DNA from: Bacteroidales bacterium
GTDB taxonomy: Bacteria > Bacteroidota > Bacteroidia > Bacteroidales > Muribaculaceae
Length of the DNA: 62,602 nucleotides
Reading direction: 5' to 3'
NCBI GenBank assembly: GCA_910575615.1
Contig: CAJTEX010000017.1
Span: 1-62,602 of the forward strand
Part shown: positions 1 through 62,602 of the stretch, one piece after another
How positions within the stretch are numbered: the stretch's first letter is position 1
Layout: the number at the start of each line of letters is the position of its first letter
Program-made: the position numbers and the translations under genes
Notes under the pieces: model-generated
The model's database searches: none
What the model was told of the DNA's origin: nothing
What the model saw: only the letters and a program-made list of their open reading frames with translations

Positions 1-461
1 CATATTGTCTAATGTTTTTATAATGAACGCTTTGGCGATTCATTTGTGCTTGATAATTCGATATATTAACTTAAGTTTCAACTACTTCTGTAATTTTTAC
101 CGAATCATTGATAATAGAATTAGTGTAAAAAAAGTGCTGAATGATTTTGGTCGAGAGAAAACATCAAACCTCAGTAATCCAAAGCGACACGCGAAGCAAC
201 GTTTTTTCAACCAAAACAACAGGTAATTGTCAGAAATAATGGCTGTCTGTACAAGATTTTCCGGTTTATCGCCTCAAAGGTAAACATTTTTTCGCTTTTT
301 ACCCCCTACGAATTGTTAAAATGTATTAATAATATCTATGTGTGTCGTTCTGTAAGTTATTCAATCGTTGACTGACAGCGGAAAAGGCCGGAAAATAAAA
401 CGAGGCCATATTGCCAACCATTGAGGCAGGAATGCGACAAAATGCCAGAGGGGGGGATGCC
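1..461. other. A+T-rich non-coding stretch
   Basis: No gene is supported here. The sequence is clearly richer in A+T than the rest of the window. One open frame of 73 codons (5-226, plus) has an Asn/Arg/Phe-rich, aperiodic translation with no recognisable domain, and I do not accept it. The right edge holds a short inverted repeat (TGAGGCA at 422-428, TGCCTCA at 458-464) that overlaps the stop codon of the minus-strand gene and might help end its transcript, but it lacks a run of T. Confidence 0.5.
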
Positions 462-1742
462 TCAGCTCAGATGGGCGAAAATCTCATTGTAAATGCGGTC
501 AGTGGCCCCGAGGTTGTCGCGGATGTACTTTCCGGCGGCGGCGCCGGCTGTGGATAGCGACTCCTTTGAGGAAAGGAGCGACTCCACTGTTGTCTCAAAC
601 TCCACCTGGCCGACCACTGAGAAACCGCCCCCGCATGAAATCAGGTCGCCGGCCTCCTTGAATTTCGCGTGGTTGGGCCCGAAGATGACTGGTATGCCAT
701 ATACGGCCGCCTCGTTGAGGTTGTGGATGCCCGCGCCAAAACCTCCACCAATGTAAGCCAGGTCGGCGAATCGGTAGAGTGTGGAGAGCTTGCCGAATGA
801 GTCGACTATTATCCCCCTGACCTCGGGAAGCCATTGTGGCAGTTGGCCGTTCTCCTTGCGCGATTTCTTGATGAACCCTATCCACTCCGAGAGCAACATC
901 ACCTTGCCGCCGGTGAAGCGGTTGCGCAATGCCTCCAGACGGGTCTCGTTGAACTCGTGGGGGGCGATGATGAATGCTACCTCGGGATGGGCGTTGAGCC
1001 AGGGAACGTAAATGTCTTCGTCGGCCTCCCATGAGCTGCCGGCGATGAAGTGGGTCCTGGCGTCGGGGGCGAAGCCGGGAAAGCCGGGGATGTCGACTGA
1101 TGAGCGCATCACATCGGTGACGCGGTCGAAACGGGTGTCGCCGGCAACCGTGACATTCTCAACCCCTATCACCCTGAGCAGGCGGCGCGAACGCTCGTCC
1201 TGGACGTAAAGGCGGTCGAAGCAATGGAGCATCCGGCGGAACATGCCGCCGATGTTGCGGAAAAAGCGCTGGCCGGGGCGGAATATCGAGGAGATGAGGT
1301 AGGTAGGTATGCCCCGGCGGTGAAGCTCCTCAAGATAGTTGCCCCAGAACTCATATTTGATGAATATCGCAATCGAGGGACGGGCGATGTCGAGGAATTT
1401 CCTGACGCGGTGGGGGGTGTCGAACGGCAGATAGACCACGGCGTCGGCGAAATGGTAGTTTTTCCTCACCTCGTAGCCCGAGGGGGAGAAGAAGCTGAGC
1501 AGCACCGGCACTTCGGGATGCTCGCGCTTGAGCCGTTCGATCATCGGGCGGCCTTGCTCAAACTCGCCGAGCGACGAGGCATGGAACCATACGGCCCCGG
1601 GCTTGTCGCCGAGCTTGCGGCGCAGCAGGTCGGCAGTGCGGTGCTGGCCCCGGAGCATTTTTCTCACTTTGCGGCTGCGGAGCGAAACCACCTGGGCGGC
1701 GGCTCCGTAAAGCGAGATGGCAGTGTTGTAGAGCAGGTTCAC
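462..1742 (-). CDS. waaA: 3-deoxy-D-manno-octulosonic acid (Kdo) transferase
   Basis: Transfers Kdo from CMP-Kdo to lipid IVA on the cytoplasmic face of the inner membrane, the step that starts the LPS inner core. The 426-residue product has the family's usual length and GT-B layout: a hydrophobic N-terminus (about residues 1-20) that can anchor it, then the acceptor-side motif ASSLGEFEQGRP with the conserved glutamate at about residue 60, and a C-terminal donor-binding half with GGGFGAGIHNLNEAAVYG followed by PVIFGPNH. The start is a GTG; the next residues, NLLYNTAISLYG, match the usual beginning of the family. It lies 60 bases downstream of gltX on the same strand, so the two are probably co-transcribed. 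Identification is from sequence motifs and is firm; whether one or two Kdo residues are added cannot be read here. Confidence 0.95.
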   Translation of the reverse strand: MNLLYNTAISLYGAAAQVVSLRSRKVRKMLRGQHRTADLLRRKLGDKPGAVWFHASSLGEFEQGRPMIERLKREHPEVPVLLSFFSPSGYEVRKNYHFADAVVYLPFDTPHRVRKFLDIARPSIAIFIKYEFWGNYLEELHRRGIPTYLISSIFRPGQRFFRNIGGMFRRMLHCFDRLYVQDERSRRLLRVIGVENVTVAGDTRFDRVTDVMRSSVDIPGFPGFAPDARTHFIAGSSWEADEDIYVPWLNAHPEVAFIIAPHEFNETRLEALRNRFTGGKVMLLSEWIGFIKKSRKENGQLPQWLPEVRGIIVDSFGKLSTLYRFADLAYIGGGFGAGIHNLNEAAVYGIPVIFGPNHAKFKEAGDLISCGGGFSVVGQVEFETTVESLLSSKESLSTAGAAAGKYIRDNLGATDRIYNEIFAHLS

Positions 1743-1802
1743 TCTTTTCGGCGGATTGGTGTAGGTCTATCTCTTCAATTAAAAGGTCAGGCGGCTGAGG
1801 TG

Positions 1803-3341
1803 TCAGGCCTGGGGCACCTCGATGGAGGCGATGGCCTTGCGGATGCGGCTGATGGTCTCTGGGCGGCCCATAAGCTCGGTGATGTCAAACATATGGGGGC
1901 CTTTGCACTGCCCTACCACGGCCAGGCGGAAGGCGTTCATGACGTTGCCCATATGGTAGCCGTTGTCGGTGATCCATTTCAGCACCACCGGTTCGGCTGC
2001 GGCCGACGAGAAGTCATCGAGGCCTTCAAGCACTCCGATGAGCTGCTCCATTATCTCGGGAGTGCCCTCCTTCCAGCGTTTGCGAATATCCTTCTCGGCA
2101 TATTCCTCGGGGGCCTTGAAGAAGAATCCGCCCTGATCCCAGAGGTCGGGGAGCAAGTCGGCGCGGCCCTTGACCATGTCGATGGCCCTGGCGGTGTAGT
2201 CGGCCGAGAAGTCGTCGGGATTCACCCCGTTGGCCTCCATGATCGGGCGGAACATGGCGGCAAGCTCGCTGCCGGGGGTGTTCATGAGGTATTCGTGGTT
2301 GAACCATTTTCCTTTCTCGAAGGCAAACCGGGCGCCTGATTTCGAGCAGTGGGAGAATGAGAACTTGTCAATCAGCTCCTGCATCGACATCACCTCGGTG
2401 TCGTCGCCGGGGTTCCAGCCCAGGAGGGCCAGGAAGTTGACCAGCGCCTCGGGCAGGTAGCCTTTCTCGCGGAAGCCTGACGAGGTCTCGCCGCTCTTGG
2501 GATCATGCCATTCCAGGGGGAAGACAGGGAAGCCGAGGCGGTCGCCGTCGCGCTTGGAGAGCTTGCCTTTGCCGTCGGGCTTGAGCAGCAGGGGGAGGTG
2601 GACAAACCGGGGCATCGTGTCGGTCCAGCCGAACGCCTCGTAAAGGAGGACATGCAGGGGGGCCGAGGGGAGCCATTCCTCTCCGCGGATGACATGGCTG
2701 ACCTCCATCAGATGGTCATCGACGATGTTGGCCAGATGGTAGGTGGGGAGGTCGTCGGCGCTCTTGTACAGCACCTTGTCGTCAAGGATGCTGGAGCTGA
2801 TGGTGACCTCTCCGCGGATGAGGTCGTCGACCTTCACGTCGCGGCCCGGCTCGATGAGGAAACGGACAACATAGGGTGTGCCCTCGGAGATGAGGCGGTC
2901 GACCTCCTCGCGGGGCATCGACAGGGAGTTGCGCATCGACATGCGGGTCGACGCGTCATACTGGAAGTTGGGTCTCTCGGCGCGGGCCTTTTCAAGTTCC
3001 TGTGGAGTGTCGAATGCGATGTAGGCTTTCCCCGCGTCAAGCAGGTCTTTGACGTGTCGGCGATAGATGTCGCGGCGCTCGCTCTGCTTGTAAGGGCCGT
3101 ATGCGCCACCCTCGCGCACCCCTTCGTCAATCCCGATTCCGAGCCATTTGAGCGACTCGTTGATATAGTCTTCCGCTCCCGGGACAAAACGCTGGGAGTC
3201 GGTGTCTTCGATTCTGAGAATCATGTCGCCGCCGTTCTGGCGGGCGAAAATGTAGTTATACAAGGCGGTACGCACACCTCCGATGTGGAGAGGCCCCGTG
3301 GGGGAAGGGGCGAAGCGCACCCTGACTTTTCTTTGTGTCAT
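1803..3341 (-). CDS. gltX: Glutamate--tRNA ligase
   Basis: Charges tRNA-Glu with glutamate in the cytosol. The 512-residue class I synthetase has the HIGH-type signature in [13 protein letters not shown] close to the N-terminus and the KMSKS-type loop as KLSKRDG near residue 262, both with the residues needed for ATP binding. The C-terminal third is the helical anticodon-binding region. Length and start ([19 protein letters not shown]) are normal for the family. A -7 element on the minus strand (3394-3401) lies about 50 bases upstream. There is no sign of a second copy or of gatCAB genes in this window, so whether this enzyme is discriminating cannot be judged. Confidence 0.97.
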
Positions 3342-3393
3342 TCCGGTTTATCTCTTGACGGAAGGCCACTGGGGCGCCTCCGGAATTTGGCTG

Positions 3394-3401
3394 CAAAATT
3401 A
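3394..3401 (-). promoter_or_regulatory. -7 element of the gltX-waaA promoter
   Basis: On the minus strand this reads TAATTTTG, which fits the Bacteroidota -7 consensus TAnnTTTG. No convincing -33 TTTG is present at the right distance, so the call rests on the -7 box and its place about 50 bases before gltX. Confidence 0.5.
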
Positions 3402-3492
3402 GCGATTTTTTCTTAAAAAACATAAATCCGCCCGATATTTCGACGGAATCGGCGGTTATGTCGAATCCTCAGCGACATCATCGCCGGGGCCG

Positions 3493-5151
3493 TCACTTGT
3501 ATATGAAGCGGCGTATCGAGTGCTTGGGGGTCTTCTCGAACTCGTCGGGATGGATTTCGATTTCCGAGACGCGGGCATAGGCCGGGAGGGCCTTGTTGAG
3601 CGTAGGCAGCAGCGCCGCCACTTTGTCGTTGGCCTGGGCCTCCGACAGCCCCTGCTTGCGGGCCGTCTCATAGTCGGGATGCACCAGGGCCACGAGCCGC
3701 CCCTTGCGGTCGACCACGACGCTCTCCCCCACCAGCGGGAGGTCGTTGAGCACAATCTCCACCTCCTCGGGGTATATGTTCTGGCCCGACGGGCCGAGTA
3801 TCATGTCCTTCTCGCGGCCACGGATGTAGAGGTAGCCGTCGGCATCCATCGTGCATATGTCGCCGGTGTTGAGCCAGCCGTCGGCAGAAAGCGCCTCGCG
3901 GGTGGCCTGCCCGTTCTTGAAATAGCCTTTCATCACGTTGGGGCCTTTGAGGTAAAGCACGCCCGGCACCTCCCGGGGGTCGGGGGAGTCGATCCTCACC
4001 TCCATGCCGTCGACCACACGCCCGCAGGAATGGGGCCGCTGGGTGGCCCACCACTCGTAGGTCACAAGCGGGGCGCACTCGGTCATGCCGTAGCCTATCG
4101 TGAACGGGAACCGGATTTTGCGGAGGAACTCCTCGACATCGGCCGTCAGCGGCGCGCCGCCGAGGATTAGCTGCCTGAGGTTGCCGCCGAGCGCGCCGAC
4201 GAGCTGCCTGCGGATTTTAGCATAGACGAGTTGCCTTATTCCGGGAATGGATGTGAGCAGCCTCACCACCGGCTTTTTGAGCAGCGGGAACACTTTTCCC
4301 CTGACTATCTTCTCAATGACGAGCGGCACCGTGATGACAAGCTGCGGCCTGACCTGGGCGAAAGCCTCGAGAAGCACTTTCGGCGAGGGGACGCGTCCCA
4401 GGAATGTGATGTTGCATCCTTTGCAGAGGGGAAACAGGAACTCGAAGACAAGCCCGTACATATGGGCCAGCGGGAGCATGCTCAGCATGCCGTCGCCGGG
4501 ATGGAGGAACTCAATCTGACCGAGGGCGAATCCGATGTTGCCCCAGAGGTTGCCGTAAGTGATCATCACCCCCTTGGAGTTGCCGGTAGAGCCTGATGTG
4601 TAGTTGATCAGGGCCAGCTCATCAGAGACGGGTTCATGGTAACGGATATCCTCTGCCTTGTATCCCTCGGGGTAGAGCCGGGTGAACATGGTGTCGAGCG
4701 CATCGACCGCCGACTTGATTTTGTCGCCTCGGTCAGACACCACCTCGAGGTCGCCGAGCAACAGCACCCCATCCACCCCGGGCATACGGTCCATGTCGAG
4801 GTTGTCGGCGATTGACCGCTCGGTGAACAGCAGACGGGCCTCGGCATGGGTCACCAGATGGACGATATTGCCGGGCTGGAACTCATGGAGCAGCGGCACC
4901 ACGACCGCCCCGTAGGTCAACGCGCCCAGAAATGTCACGGCCCACTCGGCGGAGTTGCGGGCGCAGAGGGCGACCCGGTCGCCCGGCTTCAGGCCGATGG
5001 CCTTATATAATATGTGGAAGCGGGCGACACGCGCGGCGACTTCGCCATATGTCAAGGTGTTTCCGTGGAAATCGGTCAGCGCGTCGCGGCTCCAGTTGGC
5101 GGCGAGGCTTTCGGAGATGGCTCTTATGAGGCGGTCATTCATCTTTTTCAC
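3493..5151 (-). CDS. AMP-dependent acyl-CoA synthetase (long-chain fatty acid type)
   Basis: Activates a carboxylic acid, probably a long-chain fatty acid, to its adenylate and then the CoA thioester. The 552-residue protein carries the full set of ANL-superfamily motifs: the P-loop YTSGSTGNSKG at about residue 185, the A5 motif GYGMTECAPLVTY, the A7 motif GWLNTGDICTMDADGYLYIRG around 420-440, and the C-terminal GQNIYPEEVE with its hinge. The start MKKMNDRLIRAISESL is taken; the Met three codons on is equally possible. It stands alone, divergent from the TlpA-like gene. The acyl chain used cannot be decided from sequence; aryl or branched substrates are possible. Confidence 0.88.
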   Translation of the reverse strand: MKKMNDRLIRAISESLAANWSRDALTDFHGNTLTYGEVAARVARFHILYKAIGLKPGDRVALCARNSAEWAVTFLGALTYGAVVVPLLHEFQPGNIVHLVTHAEARLLFTERSIADNLDMDRMPGVDGVLLLGDLEVVSDRGDKIKSAVDALDTMFTRLYPEGYKAEDIRYHEPVSDELALINYTSGSTGNSKGVMITYGNLWGNIGFALGQIEFLHPGDGMLSMLPLAHMYGLVFEFLFPLCKGCNITFLGRVPSPKVLLEAFAQVRPQLVITVPLVIEKIVRGKVFPLLKKPVVRLLTSIPGIRQLVYAKIRRQLVGALGGNLRQLILGGAPLTADVEEFLRKIRFPFTIGYGMTECAPLVTYEWWATQRPHSCGRVVDGMEVRIDSPDPREVPGVLYLKGPNVMKGYFKNGQATREALSADGWLNTGDICTMDADGYLYIRGREKDMILGPSGQNIYPEEVEIVLNDLPLVGESVVVDRKGRLVALVHPDYETARKQGLSEAQANDKVAALLPTLNKALPAYARVSEIEIHPDEFEKTPKHSIRRFIYK

Positions 5152-5301
5152 AAGTTTTATCGTTATGCATATGGATACATAACAAATTTTTTCCGTACTT
5201 TGTCGGCGACAAAGCGCGTGGATTTTTCAGACGCCTTCGGCCTACCGCCGGTTTCCGCTAAAGAAACCAACTTCCAGGCAGTCCTGAAAGCAAAATTCCC
5301 G

Positions 5302-5309
5302 CAAAATTA
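5302..5309 (-). promoter_or_regulatory. Possible -7 element for the acyl-CoA synthetase gene
   Basis: Reads TAATTTTG on the minus strand (consensus TAnnTTTG), giving a leader of about 150 bases. No matching -33 box is seen, and it sits only 25 bases before the plus-strand gene, so this is tentative. Confidence 0.3.
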
Positions 5310-5333
5310 ATAAAACTCACTAAATACCGCAAG

Positions 5334-6389
5334 ATGAACCGCAAATATCTTCAATTCGCCGGAGCGCTGCTGCTGACGGCATGCTCCGCATCTGCCGCCG
5401 GGGACAGCTACACCGTCAATGTCGCGATGCCCCCGGCCGCCAACGGCGAGACCGCTTTCATCGTCAACTTTGACAACGGCGAGAAAATCGACTCAGTGAT
5501 GGTCGAGAACGGCAAGGCTGTCTTCAAAGGCACCGTGGAGCAACCTGTGCTGGCCCGCGTGCTGGTCAACGGCCAGCGTTACGGCAACTTCATTCTCGAG
5601 CAGGGCGACATAACACTCCAGAGGGGCGGGGCCGTCAAGGGCGGCTCTCTCAACGGCGAGCTTGAGAAAGCCATGAAGGGTGTCGAGGCCATACAGGCCA
5701 AAGCCGCCAAGCTGCCCCAGGACTCGACCTACGCCAACCGCATGGCCATCCTCGAGAATGAATACAACTCCTACATGGACTCGGTGGTGGCTGCCAACGC
5801 CACCAACCCCATCGGCTACATGTTCTTCATCAACCAGGCCTACGACTACGACCTGCCGCGCCTAAACAAGGCCCTTGAGCAATATCCGGCAATGAAAGGC
5901 TACCAGCGCACCGCCAAGCTGGTCGAGGCCCTGCAACAGAAGGAGAAGACCCAGCCGGGCAACAAGTTCATCGACTTCACCATCACCAACGACTCCATCT
6001 CGCAGAGCCTGTCTGACTATGTCGGCAAGGGACGTTACACACTGGTCGACTTCTGGGCGAGCTGGTGCGGCCCCTGCATCCGCGAGACCAAGGTGCTGAA
6101 GAAAATCCGCGAGGAGTTCCAGGGCAAGCCCCTCGACATCCTCGGAGTGGCCGTATGGGACGAGCCTGCCAACACCGAGGCCGCCATCAAGCGCCACGAG
6201 CTGCCATGGCCACAGATAATCAACGCCCAGTCGGTGCCCACCGACCTTTACGGCATATCGGGCATCCCCTGCATCATCCTCTTCGGACCCGACGGCACCA
6301 TCATCTCGCGTGACCTCCAGGGTGAGGAGCTGACCAAGTCGGTGCGCGCCGCGCTCAATCCCGCCGAAGAGAAGCCCCAGGCCGACTGA
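5334..6389 (+). CDS. TlpA-like thiol-disulfide oxidoreductase lipoprotein with DUF4369 domain
   Basis: A 351-residue exported protein with the two-part build common in Bacteroidota: an N-terminal DUF4369 beta-domain (about residues 28-130), a helical linker, and a C-terminal thioredoxin fold (about 205-345). The signal peptide ends in LLLTACSAS, a lipobox, so it is probably a periplasm-facing lipoprotein. The redox motif WASWCGPCIRETK is intact at about residue 240, and the cis-proline region is GISGIPCIILF. Such proteins keep periplasmic thiols reduced or help cytochrome and folding pathways, but the partner is unknown. It is a single-gene unit; a strong hairpin (6416-6455) follows. Confidence 0.9.
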   Translation: MNRKYLQFAGALLLTACSASAAGDSYTVNVAMPPAANGETAFIVNFDNGEKIDSVMVENGKAVFKGTVEQPVLARVLVNGQRYGNFILEQGDITLQRGGAVKGGSLNGELEKAMKGVEAIQAKAAKLPQDSTYANRMAILENEYNSYMDSVVAANATNPIGYMFFINQAYDYDLPRLNKALEQYPAMKGYQRTAKLVEALQQKEKTQPGNKFIDFTITNDSISQSLSDYVGKGRYTLVDFWASWCGPCIRETKVLKKIREEFQGKPLDILGVAVWDEPANTEAAIKRHELPWPQIINAQSVPTDLYGISGIPCIILFGPDGTIISRDLQGEELTKSVRAALNPAEEKPQAD

Positions 6390-6415
6390 CCCCGGCCGCC
6401 AGCAACTTTACCAAT

Positions 6416-6455
6416 GCACAAGGGGTGTGTCGCATCTGCGACATACCCCTTGTGC
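6416..6455. terminator. Convergent hairpin between the TlpA-like and VanZ genes
   Basis: An 18-base-pair stem (6416-6433 with 6438-6455, one G-U pair) closes on a 4-base loop. It sits between the ends of two convergent genes, so it can act in both directions. The downstream T-tract is weak (GTTTCCC), which leaves open a role in RNA stability instead of termination. Confidence 0.65.
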
Positions 6456-6475
6456 GTTTCCCGTATGGCAGCCTG

Positions 6476-6907
6476 TCAACGCCGGCGCAGGAGCAGAGCA
6501 GCCACCCATGGCGACACACAGGCCGAGAGCATAGCCCCCGCGCCGTCGGCGAGGAAGTCAAGCATGTCGCATCCGCGGCCAAGCCCCATCCACGACTGCA
6601 ACAGCTCTATCGCGCCACCGAAAAGAGTGGCGCAGGCCGCCATGGCCAGCAACGGTATGAGTGAGCCACAACGGGGCATCTCACCCGTCTGCTCGTAACG
6701 GCGCTGATGCAAAAGCTCGCGGTCGACGACGAGCGCGAACACGAGACCGCCGAACATCAGGGCATGGGCAATCTTGTCGGCATGTTCAAACAGCCCCACC
6801 TCGGGGTCGGGCAGCGGATTGGGGGCGAGCGTAAGCCATAGGATGGCGATCACCACCACCGACGAGAACAGGCCGGGACACATCTGCGTGAGATATTTCT
6901 GTAGCAT
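6476..6907 (-). CDS. VanZ-family membrane protein
   Basis: A small inner-membrane protein with four predicted transmembrane segments. The pattern LTLAPNPLPDPE after the first helix, then FEHADKIAHALMFGGLVF, and further on FGGAIELLQSWMGLGRGCDMLDFLADGAGA is characteristic of VanZ-like proteins, which in Enterococcus contribute to teicoplanin resistance but have no known enzymatic role in Bacteroidota. The start is placed at the ATG at 6907 (MLQKYLTQM, 143 residues) because the longer frame would begin inside the promoter's -7 box (6935-6942). The gene is monocistronic. Confidence 0.85.
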   Translation of the reverse strand: MLQKYLTQMCPGLFSSVVVIAILWLTLAPNPLPDPEVGLFEHADKIAHALMFGGLVFALVVDRELLHQRRYEQTGEMPRCGSLIPLLAMAACATLFGGAIELLQSWMGLGRGCDMLDFLADGAGAMLSACVSPWVAALLLRRR

Positions 6908-6934
6908 AAGCGATTCTTTAAGAGAGATGAGCCG

Positions 6935-6965
6935 CAAAGTTAAGGATTTATCTCAAAACAGCAAA
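6935..6965 (-). promoter_or_regulatory. Promoter of the VanZ gene
   Basis: On the minus strand: TTTG (6965-6962), 19 bases, then TAACTTTG (6942-6935). Both boxes and the spacing match the Bacteroidota primary sigma factor consensus (TTTG, 19-21 bases, TAnnTTTG). It fixes the translation start at 6907. Confidence 0.75.
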
Positions 6966-7056
6966 ACCACATTCCACAATCGGATGGTTAAAAATTATGT
7001 CTTAAAACATAAAAATTTTTAAGCCCGTTTTTGCCGTTATTTCAATGGAAAATCGG

Positions 7057-7064
7057 TACATTTG
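7057..7064 (+). promoter_or_regulatory. -7 element of the alanine dehydrogenase promoter
   Basis: TACATTTG, matching TAnnTTTG. A TTG ends at 7033, 23 bases upstream, which is wider than the usual 19-21. The leader to the ATG at 7113 would be about 40 bases. Confidence 0.55.
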
Positions 7065-7112
7065 CGACAAACAAAACTTTCAATCAATATTCACCGAAAA
7101 ATCTCAACCACC

Positions 7113-8219
7113 ATGATCATCGGAGTACCTAAAGAAATCAAGAACAACGAGAACCGAGTGGCAGTAACCCCCTCAGGCGTGCGCGAGCTCGTATGCCACG
7201 GCCATAAGGTATATGTCCAGCACACGGCCGGAGAAGGCTCGGGATTTCCTGACGAACTTTATGTCAAGGCCGGAGCCGAAATCCTCCCGAAAATCGAGGA
7301 TGTCTACGCCATCGCCGAGATGATCATAAAGGTAAAGGAACCCATCAAGCCCGAGTATCCCCTCATCCGCCGCGACCAGGTGGTCTTCACATACTTCCAT
7401 TTCGCCTCAGACCGCGAGCTGACCGAGGCCATGATACGCTCGGGAGCCGTCTGCATCGCGTACGAGACCGTGGAGCTGCCCAACCGCCAGCTCCCCCTGC
7501 TCATCCCGATGAGCGAGGTGGCAGGCCGCATGTCGATCCAGGAGGGCGCGCGCTTCCTTGAGAAGCCCCAGGGAGGCATGGGAGTGCTGCTCGGAGGCGT
7601 TCCGGGAGTGAAACCCGCCAAGGTGCTGATCCTCGGCGCGGGCGTCGTGGGCCGCAACGCAGCCCTCATGGCAGCCGGCATGGGCGCCGACGTCACCATC
7701 ACCGACATCTCGCTCCCCACCCTGCGCTATGTCGCCGACGTCATGCCCAAGAATGTCAAGACCCTCTACTCCTCGCGCCACAACATAGAGGCCGAGCTGC
7801 CCGACACAGACCTGGTGATCGGCTCGGTGCTCATCCCCGGCGCCAAGGCCCCCAAGCTCGTCACCCGCGACATGCTCGCGCTGATGCGCCCCGGCACACT
7901 GCTGGTGGATGTCGCCATCGACCAGGGCGGATGCTTCGAGACATCGACCCCCACCACCCACTCCAACCCGACCTACACCATCGACGGCATCATACACTAC
8001 GCCGTGGCCAACATCCCCGGCGCGGTGCCCCGCACCTCCACCCTGGCCCTGACCAACGCCACCCTCCCCTACGCCATCCGACTGGCCGACAAGGGATGGC
8101 GCCAGGCCTGCAAGGAAGACAAGGCCCTCGCCCTTGGAGTAAACATCGTGGAGGGGAAAGTAGTGTTCCCCGCCGTGGCCCAGGCATGGGATCTCCCCTG
8201 CCACGAGCTGACGCTCTGA
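7113..8219 (+). CDS. ald: Alanine dehydrogenase
   Basis: Interconverts L-alanine and pyruvate plus ammonia with NAD, a cytosolic link between nitrogen and carbon metabolism. The 368-residue product begins MIIGVPKEIKNNENRVAVTP, the classical start of the family, which is why the ATG at 7113 is used and not the upstream in-frame TTG that lies in the -7 box. The N-terminal domain carries IIKVKEP and the pyruvate-contacting segment YFHFA; the NAD-binding loop is ILGAGVVGRNAALMAAGMGADV. The end, VAQAWDLPCHEL, is also typical. It is a stand-alone gene, next to ilvE but with a separate promoter in between. Confidence 0.95.
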   Translation: MIIGVPKEIKNNENRVAVTPSGVRELVCHGHKVYVQHTAGEGSGFPDELYVKAGAEILPKIEDVYAIAEMIIKVKEPIKPEYPLIRRDQVVFTYFHFASDRELTEAMIRSGAVCIAYETVELPNRQLPLLIPMSEVAGRMSIQEGARFLEKPQGGMGVLLGGVPGVKPAKVLILGAGVVGRNAALMAAGMGADVTITDISLPTLRYVADVMPKNVKTLYSSRHNIEAELPDTDLVIGSVLIPGAKAPKLVTRDMLALMRPGTLLVDVAIDQGGCFETSTPTTHSNPTYTIDGIIHYAVANIPGAVPRTSTLALTNATLPYAIRLADKGWRQACKEDKALALGVNIVEGKVVFPAVAQAWDLPCHELTL

Positions 8220-8516
8220 CGCCACCGGCCTGCAGGCCACACCAAGAAAAGAGAATCATTTACCGTCTCTAATCCTGTTCAGACTGTATCAGGCCGCCCC
8301 GCTCTCCCCCGCTCCGACGGGAGACCCCGTGGCGGCCTGACTCGCAGGCATAAGCGCGCCTTACAGTTTCGACTCCACAGCCCGCCAAAAGGGCGCCGCA
8401 GATAGCGGTTTTCAAAGTTTTTAAGAAAATTATCGCGAAAATCGACTCTGATTAGAAATAAATCCGTATATTTGCGAAAACAAAAAATCTTATCACGAAC
8501 ATAAACCCGACTGACA
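8220..8516. other. Intergenic region with a 52-base two-tier hairpin
   Basis: A perfect 10-base-pair outer stem (8289-8298 with 8331-8340, TCAGGCCGCC/GGCGGCCTGA) encloses a second 6-pair stem (8303-8308 with 8319-8324). No T-tract follows, so it is a poor intrinsic terminator; it could be an RNA end protector, a palindromic repeat, or a site for a protein. The remaining sequence is A+T-rich and leads to the ilvE promoter. Confidence 0.6.
8467..8474 (+). promoter_or_regulatory. -7 element of the ilvE promoter
   Basis: TATATTTG, a perfect TAnnTTTG, 42 bases before the ilvE start. The -33 region has no clear TTTG. Confidence 0.6.
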
Positions 8517-9545
8517 ATGAAGCAACCCGACATTGACTGGACAACACTGGGATTCGGCTATGTGCCGACCGACTACAACGTCCGCTGCTACTACCGCGAC
8601 GGGAAATGGGGCGAAATCGAGGTCTCCTCATCTGAGACCATTGAAATGCACATTGCCGCCACAGCCCTCCATTACGGACAGGAAATCTTCGAAGGCCTCA
8701 AGGCTTTCCGGGGAAAAGACGGCAAAGTCAGGGTTTTCCGCCCCCTGGAAAACGCCCACCGCATCCAGGAATCGGCGCGCGGCATCAAGATGGCCGAAAT
8801 CACCGACGAGCTCTTCCTTGAGATGACCCGCAAGGTGATAGCCCTCAACGAGCGCTTCATCCCCCCCTACGGAAGCGGCGCGTCGCTCTACATCCGCCCC
8901 TTGGAAATCGGCATGTCGGCCCAGGTAGGCGTGAAGCCCGCCAGCGAGTACTGCTTCATGATGCTCGTGACCCCCGTCGGCCCATACTTCAAGGAGGGAT
9001 TCAAACCCACCAACATCTGCATAATGCGCGAGTATGACCGCGTGGCCCCGCGCGGCACAGGCCGCTGGAAAGTCGGAGGCAACTACGCCGCCAGCCTCGG
9101 GGCAGGCGAGCGCGCCCACGAGCTCGGCTACTCGGCCGTCCTCTACCTCGACCCCAAGGAAAAGAAATACCTCGACGAGTGTGGCCCCGCCAACTTCTAC
9201 GCCATCAAAGACGGCAAATACATCACCCCCGCGTCAGACTCCATCCTCCCCTCAATCACCAACGAGTCGCTGATGCAGCTCGCCCGTGACTTCGGCATGG
9301 AGGTCGAACGCCGCCACATCACCGTTGACGAAATTCCCGACTTCGAGGAGGCAGCCGCATGCGGCACAGCCGCCGTCACCTCCCCCGTAGGCGAAATCCA
9401 CGACCTCGACAACGACATCAAATATGTCATCGCCAAAGACGGCAAGCCCGGCCCCGTGACCACCCGCTTCTACGAGACCCTCAGCGCGATACGCCTGGGC
9501 GAAATCGAAGACAAGCACGGATGGAACATGGTCCTCGACCTCTGA
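8517..9545 (+). CDS. ilvE: Branched-chain amino acid aminotransferase
   Basis: PLP enzyme that transfers amino groups between glutamate and the 2-keto acids of leucine, isoleucine and valine. The 342-residue protein is a fold-type IV aminotransferase of the larger, eukaryote-like subgroup. It shows HYGQEIFEGLKAFRG for substrate binding, the PLP-lysine region GRWKVGGNYAAS (Lys about 185), YLDECGPANFYAI, and GTAAVTSPVGEI near the C-terminus. The start MKQPDIDWTTLGFGYVPTD is normal. It is 31 bases ahead of an HD-domain gene that probably shares its transcript. No other ilv or leu genes are in the window. Confidence 0.95.
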   Translation: MKQPDIDWTTLGFGYVPTDYNVRCYYRDGKWGEIEVSSSETIEMHIAATALHYGQEIFEGLKAFRGKDGKVRVFRPLENAHRIQESARGIKMAEITDELFLEMTRKVIALNERFIPPYGSGASLYIRPLEIGMSAQVGVKPASEYCFMMLVTPVGPYFKEGFKPTNICIMREYDRVAPRGTGRWKVGGNYAASLGAGERAHELGYSAVLYLDPKEKKYLDECGPANFYAIKDGKYITPASDSILPSITNESLMQLARDFGMEVERRHITVDEIPDFEEAAACGTAAVTSPVGEIHDLDNDIKYVIAKDGKPGPVTTRFYETLSAIRLGEIEDKHGWNMVLDL

Positions 9546-9576
9546 TTCACCGACCAGACACAGAGCCACACACGCG

Positions 9577-10122
9577 ATGTTCGACTACCAGAGAATCATC
9601 GACAGACACTATCCCGAAGGGTCACCCCTTCGGGATATATATTTGCGCCATTGCAGGCAGGTGGCCGACAAGGCCCTCTCCATCGCCCGCGCCAAAGCCC
9701 TCACCCTCCCTCCCGGCGAGATAGAAGCCGCGGCGATGCTCCATGACATAGGCATATTCCTATGCGACGCCCCCTCCATATGTTGCCACGGCTCAGAGCA
9801 TTACCTGCGCCACGGTATGCTCGGGGCTGACCTGCTCCGGGCCGAAGGCGCCCCCGAGGAGCTGGCCCGAGTGGCCGAGCGCCACACCGGCTCGGGCATC
9901 TCCCGCGAGGAAATCATCTCCGACATGCTCCCCCTGCCGGCCGACCGCTGCTTCATGCCCGAGACCACCCTCGAGAAACTGATATGCTACGCCGACAAAT
10001 TCTTCTCCAAATCGGGCGACATGGCCGAAAAACCATTGCCCCGGGTGATGGTCGCCATGGCCAGATTCGGGCCGGAGCCATTCGCCAGATTCAAGGAGCT
10101 TCACCGCCGGCTGGGCACTTAA
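9577..10122 (+). CDS. HD-domain hydrolase
   Basis: A 181-residue cytosolic protein with an HDIG-type metal-binding core: the first His in the YLRHC segment, LHDIGIFLCDA with the HD pair at about residues 53-54, then HGSEHYLRHGMLGADLLR and ERHTGSGIS. HD proteins of this size are metal-dependent phosphohydrolases acting on nucleotides or related phosphoesters. The substrate here is unknown. It follows ilvE by 31 bases, likely in one transcript, but no functional link is evident. Confidence 0.85.
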   Translation: MFDYQRIIDRHYPEGSPLRDIYLRHCRQVADKALSIARAKALTLPPGEIEAAAMLHDIGIFLCDAPSICCHGSEHYLRHGMLGADLLRAEGAPEELARVAERHTGSGISREEIISDMLPLPADRCFMPETTLEKLICYADKFFSKSGDMAEKPLPRVMVAMARFGPEPFARFKELHRRLGT

Positions 10123-10465
10123 ATAAAGTTAATAAACTTTAATATTCCATTTATGCCTCATTCCGCGCCTCCAAGCCGCTTGGCCAGGCGCGGATTTTTC
10201 ATTAATATTGCGTAAATTTGCAGTGTAGAGTATGGCGGCGCGGACGCCGCCGACCTGAGCCATCCCTCTCCTGTCAAATACCGCGCCAGAGCGTGGCCGT
10301 CACGGCCACAGCCCTCTCCACCGGCAGACCCGGCCACTCTCTCCCGTCGACTGGCCGTGTCTCGCCCCCCACGACAACGTGGCGCGTCCCCGGGAAGACC
10401 GCTTCCGGCCCGCAGCAGGCCGATAGCCCTTTCCTTTTAGCCCCGCTAATAAAAAAACAACATAA
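10123..10465 (+). ncRNA. Candidate structured RNA or long leader upstream of recJ
   Basis: A -7 element (TAAATTTG, 10213-10220) is followed by about 240 bases with no plausible gene but a chain of tight GC hairpins: GGCGGCG/CGCCGCC with loop CGGA (10234-10251), GTGGCCG/CGGCCAC with loop TCA (10293-10309), CCACG/CGTGG with loop ACAA (10369-10382), GGAAG/CTTCC with loop ACCG (10393-10406) and GGCC/GGCC (10407-10421). The first half (10123-10200) holds the small palindrome TAAAGTTAATAAACTTTA and nothing else notable. The 10228-10430 part could be a stand-alone RNA or the 5' untranslated region of recJ. I could not match it to a named RNA family. Confidence 0.4.
10213..10220 (+). promoter_or_regulatory. 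-7 element upstream of the recJ leader
   Basis: TAAATTTG within GCGTAAATTTGC, a form repeated at 46279 and 51645 in this window in front of other genes. A clear -33 TTTG is not present. Confidence 0.5.
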
Positions 10466-12193
10466 ATGACAGGTAAATGGAATTATTTACCCCTGACACA
10501 AGAAGAACAGCGCATCGAGACGGAGCTTGCAAAACGCTACGCCTCGATTCCCCCTGTGAGCCAGTTGCTGGTCGAGCGAGGGATTACTTCAGTGGAAGAA
10601 GCTGACCGCTTTTTCCATCCCCAGCTGAAGAATCTCCACGACCCGTTCCTGATGCCCGACATGGACAAGGCTGTCGAAAGGCTCAACAGAGCCATGGGGT
10701 CAAAGGAGAAGATAATGGTCTACGGCGACTATGATGTCGACGGCACTACCGCCGTCGCCCTGGTCTACAAGTATCTCCAGAACTTCTACTCCAACATAGA
10801 TTACTTCATCCCGACCCGCTACGAAGAGGGCTACGGGATATCATCCGAGACAATCGACGAGTTCGCCGCATCAGGCGTGAAGCTCGTCATAATCCTCGAC
10901 TGCGGCATAAAGGCCAACCAGGAAATCGCGCACGCCAAGGAGCATGGCATAGACTTCATAATCTGTGACCACCACGTCCCTGACGACGAGCTGCCGGGCG
11001 CTGTGGCCATCCTCAACCCCAAGATGCCAGGGTCGACCTACCCCTGCCCCCACCTCTCGGGCTGCGGCGTGGGATACAAACTGATGCAGGCGTTCGCCAT
11101 CAGCAACGGCATTCCGCAGACCGACCTCGAGGGGATGCTCGACCTGGTGGCAGTCTCGATAGCCGCCGACATAGTCCCGATGGTCGACGAGAACCGCGTG
11201 ATGACCTACTGGGGGTTGCGCCGCCTCAACTCCAACCCCAACATGGGCATCAGGGCCATAATACGCATCTGCGGCCTCGCAGGCAAGGAAATCACCATCT
11301 CTGACGTGATATTCAAAATCGGGCCGCGCATCAACGCCTCGGGCCGTATGCAGAGCGGACGCGAGGCTGTCGACCTGCTGGTCAGCCGCGACATCGCCGA
11401 CGCGTCACAGCGCGCCCGCAACATCGACCAGTACAACAAAGACCGCAAGGAACTCGACAAGCGCATCACCGAGGAGGCCAACGCCATCCTCTCGCAACGC
11501 ATCGAGGCCGGAAGCAACAAGAAATCGATTGTCATCTTCAACAAAGACTGGCACAAGGGAATCATCGGCATAGTGGCCTCTCGCCTGACCGAGCTTTACT
11601 ACAAGCCATCGGTGGTGCTGACCCTCTCCAACGGCCTGGCCACCGGCTCGTCGCGCTCCGTGCAGGGATTCGACATCTACTCCGCTGTCGACTCCACGCG
11701 CGACCTGCTCGAGAACTTCGGCGGACACACCTACGCCGTCGGGCTGTCGCTCAAGGAGGAGAACATCCCCGAGTTCACCCGCCGCTTTGAGGAATATGTG
11801 GCGGCCAACATCCTCCCCTCACAGCTCAAGCCAACCTATGAAATCGACGCCCTGCTGACATTCTCCGAGATAACCCCCGAGTTCATCGCCACTCTCCGCC
11901 GCTTCAACCCATTCGGCCCCGGCAACCCCAAGCCGGTATTCTGCTCGCGCAATGTGATGGACTTCGGCACATCCAAGCTGGTAGGCCGACAGCTCGAACA
12001 CATAAAGCTCGAACTGGTCGACGACACCTCCGGGAAGGTCTTCAACGGCATCGCCTTCAACAAGGCCCACCTCTTCGAGGCCATCCACGCCGGCAAGCGG
12101 TTCAACATCTGCTACACCATCGAGGACAACAAACACCAGGCCGCCCAGAACGCCATCCAGCTCCAGGTCAAGGAAATCGAAATAATCGACTGA
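10466..12193 (+). CDS. recJ: Single-stranded-DNA-specific exonuclease RecJ
   Basis: 5'-3' exonuclease on single-stranded DNA used in recombination and repair. The 575-residue protein has the DHH phosphoesterase core: motif I VYGDYDVDGTTAVALVYK at about residues 86-103, motif II VIILDCGIK, the name-giving ICDHHVPDDELP at about 172, and motif IV LVAVSIAADIVPM. The DHHA1 part contains RINASGRMQSGREAVDLL and the loop GSSRSVQGFDIYSAV with FGGHTYAVGLSL, and a C-terminal OB domain follows. Length is normal. It stands alone behind a long structured leader. Confidence 0.96.
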   Translation: MTGKWNYLPLTQEEQRIETELAKRYASIPPVSQLLVERGITSVEEADRFFHPQLKNLHDPFLMPDMDKAVERLNRAMGSKEKIMVYGDYDVDGTTAVALVYKYLQNFYSNIDYFIPTRYEEGYGISSETIDEFAASGVKLVIILDCGIKANQEIAHAKEHGIDFIICDHHVPDDELPGAVAILNPKMPGSTYPCPHLSGCGVGYKLMQAFAISNGIPQTDLEGMLDLVAVSIAADIVPMVDENRVMTYWGLRRLNSNPNMGIRAIIRICGLAGKEITISDVIFKIGPRINASGRMQSGREAVDLLVSRDIADASQRARNIDQYNKDRKELDKRITEEANAILSQRIEAGSNKKSIVIFNKDWHKGIIGIVASRLTELYYKPSVVLTLSNGLATGSSRSVQGFDIYSAVDSTRDLLENFGGHTYAVGLSLKEENIPEFTRRFEEYVAANILPSQLKPTYEIDALLTFSEITPEFIATLRRFNPFGPGNPKPVFCSRNVMDFGTSKLVGRQLEHIKLELVDDTSGKVFNGIAFNKAHLFEAIHAGKRFNICYTIEDNKHQAAQNAIQLQVKEIEIID

Positions 12194-12233
12194 CCTCCCC
12201 ACCGCGACCTAACAACGAAGCTATCACACTAAC

Positions 12234-12280
12234 AATCTTTTGCGACCCACCCAACCACACAACGCGGATCGCAAAAGATT
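12234..12280. repeat. 12-bp perfect inverted repeat downstream of recJ
   Basis: AATCTTTTGCGA (12234-12245) pairs with TCGCAAAAGATT (12269-12280) around a 23-base loop lacking G until its end. It lies 40 bases past the recJ stop. It may be the recJ transcript end, although only a short T/A run follows. Confidence 0.5.
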
Positions 12281-12323
12281 ATTCGTATACAAAGGTTATT
12301 CGTATATTTGGAATAGGCAAGGG

Positions 12324-12449
12324 AATAATCCAAGCGAAATGTCGTTCCAGCAATCATCCAGGGAACTGTTTCCGCAACCATCCAAGTGAAGTGTCTCAGG
12401 AATTATCCAAGAGAGCGTCCCTGGCTTTATCCAAGTGAAGTGTTCCCTG
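12324..12449 (+). repeat. Degenerate 25-base tandem repeat, five units
   Basis: Five consecutive units built on AAnnATCCAAGnGAAGTGTnnC: they begin at about 12324, 12352, 12376, 12401 and 12426, spaced 24-28 bases. The ATCCA core is kept in all five, while the second half varies. A TATATTTG promoter-like box (12303-12310) lies just upstream. There are no spacers, so it is not a CRISPR. Confidence 0.6.
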
Positions 12450-12470
12450 AATAATACCATATGCATGATT

Positions 12471-12493
12471 CGCCCACGAATCCTACGGATTCG
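12471..12493. repeat. Dispersed palindromic repeat, copy 1
   Basis: CGCCCACGAATCCTACGGATTCG, with the arms CGAATCC and GGATTCG around TAC. A near-identical copy is at 27681-27703. Both are in intergenic DNA next to 25-base-period repeats and a related flank (AACCGGCTGTCTCGAGCGA at 12546 here; 27601 in the other copy). Confidence 0.6.
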
Positions 12494-12618
12494 ATGCCGG
12501 ATATGTGTCCGGTTTTGAAGTTATTCGTATCAGGCAAATATGTTTAACCGGCTGTCTCGAGCGACTTTATGCATTGACCGCCCCCTGTTTATGTGAAGGT
12601 GTCAGCTGGCCGAGGAAA

Positions 12619-12664
12619 AAACAAAAACGTATGACACCGTGCCTTCCGGCAAAGTGTCATACGT
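12619..12664 (-). terminator. Terminator of trpB2
   Basis: An 11-base-pair stem (ACGTATGACAC 12627-12637 with GTGTCATACGT 12654-12664) with an inner TGCC/GGCA pairing. On the minus strand it is followed by a T-rich tract (TTTTGTTTTTT). It is 60 bases past the stop codon of the minus-strand trpB2. Confidence 0.8.
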
Positions 12665-12723
12665 CATACGAGGGATTTGTGGCAGTTCAGCTTATGCCAC
12701 TACGCTGTGTTTGTCCGTTCCTC

Positions 12724-14109
12724 TCAGGCTTCGGGCTGGAGAGGCTCGATTTCGGCAAGGTTGCGCGAAAGGTCGTCGGCGGAGAGGGAATAGTTCTGGA
12801 GGTCGCCGGCGAGGAACTTGTCGTAGGAGGCCATGTCGATGAGTCCGTGGCCAGAGAGGTTGAAGAGTATCACCTTCTCCTCGCCGGTCTCCTTGCAACG
12901 CTTGGCCTCACGGATGGTGGCGGCGATGGCATGGCATGACTCGGGAGCGGGGATGATGCCTTCGACACGGGCAAAGAGGGTTCCGGCCTCGAAGCTTTCA
13001 AGCTGGTCGATGTCGACCGCCTCCATGAGCTGGTCTTTGAGCAGCTGCGAGACAATCACCCCGGCGCCATGGTAGCGCAGGCCCCCGGCGTGGATGTTGG
13101 CCGGGGAGAAGCTATGGCCGAGGGTATACATGGGCAGCAGGGGGGTGTAACCGGCCTCGTCGCCGAAGTCGTATTTGAATTCACCACGGGTGAGCTTGGG
13201 GCAGCTGGCAGGCTCGGCGGCCACGAAACGGGTGTGGGTCTTTCCCTCCTCGCCGGCGATGCGGTGGCGCATGAAAGGAAACGCCAGTCCGCCGAAGTTG
13301 CTGCCTCCGCCGAAACATGCGATTACGATGTCGGGATACTCGCCGGCTTTCTCCATCTGCTTCTCGGCCTCAAGGCCGATAACGGTCTGGTGGAGGGCGA
13401 CATGGTTAAGCACCGACCCCAGGCAATATTTGCAGTTGGGAGTGGTCTGGGCCAGCTCCACGGCCTCTGAAATTGCTGTTCCGAGCGACCCCTGGTAATT
13501 GGGATTGACAGTTAATATGTCTTTTCCCGCGCGGGTCGACATCGAGGGGGAGGGGGTCACCTGGGCCCCGAATGTCTGCATTATGCTGCGGCGGTAAGGC
13601 TTCTGCTCATAAGATATTTTCACCTGGTATACGGCCGAGTCGATGCCATACATGCTGGCCGCATAGGCCAGAGACGCGCCCCACTGCCCCGCGCCGGTCT
13701 CGGTGGTGATATTGGTGATGCCCTCCTGCTTGCAGTAATATGCCTGGGGTATCGCCGAGTTGAGCTTGTGTGAACCCATCGGTGAGACACTCTCGTTCTT
13801 GAAATATATGTGGGCGGGGGTGCCGAGCGCCTTTTCCAGGCCATAAGCCCTCACAAGCGGGGTTGAACGGTAATATTTGTATTTTTCCCTCACCTCCTCG
13901 GGGATTTCAATCCATACGTCAGACTGGTTGAGCTCCTGGTCGCAGCATTCTTTGGCGAAAATCGGATACAGGTCCTCAGCCTTGAGGGGCTGTTTGGTAC
14001 CCGGATGGAGCGGGGGAAGAGGCTTGTTGGCCATATCGGCCTGGATGTTGTACCAGTAACGGGGAATTTCCTCTTCGTCAAGAAAGTAGCGTTTACGTTT
14101 CTCAGTCAT
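12724..14109 (-). CDS. trpB: Tryptophan synthase beta chain, TrpB2 type
   Basis: PLP enzyme that joins indole and serine to make tryptophan. At 461 residues and with MTEKRKRYFLDEEEIPRYWYNIQADM at the start it is the TrpB2 subtype, longer than the TrpA-partnered TrpB1. The PLP lysine is in SPMGSHKLNSAIPQAYY (about residue 113), followed by TETGAGQWG, and the phosphate-binding loop is CFGGGSNFGGLAFPF. No trpA or other trp gene is adjacent, which agrees with TrpB2 acting alone to salvage indole or make tryptophan from serine. It is monocistronic, with its own promoter (14214-14242) and terminator (12619-12664). Confidence 0.93.
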   Translation of the reverse strand: MTEKRKRYFLDEEEIPRYWYNIQADMANKPLPPLHPGTKQPLKAEDLYPIFAKECCDQELNQSDVWIEIPEEVREKYKYYRSTPLVRAYGLEKALGTPAHIYFKNESVSPMGSHKLNSAIPQAYYCKQEGITNITTETGAGQWGASLAYAASMYGIDSAVYQVKISYEQKPYRRSIMQTFGAQVTPSPSMSTRAGKDILTVNPNYQGSLGTAISEAVELAQTTPNCKYCLGSVLNHVALHQTVIGLEAEKQMEKAGEYPDIVIACFGGGSNFGGLAFPFMRHRIAGEEGKTHTRFVAAEPASCPKLTRGEFKYDFGDEAGYTPLLPMYTLGHSFSPANIHAGGLRYHGAGVIVSQLLKDQLMEAVDIDQLESFEAGTLFARVEGIIPAPESCHAIAATIREAKRCKETGEEKVILFNLSGHGLIDMASYDKFLAGDLQNYSLSADDLSRNLAEIEPLQPEA

Positions 14110-14213
14110 AACGATTTATTATTTATCGGCTTCTGGAATAAAAGCCATTGAAACTTTCGAGTCGGCTTCTGTCACGGATTCCATCAATACACGACCCGGT
14201 TAACTATCACTCG

Positions 14214-14242
14214 CAAAGTTACGTTTTTTCAGTTATATACAA
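14214..14242 (-). promoter_or_regulatory. Promoter of trpB2
   Basis: Minus strand: TTG (14242-14240), 18 bases, TAACTTTG (14221-14214). The -7 box is perfect; spacing is one base short of the usual range. The leader would be about 100 bases. Confidence 0.6.
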
Positions 14243-14303
14243 GCGTATATGTCAAAATTGACCCTATATTTTTATTCATCTTCATTTAAAACGTCAAAAA
14301 CAA

Positions 14304-14385
14304 AGCGCGACAACGCCCCTCGCCGGGTTTCACCTCACTGCATGTTGGCTTCAGGCCTGTCATAACCCGGCAATCTTGTCGCGCT
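14304..14385. repeat. Nested inverted repeat, possible structured RNA
   Basis: Outer stem AGCGCGACAA/TTGTCGCGCT and inner stem GCCGGGTT/AACCCGGC, with 8- and 4-base connecting strands. No T-tract follows on either strand. It could be an RNA element in the leader of the decayed gene downstream or a remnant of a mobile repeat. Confidence 0.45.
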
Positions 14386-14630
14386 AATCGTCACGAGTTA
14401 GCATTTTGCATACTTTTAATTATAATTTGCGCCCCCAAATTCTAAAAATGTATTTAAATTTTAAAAAAATTGTTGCATTTCTAAAACTTATTACATATTT
14501 TTTAGGAATCTGAATTTAGAACACACCGGTCATGTGACGCGTCTTTCGCCGGGTTGTATAAAAGCCATGGATAATCTAAACCAGACCTGGGCCCAGGCCA
14601 GCTATTCATTATCTTATTAATCATAGTCAC

Positions 14631-14971
14631 ATGAAGAGTCATATATGTTTGGAGCCCCCACCTACTTCTACCTCAAGGATGTGGACAACGAAAGCAATGT
14701 CCTTAACGGAGCAAGCTCAGTGGCCGCGTCAGTCGGCACAGTCAACGGTGTCAACGTCACCTTTCCCGAACTTGACATCTGGGCAATCGGAAACTTCAAC
14801 AAACACCACCATCACCCTCTCGCGCGGCACTTCAGCCATCGCCAATGTGGAAGCCGACGACACCAACGCCCCGTGGTATACTACAACCTGCAGGGTGTGC
14901 GCGTGGAGAATCCCGCCAACGGCGTGTTCATCCGCGTGCAGGGTTCACAGGTTACAAAAATAGCAAAGTGA
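14631..14971 (+). pseudogene. Remnant of a secreted protein gene with a YNLQGVRV C-terminal tail
   Basis: An ATG at 14631 (MKSH) is followed almost at once by a different frame that reads FGAPTYFYLKDVDNESNV and LDIWAIGNFNK; the sense then moves to the first frame for TTITLSRGTSAIANVEADD and back for VVYYNLQGVRVENPANG to the stop at 14971. Neither frame alone gives the whole, and the signal peptide and most of the mature protein are missing. The end matches the tail of the intact protein at 59946-61880 (YFNLQGIRV). I therefore read it as a gene reduced by an internal deletion and broken by at least two frameshifts. A sequencing error could account for one shift but not for the lost 5' part. 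A good terminator follows. Confidence 0.7.
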
Positions 14972-15002
14972 TCTTCCCCATCTGAATCCGGTTAAAAACC
15001 GA

Positions 15003-15038
15003 CGGGACGGCCTTTCAGAAAGGCCGTCCCGTTTTTTT
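15003..15038 (+). terminator. Intrinsic terminator after the decayed gene
   Basis: CGGGACGGCCTTTC (15003-15016) pairs with GAAAGGCCGTCCCG (15018-15031), followed by seven T. On the minus strand a weaker run of T (GGTTTTTAACC) follows the same stem, so it may also serve the opposing HD/folB transcript. Confidence 0.9.
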
Positions 15039-15089
15039 CATCGTCGCATCGAAAGGGGTGGCAGACGCGGGTGATACTGACGCTGAATA

Positions 15090-15722
15090 TCAGGCGTCGT
15101 CGAGGTCTGAGGCGTCGCGCTCAAGAATCGATGCCGCCAGCGAGTCGCCGGTCTGCACTATCGACACCAGGGGGTAAAGCTTGCGGGCGACATCGTAGCT
15201 CTTGCAATCCTCGAGGCTGTGCTGGTTGACACCCCACGCGCCCATGTGCCAGCGGATGGCCAGCATCTCGGCGTCGCTCATCTCCAGACCACTGCACAGC
15301 ACCACCACAAGCGATTTCTCGCCGTGGCCCATCGGGAAATTCTTGTAGGTGAGCTTATACCCCTCGGAGTCTTCCCACTGGCCGAGGGCGTTTTTGCGCT
15401 TCTTCACCGAGCGGCGGTAGATGTCGGCCTTGCAGACATCATGGAGCAGCGCCGATATGATGATGCTGTCGCGGGTCACCTCCTTCTCGAGGGTCGGGTC
15501 GAGGGGTTTCATCGCCTCCCATACGGCGAGGGCCGATTTGGCCACATTCAGCGAGTGGAGCGTCAGGCCCCCCTCCACGTTGAGATGATGGTTGGCCGAC
15601 GCAGGGGCCTCGAAAAAGCCGAGGCGCTCGATTTCCTCCAGGACATAGTCCACCCCCTCGCGCCCAGTGGACCTGAGCATCTCTATGAATTCGGCCTTGA
15701 CGGCCTCTTTGTCTATCTTCAT
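15090..15722 (-). CDS. HD-domain phosphohydrolase
   Basis: A 210-residue cytosolic HD-superfamily protein. Seen motifs are HHLNVEGGLTLHSLNVAK (first metal His), SALLHDVCKADIYR (the HD pair at about 93-94), FPMGHGEKSLVV, and RWHMGAWG with a further His. This order is that of HD proteins that act on nucleic acid or nucleotide phosphoesters; the substrate is not known. It lies downstream of folB with 42 bases between them and probably shares its promoter. The link to folate synthesis may be only positional. Confidence 0.85.
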   Translation of the reverse strand: MKIDKEAVKAEFIEMLRSTGREGVDYVLEEIERLGFFEAPASANHHLNVEGGLTLHSLNVAKSALAVWEAMKPLDPTLEKEVTRDSIIISALLHDVCKADIYRRSVKKRKNALGQWEDSEGYKLTYKNFPMGHGEKSLVVVLCSGLEMSDAEMLAIRWHMGAWGVNQHSLEDCKSYDVARKLYPLVSIVQTGDSLAASILERDASDLDDA

Positions 15723-15764
15723 CGTATCTTGTATTTTTCAGTTCTTGACTTGAGCGCTGGCGGC

Positions 15765-16121
15765 TCACCACTCCAGGGCTACCGCCACCGACTCCATACG
15801 GGCGGCAATCGGCGGAGTCAGTTTCGCCAGCTTTATCCGTCCGTCCGTAACAGCCGGGAAATCACCGGTTATGCGTTCTTTGAGCCTAAGCAACACATTC
15901 TCAAGCAGCGCCGAAGGCTCGGCCATCACTTGCGACACCACAGCTACCACCCGCGAATAGTCCAGGGCGTGGGCCACATCGTCTGTGACGGCGGCCTGCT
16001 CCATGTCATATCCAAGCGTGAGCGACACCTCAAACAGATTGCCCACCACACGCTCCTGGGGCAGCACGCCGTGAAACGCCTGCATCCTCAGCCTGTCTAT
16101 CTCGACATATCCTTTCAACAT
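15765..16121 (-). CDS. folB: Dihydroneopterin aldolase
   Basis: Splits 7,8-dihydroneopterin to 6-hydroxymethyl-dihydropterin and glycolaldehyde in folate synthesis. The 118-residue product has the family length and starts MLKGYVEIDRLRMQAFHGVL, with the active-site region FHGVLPQERVVGNLFEVSL and the later LLENVLLRLKE and KLTPPI segments. The first gene of a two-gene minus-strand unit with the HD hydrolase. The promoter overlaps a divergent one for the salvage operon. Confidence 0.92.
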   Translation of the reverse strand: MLKGYVEIDRLRMQAFHGVLPQERVVGNLFEVSLTLGYDMEQAAVTDDVAHALDYSRVVAVVSQVMAEPSALLENVLLRLKERITGDFPAVTDGRIKLAKLTPPIAARMESVAVALEW

Positions 16122-16146
16122 ATCGGTCTTGCTATCTTTTCACCCA

Positions 16147-16154
16147 CAAAGTTA
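16147..16154 (-). promoter_or_regulatory. -7 element of the folB promoter
   Basis: TAACTTTG on the minus strand, 26 bases before folB. No clear -33 box. It is part of a divergent promoter region with the plus-strand element at 16199-16206. Confidence 0.5.
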
Positions 16155-16198
16155 GTCAATTTAGCCGGAATCATATCCCGAAATATGACGGAATTTCG

Positions 16199-16206
16199 TA
16201 ACTTTG
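16199..16206 (+). promoter_or_regulatory. -7 element of the peptidoglycan-salvage operon promoter
   Basis: TAACTTTG, 26 bases before the first gene of the seven-gene operon. No TTTG at -33. No other -7 element of this quality was noticed between the genes up to 27543, in line with one transcript. Confidence 0.5.
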
Positions 16207-16231
16207 TTGCTACGTTTCCAATCAGACCATA

Positions 16232-17395
16232 ATGTATTTCGCTTTAGACAACATATTGCCTGTGGTATGGATCTGCCTCGGTGTGGCCCTGACAGCCATG
16301 ATTTATCTGCTTGCCGCATACCGGCGTTTCACCCGCCTGCGCCCCCCCGAGGAGGCCCCGCTTCCCGACGACGACCGCCTGCCCGGGGTCTCGGTGGTGG
16401 TCTACGCCCGCGACAATGCCTCGGAGCTGCGCGAGACCCTTCCGGAGATACTCGCCCAGGAATATCCCGGGGAGAAGATGGAGGTGATAGTGGTCAATGA
16501 CGGCTCGGTCGACGAGGTGACCGATGTGGTAAACCATCTCGGGCAGAGCCACTCCAACCTCTACATCACATTCGTCCCCGACGAGGCCCACAACCTCAGC
16601 CGCAAGAAGCTGGCCGTCTCGCTCGGCATCAAGGCCGCCAGGAAAGAGGTGGTGGTTATGACCACTGCCGAGTGCCGCCCCGCCTCCCGGCAGTGGCTGC
16701 GCCACATGGCCGCGCCGTTTCCCGGCTCCGAGGTGGTCCTCGGATGGGCGGCCATCGACAACCTCCACGGCCCCATGCTCAGGTTCGACGAAGCGGCCCG
16801 AGGCACAACCTGGCTCTCGGCGGCCCTCAACGGCCATCCCTACCGTGGCATCGGCTTCAACCTCGCCTACCGCCGCGCCACATTCTTCGAGGCCAAGGGG
16901 TTCTCGCGCTCGCTCAACCTCCACAACGGCGACGACGACATTTTTATCCACCAGATCGCAAACCGCGACAACACTTCGGTTGTTTTATCTCCTGACGCAT
17001 TGATGTCGGTCAGCTTCCAGAAGCCCAAGGCCGCCTACCACGACCTGCGCCTGCGCCATTGCTTCACCCAGAGACGGCTCCCCAAAGGGGCACGCCGCAT
17101 GATGGGAAGCGGCACCCTGGCGATGTGGCTCTGGCTGGCCTCGGTCGCCACAGGGGTTGTCTTCTCGCTGCCCAACTGGTTTCCCTCCTGTCTGTTCGCC
17201 GCCACGATTCCGGCCCTGTGGATTCCGCTGACCGTAAACTGGCTTCGCACCGGACGCACCCTGGGCATCTCCCTCTCCCCCGCCCTGCTCTGGTGGGAAA
17301 TGCTTTGGCGATGGCTCCCCGACCTGCGTTGCCGCATCGCATGCGGCTCAAGCAACCGCCGAAATTTCACCTGGCACACCAAAAAGATAAAATGA
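16232..17395 (+). CDS. Membrane-bound family 2 glycosyltransferase
   Basis: A 387-residue inner-membrane protein with one N-terminal transmembrane helix (residues 5-28), a cytosolic GT-A domain (about 48-290) and two or three C-terminal helices (about 288-335 and 350-370). The GT2 core is visible in GVSVVVYARDNASELRETLP and VIVVNDGSVDEV. Where most GT2 enzymes have a metal-binding D-x-D, this one reads MTTAECRPAS, so the donor site is altered; the later GDDDIFIHQI segment is kept. The stop overlaps the start of the next gene (ATGA), so the two are coupled. The sugar and acceptor are unknown; its position suggests cell-wall or envelope glycan work. Confidence 0.85.
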   Translation: MYFALDNILPVVWICLGVALTAMIYLLAAYRRFTRLRPPEEAPLPDDDRLPGVSVVVYARDNASELRETLPEILAQEYPGEKMEVIVVNDGSVDEVTDVVNHLGQSHSNLYITFVPDEAHNLSRKKLAVSLGIKAARKEVVVMTTAECRPASRQWLRHMAAPFPGSEVVLGWAAIDNLHGPMLRFDEAARGTTWLSAALNGHPYRGIGFNLAYRRATFFEAKGFSRSLNLHNGDDDIFIHQIANRDNTSVVLSPDALMSVSFQKPKAAYHDLRLRHCFTQRRLPKGARRMMGSGTLAMWLWLASVATGVVFSLPNWFPSCLFAATIPALWIPLTVNWLRTGRTLGISLSPALLWWEMLWRWLPDLRCRIACGSSNRRNFTWHTKKIK

Positions 17396-20300
17396 CCTCA
17401 GCTTTGCAAAGATACCTCCGACTTGCCGCCTGCCTGCTTCTTACCGGTCTGCTGCTGGCATCCGGCGGCGACGACCTCTACGCCAGCTCCAGAAAGAAAA
17501 AGACCACCCGCAAGACAACCACCACTCGAAAACGCAAATCACGCAAAAGCCGCAAATCACGCAAGTCGACCGCCCCGGCCCTCCCGGTGGTGGTACTCGG
17601 CTCGACAGGCCCCATCGACGCGCCTGAGCCGTTTGTGACGCTCCCGCAGGTCAAGGATGCTCCCGACGGCCTTGACGGCCGCACGATCGCCCTATGGCCC
17701 AGCCACGGTAAGTATTACGCAGGCTCCTGGGTCTGGCAGCGGCCACGCCTGTTCGGCACGGTCGAAGACCTGCTGTCGCGCGCGTTTGTCGACCCCTATG
17801 TGGTCCCGATGCTGGAAAACGCCGGGGCATATGTCATGATGCCACGCGAAAGGGATTTCTCCCACCGCGCGCTCATAATCGATCATGACTGGAGCAACGG
17901 CGACGGACGCTTCGCCACCATCTCCGGCCGCCACCAATGGGAGGCATTGCCTGACAGCACCGGTTTCGGCCATCGCGGCGATTACCTCCTCGAGGGGGAC
18001 AACCCGTTCCTCATGGGGTCTTCGGGGGCAGTGAAGACGGTCGAGCCTGAGGATTCAGCCGACATGTCGGTTGCCCAATGGTATGGCACCGCGCCAGAAG
18101 AGGGGGACCGCGCGGTGTATGTCTCCTACAAGTCATTCCCCAACAGCGCCACCGACGCTGTCTATACCGTCAACCATCTCGGCGGCGCGTCGAAGGTGAC
18201 CGTCAACCAGCGCATGGGGGGCGGCACATGGGTATATATCGGCACATATCCTTTCTCCTCCCAGCCCGGCAGCCAGCCTCTTGTCACCCTCTCCAACGTC
18301 TCGGCCGACGAAGACGCGGTCGTCTCGGCCGACGCTGTGAAAATCGGAGGCGGCATGGGACAGGTGGCCCGCCAGAAAGGCTCCGGCTCACCCCGCGTGT
18401 CGGGATATCCGGCATTCCTCGAGGGAGCGAGATATTATCTCCAGGGTGCTGGATTCCCCGAGGAGGTCTACAGCCCCAACAAGGGGGAAAACGACTATAT
18501 GGACGACTATATGTCGCGTGCCCTGTGGGTCAACTGGCTCACCGGAGGGTCTGAAATGCTGCCCGACTCGCTGGGCCTCAAAGTGCCTGTCGACATGGTG
18601 CTGGCTTTGCACACCGACGCCGGAGTCAAGACCGACTCGACCACTGTCGGCACCCTCGGGCTATACTCGACCGACGGGGGAAACCCGCTGGGCAACGGCA
18701 CATCCAGGTATGCCAACCGCGACTTGACCTCGGCCGTCACCTCGCAGGTGATCAACGATATCCGCCGGCTCTACGACCCGGCTTGGACCTCGCGCGGCAA
18801 CCGCGACCGACGGTATTACGAAGTCAGGGAGACGAAAGTGCCCGCCATGATCATGGAATTGCTCTCCCACCAGAACTTCGAGGACATGAAGCATGCCCTC
18901 GACCCCGAATTCCGGTTTCTGGTCGGACGCGCCGTCTACAAAGGCATCCTCCGGTTCCTGGCCGAACGTTACAACCAGCCATACACCGTGCAGCCACTGC
19001 CTGTGGAGGCGTTTGCCATCCACGCCGACGGCGACGGGTATTACACCCTGACATGGCGCCCGGTCGACGACCCCATCGAACCTTCGGCGAAGCCCGCCTG
19101 CTATGTGATATACGAGGCCACCCCCGACCGCCATTACCATCCTGTTGCCAAAACCGACATCCCATCCTGGACAACACGCGTGGATGACGACAAAATCCAC
19201 GCCTACTATGTCGTGGCGGCCAACGACGGCGGTGTCTCTTTCCCCTCCGAGGTGCTGGCCCTGTATGACAACGGCCACCGCATGCCGTCGGTGGAGATTG
19301 TCAACGGCTACACCCGCGTGTCGGCCCCGCAATGGACCGACGGCGAGGATTACGCCGGATTTGATTTCGAGGAGAACTACGGTGTGCCCGATGGCCGCGA
19401 CGTCCATTTCATAGGCGCGCAATATGACTTCGACCCGCAGTCGGTACTGTCAGGTTCCAACCTCGGATTCGGGGCGTCGGCAGACACCGAGGCCACCCGT
19501 GAACGCCGGGGCAACTCACATGACTACACCATCATCCACGGCGAGGCCTTGAAAAAGGCAGGCCGGGGCTTCGTCTCCTCCTCCCTGAAAGCCTTCGAGG
19601 AGGGGAAATCCACCCACAAGGCTGTCGACCTCATCCTGGGGCTGCAGAAGACCACCCGCAAGGCCGGTTCGCGCGGCCGCTATTTCCAGACATTCCCCAA
19701 AGCCCTGCGCGACCGCCTGGAGAGATACCTCCATGACGGAGGCAAGCTGCTTGTCTCCGGTTCTTACCTCGCGTCGGAAATCATTGAGGCTGACTCTCTC
19801 ACCCGCGACTCGATGATGACATTCGCCGTCAACACCCTTGGCTACCTCCCGTTCACTGAGGGGGTCAATGATTCCATACCCAAGACTCCGGTGGCCACCC
19901 GCTCGATGGAAATAAAGGGGAGTGAAATCATGCCGGGCATGCCTGTGATACGCACATCCTCCCTTGCCTCTTTCCGCAACGGCAACTGGGCCGGGGCCGG
20001 GAATCCACAGGCCATCATCCCGGCCGACAAGCAGGGGCTGGTGATTGCCCGCTATGCCGACACGGGCTATCCCGCCGCAATAGCCGTGGATAACGGCGAC
20101 AAGGCGGGGCGCGCCGTCATCGCCTCATTCCCGATAGAGGCAATGGAGAATGAGGCGGCGCGCGAGGGATTCGTGGGCAGCGCGGTCAGCTACCTCATCG
20201 GGCCGGAGGCTCCGGCACCAGCCGCTGTCAAGCCCACCACTGCCCCCGTTTCCGACCTGAAAGAGAAACAGGGGAAAACCGACAAAAACAAGAAGAAAAA

Positions 20301-20448
20301 AAAGAAGAAAGAAGATAAAAAAGCCTCCAAAAATAAAAAAAAGCAGCAGCAGGCAGCCTCGGAGGTGAAGGACGGCAAATCGCCGGTGCCGAAGCCTGCC
20401 AGACGCGACCCGGACACACCCCGCGCAGTGCCTCACCGCAGGAAATAA
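17392..20448 (+). CDS. Exported N-acetylmuramoyl-L-alanine amidase-like protein with inserted golvesin-like domain
   Basis: A 1018-residue protein with a signal peptide (LAACLLLTGLLLASGG). I see an Amidase_3-type zinc fold split in two: the first half has ALWPSHGKYY (His about 104) and TVEDLL (Glu about 124), the second MVLALHTDAG (His about 406) and MIMELLSHQNFEDM (Glu about 489). Between them, about 225-320, is a golvesin-C-like beta domain (AVYTVNHLGGASKVTVNQ). A fibronectin-like domain (about 545-625), a Rossmann-like part and a Lys-rich tail (about 950-1000) follow. Related Bacteroidota proteins are often labelled xanthan lyase, which the active site does not support. Expected role: removing stem peptides from glycan in the periplasm. 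The start at 17392 overlaps the previous stop. Confidence 0.75.
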   Translation: MTSALQRYLRLAACLLLTGLLLASGGDDLYASSRKKKTTRKTTTTRKRKSRKSRKSRKSTAPALPVVVLGSTGPIDAPEPFVTLPQVKDAPDGLDGRTIALWPSHGKYYAGSWVWQRPRLFGTVEDLLSRAFVDPYVVPMLENAGAYVMMPRERDFSHRALIIDHDWSNGDGRFATISGRHQWEALPDSTGFGHRGDYLLEGDNPFLMGSSGAVKTVEPEDSADMSVAQWYGTAPEEGDRAVYVSYKSFPNSATDAVYTVNHLGGASKVTVNQRMGGGTWVYIGTYPFSSQPGSQPLVTLSNVSADEDAVVSADAVKIGGGMGQVARQKGSGSPRVSGYPAFLEGARYYLQGAGFPEEVYSPNKGENDYMDDYMSRALWVNWLTGGSEMLPDSLGLKVPVDMVLALHTDAGVKTDSTTVGTLGLYSTDGGNPLGNGTSRYANRDLTSAVTSQVINDIRRLYDPAWTSRGNRDRRYYEVRETKVPAMIMELLSHQNFEDMKHALDPEFRFLVGRAVYKGILRFLAERYNQPYTVQPLPVEAFAIHADGDGYYTLTWRPVDDPIEPSAKPACYVIYEATPDRHYHPVAKTDIPSWTTRVDDDKIHAYYVVAANDGGVSFPSEVLALYDNGHRMPSVEIVNGYTRVSAPQWTDGEDYAGFDFEENYGVPDGRDVHFIGAQYDFDPQSVLSGSNLGFGASADTEATRERRGNSHDYTIIHGEALKKAGRGFVSSSLKAFEEGKSTHKAVDLILGLQKTTRKAGSRGRYFQTFPKALRDRLERYLHDGGKLLVSGSYLASEIIEADSLTRDSMMTFAVNTLGYLPFTEGVNDSIPKTPVATRSMEIKGSEIMPGMPVIRTSSLASFRNGNWAGAGNPQAIIPADKQGLVIARYADTGYPAAIAVDNGDKAGRAVIASFPIEAMENEAAREGFVGSAVSYLIGPEAPAPAAVKPTTAPVSDLKEKQGKTDKNKKKKKKKEDKKASKNKKKQQQAASEVKDGKSPVPKPARRDPDTPRAVPHRRK

Positions 20449-20490
20449 CCATCACTCTCTTTCTCCCCCAATCATAAACCCACGAAAGCC

Positions 20491-22797
20491 ATGGAAAAAA
20501 TCTCTCACAAGACAATATCCGTATCTCCCACCATATCCACCCCGCGACTGATAAGCCAGCTGAAAGCGGCCTCCAAGGAGGGGGTGAAATACATTTTCAT
20601 CCGACTCGACGGATATGACATTGACCTGTCCGTTGAGAGCCAGAGGAGAATGCTGCAGGTGGCCCGCGACACAGACGCGGCGCTTCTTTACAGCGACTAC
20701 CGCGTTCTCGACCAGGACGGCAAGTTGACACCCCATCCGCTCGCGCCATACCAGGAGGGGTCGGTCAGGGATGATTTCGACTTCGGCCCCATAATTCTCG
20801 TGAATGTGGAGGATACCGCGCCGCGCCATGGATGGGCATACGACAGCCCCGCCCCGTCAGACCACAGCGGCCTTTACGCGCTCAGGCTTTTCCTTGCCGG
20901 CACACGCGGGACTGAACACATCCACCACCTGCCGGAGTACCTGTATGTCAGCTCTGAGAGTGACCTGCGCGCATCGGGGGAGAAGCAGTTTGACTATGTC
21001 AACCCACACAACGCCTCGGTGCAGAAAGAGCGCGAACAGGTCTTCACACGCTATCTGACCCGGACAATGGCCATACTGCCCCCGGCTGAAAAGGGCATCG
21101 ACCTCGCCGAAGGGGATTTCCCGGTGGAGGCCTCGGTCATCATTCCGGTGCGCGACCGCGCCCGTACCGTGGCCGACGCAATCGCCTCGGCGCTGTCGCA
21201 GGAGGCCGGGTTCAGCTTCAATGTGATTGTCGTGGACAACCACTCCTCTGACGGCACCACCGACATCGTGGCCGGCATCGCCGCCTCAGACCAGAGGGTG
21301 GCGCATATAATCCCCTCACGCTACGACCTCGGAATCGGCGGTTGCTGGGACCTGGCCGTGCGCGACCCGCGCTGCGGGCGTTTTGCCATACAGCTCGACA
21401 GCGATGACAAATACAAGGATGCCACCACCCTTGATAAAATCGTCAGCTGCTTCCACCAGGAGAGATGCGCCATGGTGATTGGCTCTTACGAGCTCACCGA
21501 CTTCGACGGCAATCCGATACCGCCGGGGCTTATCGACCACAAGGAGTGGACTCCTGACAACGGCCACAACAACGCCCTGCGCATCAACGGGCTGGGTGCC
21601 CCCCGGGCATTCCACACGCCGGTTCTGAGGAGCATCGGGGTGCCGAATGTCAGCTACGGCGAAGACTACGCCCTGGGGCTGCGCATCTCGCGCGAATACC
21701 GGATAGGCCGCATCTACGAGTCGCTGTATCTCTGCCGCCGTTGGCAGGGCAACTCCGACGCCAACCTCAGCCAGGAACGGGTCAATGCCAACAACATCTA
21801 CAAAGACTGGCTGCGCACCGTCGAACTTGCCGCCCGTCGCCGGGTCTACCTTGAAGTCTCGGCGCGATACCGCGAGCGGATTCTCGACATCACCCGGAGG
21901 CTTGAACAGTTCCACGACTCGCAACTCGCCGCCTGGCCTCTGGCTGAAAAGAATTTCGCCGGACTGGAGCAGGTGGAGACACGCGATTTCCTCATCGAGG
22001 AGAAGGATATGAAGGCCACGTTCAATCCCTGCCGGGCCATCTCGTCGGGGGCCAGGACAGATGCCGCCTCTGTGGCCGCCCGCCCCTGCTTCCTCTGCGC
22101 GGGAAACAGGCCGGAATGCCAGCAGGCCCTCCCGATACTGCCGGGATATTCCCTGCTTGTCAACCCCTACCCCCTTTTCAGCCATCATTTCACCATCGCC
22201 TCAGACACGCACCAGCCCCAGCGGCTCAATGTCAGTGAGCCTGATGGGTCGAGCCGTTACTCCACAATGTTTGACCTCTGCCTGAAGATGCCCGACTGGC
22301 TGGTCTTCTACAACGGCCCGAAGTGCGGGGCCTCCGCCCCCGACCATCTGCATTTCCAGGCGATACACTGCCTGGATGACGCAGAGCTTACCGACACCGA
22401 CAACTGGTATGACCTCCCCTATGAGAAACATATCTTCTTCGCCCCTGACAAGGAGCAGCTCGACCGCCGGATGGAGGAGATAATGACCGAACTCGCCAGT
22501 CTGCCTGAGAACCTCGGCGAGGATGAGCCACGGGTGAACGTGTTCATGAAAAACCATGTCAACGATGATGGTTACTACACCCCCGAGACCTCGGGAGTGG
22601 AGGTGATGGTGGTGCCCAGGCGCGCCCACCGCCCGGCTTGCTACGGCACGGGAGATGGACAGCTTATGATTTCCCCCGGGGCGATAGACATCCTCGGCTC
22701 CATCGTAGTTGCCCGGGAGGAGGATTTCAGGCGGCTCGACGGGGAGACTCTGGAAAAGATTCTGCACGAAACCACATATTTCCTTGACGGAAAATGA
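20491..22797 (+). CDS. Family 2 glycosyltransferase fused to a HIT-like DUF4922 domain
   Basis: A 768-residue cytosolic fusion. Residues 1-200 resemble part of a GT-A domain ([14 protein letters not shown]). Residues 208-430 are a complete GT2 ([44 protein letters not shown] as the metal site, [14 protein letters not shown]). From about 500 the chain becomes a DUF4922 domain of the HIT/GalT type: [13 protein letters not shown] and [16 protein letters not shown], whose HxHxQ fits nucleotidyl transfer or nucleotide-sugar phosphorolysis. A fusion of a sugar transferase with such an enzyme suggests that it makes or breaks a nucleotide sugar and uses it. The substrate is unknown. The stop overlaps the next start (ATGA), so synthesis is coupled to the SpoIID-like protein. 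Confidence 0.85.
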
Positions 22798-24053
22798 CCG
22801 CGTATACAACAACCAGGCAACCGCTCCCCGACCGCGAGCCTGTAATCCAGGCGGGCATCCTCGGGGCTGTAGGCACGCGGCATATGCTCCACGGGCCGTT
22901 CGGGCGCGCGGAGCAACCCGACGGCAGCCTGCTGCTCACCCCTCTCTCCGCCGACGCCTCTTTCACCATCCCGGAGGTGAGGATAGGCATCGGATTCCAT
23001 TGGGAGCGCATCGAGCCTCAACGTTTCCACGGGGCTTTGCGCATCCATCCAGACGGCCTGATGGTGAATGAGGTCGCCCTGGAGGAGTACCTCCTCAGCG
23101 TGGTCTCATCCGAGATGAAGGCCACCGCCCCTGTCGAGTTTCTGAAAGCCCACGCCATTGTCTCACGCTCATGGCTCATTGCCATGCTTGAAAAGGGGCG
23201 GATGGGAAACGGCGAGACATCACATAGCGCGCATACCCGCATCTCATTCGACGAAGAACAGGACTGCCGGGAAATCACCAGATGGTATGACCGCGAGGCC
23301 CACACACGGTTTGATGTCTGCACCGATGACCACTGCCAGCGATACCAGGGTATCTCAAGGGCCGCGTCTCCGGCGGTGGAGCAGGCCGTCAGGGAAACCC
23401 GCGGCGTAGTGCTGGCCTACGACGGAAAGGTATGTGACGCGCGTTTCTCGAAATGCTGCGGCGGAGCCACAGAGGAGTATTCATCAGCCTGGGAGGACGC
23501 GGATGTGCCATACCTGCGCAGCGTGTCAGACACCGACGTGGAGGGGTATTGTTTTTGCGCCACCGATGATGCCGGGTTGCTGGCCTCAATCCTCAACGGC
23601 TATGACCTCGACTCACCCGGATTCCACCGTTGGGAGGAGTCGCTGACACAGGATGACGCGGCCACGCTAATAGCCGGGAAAACCGGGATAGATGTGGGAG
23701 CGGTCGTAAGCCTACGCCCCCTGTCGCGCGGAAAGTCGGGACGTGTCACCCGCCTGCTGGTCAAAGGCACAAAAGACTCGCTGATTATCGGCAAGGAACT
23801 TGAAATACGCCGTGTGTTGTCGCCGTCCCACCTCAAGTCATCGGCTTTCGAGGTCATAGCCCTCGGAAAAGACAGCCGACCCGCGAAAGACGGCCAGGTC
23901 CCTGAGAGATTCATATTCTCGGGCCGGGGCTGGGGCCATGGTGTCGGGATGTGTCAGATCGGGGCAGCCGCGATGGCCGCGCGGGGTGCCGGCCACAAAT
24001 CAATTCTCAATCATTATTTCACAGATGCAGAACTCATCACTCTCTACCGCTGA
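22794..24053 (+). CDS. SpoIID/LytB-domain protein without an export signal
   Basis: A 419-residue member of the SpoIID family, whose founding member is a lytic transglycosylase that cuts peptide-free glycan. The catalytic region [29 protein letters not shown] includes the key Glu in SSEM (about residue 104). [20 protein letters not shown] and the C-terminal [19 protein letters not shown] are the other family signatures. The N-terminus ([16 protein letters not shown]) has no signal peptide or membrane helix, and no upstream in-frame extension is possible because the start overlaps the previous stop. It therefore looks cytosolic, odd for this family, and would act on imported fragments. It overlaps the next gene by 29 bases. 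Confidence 0.88.
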
Positions 24054-25335
24054 CCGCGTCAGCCGCCGCCAGTCACCCTGGTGGTGGGTGCCGACCCTCT
24101 ATTTCGCCGAGGGGTTGCCATACATGGCGGTGATGACCATATCGGCCATCATGTACAAATGTCTCGGGATAGACAACACCGCCCTGGCCTTTTACACCTC
24201 GTGGCTCTACCTGCCGTGGGTGATAAAACCTTTCTGGAGCCCCTTTGTCGACATCATCCGTACCAAACGGTGGTGGGTGGTGACGATGCAGACGGCCATC
24301 GCCGTCGGGCTTGCCCTCATCGCATTCACATTGCCGACATCGGGCTTCTTCCAGGCCACCCTGGCGGTGTTCTGGCTGGTGGCGTTCGCCTCGGCCACCC
24401 ATGACATCGCCGCCGACGGTTTCTATATGCTGGGACTTAGCGAGCATCAGCAATCAATGTTTGTCGGCATCCGCAGCCTGTTCTACCGTGTGTCGATGGT
24501 CGTCGGCCAGGGAGCGCTTGTCGTGCTGGCGGCCTGGGTCAACGAGCGATACACCACCCTCACAGGGGGATGGATTGCGATTTTCGCCATAATGTCGGTG
24601 TTTTTCTTCGCCGTCGCCATGTATCACTGGTTCATATTGCCGCGCCCGAAAGCCGACACAGACCGCGCCCCGCGCAGCGGAGCCGAGGTGCTGGCCGATT
24701 TCTGCGACACATTCGTTGACTTCTTCCGCAAGCCGGGAGTGGGCGTGGCCCTTCTCTTCATGCTGCTTTACCGTCTGCCCGAAGCCTTGATGGTGAAGAT
24801 GATTCCACCTTTTCTGCTTGACACCTCGGCCTCTGGGGGAATGGGGCTTGACGCCGACCAGGTAGGCATCGCCTACGGCACGGTGGGCGTAATCGGCCTG
24901 ATGCTCGGGGGCATCACAGGCGGACTGGCCGCGGCACGCGGCGGATTGAGGAAATGGCTCCACCCGATGGCCTGGAGCATGTCGCTCACCTGCCTGACTT
25001 TCGTTTACCTCGCGTGGTGGCAGCCCACGTCGCTGTGGGAGGTCTACGCCTGCGTGTTCATCGAGCAGTTTGGCTACGGATTCGGCTTCACGGCCTATAT
25101 GCTTTACCTGATTTACTTCTCGACAGGCCGCTACAAGACCGCCCATTACTCCATCTGCACCGGCTTCATGGCCCTCGGCATGATGATTCCCGGACTCGTC
25201 GCCGGGTGGCTGGCCGACCATCTCGGCTATCTGAATTTCTTCCTGTTGACAATCGCCTGCTGCGTCACCACCATCGGTGTCTGCCATCTCATCAAGGTTT
25301 CGCCTGAATTCGGGCGGAAAGAGAAAGACCGGTGA
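24025..25335 (+). CDS. ampG: AmpG-like muropeptide permease (MFS)
   Basis: A 436-residue major-facilitator protein with about 12 membrane segments. The start region SPWWWVPTLYFAEGLPYMAVMTISAIMYKCLGI and later FWLVAFASATHDIAADGFYM follow the AmpG pattern; AmpG imports anhydro-muropeptides or GlcNAc-anhydroMurNAc by proton symport. The ATG at 24025 is used ([12 protein letters not shown]), inside the end of the SpoIID-like gene; the upstream in-frame codons are Pro/Arg-rich and belong to the other reading frame. Context (amidase, NamZ-like enzyme, sugar kinase) supports an import role in wall salvage. Import of another sugar cannot be excluded. Confidence 0.85.
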   Translation: MQNSSLSTADRVSRRQSPWWWVPTLYFAEGLPYMAVMTISAIMYKCLGIDNTALAFYTSWLYLPWVIKPFWSPFVDIIRTKRWWVVTMQTAIAVGLALIAFTLPTSGFFQATLAVFWLVAFASATHDIAADGFYMLGLSEHQQSMFVGIRSLFYRVSMVVGQGALVVLAAWVNERYTTLTGGWIAIFAIMSVFFFAVAMYHWFILPRPKADTDRAPRSGAEVLADFCDTFVDFFRKPGVGVALLFMLLYRLPEALMVKMIPPFLLDTSASGGMGLDADQVGIAYGTVGVIGLMLGGITGGLAAARGGLRKWLHPMAWSMSLTCLTFVYLAWWQPTSLWEVYACVFIEQFGYGFGFTAYMLYLIYFSTGRYKTAHYSICTGFMALGMMIPGLVAGWLADHLGYLNFFLLTIACCVTTIGVCHLIKVSPEFGRKEKDR

Positions 25336-25396
25336 ACCGCCGACCGCCGGAGACACCGGCGTGGCTGTCAATCAAACCATACAAAATGACATTGAC

Positions 25397-26641
25397 ATGA
25401 GACATTTCATATTCGCATTGCTGATTGCTGTGATGGCATGGCCGTCCCGTGCCCAGGAGCGGCAGGAGTTCCGGGTAAAACCCGGGGTGGAGGTTCTGCG
25501 CGACTCCGGTTTTGAAGCACTGAGGGGGAAACGTGTGGGACTCATCACCAACCCGACCGGTGTTGACAATTCTCTCAAAGCGACCATCGACATACTCAAG
25601 GAGGCTCCGGAGGTGGAGCTGGTCGCGCTGTTCGCCCCCGAACACGGCGTGCGCGGCGACATCACGGCTGGCGCGACCGTGGGCAACACTGTCGACCCGG
25701 CCACCGGCGTGAAGGTCTATTCCCTTTACGGGGCCACAAAGAAACCCACGGCAGAGATGCTAAGCGGAATAGACGCACTGGTTTATGACATCCAGGACAA
25801 TGGTTGCCGCTCATACACATTCATATCCACGATGGCCATAGCCATGGAGCAATGCGCGCGCCTGGGCAAGGAGTTCGTGGTGCTTGACCGTCCGAATCCC
25901 CTTGGTGGGAACAAGGTGGAGGGGCTTTGCACCGACCCTGACGAAATATCGTTCGTGGGCTACCTCCCGGTGCCATACATCTACGGCCTCACCCCCGGCG
26001 AACTCGCGAAGATGATTGTCGGGGAGGGGATGCTGAAAACCGACAAGCCGCTCAACCTGACCGTGGTCAGGATGGATGGATGGGAACGCGGAATGCTCTT
26101 CGAGGACACCGCCATGCCTTGGGTGCTCCCCTCCCCCCACATCCCGACCCCGCAGACAGCCATATATTATCCCGCCACCGGCATCGCCGGCGAACTCGAC
26201 TATCTCTCTATCGGGGTAGGCTACACATTGCCGTTCCGCACATTCGCCGCGCCGTGGATAAACGCTTCGCGTCTGGCCGCTAAACTCAATGGAATGGATA
26301 TCCCGGGAGTGGCTTTCAGGCCGATACACTACAAGCCTTATTACGGCTTCAAACGGGGCGAGAACCTGCAGGGGGTGGAGCTGTACATCACCGATTACGA
26401 CGCGGCCCCGCTGACCCTCATACAATTTTATGTGATGGAGGCCCTCGCCGAGCTTTATCCGGCCCACAAGGCCCTGGCAGACGCGCCGGTGAAACGCCTG
26501 TCTATGTTTGACAAGGTGACAGGCTCGAAAAAGGTCAGGCCGGTGTTCTTCAAGAACTACAAGGTGGCCGACCTGCTGCCGCTCTGGAACCGCGACCTTG
26601 AGTCATTCAAGGCATCCAAAGAGAAGTATCACTTGTATTGA
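25397..26641 (+). CDS. DUF1343 exo-beta-N-acetylmuramidase, NamZ-like
   Basis: DUF1343 (GH171) proteins such as Bacillus NamZ remove MurNAc from the non-reducing end of peptide-free glycan. The 414-residue product begins at 25397 with a signal peptide, MRHFIFALLIAVMAWPSRAQ, so it acts in the periplasm. Family motifs are VGLITNPTGVDN, LFAPEHGVRGD (with the conserved Glu), ALVYDIQDNGCRSYTF, VLDRPNPLGG and LPSPHIPTPQTA. Upstream in-frame codons are ignored because they would bury the signal peptide. It lies between the permease and the sugar kinase and would feed MurNAc or a disaccharide to them. Confidence 0.88.
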   Translation: MRHFIFALLIAVMAWPSRAQERQEFRVKPGVEVLRDSGFEALRGKRVGLITNPTGVDNSLKATIDILKEAPEVELVALFAPEHGVRGDITAGATVGNTVDPATGVKVYSLYGATKKPTAEMLSGIDALVYDIQDNGCRSYTFISTMAIAMEQCARLGKEFVVLDRPNPLGGNKVEGLCTDPDEISFVGYLPVPYIYGLTPGELAKMIVGEGMLKTDKPLNLTVVRMDGWERGMLFEDTAMPWVLPSPHIPTPQTAIYYPATGIAGELDYLSIGVGYTLPFRTFAAPWINASRLAAKLNGMDIPGVAFRPIHYKPYYGFKRGENLQGVELYITDYDAAPLTLIQFYVMEALAELYPAHKALADAPVKRLSMFDKVTGSKKVRPVFFKNYKVADLLPLWNRDLESFKASKEKYHLY

Positions 26642-26649
26642 ACCACTTC

Positions 26650-27543
26650 ATGTCGACACTAATCGCTGATTGCGGCTCCACCAAGGTGGAATGGGCAATC
26701 ATCCACACTGACCGGAGCGACAACGCCCCAAACGACACAAGCGTATTCCGCACCACAGGTTTCAATGCCGCCATCACCCCAGCCGACGAGATTGCCCGTC
26801 TGCTGTCAGAGGAGCTTGCGCCTGCAATCGCCGGGGCCAATATCACGCGCCTTCATTTCTATGGGGCCGGATGTATCGGAGGCGACACAGACCGCCGTCT
26901 TCTCTCCCTGATGCGCGCCATCCTCCCTGATGCCGAGATCGAGATTCAAGGAGATCTGCTGGGAGCTGCGCGCGCCCTGTTCGGCCACAATCCGGGCATA
27001 GCCTGCATACTCGGCACCGGCTCTAATTGCGGCATGTATGACGGCAATGCAATCACCCTCAACACTCCCCCTATGGGATATATCCTCGGCGACGAAGGCT
27101 CTGGGGCCGTCTTGGGACGCAACCTCGTCAACCTGGTCTTCAAACATCCCGGACTGCTGCCCGATGAGATTGTCACAGACTTCGACACGACATACGGCCT
27201 GTCGAAAGCTGACATCATACAACGAGTCTACCGTCAGCCGGGCGCAAACCGTTTCCTCGCGTCCTTCTGTCCTTTTATCAGCAAGCATATCACCCATCCG
27301 GCAATGCGCAGGCTTGTGGCCGGTTCATTCCGTGATTTCCTCATCGCCAACCTGCCCGTCTCGGCATCTCCCGAGGGCCAGACCACGGTTGACTGCGCCG
27401 ACATGCCGATAGGCTTTGTCGGCTCCATAGCATACCATTTCTCTGACATGCTGGCCGAGGCATGCGCGGCTTTCGGGCTTGACGCTCCTGTCATCCTACC
27501 TGCCCCTCTAAAGGCTCTCGCGGCATACCATCTGTCGCGGTAA
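26650..27543 (+). CDS. BadF/BadG-type sugar kinase, probable N-acetylglucosamine/MurNAc kinase
   Basis: A 297-residue ASKHA-fold kinase. The phosphate-1 motif is STLIADCGSTKVEW at the start, the adenosine/phosphate-2 region ACILGTGSNCGMYDG, and the LGDEGSGAVLGRNLV loop follows. These are the signatures of BadF/BadG family GlcNAc kinases, which include the MurNAc/GlcNAc kinase MurK of Clostridium and Tannerella. The ATG at 26650 is chosen over a TTG 12 bases upstream that overlaps the NamZ stop. As last gene of the operon it would phosphorylate the amino sugars that the permease brings in. Murein etherase MurQ is not in this window. Confidence 0.82.
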   Translation: MSTLIADCGSTKVEWAIIHTDRSDNAPNDTSVFRTTGFNAAITPADEIARLLSEELAPAIAGANITRLHFYGAGCIGGDTDRRLLSLMRAILPDAEIEIQGDLLGAARALFGHNPGIACILGTGSNCGMYDGNAITLNTPPMGYILGDEGSGAVLGRNLVNLVFKHPGLLPDEIVTDFDTTYGLSKADIIQRVYRQPGANRFLASFCPFISKHITHPAMRRLVAGSFRDFLIANLPVSASPEGQTTVDCADMPIGFVGSIAYHFSDMLAEACAAFGLDAPVILPAPLKALAAYHLSR

Positions 27544-27680
27544 TTTAACTGGATGTTCCTGTGACCCAACAAAAATATATTGCTGGCCGCAAACGTGTAT
27601 AACAGACTGTTTTGAGCGAGTTCTGAAATAACACCCCACATATTGTTCGCCCGCAACACCACACATATTGTTCTATTGTT

Positions 27681-27703
27681 CGCTCATGAATCCGTAGGAT
27701 TCG
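27681..27703. repeat. Dispersed palindromic repeat, copy 2
   Basis: CGCTCATGAATCCGTAGGATTCG; arms GAATCC and GGATTC around GTA. It matches the copy at 12471-12493 in all but a few positions, and like that copy it is close to 25-base-period repeats. Confidence 0.6.
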
Positions 27704-27753
27704 TTAACTATTAGCCGGGGGTTGGCGGCCGACAGGCCGGTAACCTGTGAATA

Positions 27754-27880
27754 GGGTCTCACGCAGATTGCGCAGATACGCAGATTTCTCGCGGATTAAA
27801 GGTCGCTTCGCTCCCGGATAAGCCCGCAGATTTCACGGATTCCGCAGATTTCACAGATTTGGTCGCTTTGCTCCCGAGGG
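27754..27880 (+). repeat. CGCAGATT-type intergenic repeat, copy 1
   Basis: Starts GGGTCTCACGCAGATT and runs through several CGCAGATT(T) and CACAGATTT units with a GGTCGCTTCGCTCCCG module inside and a related one at the end. Most of it aligns with 62040-62130. Short CGCAGATTT arrays of this kind occur in many Bacteroidota intergenic regions; their role is unknown. Confidence 0.65.
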
Positions 27881-27922
27881 AATTCTATGAATGAAAATTT
27901 ATTATTGGTGGCGGGTGAACCT

Positions 27923-27973
27923 AAAAAAAGGAAACATCCTATGGCGTTGACGCCATAGGATGTTTCCTTTTTT
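27923..27973. terminator. Bidirectional terminator at the end of ompA
   Basis: Perfect long stem from the A run at 27923 through GGAAACATCCTATGGCG (ending 27946) with its complement from 27951, closing on TTGA, and T runs on both strands. It ends the minus-strand ompA transcript and can also stop plus-strand read-through. Confidence 0.92.
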
Positions 27974-28026
27974 ATCTTGCCGTCACATGGCCCGAGGGCC
28001 GGTGAACGCTGTCATTCAAGTGATGA

Positions 28027-29205
28027 TTACTTCACGTTGACAGTCATCTTGGCCATACGGTTCCAGTCGAGCTTGTTGAAGACTTCGGTTACACCGAGAC
28101 CTTCGGTTGTGATGCTGGATTCGGGAACGCCGTTCTGAACGAGGGCCTTCTTGACGGCCTGTGCGCGACGCTCTGAAAGCTTCTGGTTGAAAGCCTTGGA
28201 ACCATCCTTGGATGCGTAACCCTGAACGAGGACGGTAGCACCTGCGTTCTCCTTAACCTGAGCAGCGGTCATAGCGATTTCAGGCTGCTGGTTGGCCTGG
28301 ATGTAAGAGGAGTTGACGTTGAAGAAGACGTAGCGGATGTTGTCAAGGTTCTTGATAACCTGCTGCACTTCTTTCGGACGACGGTTGCAAGCGTCGAGCT
28401 GAGCCTGGAGGTCGGCGAGCTGGGCGAGCAGAGCCGCGTTGCTTGCGCCGCAAGCCTCAAGGTCGCCGCGGAGAGCGTTGATCTGGGCGTTGAGGGCGTC
28501 AATCTCAGCCTGGTCGAAAGGACGCACGAGAGCGAAGTGGTGGGTGCCGTTCGAGTTCTTGAAGTGGTAAGTGACACCAGCCTGGAGCTCGAAGTACATG
28601 TTGTTCACGTTGTAGTGTGAATCGTAGCCGAGGTTGCTGAACTTGTCGGCAGCCACGTCGCCGTTCATGTTCCAGAGGAGGGCGGGCTTCAGAGAGATGG
28701 TCCAAGCCTTGGCCTCGCCGAGGTTGAAGTTGAAGTTAAGACCTACCTTGGTGGCGAAAGAGTTGCCATCATCGATTCCGGTCGAGTGGGGATAGTAGGA
28801 GTGGAGCCAGCCTGAACCTGCCACAGCCTCGATCTCAAACACACGGGGTGCGCCGGTGTAGCTTGCGAAGAGGTTCATCAGGTTCACGGCACCGAACACA
28901 CCTACATACTGATGATCGAATGCGTTTGCAGACTTCACACCTGTCCAGGAGGAGGTGTTGACACTCCACTCGCCTTCAACGCCGAGGCCGAAGGTCGGGG
29001 TGATCTGCTTGCGGATTTCCGCGCCGACGATGCCACGGCCGGTCTTGAGGAAATCCTCACCGGTGGCTGTCTTGGTGGCAAACACGCCGCCACCCTTGAG
29101 GGTGAACGACCAATTGTCAGAGAACTTGTTGCCTGCGTCTGTAACCTGAGCCTGCGAAGTGCAAACTCCCAGAGCGAGAGCAGCTAAAAGAATTGCCTTT
29201 TTCAT
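28027..29205 (-). CDS. OmpA-family outer membrane protein
   Basis: A 392-residue outer membrane protein: signal peptide (MKKAILLAALALGVCTSQAQ), an N-terminal beta-barrel (about 25-215, aromatic alternating strands such as NWSFTLKGGGVFATK), a coiled-coil linker (about 220-265, LNAQINALRGDLEACGASNAALLAQLADLQAQLDAC, with two Cys) and a C-terminal OmpA peptidoglycan-binding domain (about 285-392). The key residues of that domain are present in VLVQGYASKDGSKAFNQKLSERRAQAVKKAL, although the usual GHTD is GYAS. This is the typical abundant porin-like OmpA of Bacteroidales. It has the best promoter of the window and its own terminator, so it is an independent, probably highly expressed unit. Confidence 0.93.
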   Translation of the reverse strand: MKKAILLAALALGVCTSQAQVTDAGNKFSDNWSFTLKGGGVFATKTATGEDFLKTGRGIVGAEIRKQITPTFGLGVEGEWSVNTSSWTGVKSANAFDHQYVGVFGAVNLMNLFASYTGAPRVFEIEAVAGSGWLHSYYPHSTGIDDGNSFATKVGLNFNFNLGEAKAWTISLKPALLWNMNGDVAADKFSNLGYDSHYNVNNMYFELQAGVTYHFKNSNGTHHFALVRPFDQAEIDALNAQINALRGDLEACGASNAALLAQLADLQAQLDACNRRPKEVQQVIKNLDNIRYVFFNVNSSYIQANQQPEIAMTAAQVKENAGATVLVQGYASKDGSKAFNQKLSERRAQAVKKALVQNGVPESSITTEGLGVTEVFNKLDWNRMAKMTVNVK

Positions 29206-29234
29206 AAGAGATGTTTCTTGTTGTATGCTGGCCG

Positions 29235-29265
29235 CAAAGTTAAAAAAAAATTAACACTTTTCAAA
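29235..29265 (-). promoter_or_regulatory. Promoter of ompA
   Basis: Minus strand: TTTG (29265-29262), 19 bases, TAACTTTG (29242-29235), an exact match to the Bacteroidota consensus. The ompA start is 30 bases downstream. Confidence 0.85.
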
Positions 29266-29487
29266 ATCTTTCTAAGCTTTTTTTGTGATTATCAACGATT
29301 ATCGACTTTCAACACCTTTGATTGGGCTGTCGCCAAACCGTCATAACCATTATTCAGGCTTATCAACACTTTTTAAACAAAGGTCGCACTGACAAAGTTT
29401 AGAATCCGGTCATAATTTTTAACTCCATGGCATTTTTCCCGTAGGGCAATCCTTTGGAAGGCAATATAGACGGTCCAAAAACGGCAA

Positions 29488-29520
29488 CCCGCATCGGCTG
29501 CTGAAGACAGCTGACGCGGG
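29488..29520 (-). terminator. Probable terminator of the T9SS operon
   Basis: Stem CCCGC/GCGGG with TC/GA and GCTG/CAGC inside and one mismatch; on the minus strand the next bases are TTGCCGTTTTTGG, so the T run is a few bases late. It lies 44 bases past the porN stop codon. Confidence 0.5.
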
Positions 29521-29563
29521 CAGGCATAATATTTTGGGCATCCACCAGGGGGGACGCGTTGGC

Positions 29564-30754
29564 TCATTTTCGGCGGCGCACCGACTTGGTGGCCGACGAC
29601 GAAGATTTCGGGGCGGCCTTTGGCTTGGATGCTTTCTTCTTGGGTTTCGCCTTGGACGATGATGTCGCTTTGGACCTCGAACGCGAAGAGCGTGTGGAGC
29701 GCACCTCCTTTTTCGGGGTCTCCTCATCTGCCTCTGCGTCGCCGTCACGGGAAGCGATGGCGGCTTCCTCATCCTTTGCGGCAGCGGCAGCCTCCTCGGC
29801 GGCTTCGCGGGCCTCACGGGCGGCGATCACCTCCTCACGGGAGGGTACCCAGAGTTTCTTGTCAAACTGCTCCAGACGGTTCTGTATGCTGTCTTGGGCG
29901 CGCTGCCTGTCATCAGGGTCGGGATAGAGCTGCATCATCGACTTGTTGGCGAGGTTGCGGGTCTTGTATATGTCCCCGTCATACATATTGCGCGAGAAAT
30001 AGTCGGCGTAGGTGTATTTCGGCAGGTTGTTGTCATCGTTGACGAAGATGTATTGCTGCGTGAGATAGGGGCGCAGGTTGTCCATCTTCACCCAGAACAT
30101 CGGGTAGCGCACGGCCTCGCCGCCGAAGTCGTCAGAGCGGTGGAGCACGGGGCAGATGGCCTCGACAATGCGGCGGGTCTTGTTGGTGCGTGAGTCAAAC
30201 TCCCACTTCTCAAGGACGAAATAAGACAGCACCTCATTGGCTGGGACATCGGCCTCCTCTATCAGGTATTTCGGATTCTTCTCGCTGGAGCCTTTGGCGG
30301 GGGAATAAAGCACGTGAAAGCGGTCGAGCATGTCAGACACCTTCACCTTGTACTGGTCGGTGAAGATTTCCTTGCCGTCGAGGTATTCATAGACCGGCAT
30401 ACGGTTGTCGGCCACCAGGCGCATTATGATACGAAACAGATTCTCCTGGCCGTCGACCACCTCCTCAGGATAATACAGGGGGGTGTTCTTGGGGTTGTCA
30501 AGCTTGAGGTCGCGGTAGATGACCCGCATCCACATCTTGTCGGCATCGGAAGTCTCCTGGGTGGCGAACCGCTGCTGCATGCGTTCGGTCACACCCGGAC
30601 TGGCTTCTTGCTGCTTGTCGCGCGAACGGTCGGCACCCCCGCGACGGACTATCGAGGAGCTCGATGAGCCCCCGTCGGTGGTCTGGGCGGAGACCTGGGT
30701 CATTGCCGCGAACATGGCGACGGAGGCCAGGGTATATCTTGCAAATGCTTTCAT
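29564..30754 (-). CDS. porN: Type IX secretion ring protein PorN/GldN
   Basis: Periplasmic partner of PorK in the ring complex of the type IX secretion system. The 396-residue protein has a signal peptide (ASVAMFAAMTQVSAQ) and the GldN domain with RVIYRDLKLDNPKNTPLYYPEE (about 78-100), DQYKVKVSDMLDRFHVLY, YFVLEKWEFDSRTNKTRRIVEAICPVL and YADYFSRNMYDGDIYKTRNL. From about residue 310 an Ala/Glu-rich coiled segment leads into a Ser/Lys/Arg-rich tail of about 55 residues that is not part of the GldN domain. It is the last gene of the porTPKLMN order, 33 bases after porM. Confidence 0.93.
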   Translation of the reverse strand: MKAFARYTLASVAMFAAMTQVSAQTTDGGSSSSSIVRRGGADRSRDKQQEASPGVTERMQQRFATQETSDADKMWMRVIYRDLKLDNPKNTPLYYPEEVVDGQENLFRIIMRLVADNRMPVYEYLDGKEIFTDQYKVKVSDMLDRFHVLYSPAKGSSEKNPKYLIEEADVPANEVLSYFVLEKWEFDSRTNKTRRIVEAICPVLHRSDDFGGEAVRYPMFWVKMDNLRPYLTQQYIFVNDDNNLPKYTYADYFSRNMYDGDIYKTRNLANKSMMQLYPDPDDRQRAQDSIQNRLEQFDKKLWVPSREEVIAAREAREAAEEAAAAAKDEEAAIASRDGDAEADEETPKKEVRSTRSSRSRSKATSSSKAKPKKKASKPKAAPKSSSSATKSVRRRK

Positions 30755-30787
30755 ATTCAGAGGGGGTATGTCTTGTTCTTTACCTTT

Positions 30788-32356
30788 TCAGTTTACGATT
30801 ACCTCTATCGGGGCGAGGTCTCGGGTGATGCCGTCGGGGCCGACAGCCTTCACCCTCGAGATGTAGAACCGTTTTCCTCGGCTGAGACGTCGGAAAGAGT
30901 CTTTCTGACGCTGCGAGAACTGGTCGCCCTGCGACACCTCGGGGATGGCGTTGCCCATCGAGTCGAAGAACACCGTCTCGAAGCTCAGCACCTTGAACTG
31001 GATGTTGAGCAGGTCGTCGTCGATGGCGGCCTCTATGCCGGGGGCGTTGAGCAGTAATGCCTTTGACAGGCCTCGGCCTCCCCCCTTGTAATGGCTGGTG
31101 TTGCCGTTGGCATCCTTGTAAGCGATATAGGGGGATGGATCCGGTAATTTGCGGACACGGAATTTGGTGGAGGCGACAGTCATCTGACGGCCATCCATCT
31201 CGGCGTTCACAGTCACGGTGGCCTCCTCTCCGACCTTTGACGGACGCGCCACCCAGTGGTCGCCGCTTTTGGTCAGGGAGCCGTTGGTCATCGTTGCCGA
31301 TACCCCGTTCATCGCCACGCCGGGCACTGAAATCGAAATCGGGTTGTCGATGCCGGCATACAGCACATTCATCATTGTCGCCGACACGGTAGCGGTGGGC
31401 TCAATGACGGTGTAGCTCGACTGAAACGGATGGTGGCTGACTGAGCCGTCGGCACGTGGCACCTCAAGGTAGCCCTTGTAATCGAATGTGCCGGTCGCGC
31501 CGGGAGAAATCTCATAAAGGCCACGGTCGTTGCCGAGCTTGTTGCCGTTGACATACACCACGGGGCGCGCGGTGGTGTCGACGGCGGCGAGGACGATATT
31601 GGCCGAATATTTGCCGCCGCGCATCACGAAGCGGCTCTGGGGGATGACGAAAGCGTTAAGCTCGTTGACCCTGACATCGCCCGCGTCGACATTCTCGAGG
31701 AGAGCCTGGAGGGCCTCACCCTCGGCATATTTCACGTCATTCTGAAGCTTGGTGAGCAGGGTGACGGCTGCCACCACAGGCTGGTTGTTGAATTTCGACT
31801 CCTCCCAGGTCTGGCGGCCGAGGGTGCCACGGCTCAACACATCATCGGTGGAGAGGGCCGTGAGAATGTTTTCACGCTTCACCGAGTCGGTCATCAACGA
31901 CGCGATATACTCGCGGTAGCCTTCGATGGTGTTGCGCAGATGCCGACCCTGGGGACGCGATCCGGAGAGCATCACAATTGAAGCCGCCTCCAGGTTGTCG
32001 CGGTTCTGTATATCGCCAACAGAGCCTCCCTTGCCGTCGGCCTCCCTGACAATCATCTCTTTCAGGGAGTCGATTTTTAGATACACGCCGTCTGTGACGC
32101 GGCGCACCTCCTGGGCCTTGTCATACCACACCTGCCCCTTGTCGGGATTCTGCTGGGCGAAAGCCTGCAGAGAGTGGAGGATGGCGGCGTTGCGCTGCTC
32201 CACGTTGCTGTTGGTTCTCTTCAAGCCCTCCTCGACCTGGGTGAAACCGTTGAGCACATCGCTCGACACGTTCAGAGCCAGCATTGCGGTCAGGACGATG
32301 TACATCAGGTTGATCATCTTCTGACGCGGAGTGAGCTTGTTGTTACTGGTACCCAA
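30788..32356 (-). CDS. porM: Type IX secretion motor protein PorM/GldM
   Basis: PorM forms the proton-driven motor of the T9SS with PorL: one membrane helix and a long periplasmic shaft that reaches the PorK-PorN ring. The 522-residue product begins MGTSNNKLTPRQKMINLMYIVL with the single helix at about 15-33 (LMYIVLTAMLALNVS), a helical stretch, then the beta-domains, including KYSANIVLAAVDTTARPVVYVNG and the C-terminal KALLLNAPGIEAAI. No signal peptide is expected. Length is normal. It follows porL by 52 bases. Confidence 0.95.
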   Translation of the reverse strand: MGTSNNKLTPRQKMINLMYIVLTAMLALNVSSDVLNGFTQVEEGLKRTNSNVEQRNAAILHSLQAFAQQNPDKGQVWYDKAQEVRRVTDGVYLKIDSLKEMIVREADGKGGSVGDIQNRDNLEAASIVMLSGSRPQGRHLRNTIEGYREYIASLMTDSVKRENILTALSTDDVLSRGTLGRQTWEESKFNNQPVVAAVTLLTKLQNDVKYAEGEALQALLENVDAGDVRVNELNAFVIPQSRFVMRGGKYSANIVLAAVDTTARPVVYVNGNKLGNDRGLYEISPGATGTFDYKGYLEVPRADGSVSHHPFQSSYTVIEPTATVSATMMNVLYAGIDNPISISVPGVAMNGVSATMTNGSLTKSGDHWVARPSKVGEEATVTVNAEMDGRQMTVASTKFRVRKLPDPSPYIAYKDANGNTSHYKGGGRGLSKALLLNAPGIEAAIDDDLLNIQFKVLSFETVFFDSMGNAIPEVSQGDQFSQRQKDSFRRLSRGKRFYISRVKAVGPDGITRDLAPIEVIVN

Positions 32357-32408
32357 TGGTTAAGCTTTTATAAGGTTAAAGATCTGTCTTTTCTGTCATG
32401 TCGCCGCG

Positions 32409-33416
32409 TCAGGCCTGCGGAGCGGACGGACGGCGCTGTGTGCCCTGATACTGCGGGGGCACAGGCTGGGCCTCATCCTGTGGGGCCGCAGGCTCCGGAG
32501 CGACAGTGGCCGGCTGCTGGGCCACGCCCTGTTGGGCGGCCGCGGCGGCTGCCAGAGGATTGGCGGCATACATGTTGATGGTCATGGCGTTGATCATCTT
32601 CTCATACACGGAGTTGAGCTGGTGCATGTAGAGGGCCATCTTCTCTGTCTCCTCGCAATAACGAGCGCTCTGCGACGAGCTGCGCTCATACATGTCGCGT
32701 ATCTCCTTGATGCCGGCGTTGACGCGGTCGATGGCGTCGAGCTGCGAGCTGACACTCTTGAGCTGAATCTCGTAGATGGTGTTGAGGCCCTGGATGTTGC
32801 GGTTGAGGCCCTGCATCTGCTCGACATATCCGGTCGACGAACGGGTGATGTTCTCCGAGTTCTCGGTTATGGCGCGGTAAGACTCCAGCAGGACATCGCT
32901 GACGGTGTTGAGCGAGCGGGTGGTCTCCTGGAGATGGCGCAGCTCCTCTGCCATGGCCGAAACCTGGTCGAGGTAGGTCTGCGTGGCCGACACCATCGAA
33001 CTGACTACCTCAGCCGGGGTGGAGTCGGAGGAGAGAACCGGGGCCTGCACGGGGCCAGACTGCGCGTGGCCACCCTGCACAGCCGCGCTGTTCACGCTGC
33101 CGTTGATCACGACACCAGAGCCTCCTTTGAAATCAGGACGGTCTTCGGGGTCGCCGGTCTCGAACACGGGGAAGACTTTCTCCCATTTGTAATCGCGCGC
33201 GGGGCGGTCGAAGGCGGTGAGGGTGAACATCAGCACCTCAGTGCCCATGCCCAGCGACAGCAGGAAGTTGCCGCCGGGGAGGTGGAGAATCTTGAAGAGC
33301 GCGCCCCAGATCACGATGGCCGCACCGATCGAGTATGCGAAATTGAAGAAACGCTGCCCTTTCTCCGAGGATATCCAGGCCGAGAGGCCGCGCTTATATT
33401 GCTTGTATTTTCCCAT
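32409..33416 (-). CDS. porL: Type IX secretion motor protein PorL/GldL
   Basis: Cytoplasmic membrane half of the T9SS motor. The 335-residue product has two membrane helices near the N-terminus (about 23-42, FAYSIGAAIVIWGALFKILH, and 48-66), with the conserved Glu in GMGTEVLMFTLTAF that is thought to be involved in proton flow. A long cytosolic part follows, mostly coiled coil (about 140-270), and the last 60 residues are Ala/Pro/Gln-rich and poorly ordered. The first residues, MGKYKQYKRGLSAWISSEKGQRF, are typical of the family. Confidence 0.94.
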   Translation of the reverse strand: MGKYKQYKRGLSAWISSEKGQRFFNFAYSIGAAIVIWGALFKILHLPGGNFLLSLGMGTEVLMFTLTAFDRPARDYKWEKVFPVFETGDPEDRPDFKGGSGVVINGSVNSAAVQGGHAQSGPVQAPVLSSDSTPAEVVSSMVSATQTYLDQVSAMAEELRHLQETTRSLNTVSDVLLESYRAITENSENITRSSTGYVEQMQGLNRNIQGLNTIYEIQLKSVSSQLDAIDRVNAGIKEIRDMYERSSSQSARYCEETEKMALYMHQLNSVYEKMINAMTINMYAANPLAAAAAAQQGVAQQPATVAPEPAAPQDEAQPVPPQYQGTQRRPSAPQA

Positions 33417-33485
33417 TGATTCAGTTCTGAGAAATATGGATGGTGGCTTTTGTCTGAAATACTATTTGCGGGGTGGAGGGGAAGA

Positions 33486-34931
33486 TTATTTGCCTGTCTT
33501 CTGCCCCTTTGCGAATCCTATCTGGGAGCGCACGCAACGGAAGCCTATGTAAGAGCGCTGCTCATTCTGGAACTCCCACATGCGGATGTCGCTGCGGATG
33601 TTGTGGGCGACATCCTTCCATGAGCCGCCGCGCACGATTTTGCGTTTCATGCGGTAGGGGTCCTCGACAGCCGCGTCATAGCGGTATTCGGGATTGAGGT
33701 CGGATGTGAGGTCCTGGACGGTCTCTACAAACGCCGTGGAGGTCCACTCACTGACATTACCAGCCATGTCATAGAGGCCGAAATCATTCGACGAATATGT
33801 GCCGACACGCGAGGTGATAAGATGGCCGTCCTTGACATAATTGCCGTCGTTGGGCTTGAAGTTGGCATAGAAGCAGCCCTTGTCCTCACTCATGGTCAGG
33901 TCCCCCTCCCAGGGATACATATTGTCATTCTCCCCTGCACGGGCGGCAAACTCCCATTCAGCCTCGGTCGGGAGGCGGTAAGGCTCGATGTAGACCCCCT
34001 CCTTGCCGAGCGAACGCTTGAGGAAGTCGGTGCGCCAGTTGCAGAAAGCGTTGGCCTGCTCCCAGCTGACCCCCACCACGGGATACTCGCTGTAACCGCC
34101 ATGGCTGAAATACATGCGGACGTAAGGCTCATTGTAGGCGTTCTCGAAGTCGTTGACCCAGCATGTGGTGTCGGGATAGACATTCACGATGTAGGTGTTG
34201 AGGAAGTCATAGTCGCCGGTGAGGCCGCGTGAGATGGTCTGACGCACGATTTCACCCTCGTCGTTGACATAGGCGGTGTCCTTCGAAATCTGGGGGATGT
34301 CGGTCGGGGTGGCCAAATCAGTGTTGTAGACCCTCTTGCGGGGGTCGAGGCGGTTGCGGCGCTTTGCGGCCTCGGTGTGGTTGAAGACCTCATAGCGGTA
34401 ATTGAGCTGCTCGGGGTCAAGCTCGCGTGCCCCGGTTATGGGGTTGGTGCGGTAGACACTCTCTATGGCCCTGAGGGCATCCTCGTCGGGATTGCGCCAG
34501 GGAATCGGCTTCGACCAGTTGAGATGGGGGGTGATGGGGTTGCCCTGCTTGTCCTCCTCGATCTTGTAAGCCTCGTTGCCTCCGTAGGCGGGGTCGGCGA
34601 GGCGCTCGCGGATGATTGAGTCACGCACCCAGAAGACAAACTGCTTGTATTTGGAGTTGGTCACCTCGGTCTCATCCATCCAGAAGGCGTCGACAGACAT
34701 GCCTTTGGTGTCGGCGGCGAGGTTCCAGGCGCTGTCGGCCTTGGCAGGCCCCATGTCCATGGAGCCACGGCTCACCAGCACCATACCGTAGGGGGTTGGC
34801 TCACCCCAGGAAGTTCCTCCCACTCCGGTCACTTCGCCGCCGGCGGAGCCACCACGGCGCCCGGAGGCGCAGCTCGCGGCTGTCAGCAGCAGCAACAGGG
34901 CGGGAAGGAGGTATAACGAAAGCTTCTTCAT
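33486..34931 (-). CDS. porK: Type IX secretion lipoprotein PorK/GldK
   Basis: Outer-membrane lipoprotein of the PorK-PorN ring. The 481-residue protein has a signal peptide with lipobox LLTAASCASG (Cys about 21) and a formylglycine-generating-enzyme-like (SUMF1) domain: GMVLVSRGSMDMGP, then VDAFWMDETEVTNSKYKQF, YPVVGVSWEQANAFCNWR, YRLPTEAEWEFAARAG, GLYDMAGNVSEWTSTAF and IVRGGSWKDVAHNIRSDIR. In PorK this fold is structural and not an enzyme. It is 55 bases downstream of porP. Confidence 0.95.
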   Translation of the reverse strand: MKKLSLYLLPALLLLLTAASCASGRRGGSAGGEVTGVGGTSWGEPTPYGMVLVSRGSMDMGPAKADSAWNLAADTKGMSVDAFWMDETEVTNSKYKQFVFWVRDSIIRERLADPAYGGNEAYKIEEDKQGNPITPHLNWSKPIPWRNPDEDALRAIESVYRTNPITGARELDPEQLNYRYEVFNHTEAAKRRNRLDPRKRVYNTDLATPTDIPQISKDTAYVNDEGEIVRQTISRGLTGDYDFLNTYIVNVYPDTTCWVNDFENAYNEPYVRMYFSHGGYSEYPVVGVSWEQANAFCNWRTDFLKRSLGKEGVYIEPYRLPTEAEWEFAARAGENDNMYPWEGDLTMSEDKGCFYANFKPNDGNYVKDGHLITSRVGTYSSNDFGLYDMAGNVSEWTSTAFVETVQDLTSDLNPEYRYDAAVEDPYRMKRKIVRGGSWKDVAHNIRSDIRMWEFQNEQRSYIGFRCVRSQIGFAKGQKTGK

Positions 34932-34986
34932 ATTTCTGAGTAGTTGTGGTCTTTGTTATGGCATCCAGGCCGGCGGCCCGGTGGTA

Positions 34987-35997
34987 TCACATGATGCGGA
35001 CGCTGCGGTGGCGGTTTCGGTTCTTCTCCGAGAAGTCGAGTTTCAGGCTGTAGCCTGCGAATATCTCGAAACTGCCCGAGGATGCGCGGGCAATGGCCGA
35101 TGTCGGATAATCATAGCTGAATCCTATGTAAAATCCCTTCAGCTCGGCCGAGATGATGGCGTAGACGGCGTCTTTCCAGCGGTAGCCCACTCCCAAGGAG
35201 AGGAACTTGTTGTAACGGCCGCGCAATGTAGCCTCCCAAGTGGTGAAGGTGAAATCGGTCTTGACCAACGCAGACGGCATCACTTCAAATAACGTGTTTT
35301 TCACCTTAATATTGCTTCCGGCCATGAAATATAAGGTTCGTCCGATCTGGAACTCGTAGTTTTTCTCCTCTGAGTTTTCCCCGGAGTCGGCGTTGAGGCT
35401 CACCGCCGGGGCGTTGAGGTGGGTGCCGGAGACCCCGAGCCAGAATTTGGGATGTGAGTAGAAGACTCCCGCGCTCACGTCAAAGGCGTTGCCTCGTATG
35501 TCTTGCTTCGGAATCGCGTCGTCATTGGGCTGGTGGAAGTCATCCTGGTCGGGTATGTAAACTTCGGTGCCTTTGAATGACTGGTCGACAAATCCAAACT
35601 GCGCGCCAATCGAGAGCGTGCCCTTGAAAAGCCTTTGCTTGTAAGCCACCTGCGCCCCGAGGTTGAGGTTCTTGTAGAGGCCCATCGATTCCTGCTGCAT
35701 CACCAGGCCGACACCGAAGCGTTTCTTGAACAGCATGAACGGCATGTCGGCGGCGACGACAAAGGTCTTCGGTGCGCCCTGGATTCCGACCCATTGGAGC
35801 CTGGCTCCGCCTCGTATCTTCAGCAGGTCGGTGGTCCCGACCGCCGCGGCGTTATAATAGTTGGGGACCTCGAAATATTGCGAGAACTGCGCGTCTGACT
35901 GGGCGCGGGCCGGGAACGCCCCTATGAGAAAGCCCCCCCAGAGCAGCAGCGGAATCAGCAGGTTGTCAGCTCTTAACCGTCTTTTCATAATTTTCAT
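34987..35997 (-). CDS. porP: PorP/SprF-family T9SS outer membrane protein
   Basis: A 336-residue outer-membrane beta-barrel of the PorP/SprF family, needed for secretion or attachment of T9SS cargo to the surface. The signal peptide is LLIPLLLWGGFLIGAFPARAQ, and the mature start SDAQFSQYFEVPNYYNAAAVG is the family hallmark. KTFVVAADMPFMLFKKRFGVGLVMQQESMGLYKN and GVGYRWKDAVYAIISAELKGFYIGFSYDY follow. The ATG at 35997 overlaps the porT stop (ATGA); a second Met three codons on is an alternative start. Confidence 0.93.
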   Translation of the reverse strand: MKIMKRRLRADNLLIPLLLWGGFLIGAFPARAQSDAQFSQYFEVPNYYNAAAVGTTDLLKIRGGARLQWVGIQGAPKTFVVAADMPFMLFKKRFGVGLVMQQESMGLYKNLNLGAQVAYKQRLFKGTLSIGAQFGFVDQSFKGTEVYIPDQDDFHQPNDDAIPKQDIRGNAFDVSAGVFYSHPKFWLGVSGTHLNAPAVSLNADSGENSEEKNYEFQIGRTLYFMAGSNIKVKNTLFEVMPSALVKTDFTFTTWEATLRGRYNKFLSLGVGYRWKDAVYAIISAELKGFYIGFSYDYPTSAIARASSGSFEIFAGYSLKLDFSEKNRNRHRSVRIM

Positions 35998-36746
35998 TCA
36001 AAATAGAAAGAGAGGACGACCATCTGGGTGGTTGCGCGCTTCACCGAGAGGTTGACATTGGTGCGCAGGGGATCGTCGACGAGGTCGGGGCGGTCATGGT
36101 TTATGCAGTCTGTCAGCCCGAAGCAGAATTTCAGCTCCGGGATGAGCTTGAAATACGGCAGGTAGATGTCACAGCCGAAGCCGACCGAGAGCATGAACTC
36201 AGAGGATTTCGTCTTGATGAAATCGATGTTCTTCTTGGCCACATCGACCGATGGTATCACGCCGCCGACAACATAGGGGCGCAGGTTACGCATCCTCTGG
36301 GCGGCGAATTTCAGCTCGACGGGAAGCACAATATAGGCCGACTTCAGGTCCTGGCGCTCGCGCACATCGTTGGCCACGTCGTAAAAGTCTATCACCCTGT
36401 TGCCAAACCACAGGCCCGGGCTGACCCTCAGCGAGAAATAGTCGTTGAGGCGCAGCTCGGCGAGGCCGTTGACGCAAAAACCGGGATTGTAAGCCGGCTG
36501 AGACATGAACCATGTCTGCCCCTGGTCGGTGACAAAACCGTTGTGGTGGAAGCTCATGCCGAATGTGTTCATCCCCACGGAGAAACCGAGATGGAAACGG
36601 CGCATGTCGGCATACGGCCGGTTTTGCACCTTGTCGTTGAGCTTCTTGGCCGACACCGGCACTGACGCGCAAAACATCGCCGCGACCAACGCCGCGACCA
36701 ACGCAATCCTGCCGGCCAGGCCCGATGTCTTTCTTTTCTCACTCAT
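35994..36746 (-). CDS. porT: PorT-family outer membrane protein (T9SS)
   Basis: A 250-residue exported protein (signal peptide with AALVAAMFCASVPVSA) predicted to form an eight-strand barrel. The mature protein begins NRPYADMRRFHLGFSVGMN, close to the family start, and the barrel strands are separated by LNDYFSLRVSPGLWFGNRVIDF and KFAAQRMRNLRPYVVGGV. PorT was among the first proteins shown to be needed for T9SS-dependent secretion of gingipains; its exact task is unclear. It opens the porT-porP-porK-porL-porM-porN operon. A terminator-like hairpin lies 45 bases upstream on the same strand. Confidence 0.87.
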   Translation of the reverse strand: MSEKRKTSGLAGRIALVAALVAAMFCASVPVSAKKLNDKVQNRPYADMRRFHLGFSVGMNTFGMSFHHNGFVTDQGQTWFMSQPAYNPGFCVNGLAELRLNDYFSLRVSPGLWFGNRVIDFYDVANDVRERQDLKSAYIVLPVELKFAAQRMRNLRPYVVGGVIPSVDVAKKNIDFIKTKSSEFMLSVGFGCDIYLPYFKLIPELKFCFGLTDCINHDRPDLVDDPLRTNVNLSVKRATTQMVVLSFYFE

Positions 36747-36790
36747 TGATTTATTAACGCCGCCTGAGACTCTTTATTGCCGCCCGGAGC

Positions 36791-36827
36791 AAAAAAACGG
36801 GCTTCCAGTTAATGAATGTTAAGCCCG
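36791..36827 (-). terminator. Terminator-like hairpin in front of the T9SS operon
   Basis: On the minus strand CGGGCTT (36827-36821), a 16-base loop containing TTAAC twice, AAGCCCG (36804-36798), then seven T (36797-36791). It lies 45 bases before porT on the coding strand. No minus-strand gene lies upstream for several kilobases, so it would stop a short leader RNA or act as an attenuator. Confidence 0.6.
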
Positions 36828-36860
36828 CGACCGCATGCCCTACGTTTGGCGTTAATCTAT

Positions 36861-36868
36861 TAACTTTG
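36861..36868 (+). promoter_or_regulatory. -7 element of the small lipoprotein gene
   Basis: TAACTTTG, 16 bases before the ATG at 36885. A TTTG at 36845 is only 12 bases upstream, too near to serve as -33. Confidence 0.5.
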
Positions 36869-36884
36869 CCTAAAATTGTGAAAA

Positions 36885-37265
36885 ATGAAGAAATTAAGGA
36901 TACAGATACTGCTGATCGCTGCCGTTATTGTGGCAGGACTCGGGTTAACTTCATGCCAATATGACAGCCCCGACGAACGCTGGTACCTCAACGGCACATG
37001 GCAGTGCATGCAGTATCCCGACGAGACCCTCACATTCTACATGGATGGCACCGGCTACTGGCAGAACAACTACACCGGTGAATACGAGGACTTCGATTAC
37101 TACTGCGACGGAGACTACCTCTCGTTCAGATGGTATCCGGCCTACGGCCCTTCATACCGCGAAGACTGCTACATCTACGCGGCCAACTCAAACGCCATAC
37201 AGATCTCATATCCACCAAGCAGCGGCTACGGACCCCAGACGCTATATTACTCGCGCATCTATTGA
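36885..37265 (+). CDS. Small lipoprotein of unknown function
   Basis: A 126-residue predicted lipoprotein: signal peptide ending LGLTSCQYDS with the lipobox Cys at about residue 25. The mature part, rich in Tyr, Trp and Asp (WYLNGTWQCMQYPDETLTFYMDGTGYW), looks like a small lipocalin-like beta-barrel of the kind in which a G-x-W opens the barrel. No catalytic motif is visible. It is divergent from the T9SS operon and 71 bases ahead of the YhhQ gene, with which it may be co-transcribed. Confidence 0.7.
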   Translation: MKKLRIQILLIAAVIVAGLGLTSCQYDSPDERWYLNGTWQCMQYPDETLTFYMDGTGYWQNNYTGEYEDFDYYCDGDYLSFRWYPAYGPSYREDCYIYAANSNAIQISYPPSSGYGPQTLYYSRIY

Positions 37266-37336
37266 CACTGACACCCCGGCCCCGCCGCGGCGACATCCTA
37301 TCCCGAGTGCTTGAAACCTCGTAAAAAACAAGAACA

Positions 37337-38065
37337 ATGGAAAAATCACGTCAAAACCGCCCCAGCCTCTCCCTCCCGTTCCTGACGCTGACCGTGCTTT
37401 TCGTGGTCTGCATCATCATCGCCAACCTTGTCGAAATCAAGACCGTCAGCCTCGGCCCGGTGACCGTAACCGCCGGCCTGGCCGTCTTCCCCCTTTCTTA
37501 TATAATAAACGACTGCATCGTCGAGGTCTACGGATTCCAGCGCGCGCGCCTCGCCATATGGCTCGGCTTCGCCATGAGCCTGCTGGCGGCAGTGATGCTC
37601 AACATCGCCTTGTGGCTCCCAGGCGGCCCGGAATGGCATTCCCAGGAAGCGATGGAGGCAATCTACGGCTCGGTGCCACGCATAATGCTGGCCAGCTTCG
37701 CGGCATTCATCTGCGGCTCGATGGTCAACGCCTATGTGATGAGTCGCATGAAACGCTCAGCCACGGCGTCACAGGCCACACCGTCAGGCGCCACCTGGCG
37801 CTTCTCGCTCCGCGCCATTGTCTCGACGCTCTGGGGCGAGGGGACCGACTCCCTGATATTTTTCCCGATAGCCTTCGGCGGCGCCCTGCCCGTGTCGACC
37901 ATCATATCGCTGATAATATCGCAGGCGCTGCTCAAGACCCTCTACGAGATAATGGTGCTGCCGGTGACGGTGGCCGTGGTAAAACGCCTCAAGCGCATCG
38001 AAGGCGGAGAAATCACCGACACATCCTCGACCAATTATTCCTGGTGGCGGCTCACCGACATCTGA
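37337..38065 (+). CDS. yhhQ: Queuosine precursor transporter, YhhQ family
   Basis: A 242-residue inner-membrane protein of the VUT (vitamin uptake) family; YhhQ imports the queuosine precursors preQ0 and preQ1. Six membrane helices are apparent. The family patterns are FVVCIIIANLVEIKTV, FPLSYIINDCIVEVYGFQRAR at about 55-75, and LRAIVSTLWGEGTDSLIFFPIAFGG. The last region matches the usual R-x-x-x-S-x-x-x-x-E-x-x-D-S signature. No queuosine synthesis genes are nearby. Confidence 0.88.
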   Translation: MEKSRQNRPSLSLPFLTLTVLFVVCIIIANLVEIKTVSLGPVTVTAGLAVFPLSYIINDCIVEVYGFQRARLAIWLGFAMSLLAAVMLNIALWLPGGPEWHSQEAMEAIYGSVPRIMLASFAAFICGSMVNAYVMSRMKRSATASQATPSGATWRFSLRAIVSTLWGEGTDSLIFFPIAFGGALPVSTIISLIISQALLKTLYEIMVLPVTVAVVKRLKRIEGGEITDTSSTNYSWWRLTDI

Positions 38066-38300
38066 ATCGGGCCTCCGCTCCCCCTCCAGCCCACATTCAC
38101 CACAATTATAGGGCTTTATTTAATTTTTTTCATCCGAAATAGCTTCTGTTTCAGAAAAAATCACGATATTTGCAGTTGCATTTTGGCCCGCAGCCGCCTG
38201 GTTTCGGCCTAAACCTCTACGGTTCAACGGTTTGCCCCGCCAAAGCGCTTACGACACGCCCCAAAGGCAACCATTCAATATAAACTCGATATACCCCGCT

Positions 38301-38582
38301 ATGACGAAAGCAGAAATCGTTAACGAGATTTCAAAGACAACCGGCATCGAACGTGCCGCAGTTCTCGAAACAATCGAAAAGTTCATGGAAGTGGTCAAGG
38401 ACTCCCTCGCCCACGGCGAACCGGTTTTCCTGCGCGGCTTCGGCAGCTTCATCATCAAGACCCGCTCGCAGAAGACAGCCCGAAACATCTCCAAGAACAC
38501 CACCATCATCATCCCCGAACACAAAATCCCCGCTTTCAAGCCCGCGAAAGTGTTCATGGAAGACCTCAAGGACCAGAAATAA
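38301..38582 (+). CDS. HU/IHF-family DNA-binding protein
   Basis: A 93-residue nucleoid protein. It starts MTKAEIVNEISKTTGIERAAV (ATG at 38301; the upstream in-frame codons are not protein-like), has the dimer helices, GEPVFLRGFGSFIIKTR leading to the DNA-binding arm KTARNISKNTTIIIPEHKIPAFKPAK, and ends normally. The arm carries the conserved IPEHKIPAFKP turn with the intercalating proline. HU or IHF subunit cannot be told apart. A -7-like GATATTTG lies at 38165-38172. It is followed by a tiny basic-protein gene. Confidence 0.93.
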   Translation: MTKAEIVNEISKTTGIERAAVLETIEKFMEVVKDSLAHGEPVFLRGFGSFIIKTRSQKTARNISKNTTIIIPEHKIPAFKPAKVFMEDLKDQK

Positions 38583-38660
38583 ACCGGCCCTCACGCAACG
38601 GAGTCTTCTCACACCACCTGAGACAATTAACCGATAGCTAACCATTTAAAGTTTCTTACA

Positions 38661-38750
38661 ATGCCCAGCGGAAAAAAGAGAAAGGGCCACAAGATGGCCA
38701 CCCACAAGCGTAAAAAACGCCTGAGAAAGAACCGTCACAAGAAGAAATAA
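38661..38750 (+). CDS. AURKAIP1/COX24-type small ribosomal protein, 29 residues
   Basis: The frame ATG 38661 to TAA 38750 encodes a 29-residue peptide with 17 Lys, Arg or His after the first four residues: MPSGKKRKGHKMATHKRKKR followed by LRKNRHKKK. Bacteroidota genomes encode almost the same peptide, assigned to the AURKAIP1/COX24 domain; in mitochondria (mS38) and in actinobacteria (bS22) the counterpart is a small-subunit ribosomal protein that lies near the decoding region. It lies 78 bases past the HU gene and may share its transcript. It is very short, but the composition and match to the known peptide make it credible. Confidence 0.85.
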   Translation: MPSGKKRKGHKMATHKRKKRLRKNRHKKK

Positions 38751-38774
38751 TCCTTGAACTGTTCAGGCTTATTG

Positions 38775-38867
38775 AAAACGCGATATATAAAACAGAACAA
38801 ACTTTTCCCGACGGCCGCCGACAACCCAACGGCTGACAGCCGCGAAAAAAGTTTGTTCTCGCGTTTT
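38775..38867 (+). terminator. Long bulged hairpin after the HU/basic-protein genes
   Basis: Outer stem AAAACGCG (38775-38782) with CGCGTTTT (38860-38867); inner 13-pair stem AGAACAAACTTTT (38794-38806) with AAAAGTTTGTTCT (38847-38859); an 11-base bulge on the left side only. It ends in CGCGTTTTTG, so it can terminate transcription before the RNase G gene 50 bases on. Confidence 0.65.
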
Positions 38868-38922
38868 TGAAAAAGCCCCATCCCTCTCCCACAACTCAAC
38901 CCCAAATCCCCTTAATGAACGA

Positions 38923-40572
38923 ATGAAAAGCGAACTAATCGTCGACGTACAGCCTCAGGAGGTCTCCATAGCCCTCACCGAGGATGGCCGGCTGGTCTCC
39001 CTGCAGAAAGAGAGCCGCAACCTGGCCTACGCCGTCGGTGACATATACGTGGCGAAAGTGAAGAAGCTCATGCCGGGCCTCAACGCCGCCTTTGTCAACG
39101 TCGGCTACGAAAAAGACGCGTTCCTTCATTATCTGGACCTTGGACCCCACTTTTCTTCCTATTCCGAATTCCTCAAGCAGCTCCTCGACGACCCCAAGGC
39201 CCCCATGCCCCAGGTCCAGAAGATGAAGCTGCTGCCTGACATCGACAAACACGGCACCGTCACCGACCAGCTCACATGCGGACGCGAACTGATGGTACAG
39301 ATTGTCAAAGAGCCGATTTCGTCGAAAGGCCCCCGCCTGACCACTGAAATCTCATTCACGGGCCGATACCTTGTCCTGATTCCGTTCTCCACCAAAATCT
39401 CCATCTCCCAGAAAATCAAGACAACAGCAGAAAAACTACGCCTGCGCCACCTCGTGGAAAGCATACGCCCGAAAAACTTCGGCGTAATCATCCGCACCTC
39501 GGCCGAAGGAAAATCCGTGGCCGAGCTCAACCACGAGATACAGACCCTTCGCAAATGCTGGGAAGACACCGTGGCCAAAGCCCGCACCGCGCAAGTGCCA
39601 TCGCTGATTTTCGAAGAGGAAAGCCGCATCGTCGGCGTCCTGCGCGACGTGTTCTCCCCCTCGTTCGAGAACATACACGTCAATGAGGCGGAAGCATTCA
39701 CCCAGATACAGAAATATGTAAGCCTCATCGCCCCGGAGAAAAAAGAGATTGTCAAGCTCTACACGAAAGAGACCCCGATTTTCGACAACTTCAACATCAC
39801 CAAGCAGATAAAGTCGTCGTTCGGCAAGACCGTCTCATTCAAGTCAGGCGCATACATCATCATCGAGCACACAGAGGCCCTGCATGTCATCGACGTGAAC
39901 TCCGGCAACCGTGCAAAAGCAGGGAACGACCAGGAGACAAACGCCCTGGAGGTAAACCTCAGGGCCGCCGACGAGATAGCCCGCCAGCTGCGCCTGCGCG
40001 ACATGGGCGGCATCATCGTCATCGACTTCATCGACATGAACAAGGCCGAACACCGCCAGGCGCTCTACGAGCATATGCGCCAGATAATGGCCAACGACCG
40101 CGCGCGCCACAACATCCTGCCGCTCAGCAAATTCGGACTGATGCAAATCACCCGGCAGCGCGTCCGCCCGGCCCTCGACATCGTGACAGCCGAGACATGC
40201 CCCTCATGCTTCGGCAAAGGGGAGGTGCAGCCCTCGCTGCTCTTCACCGACACCCTCAGGGAGAAACTCGCGTATCTGACCAACGACCTTAAAATCAAAG
40301 ACTTCATCCTCTATGTGCATCCCTTCGTGGAAGCCTACCTGAAGAAAGGGCTGATTTCGCTCTACCGCCGCTGGCGGCTCGAGCTGGGAGGAAAGTTCAA
40401 GATAGTGGCCGACCAGTCGCTCGCCTACCTCCAGTACAGGGTCATAGACTCAAACCGCAACGAGATAGACCTCAAGGAAGAAAAAGACCTCGACAAGACA
40501 TCGACGGCAAAGACAAAATCCAAGGCCAAGAACCGGGTCAACCAGTCAGCCTCAGCAGACGACAAAGACTGA
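38923..40572 (+). CDS. rng: Ribonuclease E/G family endoribonuclease
   Basis: Single-strand-specific endoribonuclease involved in rRNA 5'-end maturation and mRNA decay. The 549-residue product has an S1-type domain near the N-terminus (VGDIYVAKVKKLMPGLNAAFVNVGYEKDAFL), the RNase H-like part, the metal-binding core HVIDVNSGNRAKAGN and GGIIVIDFIDMNK (two Asp in each class position), and the zinc-link motif CPSCFGKGEV. The last 30 residues are Lys-rich. It lacks the long scaffold tail of enterobacterial RNase E, so RNase G is the better name. Start at the ATG 38923. Confidence 0.94.
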   Translation: MKSELIVDVQPQEVSIALTEDGRLVSLQKESRNLAYAVGDIYVAKVKKLMPGLNAAFVNVGYEKDAFLHYLDLGPHFSSYSEFLKQLLDDPKAPMPQVQKMKLLPDIDKHGTVTDQLTCGRELMVQIVKEPISSKGPRLTTEISFTGRYLVLIPFSTKISISQKIKTTAEKLRLRHLVESIRPKNFGVIIRTSAEGKSVAELNHEIQTLRKCWEDTVAKARTAQVPSLIFEEESRIVGVLRDVFSPSFENIHVNEAEAFTQIQKYVSLIAPEKKEIVKLYTKETPIFDNFNITKQIKSSFGKTVSFKSGAYIIIEHTEALHVIDVNSGNRAKAGNDQETNALEVNLRAADEIARQLRLRDMGGIIVIDFIDMNKAEHRQALYEHMRQIMANDRARHNILPLSKFGLMQITRQRVRPALDIVTAETCPSCFGKGEVQPSLLFTDTLREKLAYLTNDLKIKDFILYVHPFVEAYLKKGLISLYRRWRLELGGKFKIVADQSLAYLQYRVIDSNRNEIDLKEEKDLDKTSTAKTKSKAKNRVNQSASADDKD

Positions 40573-40651
40573 CACCTGACTGACCTCAACCCGGCGGAAC
40601 CGCCAGCCCAGGCTGTGCCACCAGCGGCACAAGCCTCCACCGACAAAAAAG

Positions 40652-40687
40652 AGCGCCGCAGCCCCCCGACGGGCCGCGGCGCTTTCA
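40652..40687 (+). terminator. Terminator after the RNase G gene
   Basis: AGCGCCGC (40652-40659) pairs with GCGGCGCT (40676-40683), with CCC/GGG inside, and TTTC follows. An A run precedes it, so it might function in both directions. Confidence 0.75.
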
Positions 40688-40774
40688 TTCCCACAGACAT
40701 CACCCGCAGACACCACCCGACGCGCCATTTCCGCTTTTTTAGAGAAGAGGAAGGGATATGTCGCGAATTTTTCG

Positions 40775-40782
40775 TACTTTTG
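40775..40782 (+). promoter_or_regulatory. -7 element of the guaA promoter
   Basis: TACTTTTG, matching TAnnTTTG, 26 bases before guaA. No TTTG at -33. The same -7 form is used at 59724. Confidence 0.55.
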
Positions 40783-40808
40783 CAGACATAATCCACACGA
40801 GCTAAAAG

Positions 40809-42332
40809 ATGCAGGAAAAGATCGTCATCCTCGACTTCGGGTCGCAGACCACCCAGCTCATAGGCCGAAGGGTCCGCGAGCTGAACACCTACTGTGAAAT
40901 CATCCCCTACAACAAGTTTCCACACGACGACCCGTCGGTCATCGGAGTGATACTCTCAGGCTCACCGTTCTCGGTGTATGATGAGAAATCATTCAAGGCC
41001 GACCTGTCAAAAATCCGCAAGCGCCTGCCGGTGCTGGGCATATGCTACGGCGCCCAGTTCATGGCCTGGACCGACGGCGGCAAAGTGGAGCCCGCAGGCA
41101 CCCGCGAATATGGCCGCGCCCATCTGGAATATATCGACCCCTCGGAGCCCATCTTCAAAGACATCGAGCCTGGCACACAGGTATGGATGAGCCACGGCGA
41201 CACCATCACTGAAATCCCATCGGGATTCCGCCGCATCGCCTCCACCGACAAGGTGGAAATCGCGGCTTACCGCGTCGAGGGTGAACAGACCTGGGGAGTG
41301 CAGTTCCATCCCGAGGTCTACCACTCGGTGAAGGGCACCCAGCTGCTCAAAAACTTCGTGGTCGACATCTGCGGCTCCAAGCAAGACTGGAGCGCGGCAT
41401 CCTTCATCGAGACCACCGTCAACGACCTGCGCCAACAGCTTGGCGACGACAAGGTGGTTCTCGGCCTCAGCGGCGGAGTAGACTCCTCGGTGGTGGCCGT
41501 GCTGCTCAACAAGGCCATCGGCAAGAACCTCACATGTATTTTCGTCGACCACGGCATGCTCCGCAAGGACGAGTTCCACGATGTGATGCGCGACTACCAG
41601 GGCCTGGGGCTGAACGTCATAGGCGTTGACGCCTCCGCCAAGTTCTTCAAGGAACTCGAAGGGGTCACCGAGCCTGAGCGCAAACGCAAAATCATCGGCA
41701 AGGGATTCATCGACGTCTTCGACGAGGAAGCCCACAAGATAAATGATGTAAAATGGCTCGCCCAGGGCACCATATACCCCGACTGCATCGAGTCGCTGTC
41801 AATCACCGGCACCGTCATCAAGAGCCACCACAACGTGGGCGGCCTCCCCGAGAAAATGAACCTCAAACTCTGCGAGCCCCTGCGCCTGCTGTTCAAGGAT
41901 GAGGTCAGGGCCGTGGGCCGCGAGCTCGGCATGCCCGAACACCTCATATCACGCCACCCCTTCCCCGGCCCCGGTCTGGCTGTACGCATCCTGGGCGACA
42001 TCACCCCCGAGAAAGTGCGCATTCTGCAAGACGCCGACAAAATCTTCATCGACGGGCTGCGCCAGTGGGGACTGTATGACAAGGTATGGCAGGCCGGTGT
42101 CATCCTGTTGCCGGTGCAGAGCGTGGGAGTCATGGGCGACGAGCGCACATATGAACGAGCCGTGGCATTGCGCGCCGTCACCTCGACCGACGCCATGACC
42201 GCCGACTGGGCCCACCTCCCCTACGAGTTCCTGGCCGAGGTCTCAAACAAGATAATAAACCATGTGAAAGGGGTCAACCGCGTGGCCTACGACATCTCCT
42301 CGAAGCCGCCAGCCACAATCGAGTGGGAGTGA
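40809..42332 (+). CDS. guaA: GMP synthase (glutamine-hydrolysing)
   Basis: Converts XMP to GMP with ATP and ammonia from glutamine. The 507-residue protein has the class I glutamine amidotransferase domain (about 1-190) with nucleophile region [11 protein letters not shown] and the His-Glu pair in FHPEVYHS; the ATP pyrophosphatase domain with P-loop [17 protein letters not shown] at about 215-231; and the dimerisation domain with FPGPGLAVR and the C-terminal TIEWE. All catalytic residues are present. The nucleophile loop is CYGAQ where many have CYGMQ, which is common. It has its own promoter and stands between terminators. Confidence 0.97.
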
Positions 42333-42403
42333 CCCACACCAAACCCATTTCCGGGTTGGATTGTTCTCTCTTACAATAACCATCCACATTACAACCTCGA
42401 CAA

Positions 42404-43378
42404 ATGGAGAAAACGACTTTCAACACCAACGACACTGACAAGAAGGCTCCGACACCCCAGTCGCCCCTTCCTCCCGAACCTCGCGACCAGCAGGCCCCGC
42501 GCCAAACCGGCACATACCAGCCTGGGCCGCATCCTGAAGCACAAGGAGGAGGGCAGAGACCTCGCCCCTATCCCAACCCGGCACGCCCAGGACAGGCCAC
42601 ATATCCCGCCCCCCAGCCCGGCTACCGTCCGACTGCCCCAGTCGACGGACCGGCATATCCCGGAGGCAACGGCCCGCAATATCCCGGTGGAGGATATCCC
42701 GGTGGAAGATACCCCGGAGGTCCCCGCCCAATGACACCCGGCCGCCAGGGAGGCAAAAGCGGCGGAAGCCTGGGACTGATAATCGGCATCGTGGCCGTGG
42801 CGCTGGTGATTGTCGGAGTCGGATGCTGGTGGTACTTCGGTTACCGCAACTCACACCCCATCCTCACGGATGACATCGATGTGGAAGAGGTGGCCGAGAT
42901 ACATTATCCCGACGCATCCTCATCCCCATCCCAGACGGAGCCACAGCAAGCGACATCCTCCAACGCTGCCGCCACGCCACAGACATCAGCTTCGGCATCC
43001 TCGGCTGCTATGGGCGTTGGAACCGGCTCCGAGGCGGCATCCCTGTTCAACCGTCCCCTGACCTACACCGGCACGGTGACACCCGGCGGTGTGGCCTCGC
43101 TCAACATCATCCTATTCCAGAACGGCCGCCTCGAGGGTTCCATCGATTATTCCGGAGGAAAGTCGATGCCGCTCTTCGGCAGCTACACATGGACTGACAA
43201 CGGCCATATGATGAACATCAACTTCACCGTAAGCTCCCCGAAAGACAAGACCTACTCTGAAAGCTGGATGGGCCAGTCGTCACTCATCAAAGACGACCTC
43301 GCCCACACCCTGACATTCAAACGAATCAACACCTCGGCCGGGCAATCGATGACCGCCTCTTTCGCCCTGCGGCAATAG
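42404..43378 (+). CDS. Membrane protein with Pro/Gly-rich N-terminus, unknown function
   Basis: A 324-residue protein without a recognised domain. Residues 1-120 are low in complexity and rich in Pro, Gly, Gln and Tyr, with repeated YPGG units (PQYPGGGYPGGRYPGG, about 86-105). One membrane helix follows (about 125-145, LGLIIGIVAVALVIVGVGCWWYFGY), then a Ser/Thr/Ala-rich linker and a C-terminal beta domain (about 220-324: RPLTYTGTVTPGGVASLNIILF). The topology suggests a cytosolic disordered arm and a periplasmic domain. The start ATG at 42404 is 70 bases after guaA, without a promoter I can see. Function unknown. Confidence 0.75.
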   Translation: MEKTTFNTNDTDKKAPTPQSPLPPEPRDQQAPRQTGTYQPGPHPEAQGGGQRPRPYPNPARPGQATYPAPQPGYRPTAPVDGPAYPGGNGPQYPGGGYPGGRYPGGPRPMTPGRQGGKSGGSLGLIIGIVAVALVIVGVGCWWYFGYRNSHPILTDDIDVEEVAEIHYPDASSSPSQTEPQQATSSNAAATPQTSASASSAAMGVGTGSEAASLFNRPLTYTGTVTPGGVASLNIILFQNGRLEGSIDYSGGKSMPLFGSYTWTDNGHMMNINFTVSSPKDKTYSESWMGQSSLIKDDLAHTLTFKRINTSAGQSMTASFALRQ

Positions 43379-43384
43379 TGACGC

Positions 43385-44803
43385 ATGCAAAGTCTCCCGA
43401 CTGGACCATCGGCCACTGGCACCCATACCCCCTCCTATGTAAACACCTGCAACACAGCAAATTGCATAGGGGGGGTGAAATCTATGCCCCTTTGGCTGAC
43501 GCTGGCCACCCTGGCAATGGCCATAATCTTCTTCATCATGCAGCTGTCGGTCTTTTCCAGGGCCAGCATCCTGTCGGACGGCTACTCATATTTCGACGCC
43601 TGGGAGACAATCAAGGGGGGGCATACCGACCCTTTGCGCACCCCGGTCTACGCGATTTTCGTTGGGGTGCTGAAAGAGTTGGCCGGCAAGGACACAGCCC
43701 TGCTCATCATTCCCGCGATACACTGGCTGCTTTACCTGGTGGCACTGCGAGGTGTATGGCAGATAGATTGCATGCTCGGTGTCGCACGGAAAGCAAACAT
43801 CTCCGTCATCCTCGCGATGATGCTTATTCCGGGCTTCTGGTGCTTCAACCACCTGACAATGGCCGAAACCTTCTCGGAATGCGGCGTAATACTGCTCGTA
43901 TGGCTTTCCGGACGCTACCTGCTCTGCCCGCGACGGGCCACATTGGCCCTGTCAGGCCTCACCATGGCCACGCTTGTGTTCACCAAGCCGATGTTCATAT
44001 TCCTCATCCCCCTGATGACGCTGTTCTGGCTCATGGTATGCCGCCACAGGAAAAGCCACCTGCTGACCGCCGGTTGCTCCCTGGCCATCACTCTCTGCCT
44101 CATCGGGGGCTACATTTACTGCATGTCGCACACCCACACCAGGCCATCATTCACGATTGCATCGTCATACAACACCTACTACTGCATGCGTGCCGAGGGG
44201 CTGATTGTGCCGGATGAAATCGAGAATCCACAGCTCAGGGAGCGTTTCAGGCCTATGTATGACTCGATTCCGGGGGGATGGCTGAAAACCCAGCCTTACT
44301 GGCGGGAGATGCAGTGTTTCAACTGGCCTGAACTTGATGCTCTGACCGGCACTGCCTGGAAGAACCATCCGGGAGAAGTGGTGTCATCGACCATACGACG
44401 TTTCGGCAAATCACTGACGGGCAGCCAGTTTCACAGCCTAATCGACGAAATAGGTCTGTCTCCGGAATATGACCGGCTGTACGGCCAGTGGGACGGCATA
44501 TCCAGAAACCAGGCAGGAGGCTTCATCTACCCCCTCCACCGCTGGCTCTGGTTCCCGATATGGGTCGGCCTTCTGGCCATGGCTGCATTCATCGCCATAT
44601 GGACATGCCGGTGGCGACGCTCACGCCATCTTCCGGCGTTGGCCGCACTCATCGCCGCCATATACCTGACGGCCTACATCACCGCCGTGGTCGGAGCCCA
44701 GGACTCCTGGGGCCGCATCATGACTCCCGTCCTCCCGCTGCTCGCCATCATGGCCGGCAGCGTCGGCTCAACCATCATAACACATTTCAGACAACAGAGA
44801 TAG
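43385..44803 (+). CDS. GT-C-like polytopic membrane protein, tandem paralogue 1
   Basis: A 472-residue inner-membrane protein with about 10 to 11 helices. After helix 1 the loop DGYSYFDAWETIKGGHTDPLRTPVYAIFVG has the layout seen in GT-C glycosyltransferases (acidic residue in the first periplasmic loop, then R-x-P-x-Y), so a lipid-linked sugar transferase is likely; no family name can be fixed. The C-terminal loop GLSPEYDRLYGQWDGISRNQAGGFIYPLHRWLWFP is shared with the next gene. The ATG at 43385 gives a 33-residue extension; an internal ATG at 43484 (MPLWLTL) directly before helix 1 is a serious alternative. The next gene starts on its stop codon. Confidence 0.75.
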   Translation: MQSLPTGPSATGTHTPSYVNTCNTANCIGGVKSMPLWLTLATLAMAIIFFIMQLSVFSRASILSDGYSYFDAWETIKGGHTDPLRTPVYAIFVGVLKELAGKDTALLIIPAIHWLLYLVALRGVWQIDCMLGVARKANISVILAMMLIPGFWCFNHLTMAETFSECGVILLVWLSGRYLLCPRRATLALSGLTMATLVFTKPMFIFLIPLMTLFWLMVCRHRKSHLLTAGCSLAITLCLIGGYIYCMSHTHTRPSFTIASSYNTYYCMRAEGLIVPDEIENPQLRERFRPMYDSIPGGWLKTQPYWREMQCFNWPELDALTGTAWKNHPGEVVSSTIRRFGKSLTGSQFHSLIDEIGLSPEYDRLYGQWDGISRNQAGGFIYPLHRWLWFPIWVGLLAMAAFIAIWTCRWRRSRHLPALAALIAAIYLTAYITAVVGAQDSWGRIMTPVLPLLAIMAGSVGSTIITHFRQQR

Positions 44804-46281
44804 TGAAAAAAGACGACAACACAAAAGAAGCTGAAATCCATACATCAGACAAGACTGGAGCCACGCTTAACACAAGTCATCGCAGCGCTGCAATTTGCAT
44901 AGAAAAAGGGGATTCCATGCCCCTTTGGCTTACCATAACCACCGTCATACTTGGCCTTCTGTTCCTCAGCCTCCAGGGCCTCATCTTCCGCCACGCAAGC
45001 ATGGAGATGGACAGCTGGTCATACCCATCAGCATGGTGGTCGCTCATGGACGGACACATAGATGAGGCTCGTCCGCCGGTCTACTCCGCGATTGTCGGGA
45101 TTGTATGGGAATTCCTCACTATGGGCTACGGCAACATCCTGCTCCCCGTGATACAATGGGCTTTGTACATCGCCGCGCTCCAGCTCTTATGGAGGATAAA
45201 CACCTGGCTTAAAGTGTCGAAAGCATTCAACGCAGCCGCCATACTATCCATGCTGCTGATCCCCGGGTTCTGGATTTTCAACAACATCATCATGGCCGAA
45301 TCCGTGTCGCTCTCAGGAATGATATTGCTCGTCTGGCTGACCGGGAGATATGTCCTGACACGGAAAAACCGCTATCTGCTGTTCTCAGGACTTATGCTGG
45401 TGGCTCTGATATTCACCAAACCGATGTTCATCTTCTTGATTCCGGTGCTGGCCGTGCTATGGGGAGTCATTGCTTGGAAAAACGCCAGACAGACAGTGAC
45501 GGCACTGGCCATACTGGCCATAACCGGAGGTCTGATATGGGCTTACACCGCCGAAATGAAACGCACCTACGGAGTTGCGTCACTCGCCATAGCGTCTACC
45601 CACAACAGATATTGTTGCCTCCGAGCCGACGGGGCCATAATACCCGAAGAGATATCAGACCCCGTGACCAGGGAGAAATACCGTCCGTTGTATGATGAAG
45701 ACCCCGGGGTGCAGAATCCCGAGAACAGGTATATGATGGAGGTCTACATATTCACCTGGCCTGAAATAGAGCGGCTTGTCAAAGAGGCTGAGCAACATCA
45801 TCCCCACGCGGAAATCGACGGGATTATCTACCGCATAAAGACATCGATGAGCCAAAGCCAGTTCTTCTTCTACCTGTTCGGCTACTATGACGATGTCGAC
45901 TCGATGTTCTATGACTGGAACGGCCTGAGCCGCAACCGTGACGACGGCTTCATTTTCCCATTCCACCGCTACCTGTGGTTCCCCTTATGGGTCACCGCCG
46001 CGATATGGGCCGCTTTCACTCTCATATGGCTCGCCCGCTGGCGCAAGACCCGCCGGTTCCCGGCAATGGCCTATTTTGTCTCGGCTAACATTCTGACCTG
46101 CTACGTCACAGCCATCCTGGGAGCCCAGGATCTTTGGGGCCGCATCATGACACCGGTCAGTCCGCTCATACCCGTGATGGCAGACAGCGTGGCCTCAATA
46201 ACATACGGTTATGTTAAAAAAACATTATCGGGGAGGCGGTTGGGGCGACGCGGATTTGCTTCGTTGGGCAAAGTTGCGTAA
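44803..46281 (+). CDS. GT-C-like polytopic membrane protein, tandem paralogue 2
   Basis: A close relative of the preceding gene along its whole length: both contain MPLWLT before helix 1, a D-x-x-S-Y loop (MEMDSWSYPSAWWSLMDGHIDEARPPVYSAIVG here), IPGFW, FTKPMFIFLIPV, RYCCLRADGAIIPEEI and the GLSRNRDDGFIFPFHRYLWFP loop near the end, then a final helix with GAQDLWGRIMTPV. So it arose by duplication. The longest sensible start is the GTG at 44803, inside the stop codon of paralogue 1 (TAGTG); the ATG at 44917 is the alternative and gives 454 residues. Probably a lipid-linked sugar transferase; substrate unknown. Confidence 0.72.
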   Translation: MKKDDNTKEAEIHTSDKTGATLNTSHRSAAICIEKGDSMPLWLTITTVILGLLFLSLQGLIFRHASMEMDSWSYPSAWWSLMDGHIDEARPPVYSAIVGIVWEFLTMGYGNILLPVIQWALYIAALQLLWRINTWLKVSKAFNAAAILSMLLIPGFWIFNNIIMAESVSLSGMILLVWLTGRYVLTRKNRYLLFSGLMLVALIFTKPMFIFLIPVLAVLWGVIAWKNARQTVTALAILAITGGLIWAYTAEMKRTYGVASLAIASTHNRYCCLRADGAIIPEEISDPVTREKYRPLYDEDPGVQNPENRYMMEVYIFTWPEIERLVKEAEQHHPHAEIDGIIYRIKTSMSQSQFFFYLFGYYDDVDSMFYDWNGLSRNRDDGFIFPFHRYLWFPLWVTAAIWAAFTLIWLARWRKTRRFPAMAYFVSANILTCYVTAILGAQDLWGRIMTPVSPLIPVMADSVASITYGYVKKTLSGRRLGRRGFASLGKVA

Positions 46282-46286
46282 ATTTG
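46255..46286 (+). promoter_or_regulatory. Promoter of the DUF5683 gene
   Basis: TTTG (46255-46258), 20 bases, TAAATTTG (46279-46286): a full consensus promoter overlapping the 3' end of the previous gene. Transcription from it would begin at about 46293, so a GTG at 46291 cannot be the start of the next gene. Confidence 0.75.
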
Positions 46287-46317
46287 CATTGTGAACCGAC
46301 CGACCGACAACTCTCAT

Positions 46318-47211
46318 ATGTCCCGCGACTGGAGATGGAGCCTCGTCGCCATAATCATGGCGATGGGTTTCTTTGTGTTGTCTTCTGCCGACATCGCCGC
46401 CCAGTCGGTTGTCAGGCATTCCCACAGAGTCCATCACCGCCAGGCCACTCAGGCCCTGGCCGATTCGGCGGCTGCAAGCACGCTTCCCGACTCCATACCG
46501 CTCAGCGGGCCCATTGGCGACCGCCAGGCAGTGGTGGTGGAGGAGAGCTTGTCGGTCAACGGCGACTCGCTTGTGGTCACACCTGTCGACACTATCGGAG
46601 TGATGACAGCCGGGGAGAGCTACGAGGCAGACTCCCTGCGCCGCAGCGCCCGCAACGAGTCAATCATCCGGCGGCTGAGCGACATCCCCGAGGATGAATG
46701 GGTGCCCAGGGCGGTGGAATTCAATCCCGACCCCACCAGGGCAGTATGGCTCTCGGCCCTGTTTCCCGGCCTGGGACAGGTCTACAACCGCCGTTACTGG
46801 AAACTCCCCATCATCGTGGGCGGCTATCTCGGGCTGGGCTACGCGACGAGCTGGAACAACCAGATGCTCACCGAGTACACCCGCGCCTACGCCGACCTGC
46901 TCGACAACGACCCCTCCTCCAACAGCTATATGGATTTCTTCGCCCCCAACGTGAACGAGTCCGACATCGACAAGTCTTGGCTGCAGAGCCTGCTGCGCTC
47001 GCGCAAGAACTTCTTCCGCCGCAACCGCGACCTGTGTATAATCAGCATGGTAGGTGTCTACCTCCTCGCGATGGTCGACGCCTATGTCGATGCCTCCCTC
47101 TCCCATTTCGACATAAATCCACATCTCTCAATGGATGTCGTCCCGACCCTGATACAGGACGGACGGCAGAGGTATCCCTCAGTGGGCCTGGCTTGGGCCT
47201 TGAATTTCTGA
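46318..47211 (+). CDS. DUF5683 domain protein
   Basis: A 297-residue envelope protein. After an N-terminal hydrophobic segment (LVAIIMAMGFFVLSSADIAAQ, likely a signal peptide) comes a variable region and then the DUF5683 domain (about 140-297): PTRAVWLSALFPGLGQVYNRRYWKLPIIVGGYLGLGYATSW and NFFRRNRDLCIISMVGVYLLAMVDAYVDASL, with two or three hydrophobic segments. The domain's function is not known; it is frequent next to ParB-type and transglycosylase genes in Bacteroidota, and here it precedes an MltD-like gene by 28 bases. ATG 46318 is chosen because the promoter excludes the earlier GTG. Confidence 0.85.
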   Translation: MSRDWRWSLVAIIMAMGFFVLSSADIAAQSVVRHSHRVHHRQATQALADSAAASTLPDSIPLSGPIGDRQAVVVEESLSVNGDSLVVTPVDTIGVMTAGESYEADSLRRSARNESIIRRLSDIPEDEWVPRAVEFNPDPTRAVWLSALFPGLGQVYNRRYWKLPIIVGGYLGLGYATSWNNQMLTEYTRAYADLLDNDPSSNSYMDFFAPNVNESDIDKSWLQSLLRSRKNFFRRNRDLCIISMVGVYLLAMVDAYVDASLSHFDINPHLSMDVVPTLIQDGRQRYPSVGLAWALNF

Positions 47212-47239
47212 CCCGCCCTGGGGATACGCCAAACCAACC

Positions 47240-48964
47240 ATGTCTAAAACCGTCCCATTCCCGATGACGTTTCTCAACCGCCTGAAAACTCTGATGCTCT
47301 CCGCCACCGCCGCCGGTGTGGCGGCTTTCACGGCCGACGCAGCCCCGTCGGTGCTGACCCTCTCGCAATACCCCAACGATTCCACCATCATCCTGCCCGA
47401 AAGTTTCGAGACCGACACCCACAATATGATGGAAAACTGGTATCTCCAGAACTACACGGCCCTTGACGCTGATGTCGACCGCAAACCTGACGAGGAGGTC
47501 TCCGACGAGGAGATAACACGCCGCCTGGCCGCCATCCCGACCACCATCGAGATGCCGTTCAACTCCATCGTCAGGGCATACATCGACGCTTACACCAAGA
47601 AGAACCGCCGCCTTGTAGAGAACATGCTCGGCATGAGCCTCTACTATATGCCGATTTTCGAGCAGGCTCTCGAAAGGGAGAACCTGCCTATGGAGCTGAA
47701 ATACCTCCCGGTGATCGAGTCGGCCATGAACCCCGACGCGGTGTCACGCTCTGGAGCCACCGGCCTATGGCAGCTGATGCTCGCCACAGCCCGAGGCTTC
47801 AACATGGAGGTCAACACCCTCGTAGACGAGCGACGCGACCCGGTGGCCTCCTCGGCGACCGCCGCCAAGCTCCTCAGGCAGCTCTATGACATATACCACG
47901 ACTGGTCGCTGGCCATCGCGGCCTACAACTGCGGCCCGGGCAATGTCAACAAGGCCATGCGCCGATGCACCGCCGAGAAGAAAGACTTCTGGTCGATATA
48001 TCCCTACCTTCCCAAAGAGACACGTGGCTACCTCCCGGGATTCATCGCGGCCACATATGTGATGACATACTACAAGCACCACAACATCTCCCCGGCCCTG
48101 GCAAAGAAGCCGATTCTCACAGACTCGGTGCATGTCAACCGGCGCGTCCACTTCCAGCAGATAGCCGACGTGCTGCAGATTCCCGTGGAGGAATTGAAAG
48201 TGCTGAACCCCCAGTACCGACAGGAATGCATACCCGGCGACCTGCGCCCCTACCCGCTGGTGTTGCCGACCAACCTCACATACTCATACATCATGAGCGA
48301 GGATGCCATCTGCGGCAACAACGCCGACCAGTATGCCCGACGACTGACGGTAGAGCCATCGACCGGCGACTCCGCCCAGGCTGCTCCCGATGGCCAGGAG
48401 GGGGAATGGGTGACATCCGAAAAGACACTGTACCACAAGGTCAAGAGGGGGGAGACCATGTCGTCAATCGCCAAGAAATACGGGGTGTCGCTCTGGAGCC
48501 TGAAAAACGCCAACGGCAATATCCGCACTGCACGACGCGGCCAGACATTGAAAGTCGTGACCACCGAACGCACCTTCAAGCCCAAGGCTCCCGAATCCGC
48601 CTCCCCCGCCGAAGGGGATGACCTGCTGGTGAAACAGGAAGCCCCGCAGGCCGCCACTGAAGACACCACCGCTCCGGCCCCAGTGGCCTCGTCGGTGTCA
48701 GCGGAGACCCCGGCAGCCCCCGCCGTGAAGGAGACCGCCCCGAAACAGAGCGTGGCCCCCGCCAAGAGCAAGGCGGCTCCCGCCAAAAAGACCGCCTCGC
48801 CCAAGAAGAAACCGGCCACCAAGACCGTCACCGCCAAGAGCGGCGACTCACTTGACCGCATCGCCAAACGAAACGGCACCACCGTCAAGAAACTCAAACG
48901 GCTCAACCGCCTGTCGGGCAACAATCCCATAATACAGCCCGGCCAGAAAATCCGCGTAAAATGA
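47240..48964 (+). CDS. Membrane-bound lytic transglycosylase MltD-like, with two LysM domains
   Basis: Cleaves the glycan strands of peptidoglycan between MurNAc and GlcNAc in the periplasm. The 574-residue product has a signal peptide, an SLT domain (about 105-260) with the catalytic Glu in KYLPVIESAMNPDAVSRSGATGLWQLM, the NCGPGNVNKAMRR motif and GYLPGFIAATYVM, and two LysM repeats (about 396-440, TLYHKVKRGETMSSIAKKYGV; about 530-574, VTAKSGDSLDRIAKRNG) separated by an Ala/Pro/Lys-rich linker. It ends in an overlap with serB (ATGA). Confidence 0.93.
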   Translation: MSKTVPFPMTFLNRLKTLMLSATAAGVAAFTADAAPSVLTLSQYPNDSTIILPESFETDTHNMMENWYLQNYTALDADVDRKPDEEVSDEEITRRLAAIPTTIEMPFNSIVRAYIDAYTKKNRRLVENMLGMSLYYMPIFEQALERENLPMELKYLPVIESAMNPDAVSRSGATGLWQLMLATARGFNMEVNTLVDERRDPVASSATAAKLLRQLYDIYHDWSLAIAAYNCGPGNVNKAMRRCTAEKKDFWSIYPYLPKETRGYLPGFIAATYVMTYYKHHNISPALAKKPILTDSVHVNRRVHFQQIADVLQIPVEELKVLNPQYRQECIPGDLRPYPLVLPTNLTYSYIMSEDAICGNNADQYARRLTVEPSTGDSAQAAPDGQEGEWVTSEKTLYHKVKRGETMSSIAKKYGVSLWSLKNANGNIRTARRGQTLKVVTTERTFKPKAPESASPAEGDDLLVKQEAPQAATEDTTAPAPVASSVSAETPAAPAVKETAPKQSVAPAKSKAAPAKKTASPKKKPATKTVTAKSGDSLDRIAKRNGTTVKKLKRLNRLSGNNPIIQPGQKIRVK

Positions 48965-50193
48965 CCCACGACAACGAACTCATACTCATCAACATATCAG
49001 GCCAGGACAAACCGGGCGTGACCGCCGCCCTGACCTCAATCCTGGCCCGCTACAACGCGATGGTGCTTGACATCGGCCAGGCCGACATCCACCACACCCT
49101 CTCGCTCGGCATCCTGTTCAAGACCACACCCGCCGACTCAGGCGACATTATGAAGGACCTGCTCTTCAAGGCTTACGACATGGGGGTAAAGATTCGCTTC
49201 ACCCCTGTCTCCACCGAGGAATACGAGCAATGGGTCGGACGACAGGGGAAAAACCGCTGGATCATCACCATCCTTGGCCGCCAGCTGACAGCCAGCAACA
49301 TAGCCCTGGTCTCGGAGGTCATCGTAGAGCAAGGACTCAACATCGAGGCCATACAGCGCCTCACAGGCCGCCAGCCTCTGGTCGAAGGCTCGTTTCCCGC
49401 CACTAAAGCATGCATCGAGTTCTCGGTGCGCGGCACCCCCGTCAACCGCTCGGAGATGCAGAGCCGCTTCATCGAAATCTCATCCCGCGAAGGATTTGAC
49501 ATATCGATGCAGGAAGACACGATGTATCGCCGCTGCCGCCGCCTGATATGTTTCGATATGGACTCCACTCTGATCCAGACCGAGTGTATCGACCAGCTCG
49601 CCGAAAAGGCCGGAGTCGGCGACAAGGTGCGCGACATCACCGAGATGGCCATGCGGGGCGAAATCGACTTCCGCGAAAGCTTCACCGAGCGCGTCGCCCT
49701 GCTCAAAGGCCTTGATGTCAGCGTGATGGAGGAAATCGCCGAGTCGCTCCCCATCACCGAGGGGGTCGACCGCATGATGCAGGTGCTGAAACGCGCCGGG
49801 TTCAAGACCGCCATCCTCTCCGGCGGATTCACATTCTTCGGCGAATACCTCAAACGCCGGTTCGGATTCGACTACGTCTACGCCAACGACCTTGAAGTGG
49901 AAGACGGCAAGCTGACAGGCCGCTACGTCGGCGACATCGTCGACGGCAAACGCAAGGCCGAGCTGCTCAGGCTGATAGCCCAGGTCGAGAATGTCAATAT
50001 AGCCCAGACAATCGCCGTCGGCGACGGGGCCAACGACCTGCCGATGCTCTCGGCCGCCGGACTCGGCATCGCCTTCCACGCCAAGCCCAAAGTCAAGGAG
50101 AGCGCCAAACAGTCGATATCGACAATCGGCATCGACGGGGTGCTTTATTTCCTCGGCTTCAAAGACTCTTTCATCGGCGGACCGGCCCGATAA
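48961..50193 (+). CDS. serB: Phosphoserine phosphatase with ACT domains
   Basis: Last step of serine synthesis: removes phosphate from L-phosphoserine. The 410-residue protein has two ACT-type regulatory regions (about 5-85, with ILINISGQDKPGVTAALTSIL; and about 95-175) and a HAD phosphatase domain (about 195-405): motif I CFDMDSTLIQTECIDQLA, motif II AILSGGFTFFGEYLK, motif III with Lys in DIVDGKRKAELL, and motif IV AVGDGANDLPMLSAAGLGIAF. All four are intact. ACT domains suggest feedback control by serine. The start overlaps the previous stop by four bases. Confidence 0.95.
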   Translation: MTHDNELILINISGQDKPGVTAALTSILARYNAMVLDIGQADIHHTLSLGILFKTTPADSGDIMKDLLFKAYDMGVKIRFTPVSTEEYEQWVGRQGKNRWIITILGRQLTASNIALVSEVIVEQGLNIEAIQRLTGRQPLVEGSFPATKACIEFSVRGTPVNRSEMQSRFIEISSREGFDISMQEDTMYRRCRRLICFDMDSTLIQTECIDQLAEKAGVGDKVRDITEMAMRGEIDFRESFTERVALLKGLDVSVMEEIAESLPITEGVDRMMQVLKRAGFKTAILSGGFTFFGEYLKRRFGFDYVYANDLEVEDGKLTGRYVGDIVDGKRKAELLRLIAQVENVNIAQTIAVGDGANDLPMLSAAGLGIAFHAKPKVKESAKQSISTIGIDGVLYFLGFKDSFIGGPAR

Positions 50194-50233
50194 TCCGGCC
50201 CTGCCGGCAACCAACCAGCAACCGACACACGTA

Positions 50234-51601
50234 ATGCCGACCGCACTCTACCATACTTTCGGCTGCAAGCTCAACTTCGCCGAGACCTCGGCCGTGGCCT
50301 CCAGGATGGAGAGCCGCGGCATACGTCGCGCCATAAAAGGGGAAAAACCCGACCTGATATTCGTCAACACCTGCTCGGTGACCGGCGAGGCCGACAAGAA
50401 ATGCCGCCAGGCCATCAGGTCATACAACCGCCGCTATCCCGACGCGGCCATCATCGTCACCGGATGCTACGCCCAGCTCAAGAGCGAAGAGGCCGCCGCG
50501 CTCCCCGGTGTGGCCGTAGTCGCCGGAAACGACAAGAAAGGAATGGTAGACGAGTTTGTCGACAATTACCTCTCCTCGCGCCGCAAACTCGTCGAAGTGA
50601 TTCCTGCCCGCGACATCCGCAGCTTCACCCCGTCATGCTCCCGGGGCGACCGCACCCGATATTTCCTCAAGGTGCAGGACGGATGCGACTGCTGGTGTAC
50701 CTACTGCACCATCCCCGCCGCCCGCGGACGCAGCCGGTCGGCCACCGTCGCCCAGCTTGTCGCCCAGGCATCACGGGCAGCCGCCGACGGAGGCAAAGAG
50801 ATAGTCATCACCGGGGTCAACATCGGCGACTTCGGCAAACGCCAGCCCGACCTCCCCGACGGAGCCCCCCCCGAGACATTCCTCGACCTGGTGAAAGCGC
50901 TCGACACAGTCGAAGGAATCAGCCGCTACCGCATCTCATCAATCGAGCCCGACCTGCTCACCGACGAAATCATCGAATACTGCGCGTCATCAAGGGCATT
51001 CATGCCCCACTTCCACATACCTCTCCAAAGCGGTTCTGACGAAGTGCTGCGCCTCATGCGCCGCCGCTACGACACAGCCCTCTTCCGCGACAAGATACTC
51101 CGCATCAAGCAGCTCATCCCCGACGCGTTCATCGGAGTCGACGTCATGGCAGGCACCCGCGGCGAGACCCTCGACGAGTTCAACCGCTCGCGCGACTTCC
51201 TCGACTCCCTCCCCGTCACCCGCCTCCATGTCTTCCCATACTCCGAACGCCCCGGCACACGCGCCCTGGAGATACCCCACACCGTACCCCAGGAGGAGAA
51301 ACACCGCCGCGTCGAAGAGCTGACGACCCTCTCCAACCGCAAGTTGCGCCAGTTCGCCGAGCAATACACCGCCGCCACCCGCCCCGTGTTGCTCGAACAC
51401 ACCCGTCCGGGCCAGCCCATGTCAGGCTTCACCGACAACTACCTGAAAGTCCGCATCCCCGACGCCCCCCTATCGGCCGACAACCACATCCTCCCCGTCA
51501 CCCTCCTCTCACTCATCACCACCCCCTCAGGCGAAGTCGAGTTCCTCGCCTCCCTCAACCCCTGCCCCCCCGGAAACATCTTTTTTTGCAAAACCGGCTA
51601 A
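50234..51601 (+). CDS. mtaB: tRNA t6A37 methylthiotransferase MtaB
   Basis: Adds a methylthio group at C2 of t6A37 in tRNAs reading ANN codons. The 455-residue radical-SAM enzyme has an N-terminal UPF0004 domain with the three cluster Cys (TFGCKLNFAE, VNTCSVTG, VTGCYAQL), the radical-SAM motif GCDCWCTYCTIPAARGR (C-x3-C-x2-C with an extra Cys), and a C-terminal TRAM-like region (PMSGFTDNYLKVRI). The lengths are normal and the MtaB-type VAGNDKKGMVDEF spacer fits. No neighbour is functionally related; the defence-like cassette begins directly after it. Confidence 0.93.
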   Translation: MPTALYHTFGCKLNFAETSAVASRMESRGIRRAIKGEKPDLIFVNTCSVTGEADKKCRQAIRSYNRRYPDAAIIVTGCYAQLKSEEAAALPGVAVVAGNDKKGMVDEFVDNYLSSRRKLVEVIPARDIRSFTPSCSRGDRTRYFLKVQDGCDCWCTYCTIPAARGRSRSATVAQLVAQASRAAADGGKEIVITGVNIGDFGKRQPDLPDGAPPETFLDLVKALDTVEGISRYRISSIEPDLLTDEIIEYCASSRAFMPHFHIPLQSGSDEVLRLMRRRYDTALFRDKILRIKQLIPDAFIGVDVMAGTRGETLDEFNRSRDFLDSLPVTRLHVFPYSERPGTRALEIPHTVPQEEKHRRVEELTTLSNRKLRQFAEQYTAATRPVLLEHTRPGQPMSGFTDNYLKVRIPDAPLSADNHILPVTLLSLITTPSGEVEFLASLNPCPPGNIFFCKTG

Positions 51602-51620
51602 CGGATTTATAAGCTCAGGG

Positions 51621-51652
51621 TTGGCGTAACTGACTTTTTTTGCGTAAATTTG
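51621..51652 (+). promoter_or_regulatory. Promoter of the ATPase-TOPRIM-DUF262 cassette
   Basis: TTG (51621-51623), 21 bases, TAAATTTG (51645-51652). It is in the short gap after mtaB and gives the three-gene unit its own transcript. An in-frame TTG at 51640, inside this promoter, cannot be a start. Confidence 0.7.
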
Positions 51653-51696
51653 CGGTTCAGGCAACCATCCCCATAATCATCATCAATGATTTTGAC

Positions 51697-52809
51697 ATGA
51701 ACCGCACCCTAAGTTTCACAAACTACCGGATATTCGCCGAAAAACAGGATTTGTCACTGGCTCCCGTCACCGTGGTGTTCGGCAAAAACAATGTCGGCAA
51801 AAGCGCGTTGCTCAAACTGCCGGTGTTGATAAAAAACATCCTGGATGTCAGGAGCCCGAAAGAGGAGCTTTTCAACAAAGCGTCTGACGGGTTGCGTATC
51901 TGTGAAGACTACCGCGATGTGGTTTACGGCAAAGGGTCGCGGGCTGTCAAACTGGGCTTCTCCTTTGAGGGGGGCACAGTAGACCTGAGCTTTTTCGTCG
52001 AGGCCACGGGCAAACCGAGAGTCCATCTTGAAAACCTTTCCGGCACACTCCTCGACGGCACACATATCGACACCCTCGAATCCTTGCCGCCGACAATACT
52101 GTTCGACATAGAATATCTGAAATCCATCCGCGATTTCCCCAAAGACGGATATTTCTCAATGGCCGTGTCTGAAAACGAACCGGTCTCTGGCGGCATGTTC
52201 ACATACCGTCGCCTCGTTGATGACACCCTCAACCACGATGGAGATTTGCTCGCGAGAGTATCAGCCTGGTATAAAAAGACTTTTGACGGATGGGAAATAG
52301 AAGTTGACGCCAGCCGCGACCCGGTTTTCAGCCTGATGCTCCGTCATTCCGACCTGCGCAACAACATCATCGACGGGGGAGCCGGCATCGCGCAGTCACT
52401 CCCTGTCATAGTCAGCGCAGCCACCGAAATATCCTCCCCCCGCCTGTATATCTACGAGGAGCCTGAGACCCACCTCCACCCCGAAGCCCACGGGGAAATG
52501 GCCGAGTTCATCGCCAAGGAAGCAGTCCGCTCCAAAGGCCAGAAAAGCTTCCTGATAGAATCCCATTCCGTCAACTTCATCCTGAGATTGCGGACACTTG
52601 TGGCCGAAGGCAAACTCCCCGACGGATTCCTTGCCCTCTATTATGTCGGCTTCTCTCCGGAAGACAACCGCAGCTCGGCCAGGAAAGTCACGGTCAATCC
52701 CGACGGCACCGTCAAGGGATGGCCTGAAAATGTCTTCAAAGAAACCCTGGAAGAGTCGCTGGCCCTCCGCCGCGCCCAGTTGAAGCGCGAGGAGGAGCAT
52801 GGAGAATGA
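51697..52809 (+). CDS. ABC-type AAA ATPase with DUF3696 tail (candidate defence ATPase)
   Basis: A 370-residue soluble ATPase of the AAA_15/AAA_21 (OLD-like) class. Motifs in order: Walker A FGKNNVGKS (29-36), the signature-like GGAGIAQSLPVIV (about 227-240), Walker B LYIYEEPETHLHPE (about 250-263, catalytic Glu pair), the switch histidine in LIESHS (about 290), and a C-terminal DUF3696 motif with DGTVKGWPENVF (about 335-350). There is no coiled-coil arm of SMC length. Start at ATG 51697, 45 bases after the promoter. It overlaps the next gene by four bases (ATGA), so the two are coupled. By analogy with OLD, Gabija and PARIS, it would sense a trigger and control a nuclease partner; this is inference. 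Confidence 0.85.
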   Translation: MNRTLSFTNYRIFAEKQDLSLAPVTVVFGKNNVGKSALLKLPVLIKNILDVRSPKEELFNKASDGLRICEDYRDVVYGKGSRAVKLGFSFEGGTVDLSFFVEATGKPRVHLENLSGTLLDGTHIDTLESLPPTILFDIEYLKSIRDFPKDGYFSMAVSENEPVSGGMFTYRRLVDDTLNHDGDLLARVSAWYKKTFDGWEIEVDASRDPVFSLMLRHSDLRNNIIDGGAGIAQSLPVIVSAATEISSPRLYIYEEPETHLHPEAHGEMAEFIAKEAVRSKGQKSFLIESHSVNFILRLRTLVAEGKLPDGFLALYYVGFSPEDNRSSARKVTVNPDGTVKGWPENVFKETLEESLALRRAQLKREEEHGE

Positions 52810-53825
52810 AAGTCAGACTGAGCGACGAGATTTTCAGGCATCCCACCAACAAGAGCGATGTCAGCTATCTCATAAAGACAATCATACGCAAACGCCACTC
52901 CATCTCGATTGTATCGGATGTGTCGGCCGACATAAGTTGGCTCGACCCGTCTGACATACAAGTGATTGAAGACTCCATAGCCGCCTCCCTGATTGGCGAT
53001 ATGGAGGAACCCGACTGCAAGGTCATCAACAACGCTGGCAACATCCACGGCGACAAGACATTCAGCGTGAATGAGGCGATAACATACGTCGCGACACCAC
53101 TGGAGATAGTGCTGGAGAACGGAACAAACGACTCCCCGCTGACCCTTGCATGCATACGCTCATACCTGCCATCCGGCTCAGACGCAGTGTCGGCCTACCA
53201 TAAACTGAGACTCGTGTTCGCCACCGGAGGCGGATGCACCAATGTCAAGAACTACCTGGAGGGGAAGGTGGCCCAATATGGCGAACGCTCCAAATTCTTG
53301 CGCCACTTCGTGATCCTAGACGGCGACCGCAGGTATGAAGGCCATGACATCACAAAATATGACTCGCTTATAGCATATCTGCGATCCATAAATGTGAAAT
53401 TCCACATACTTGAAAAGCGGTGTATGGAAAACTATCTCCCCGTGGATTGTTTCCCCGCAGCCGACAAAAACAGAGAATGGCTAAACGCTTTCAACGCCCT
53501 GACACCACGCCAACGCGATTTTTTCAACATCGGAGGCGGATTCAGAGGGGATGTGCCTGAGGGCAGGAAAAAAGAAATAGACTCCTCCGGCGGCAACATA
53601 AAGAGCCTGCTGCCACAGGAGCAACAAGATTTCTACTCTGATGTCACAGACACTAACTTCACGACGCTATCCAAGGGTTACGACCTGCCTTCATTCAAGA
53701 AATCCTTTCCCAAAGGATTTAATGACGGCAAGACAAACCAGACATCCCTGAATGCGTTACTCCAACACCAGGACAACCCCGATGAGCTGAAAGACCTCGC
53801 CTCGACTATCCAGAAACTTTTGTAA
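52806..53825 (+). CDS. TOPRIM/DUF4435-like protein, probable nuclease partner of the ATPase
   Basis: A 339-residue protein with no name I can fix. It has the order of a TOPRIM fold: ATPLEIVLENGTNDSPL with Glu 104 and Asp 109, then HFVILDGDRRYEG with the D-x-D at 172/174, then FHILEKRCMENYLP (203-211), the last two typical of DUF4435-type proteins such as the PARIS effector AriB. The first 90 residues (ISIVSDVSADISWLD) may form an extra alpha/beta part. No membrane segment. The coupled start and the 28-base gap to the DUF262 gene show a single operon. Metal-dependent DNA or RNA cleavage is likely but not proven; a regulatory, non-catalytic role is possible. Confidence 0.65.
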   Translation: MKVRLSDEIFRHPTNKSDVSYLIKTIIRKRHSISIVSDVSADISWLDPSDIQVIEDSIAASLIGDMEEPDCKVINNAGNIHGDKTFSVNEAITYVATPLEIVLENGTNDSPLTLACIRSYLPSGSDAVSAYHKLRLVFATGGGCTNVKNYLEGKVAQYGERSKFLRHFVILDGDRRYEGHDITKYDSLIAYLRSINVKFHILEKRCMENYLPVDCFPAADKNREWLNAFNALTPRQRDFFNIGGGFRGDVPEGRKKEIDSSGGNIKSLLPQEQQDFYSDVTDTNFTTLSKGYDLPSFKKSFPKGFNDGKTNQTSLNALLQHQDNPDELKDLASTIQKLL

Positions 53826-53853
53826 AACCCGGCAAAAGCCATCACATCCCGAC

Positions 53854-55383
53854 ATGCGCACCCAGATTCAGACCCAGATACGTTCCCTATCAAGCCTTCT
53901 CGAAAATCTTCGCGACGGCATAATACAGGTTCCCCCCTTTCAGCGCGAATTTGTATGGACGCGGAAACAGATAGTGGAATTGTTCGACAGCATCAGCAAA
54001 GGTTATCCTATCGGATCAATCATGCTGTGGCGTCCACATACAACCCCTTCCTGGGGCCACGACCGAGGAGTAGGCGGATTCATATTGCCTGACTTGAAAG
54101 AACCTAAATCATATGTGTTGGACGGCTACCAGCGCCTCGCCTCACTGTTCGGATGTCTCAATAGCCCCAAGACATCCGGACTTGAATATGACGAAAATAT
54201 GCGTAAGGGATTTTTCAACCTCTGTTTCGACCTCAAAGACGGGGAATTCATTTATCCCACAGGAGGGTATGCGAAACCTTGGCAGGTTCCTGTCTATATA
54301 CTATTCCGCACAAGCGAGTTCCGGCAATATACCCGTAACATACTTGAGCCTGCTGTTACCGATTCGCAACTCCTCGACATCTATCTCGACCGCGCCGATT
54401 CTTTCTCTCGAATCCTTGTCGAATACAAACTGGCCGTCATAGAAGTGGACGGGGGCACCTTGGAAGATGTCGTCAATATATTCTCCAGGATAAACTCCAA
54501 AGGGACCGATATCTCTGACGAGTGGAAAGTGAACGCGCTAAGTTTCACCGAAGATTTCAATTTCTCAACAGAAATCGAAAATATTATCCGTAAGCTCAGT
54601 TACTACAATTTCGACAAAATATCTTCTGATATCATACTCAAATGCTTTAAGAGCGCATTCGACAACCGGCTATATATTGACACCGACATCAACAGACTTG
54701 CTGAGCGTCCTGATTTCCAACACAATATAAGGAATATGTCGGATGCGATAATAAAGGCTGTAAGTTTTCTGTATAATGAGCTGAATGTCATCGACCTCCG
54801 CCTTCTCCCCGATACAGACCAACTTATCTTCCTGTCGGTATTCTTTATGAAAAAACCTAATCCCTCAAAAGAGAGGATAAGAGACATAATTCGTTGGTTC
54901 TGGATTACGACATATTCCAATTACTTCTCACTCTGTTCCTTATCAAGAAAACGCAAAGCATTCGCCTATTTTCTTGATTATCTCGAAGATTGGTACGATA
55001 CACCACTATACTACCAAGATCCTCGAGAACTTATGAAAACCCAGCCATGGCCAAAGAAACTCTATCTCTCATCGGCCCGCGCGGTGGCTCTCGCGCTGTT
55101 TCAGTTACGCCTTGTCAAAGAGAACTTCGGTGTGCCATCAGTGCGCAGACACCTTGAATGCAGTAAAATATTCAAGCATGTCGACAGCATTCCCGAAAAC
55201 ATGGCGGTCACCTTTGCCGACTCGAATTCAAAAAATCGTTTTCCATATTACGCCCAGATTGACCCCGGCTTCGTCATTATCGACCACGAGGAGATCAACG
55301 CCAGGCTACGCCACCGCCGATACATCCTCAAAGAGCAAGAACGCGACTTCGTGGAAAACCTCGGGCTGACATACACCGATTGA
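53854..55383 (+). CDS. DUF262 protein (GmrSD-type N-terminal domain)
   Basis: A 509-residue soluble protein. The N-terminal DUF262 domain has VPPFQREFVWTRKQIVELFDSI (26-47), GYPIGSIMLWRP and YVLDGYQRLASLFG (87-100), and later IFSRINSKGTDISDEW (about 210-225). DUF262 is the ParB/Srx-like domain found in GmrSD-type, BrxU and related modification-dependent nucleases. The usual DGQQR triad motif reads DGYQR here. The C-terminal half is helical and I do not see the HNH/DUF1524 domain that GmrSD enzymes carry. Codon and base use are clearly more A+T-rich than the neighbouring genes, which hints at recent transfer. Last gene of the cassette. Confidence 0.85.
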   Translation: MRTQIQTQIRSLSSLLENLRDGIIQVPPFQREFVWTRKQIVELFDSISKGYPIGSIMLWRPHTTPSWGHDRGVGGFILPDLKEPKSYVLDGYQRLASLFGCLNSPKTSGLEYDENMRKGFFNLCFDLKDGEFIYPTGGYAKPWQVPVYILFRTSEFRQYTRNILEPAVTDSQLLDIYLDRADSFSRILVEYKLAVIEVDGGTLEDVVNIFSRINSKGTDISDEWKVNALSFTEDFNFSTEIENIIRKLSYYNFDKISSDIILKCFKSAFDNRLYIDTDINRLAERPDFQHNIRNMSDAIIKAVSFLYNELNVIDLRLLPDTDQLIFLSVFFMKKPNPSKERIRDIIRWFWITTYSNYFSLCSLSRKRKAFAYFLDYLEDWYDTPLYYQDPRELMKTQPWPKKLYLSSARAVALALFQLRLVKENFGVPSVRRHLECSKIFKHVDSIPENMAVTFADSNSKNRFPYYAQIDPGFVIIDHEEINARLRHRRYILKEQERDFVENLGLTYTD

Positions 55384-55386
55384 CAT

Positions 55387-56325
55387 ATGAGCGACACCGA
55401 CAACAAAGAGAAGCAGGCCGCCGGCTGGAGATACAAGCTGCTGGGATGGCTGACAGCCGCGATGGCGCGGCTGCCGATGTGGGCGCTCTACGGGGTCGCC
55501 GACCTGCTTTTCGTGGTGCTGTATCACCTGGCGGGCTACCGCCGGAGGGTGGTCAGGGACAACCTCGCCGGCTCGTTCCCCGATAAAGAAGCCGGGGAGC
55601 TGCGGCGCATCGAGCGGCAGTTCTTCCGCAACTTCGCCGACTACATCGTCGAGACCCTGAAGCTCCTCCATGTCACCGACCGCGAGATGAGACGGCGCAT
55701 GACATTCTCAGGGGTCGAGGTCATCGACAAGGCCCTCGCCGACGGCCGTCCCGTGGTCTGCTACTTCGCCCATATCGGCAACTGGGAGTGGGCGCCGTCA
55801 ATCACCCTCTGGAGCCGCCTCCGGGCCGGAAGCGACGCCAAGTTCTGCCAGATTTACAGGCCGTTGCGCAACCGCTGGTTCGACTCCCTGATGCTGCGCC
55901 TGCGCGGACGTTTCGGCGCTGTGTCACTCCCAAAACGCCGCTCATTCCTCGACCTGCTGCGCTACCGCATGGAGGGCATCCCTACGGTCACCGGCTTCAT
56001 GAGCGACCAGAAGCCGAGCCACGGCGACACAATCCATGTGGTCAGCTTCCTCAACCGCCCCACGGCGATAATCACCGGCACCGAGACCGTCTGCCGCCGC
56101 CTTGACGCGCTCCCCGTCTACTGGCGCATGTCGAAACCCTCCAGGGGCCATTACCATATAGATGTGGTCGAGATGAAGGCCGACATGGCCGGGGAATTCC
56201 CCCTTACCGACCTCTACGCCCGCCTGCTGGAGGAGAACATCCGCCAGGATCCCTCCCTGTGGCTCTGGTCACACAAGCGGTGGAAACATCCGGTGACATT
56301 TGAAATGAACGGACAAAAAGCCTGA
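55387..56325 (+). CDS. Lipid A acyltransferase, LpxL/HtrB family
   Basis: A 312-residue inner-membrane acyltransferase that adds a secondary fatty acid to the lipid A precursor. The N-terminal helix spans about 25-45 (MWALYGVADLLFVVLYHLAGY). The catalytic His-x4-Glu motif is CYFAHIGNWEWAPS (His about 122), followed by YRPLRNRWFDSLM, a G-x-x-x-D-Q-x-P region (VTGFMSDQKPSHG), and RPTAIITGTE. All are features of the HtrB family. It begins four bases after the DUF262 stop, so the cassette may read into it. Which secondary chain is added is unknown. Confidence 0.92.
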   Translation: MSDTDNKEKQAAGWRYKLLGWLTAAMARLPMWALYGVADLLFVVLYHLAGYRRRVVRDNLAGSFPDKEAGELRRIERQFFRNFADYIVETLKLLHVTDREMRRRMTFSGVEVIDKALADGRPVVCYFAHIGNWEWAPSITLWSRLRAGSDAKFCQIYRPLRNRWFDSLMLRLRGRFGAVSLPKRRSFLDLLRYRMEGIPTVTGFMSDQKPSHGDTIHVVSFLNRPTAIITGTETVCRRLDALPVYWRMSKPSRGHYHIDVVEMKADMAGEFPLTDLYARLLEENIRQDPSLWLWSHKRWKHPVTFEMNGQKA

Positions 56326-56330
56326 CACCA

Positions 56331-57326
56331 ATGAAACCTGTAGCTGTCATCATACTCAACTGGAACGGAGAGAAGCTCCTCCGCGAGTTCCTCCCATCGG
56401 TCGTGGCCAACACCGACCCCGACATCGCCGACGTGATAGTGGCCGACAACGGCTCGACCGACGGGTCGCGAGAGCTGCTGAGCCGCGACTTCCCGCAAGT
56501 CAGGCTCCTGGCCTTCGACGAGAACCTGGGCTACGCCGGTGGCTACAACCGCGCCCTGCGAGAGACAGGCTACCGCTACACCGTGCTGCTCAACTCCGAT
56601 GTCGAGACACCCCGCGGATGGCTCGGCCCGCTGTATCAGTTCCTGGAGTCACACCCCGACGCGGCGGCCTGCCAGCCCAAGATACTGTCATACAAAGAGA
56701 GACACCGGTTTGAATACGCCGGGGCAGCCGGCGGCTTCATCGACCGCAACGGCTACCCCTACTGCCGCGGACGCATCTTCGACACCGTCGAGGAGGACAA
56801 GGGGCAATATGACACCCCAGCCGAGGTCTTCTGGGCCACCGGGGCAGCCCTCATGGTCAGGACCGACCTCTACACCCTGGCCGGAGGGCTTGACGAACGG
56901 TTCTTCGCCCATATGGAGGAGATAGACCTGTGCTGGCGGCTCAGGCTCATGGGCCACACCCTCTGGTGTGTGCCGGCCAGCCACATCTACCATCTCGGCG
57001 GCGGCTCCCTGCCGGCGGCCAATCCCCGCAAGACCTACCTCAACTTCCGCAACAACCTGCTGCTGCTCCACAAAAACCTTCCCGCCGCCGACCTGCGCCC
57101 CGCCCTGATGCGCCGCCGCCTGCTCGACACGGCGGCATGGGCAAAGTTCATCCTCACCCTCGATTTCCCCAACGCGTCGGCCATCCTGCGCGCCCACCGC
57201 GACTTCCGCCGCATGCGCCGCCACTACACCGCCCATCCCGCCGTCAACCTCCTCGCCTCCACCTCCCGCCCCGACATCCTCATCTCCTACTTCATCAGAC
57301 GCAAGCGCCTTTTCTCCCAACTCTAA
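56331..57326 (+). CDS. Family 2 glycosyltransferase
   Basis: A 331-residue GT-A enzyme. Motifs: VAVIILNWNGEKLLREFLPS at the N-terminus, DVIVADNGSTDGSRELL, GYAGGYNRALRETGYRYTVLLNSDVETPRGWL (with N-S-D as the metal site), ATGAALMVRTDLY, and EEIDLCWRLRLMGHTLWCVP. This is the rhamnosyltransferase/WcaA-like type that extends surface polysaccharide or LPS. No membrane helix. It follows the lipid A acyltransferase by five bases, so a role in LPS is reasonable; the sugar is unknown. Confidence 0.9.
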   Translation: MKPVAVIILNWNGEKLLREFLPSVVANTDPDIADVIVADNGSTDGSRELLSRDFPQVRLLAFDENLGYAGGYNRALRETGYRYTVLLNSDVETPRGWLGPLYQFLESHPDAAACQPKILSYKERHRFEYAGAAGGFIDRNGYPYCRGRIFDTVEEDKGQYDTPAEVFWATGAALMVRTDLYTLAGGLDERFFAHMEEIDLCWRLRLMGHTLWCVPASHIYHLGGGSLPAANPRKTYLNFRNNLLLLHKNLPAADLRPALMRRRLLDTAAWAKFILTLDFPNASAILRAHRDFRRMRRHYTAHPAVNLLASTSRPDILISYFIRRKRLFSQL

Positions 57327-57335
57327 TCCCCCAAG

Positions 57336-59594
57336 ATGCTACTGCTCAACGCCGCCCCCGACTTCGAAGGTCTGATTTCAGACCTCGCCTTCATACTGCT
57401 GCTCGGTGCCGCCGTCACCCTGCTTTTCAAATGGATAAAACAGCCCGTCGTCCTGGGCTACATCGTGGCCGGATTCCTGGCCAGCCCCAACTTCGAGCCG
57501 CTCCCCTCGGTCACCACCGAGGTCAACATCGAGTTCTGGGCCCAGATCGGCATCATAGTCCTGCTGTTCTCGCTGGGGCTTGAGTTCAGTTTCAAGAAAC
57601 TGGTCAACACCGGCGGGTCGGCCGTCGTGACAGCCCTCATAATCGTCACCGGCATGATGGCCACAGGCTTCGCCATCGGCCACCTGCTCGGATTCACCAC
57701 CATCAACAGCCTATTCCTCGGAGGCATGCTCTCCATGTCATCCACCACCATCATAATAAAAGCCTTCACCGACCTCAACCTGCGCCAGAAGAAATTCGCC
57801 TCGCTGGTCTTCGCCGTGCTTATCGTCGAAGACCTCTTCGCCGTGGTCATGATGGTGGTGCTCAGCTCAATAGCCCTCAACAGCTCGGTCGAGGGGGGCG
57901 AGATGCTGATGAGCGTCAGCAAACTCATCTTCTTCCTTGTCATCTGGTTTCTGGTGGGGGTCTACATCCTCCCCTCCCTCCTCAACAAGACCCGCAGGTT
58001 TCTCAACAACGAGACCCTCCTGGTGGTCTCCATGGGCCTCTGCCTCTCGATGGCCGTCTTCTCCGTGCTGTGTGGGTTCTCGCTCGCCCTGGGTGCCTTC
58101 GTCATGGGCTCCATCCTCGCCGGGACAAGCTACGCCGAGCGCATCGAGCATGTCACCATGCCGGTCAAAGACCTCTTCGGCTCGGTGTTCTTCATCTCCG
58201 TCGGCATGATGGTGCAGCCAGCCATCCTCGTCCAGTACTGGTGGCCGATACTGCTGCTGTCGGCGGTCGTGATCGCGGGCATGATAACATTCGGCACCTT
58301 CGGCATGCTCGTCACCGGCCAGCCCCTAAAGGTGGCCATGGAGTCAGGCTTCTCGCTGACCCAGATAGGTGAGTTCGCCTTCATCATCGCCTCGCTCGGC
58401 ATGAGCCTCGGGGTGCTGAACGCCGAGATATACCCCATCGTCGTGGCCGTATCGGTCATCACCACATTCACCACCCCCTACTTCATCCGCATGGCCGACC
58501 CCGCCTACCGGCTGGCCGAACGCCATCTGCCCCCAAGGCTCCACTTCCTGATCGACCGCTACTCAGACGACGCCTCACAGAATGCCGGAAACGAGAACCG
58601 CCGCGCCTGGGCCGCCATGCTGCGCCGCTACCTCTGGCGCATCATGCTCTACTCCATCCTGCTTATTGCCATCTCCCTGGCCGGCGACCGATGGCTGCGC
58701 CCCATCCTCGACGGGATAATACCCGCCTGGGGACGCCTGCTGACCACCATCCTTACCCTCACGGCGATGGCCCCCTTCCTGCTCGCCCTCATCCTCCCCC
58801 CGCCGATGAACAGCTCCGACACCGCCTCGCGCCTCCATGCAAGCCAGCTCAAAGTGCCACGGGTCGTGCTGATGCTCTTCAGGATGCTCATAGCCCTCGG
58901 CTTCATCATCCACACCATCTCCTCGGCCTACACCCTGCGCCTTGGAGTCCTCATCGGGCTGGCCATCTTCATACTCCTACTGCTGACGCTCAGCCGCACA
59001 CTCAACACCCGCCTGCGCAACATCGAGGCCCGGTTTCTCGACAACCTCAACGAGCGCGACCTGCGCCGCTCGGGCAAGAACAACACCCTGGTCAGCGACC
59101 TCCACCTGGCCTACATCCATGTCGGCTACGGATGCCCGTTTGTCGGCGACCGCCTGAAAAACACCGACCTGCGCGGACGCTACGGCGTGAACGTGGTGAC
59201 CATACAGCGCGGGCCGGCCACCATGATCGTCCCCTCCGGGGAGACACGCATCTTCCCCGGCGACACCATAGGCGTGATCGGCAACGACGACCAGATTTCG
59301 GCCGTCCTCCCCGTCATCGAGGCCGAGGCCGACCCCACCCAGGACCAGAACGCCTCGCAGCCCTCCGACCTCCGCCTGACATCGATCATGCTCACATCTG
59401 CCTCCCCCCTGGCCGGCCAGACCCTCGCCTCGGCCGACGTGCGCCGCAACTACAACACCCATGTCGTGGCCCTGCGCCGCGACGGAGAGTTCATCGACCG
59501 CCCCGCCTCCATGCCCCTGCGCGAGGGCGACCGCCTCTGGATCGTGGCCCCCGACTCAGTCACCGCCACCCTGCTCGCCGGGCGGCCCGACTGA
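57336..59594 (+). CDS. CPA2-family cation:proton antiporter with two TrkA-C domains
   Basis: A 752-residue inner-membrane protein. Residues 15-390 are the monovalent cation:proton antiporter-2 domain (KefB/KefC-like) with about 12 helices, including VVLGYIVAGFLASP, GIIVLLFSLGLEFSFKKL, SMSSTTIIIKAF and GFSLTQIGEFAFIIASLGMSLG. A second membrane block with four or five helices follows (about 430-555). The cytosolic C-terminus has two RCK_C (TrkA-C) domains (about 588-660 and 675-750; each ends in a GD-x-x-x-V/I pattern). No RCK_N (NAD-binding) domain is present. Probable role: potassium or sodium export and pH balance. It follows the glycosyltransferase by nine bases. Confidence 0.9.
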   Translation: MLLLNAAPDFEGLISDLAFILLLGAAVTLLFKWIKQPVVLGYIVAGFLASPNFEPLPSVTTEVNIEFWAQIGIIVLLFSLGLEFSFKKLVNTGGSAVVTALIIVTGMMATGFAIGHLLGFTTINSLFLGGMLSMSSTTIIIKAFTDLNLRQKKFASLVFAVLIVEDLFAVVMMVVLSSIALNSSVEGGEMLMSVSKLIFFLVIWFLVGVYILPSLLNKTRRFLNNETLLVVSMGLCLSMAVFSVLCGFSLALGAFVMGSILAGTSYAERIEHVTMPVKDLFGSVFFISVGMMVQPAILVQYWWPILLLSAVVIAGMITFGTFGMLVTGQPLKVAMESGFSLTQIGEFAFIIASLGMSLGVLNAEIYPIVVAVSVITTFTTPYFIRMADPAYRLAERHLPPRLHFLIDRYSDDASQNAGNENRRAWAAMLRRYLWRIMLYSILLIAISLAGDRWLRPILDGIIPAWGRLLTTILTLTAMAPFLLALILPPPMNSSDTASRLHASQLKVPRVVLMLFRMLIALGFIIHTISSAYTLRLGVLIGLAIFILLLLTLSRTLNTRLRNIEARFLDNLNERDLRRSGKNNTLVSDLHLAYIHVGYGCPFVGDRLKNTDLRGRYGVNVVTIQRGPATMIVPSGETRIFPGDTIGVIGNDDQISAVLPVIEAEADPTQDQNASQPSDLRLTSIMLTSASPLAGQTLASADVRRNYNTHVVALRRDGEFIDRPASMPLREGDRLWIVAPDSVTATLLAGRPD

Positions 59595-59945
59595 CCGTCC
59601 CTCCAGGCATACCCGTCACAGCTGCCGTGGCCAACTCTGCGACACCTCCCCATACGATTTTTCATTATGCCGTTTTTTTTCGATTTTTTTTGGAAAAAAG
59701 TTGCATGGATGATTTTTTTCACATACTTTTGCGTTGTGTATCGCTTGCTACAACTTTAACGCTATGGTTTTAACATTTCGACTTTTCGGAATACACATGG
59801 TAAAATTCATACGGTTTTAAAGGTAATTTCAAACCAACGGTTTACATTTGACAAAGTCAGACTCGCGAACGACAACAATTGCTAAGTGATTTATATAAAT
59901 CAGACTTACATGAAAGAGAATTACTCATCTATTAACCATATCTCT
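59595..59945. other. Promoter and leader region of the secreted-protein gene
   Basis: 351 bases, A+T-rich after about 59660. It holds the promoter (59701-59731) and then a leader of about 200 bases without clear structure. Two in-frame ATGs (59886, 59910) precede the signal peptide but add a charged extension, so they are not used. No other gene. Confidence 0.5.
59701..59731 (+). promoter_or_regulatory. Promoter of the secreted-protein gene
   Basis: TTG (59701-59703), 20 bases, TACTTTTG (59724-59731). Both boxes and the spacing fit the Bacteroidota consensus. Confidence 0.7.
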
Positions 59946-61880
59946 ATGAAGAAAAGTTTTACCCTTAAAGCTTTTGCTTTCGGAGCCGCCGCCACTGTGG
60001 CACTCACCGCATCGGCAACTCCCCACGAGTTCCTCAAAGCCAACAACGAGCCTGTGGCCGTAAAGGCTGACTTCAAGCAGGAGGCCCCCGCGCCCATCCG
60101 TATGTCTGCGAAGCAGCTCGACTCAAACGCCTCCAAAGCTCCCGCACAGAAGGCTGAACCCTCCTATGGCGGCTGGGATCAATCCGGCGAAGGCACATAC
60201 ACTTTCGTGCAGATGACCAGCAAAAAGGTCAACTATAACTACCAGCGTTGCGAAGATACCGCCAACCCCGGCAACTTCAAAGTAAAAGTGGCCGATTGGG
60301 GAAAAGGCTTGTTCAGTAATACAGGCACCGAGCTTGAATTCACCGTTGCGAAGACATCCTTTCTCTTTGGCGAAGAGACAGAGGAGACTATGGCGCCCAC
60401 TCTTCCTGCCGGAGGTGTTCCCACAGGACATAAGGCAACCGGATATCCCGACGGTCAAGCGCATGACGTGTATCTCTTTGACCGCGTCAGCTGGATGAAG
60501 GCCCTCCAGGCCGCAGGCGAGACCTGGGACGACGGCACCCCCATCACAGATGCTCAATGCGAACAGTGGTACGCCCTCTACGACTTTGACGATGTCTCCG
60601 GAAAACTCACTTATTTCCCGATTTACTGCCTGGTTGTGGACAACAAACCCACTTGGTTCACATTCCCGTCAAGCTCAGGTTCAGGCGCCAGCACCGTCTA
60701 TTATACCGAATCCTACCAGATGAAAGGCAACGGGTACAAAAACTACGACCTCGACCTCAACATCAGCGCAGGCTACTTCAGCCATGAGAAAGACGCCACC
60801 ACCGGAACTTTCAACTTCACATACGACATCAACGACAACAATGAAGTATGGTTCCAGATATTGACCGGCAAAAAAACCGGCTCAGCTCTCCAAAGCGCGA
60901 TGCAGGAACTCTTGAAAAAGGCTTACAACAACGACCTCTCCGATGGCATCGTGAAATTGACAGCAAGCTCCGGCGAAGTAAACGTGCCCGTATCAAGCTA
61001 TCGCAAAGGCCAGTACACATTGCTGTGCGCTGCCAGATATCCCGGCATCGAAGAAGGCTACTTCCTTACAAAAAGCAACAACACCCTGCGCCTGTTACAG
61101 GAAGATGTCGACTTCTATTCGGCAGGAATGGCTTCATACACTGATGCCACCATGTACGACGCTCTGCCCGTAGTCTTCGGCGCAGAAAGCTACGAAGAAC
61201 TGTGTGCCATGTTCATGTCAGAACTTCAGATTACACTTCCCGAGGTTTACACTGTAACTGTGCCGATGCAGGCAAACTCAGCCAATGAAGGTGAGTACCG
61301 CCTCGTTCATCCCTACATGGAATACTTCAACAACTACCTCTCCCAGTCACTCGAATATGACATCATGTCAGACTTCCTCATGTTCAACGTGGCTGACCCC
61401 AACAAGAGCTTCATCAGCCCCTCTGCCACCGGTATCTACTTCCCGACAAAATCCAGCGGTGAGATCATGATGGTCTACGGCTCCACAAACAAGATGCAGG
61501 GTGGATCACTCGCCTCTGCAGACGTATGGGGAACCCTGGCCAACGGAACCCTCTCCTTCCCCGAGGTTGTGGTGCCTGACGGAGCTACCTCACTTGACGA
61601 GGTCATCGCCCCCCTCGGCTGGAGCCAGGCTTCTTTCAGCTCTGAAAGCGGAGCCATCACATACAAGAACCACACCAACCCTGTGGTTAGCCCCGAGATC
61701 TGCAAAATCGTGTCTGACGGATTTGCCGGAATCGAGAACGTCGCAGCCGACGCAGAGTTCGACGCCAACGCTCCTGTCGAGTACTTCAACCTCCAGGGTA
61801 TCCGCGTCGCCACTCCCGAGGCAGGCCAGCTCCTGATCAAGCGTCAGGGCAACAAGGCCACCAAGGTCATCATCCGCTAA
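59946..61880 (+). CDS. Large secreted protein with YFNLQGIRV C-terminal tail, unknown function
   Basis: A 644-residue exported protein. The ATG at 59946 starts a signal peptide (MKKSFTLKAFAFGAAATVAL then TASATPHEF). The mature part is rich in beta structure, Thr, Ser, Asn and Tyr, with no domain I recognise: after a short Ala/Lys-rich region comes YGGWDQSGEGTYTFVQMTSKKV, a type of repeat also seen in other Bacteroidales surface proteins. The last 40 residues, from APVEYFNLQGIRVATPEAG to KVIIR, form a tail that also ends the pseudogene at 14631-14971 and probably directs export or anchoring, perhaps by the T9SS encoded at 29.6-36.7 kb. Own promoter and terminator. Confidence 0.8.
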   Translation: MKKSFTLKAFAFGAAATVALTASATPHEFLKANNEPVAVKADFKQEAPAPIRMSAKQLDSNASKAPAQKAEPSYGGWDQSGEGTYTFVQMTSKKVNYNYQRCEDTANPGNFKVKVADWGKGLFSNTGTELEFTVAKTSFLFGEETEETMAPTLPAGGVPTGHKATGYPDGQAHDVYLFDRVSWMKALQAAGETWDDGTPITDAQCEQWYALYDFDDVSGKLTYFPIYCLVVDNKPTWFTFPSSSGSGASTVYYTESYQMKGNGYKNYDLDLNISAGYFSHEKDATTGTFNFTYDINDNNEVWFQILTGKKTGSALQSAMQELLKKAYNNDLSDGIVKLTASSGEVNVPVSSYRKGQYTLLCAARYPGIEEGYFLTKSNNTLRLLQEDVDFYSAGMASYTDATMYDALPVVFGAESYEELCAMFMSELQITLPEVYTVTVPMQANSANEGEYRLVHPYMEYFNNYLSQSLEYDIMSDFLMFNVADPNKSFISPSATGIYFPTKSSGEIMMVYGSTNKMQGGSLASADVWGTLANGTLSFPEVVVPDGATSLDEVIAPLGWSQASFSSESGAITYKNHTNPVVSPEICKIVSDGFAGIENVAADAEFDANAPVEYFNLQGIRVATPEAGQLLIKRQGNKATKVIIR

Positions 61881-61926
61881 ACCTCTCCGACAGCAAGGCC
61901 TGACCCAGGCCACTGCAACCATACCG

Positions 61927-61958
61927 ACACCTCCGGCCCAGCGCCGGAGGTGTTTTTT
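61927..61958 (+). terminator. Terminator of the secreted-protein gene
   Basis: Eleven-pair stem ACACCTCCGGC (61927-61937) with GCCGGAGGTGT (61943-61953), 5-base loop, then TTTTT. It lies 46 bases past the stop. Confidence 0.92.
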
Positions 61959-62039
61959 CGTTTCTGCGGAAATCCGCGTATCCACGCGAGTTTTATGTGC
62001 AGAAGAGCCACCCCAGGTCCGACCGCCTAATCCACAAAA

Positions 62040-62219
62040 GGGTCTCACGCAGATTCCGCAGATACGCAGATTTCCACGGATTACTCGCAGATTAAAGGTC
62101 GCTTCGCTCCCGGAGAGGCTCGCAGATTTCACAGATTTCGCAGATTTCAATGATTGCAATGATTTCAAGATTATACTTATCATACTGATTTACGCAGATT
62201 ATACCGATTTACGCAATAC
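62040..62219 (+). repeat. CGCAGATT-type intergenic repeat, copy 2
   Basis: Begins GGGTCTCACGCAGATT like the copy at 27754, shares the GGTCGCTTCGCTCCCGG module, and continues longer with CGCAGATTTCACAGATTT units and a second, more diverged section with TGATTTACGCAGATTATAC. The unit period is about 9 bases. Confidence 0.65.
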
Positions 62220-62240
62220 CATCCGGATGGCGGGCGCATT

Positions 62241-62401
62241 GTGAAAATCGGGAGGGAGCGGTGGCGGGAGCGCGGCTAAGCACCGGGGTGTCTGAGCCCG
62301 CAGGGCGAGTTCCCGGTGCGCCGAGCGGAGCCACCAGGCTCCCGACCAAAGATTTTCACGCGCCCTTGGCCTTTTGGTTCTTTTGGGCCCGCCAAAAGAA
62401 C
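62241..62401. repeat. Large cruciform-forming element with a following hairpin
   Basis: A nested palindrome: GTGAAAATC (62241-62249) with GATTTTCAC (62351-62359); GGGAG (62250-62254) with CTCCC (62339-62343); GGTGGC (62260-62265) with GCCACC (62330-62335); CGGC (62273-62276) with GCCG (62320-62323); GCACCGGG (62280-62287) with CCCGGTGC (62312-62319); and GCCC/GGGC in the tip. A second hairpin GTTCTTTTGG/CCAAAAGAAC (62377-62401) follows, with further AACCAAAGAAC units. Probably a dispersed Bacteroidales repeat. Confidence 0.6.
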
Positions 62402-62602
62402 AACCAAAGAACAACCAAAAGAACAATAATATTTTATTGCTGTCCGGTAAAACTTTGACATGATAGGAAATGGACTATTTTTATCTCATACAGCATGAAA
62501 CAGACTCGTATAGATGTCTTTTAAGGGCTTTTTGATGCTTAATGCTACCAATTTCACATCGCCTCAAATGACAAGCCCTTTTTCGTAAAACAGGTGTAAC
62601 TT

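Follow-up and report, generated by a model that had tools for sequence, protein, structure and literature searches.

An uncharacterised member of the candidate system PDC-M55: an OLD-type ATPase, a probable TOPRIM nuclease and a nuclease-free DUF262 protein in a likely anti-phage unit

Three adjacent genes in this stretch of Bacteroidales DNA (the window, 62,602 nucleotides in all) are, judging from protein models, an uncharacterised member of PDC-M55, a candidate system listed in PADLOC-DB 2.0.0 of 2023. Their products A, B and C match the PDC-M55A, B and C models one for one and in order, at 5.3e-67, 3.3e-27 and 5.0e-77 (PADLOC). The three models and the adjacent gene unit of PDC-M55 are both present, and no difference was found. 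A sequence-only reading of the same DNA had suggested a PADLOC scan and knew of no named system with these parts; at the level of the catalogue the latter statement is wrong, because the models match one for one. PDC systems are described as candidates of Payne et al. that are unpublished (PMC11811056). Literature searches for PDC-M55, for DUF262 with DUF4435, and for DUF262 plus TOPRIM as a three-gene system found no paper. The best overall explanation, to which we give a probability of about 0.55, is that this PDC-M55 member is an OLD-type enzyme split into A and B, in which sensing would fall to A and C and cutting to B. The features are the following:

Gene A (PDC-M55A): 51697..52809, plus strand, OLD-type ABC ATPase with a DUF3696-like tail, 370 aa
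Gene B (PDC-M55B): 52806..53825, plus strand, probable stand-alone TOPRIM nuclease, 339 aa; E104, D109, D172-x-D174, E208-N-Y-x-P
Gene C (PDC-M55C): 53854..55383, plus strand, predicted DUF262/GmrSD_N NTPase without DUF1524, 509 aa; FQREFVW, DGYQR
Left flank: 50234..51601, plus strand, mtaB-like gene, named by the sequence-only reading and from a reading of the protein
Right flank: 55387..56325, plus strand, acyltransferase gene, named by the sequence-only reading
Promoter-like element TTG-N21-TAAATTTG: 51621..51652, plus strand, within the mtaB-A gap, from a reading of the sequence

The ORF list confirms the layout first read from the letters, three plus-strand open frames in one unit, with a 4-base overlap of A and B (52806-52809) and 28 bases between B and C; the acyltransferase gene begins 3 bases beyond C. 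The proposed insertion between mtaB and the acyltransferase gene is borne out by sister genomes, as the two flanks are adjacent in 11/11 genus-mates without the cassette (acyltransferase starts in this comparison are extrapolated, and the mtaB-acyltransferase gap of L053 is about 14 bases). By eye, no integrase- or transposase-like frame lies in the ORF list from 48000 to 60000, and a mobile element carrying the cassette was set aside. A chance run of open frames is ruled out by the family models and by the existence of 15 further loci, of which 14 carry the complete trio.

The promoter-like element claimed for the unit is present, with TTG at 51621, N21, and then TAAATTTG at 51645-51652 (the -7 box). 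A match inside the 95-base mtaB-A gap is improbable by chance, since in the 62.6-kb window the looser motif TTG-N19..23-TAnnTTTG has just 7 occurrences, counting both strands. Inspected by eye, 4 of the 11 other loci printed (L036, L038, L044, L045) have a TAnnTTTG box 5' of A, and the remaining 7, including the same-site relative L037, lack one. The start codon of A is most likely ATG 51697 rather than TTG 51640, because the -7 box spans 51645-51652 and the family alignment starts at the equivalent Met; indeed, M1 is nearly invariant in the 12-row family alignment of A.

A is an OLD-type ABC ATPase by its motifs and family matches. Across 12 rows, the ABC-ATPase motifs with which it had been credited show full invariance or at least 90% conservation, namely G29-K-N-x-x-G-K-S36, G228, G230, L235-P236, E254-x-P-E-x-H-L-x-P262 and H290-S291; K35 is the Walker A residue. 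Among solved structures, A matches the OLD nuclease 6p74 at 1.4e-9. The claim of a DUF3696 tail holds in part: 12/12 family members match at E <=0.1 (best 1.1e-8), whereas the A of the window scores 15.3 bits against the Pfam cut-off of 22. A by-eye reading of PIN nucleases beside other M55A-type ATPases was dropped, because Pfam found a PIN match in 0/9 small neighbours scanned.

B is probably a stand-alone TOPRIM nuclease, as suggested by its conserved residues and profile. E104, D109, D172, D174 and E208-N209-Y210-x-P212 (read earlier as a MENYLP motif) show no variation in either alignment (7 and 12 rows); the acidic pattern first read in B, E104...D172-x-D174...E203, thereby keeps its first three residues and loses the last, since E203 is Ala in two rows of the 7-row alignment. 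The TOPRIM acidic motif, E-x4-D plus D-x-D, is present and aligned with OLD TOPRIM, where E104, GG142-143 and D172-x-D174 fall at conserved positions. In profile comparison, B scores 83% (E 8e-6) against 20 OLD TOPRIM regions, and 37% (E 3.6e-4, 75 columns) against the 18 regions left once the two rows that the PDC-M55B model had matched itself are removed; unrelated decoys score 0.1 and 4.5%, and none of 20 shuffled profiles exceeds 0.39%. In three single-chain ATPase proteins (L011, L012, L013), a PDC-M55B-model match lies beside or over a Pfam OLD-like TOPRIM match, and the Pfam TOPRIM cut-off is passed by only 1/5 single-chain proteins scanned. B reaches 86% against the single-chain set (7 rows, three of them 87-93% alike), a figure that is partly circular because the PDC-M55B model itself selected this set. 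The earlier DUF4435-like label is not supported: Pfam has no match for B, DUF4435 included, and finds DUF4435 (PF14491) in 0/12 B rows, and the 53% score against DUF4435 in profile comparison does not decide the matter, because OLD TOPRIM and DUF4435 score only 67% against each other. A search of solved structures with B, as single sequence and as profile, gave no match.

C is, by its domain matches, a GmrS-like (DUF262) NTPase without HNH nuclease domain. GmrSD_N matches at 4.3e-26 and is present in 11/11 family rows (Pfam), and the solved DUF262 protein 7p9k matches at 5e-18. The FQREFVW and DGYQR motifs already noticed in C recur as R31-x-F33-x-W35 and D90-G91-x-Q93-R94, invariant in 11 rows. 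DUF1524 appears in 0/11 rows (Pfam) and scores 0.15% in profile comparison (positive control, 98.6%), and no histidine-rich column, with at least 6 His in the 11 rows, is found. The sequence-only reading had proposed that the ATPase gates "one or two nucleases"; C as the second one is not supported, given the lack of DUF1524 and of such a column.

On comparative evidence, the three genes form a real and widely shared unit, likely with an anti-phage role. The proposed search for a conserved three-gene neighbourhood found one, in line with the idea that the combination works as one: the A-B-C order is kept in 15/16 distinct B loci, which were collected by B alone, across at least three phyla (Bacteroidota, Vibrio, Nonomuraea, plus a single viral contig). 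Flavobacterium and Chitinophaga have copies too, L044 and L041. C lies directly 3' of B in 15/16 loci, with a 4-base B/C overlap in 7. Distances of A, B and C correlate across 11 loci (r 0.88, 0.83 and 0.75; 0/2000 permutations as high), a correlation also expected from common descent. B was found in no phage record and in one plasmid record, an 11.85-Mb Nonomuraea record carrying the whole trio; a search with Vibrio DNA as query did not find the trio in E. coli. By eye, most loci are flanked by housekeeping genes instead of lying in large defence islands. The anti-phage reading follows from the match of all three PDC-M55 models and from the neighbours, for which a check had also been suggested: type I restriction or PDC-S02 genes adjoin at least 4/15 loci (PADLOC), a lower bound because the scan covered 10 flanking proteins chosen by eye (8 matched). 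ATPase-like neighbours in L025 and L035 have no PADLOC match.

Two rival readings bear on this unit. First, the genes might serve housekeeping, DNA repair or defence against plasmids instead of phages. Several copies do sit among housekeeping genes (by eye), and the anti-plasmid protein JetD is described as resembling OLD TOPRIM domains (PMC10568477). This reading is nevertheless improbable, considering the patchy occurrence (3/99 relatives and, for the full unit, 4/395 phylum genomes, own genome included in both), the restriction genes adjoining some copies, the GC of A, B and C (54.5%, 50.5% and 46.1% vs 59-65% in neighbouring genes), and the cassette proteins diverging more than the flanks between the window and G013 (65/53/60% vs 82/76%). 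Second, A and B alone might be a PARIS-like alarm, with C an independent passenger resembling type IV restriction. PARIS has its ATPase and TOPRIM as separate proteins (PMC10568477, PMC12409363), and DUF262 proteins resembling M55C are also found where A and B are missing, alone in L138 and in a locus reading as type I restriction in L137. The position of C right after B, the overlaps and the lack of a DUF1524 nuclease in C argue against a passenger, which we consider unlikely.

Among tested systems, PARIS and Menshen come nearest on sequence comparison, and the cassette fails one defining feature of each. PARIS (AriA-AriB) likewise has an OLD-type ATPase and a TOPRIM(-like) protein in two adjacent genes; however, A matches the AriA model at just 4.6e-14, far weaker than PDC-M55A (PADLOC), none of the 12 B rows has an AriB match at E <=1 (presence of the AriB model in the library is assumed), and the cassette has an additional DUF262 gene. 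Menshen (NsnA-NsnB-NsnC) shares a DUF262 protein and an OLD-type ATPase that is related to A and similar in length, but membership was rejected on the third subunit and the gene order: B scores 0.24% against NsnC (a profile of 3 sequences), neither B nor the rest of its genome has an NsnC match (PADLOC), and Menshen reads DUF262-ATPase-NsnC (L027-L029) where the cassette reads ATPase-B-DUF262. A divergent Menshen, keeping the same DUF262 and ATPase pair with a third subunit too diverged to recognise, would fit the matches of A to NsnB (1.8e-35 across residues 4-353) and of C to NsnA (1.3e-11), and also the larger ATPase group that NsnB and M55A share (support 86, not starred) in a quick tree with long branches, made without L013, L016 and five OLD rows (L068, L069, L075, L078, L081). 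A review even assigns an OLD TOPRIM domain to one Menshen component (PMC10952713); yet the three NsnC-model matches compared score 0.47% against OLD TOPRIM, with no TOPRIM signal. NsnA, moreover, groups with other DUF262 proteins apart from M55C in a quick, long-branched tree (built on rows from 28/30 fetched loci, with two pairs of identical rows and without the broken C of L045). With B and the gene order also against it, a divergent Menshen is improbable.

The single-chain OLD nucleases and Gabija GajA resemble A and B in having an ABC ATPase plus a TOPRIM-type acidic motif; they differ in that one chain there corresponds to two proteins here, and A, B and C include no helicase partner. GmrSD, BrxU, GrwAB and TgvAB share with C a DUF262 domain with QR and DG-x-QR motifs, whereas C lacks DUF1524 and is partnered by an ATPase and B. 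Base modification sensing has been reported for GmrSD, BrxU and GrwAB. GrwB is described as a DUF262 protein without DUF1524 that is required in a modification-dependent system (PMC12137116). In the OLD classification, classes 1-3 have ATPase and TOPRIM in one chain and the proposed class 4 has them split (PMC10568477).

For the favoured reading, the split OLD-type PDC-M55 member, we propose the following mechanism. An OLD-type enzyme would be divided over two proteins, as in PARIS, with A as the ATPase half and B as the probable TOPRIM nuclease half; A and C together would be the sensing part, C serving as sensor or as licence. Before infection, A may keep B inactive; that the ATPase gates the nuclease we infer from PARIS. 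C may recognise some property of the incoming DNA, most likely modified bases as the analogy with other DUF262 proteins suggests, or a phage protein. Once infection begins, A and/or C would turn over NTP and so free or assemble B, presumably the sole nuclease of the unit, and B would then cut DNA or tRNA, halting the infection, probably at the cell's cost. A bolder version, in which PDC-M55 is a mechanistic hybrid whose nuclease-free DUF262 sensor of modified or invading DNA licenses a separate TOPRIM nuclease through an OLD-type ATPase, is tentative and on balance doubtful.

The analysis gives a bare catalogue entry a concrete form that can be put to the test, namely a proposed split OLD-type nuclease with a nuclease-free DUF262 protein. 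It also provides likely catalytic residues, sister genomes in which the site is empty and homologues from at least three phyla. As a single ATPase family seems to pair with varying third subunits, PDC-M55 bears on the relation between Menshen and PARIS. If true, the hybrid would connect modification-dependent (type IV) restriction with a PARIS-type alarm, and the effector working with one ATPase family would vary, from B in this cassette to NsnC in Menshen and small neighbours elsewhere.

The three-gene unit proposed by the sequence-only reading is real: its genes stand in the order A-B-C on a single strand in 15 of 16 distinct B loci, so the conserved neighbourhood sought in other genomes is present. 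The same reading identified the parts nearly correctly; however, its view that no named system combines them does not hold, since A, B and C match PDC-M55A, PDC-M55B and PDC-M55C in PADLOC-DB, and the trio is thus the catalogued candidate PDC-M55. PDC systems are unpublished candidates of Payne et al., according to the accessible text of PMC11811056. A literature search confined to the main texts of published papers returned no mention of 'PDC-M55' and no publication recognisable as describing this trio.

The own genome comprises 3.13 Mb in 89 contigs, with the window as contig 17, and the unit consists of three open frames:

51697-52809, plus strand, gene A, OLD-type ABC ATPase
52806-53825, plus strand, gene B, probable TOPRIM protein
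53854-55383, plus strand, gene C, DUF262 protein

An ATGA overlap joins A to B, 28 bases separate B from C, and 3 bases past C the acyltransferase gene begins. GC content is 54.5% in A, 50.5% in B and 46.1% in C, against 59-65% in neighbouring genes. The promoter-like element described earlier is indeed in the window sequence, where a loose form of its motif occurs seven times, both strands counted. By eye, 4 of the 11 further loci inspected have a TAnnTTTG box 5' of A, and none was seen upstream of A at the same-site relative G013.

B occurs in 3 of 99 genomes of relatives, own included, and the PDC-M55B model hits 12 of 395 genomes of the phylum, with a stand-alone B in four, again own included. 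GTDB contigs yielded ten B loci, IMG/VR one, plasmid records one and phage records none. Removal of duplicates left 16 distinct loci: the window, G012, G013, L038, L039, L040 (Vibrio), L041, L042, L043, L044 (= G387), L045, L006, L024 (G313), L025 and L035 (both G368) and L106 (Nonomuraea). The exception to the A-B-C order, L035 (8122-9188), is a contig-end fragment without C. Two of the 15 A-B-C loci contain a broken gene, because C is split in two frames in L045 (9062-10719) and the 5' part of B lies in another frame in L025 (8036-9000). A 4-base C/B overlap is found in seven loci. Over 11 loci, the pairwise distances of A, B and C correlate (0.88, 0.83 and 0.75), with 0 of 2000 permutations as high. 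According to PADLOC, L040 and L006 carry type I restriction genes directly 5' of A; in L039 and L044, PDC-S02 genes take this position. In Vibrio renipiscarius (L040, 916-10384), the type I restriction set runs into the trio with no gap, the restriction gene ending and A starting at base 6608, as if both were arranged as one operon.

The acyltransferase is present in all 14 genus genomes searched, and in the 11 cassette-free ones it overlaps mtaB or lies at most about 60 bases from it. The cassette stands between these two genes in the window and in G013; in G012, it is 5' of the acyltransferase and the mtaB side is the contig end. Between the window and G013, protein identity is 65% for A, 53% for B and 60% for C, and the flanks are less diverged (mtaB 82%, acyltransferase 76%), a pattern equally compatible with rapid evolution of a defence unit, with recombination and with independent gains. 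In two Flavobacterium loci, L043 (A-B-C at 6622-10594) and L044 (6482-10435), the trio lies between two genes that read as those of the two topoisomerase IV subunits; this reads like a second housekeeping-gene junction occupied by a PDC-M55 unit.

B is likely a TOPRIM protein, judging by its sequence relatives. In PADLOC-DB, it matches PDC-M55B (3.3e-27) and no second model; Pfam returned no match for the window's B and no credible one among 12 B proteins (scattered single hits at E 0.03-0.35), all 12 of which match PDC-M55B. Weak matches of the same model also fall on single-chain frames, 533-651 aa long, which occur in eight of the 12 genomes hit. Pfam scans of five such proteins gave each of them an ATPase domain (AAA_15/AAA_21) together with an OLD-like TOPRIM match, the latter above cut-off in one; in L011, L012 and L013, the PDC-M55B match covers or adjoins it. 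In profile comparison, the 12 B proteins reached 83% with 20 OLD-like TOPRIM regions (E 8.4e-6, 170 columns), 86% with seven single-chain ends, 53% with 25 DUF4435 regions and 0.24% with three NsnC sequences, the Nsn proteins of PADLOC-DB being those of Menshen. Decoy scores were 0.1% for the A family and 4.5% for the C family, and none of 20 shuffled profiles exceeded 0.39%. Two of the OLD rows (L075, L078) are proteins also matched by the PDC-M55B model; without them, the score falls to 37% (E 3.6e-4, 75 columns), with the same motifs covered. The OLD alignment puts E104 on the TOPRIM glutamate, D109 on a consensus-Asp column and GG142-143 on the TOPRIM glycine, and D172-x-D174 coincides with the D-x-D motif. 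Only the single-chain group shares the E-N-Y-x-P motif of B, and all these residues are invariant in the B alignments. The accessible text of PMC10952713 assigns an OLD TOPRIM domain to a Menshen component; at odds with this, profile comparison gave no TOPRIM signal in three NsnC-model hits (L020-L022), and L020 has no Pfam match.

A matches PDC-M55A best (5.3e-67) and NsnB second (1.8e-35). Pfam gives AAA_15/AAA_21 with a DUF3696 tail under cut-off; all 12 A proteins carry these domains, DUF3696 at E up to 0.1. In the ATPase tree, the 14 M55A rows cluster together with modest support (86), nested in a wider group with NsnB (also a modest 86) and apart from most sampled OLD ATPases. The M55A model matches 62 of 390 phylum genomes (E up to 1e-15), and neither B nor C was beside it at the 13 such loci read. 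Six loci (L143, L145, L146, L147, L151, L155) pair an M55A-related ATPase with a small neighbour that starts with a D-T-N motif and lacks a Pfam match; a by-eye reading of such neighbours as PIN proteins was dropped, Pfam having named none of nine scanned. A gene resembling RNA ligases is also present in L145, L146, L147 and L151; the copy scanned, that of L147, matches Pfam RNA_ligase at 7e-29. OLD ABC ATPases are reported paired with TOPRIM, HNH, PD-(D/E)XK or PIN nucleases (PMC12839542, accessible text).

C matches PDC-M55C (5.0e-77), then HEC-05 (4.6e-21) and NsnA (1.3e-11), and Pfam assigns GmrSD_N (DUF262) to it and to all 11 C proteins. Its N-terminal half matches the DUF262 structure 7p9k (5e-18), presumably BrxU. 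By its sequence, C is without a GmrSD-type nuclease: Pfam found DUF1524 in 0 of 11 C proteins, profile comparison gave 0.15% for the C-terminal half and 0.07% for the whole protein (as a positive control, two subsets of DUF1524 rows scored 98.6% against each other), and no alignment column has at least 6 His in 11 rows. In the DUF262 tree, 13 M55C rows fall within one group of 15 (support 91), with NsnA outside; the two other members lack A and B, one standing alone and one in an apparent type I restriction locus. The latter is L137 (3579-11127), where the M55C-related protein has the restriction gene on one side and the modification and specificity genes on the other, a layout like that of TgvAB, two tested DUF262 proteins encoded within a Vibrio cholerae type I cluster (PMC12409362, accessible text). 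Elsewhere, the own genome encodes three further DUF262 frames (one with GmrSD_C) as well as one DUF4435 protein and one OLD-like TOPRIM protein, all of these lying at C26:28877-31865, C21:1089-1466, C5:38403-39008 and C15:7601-7789.

In PARIS, the ATPase AriA keeps the TOPRIM effector AriB inactive until a phage protein is sensed, and the freed AriB cuts tRNA (PMC12409363, accessible text). Its ATPase and TOPRIM proteins are separate, as in the A-B pair, which suggests that the split pair may follow the same logic. According to the accessible text of PMC10952713, DUF262 proteins are NTPases with a possible role in controlling a nuclease; GmrSD and BrxU act on modified cytosines, DUF262 occurs in the absence of DUF1524 in Menshen, Dazbog and PD-T4-2, and mutating or deleting the DUF262 genes abolishes resistance by Menshen and Dazbog. 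GrwAB requires GrwB, a DUF262 protein without DUF1524, alongside its nuclease, and GrwB depends on the arginine of its DUF262 domain (PMC12137116, accessible text). For PDC-M55, sequence data establish the components, the gene order and the conserved residues. Because of the PARIS logic and these DUF262 findings (PMC10952713, PMC12137116), we propose a model for PDC-M55 in which C would sense or license, A would gate B, and B, with a putative TOPRIM fold, would cut a presumed target, with cell death as a possible outcome.
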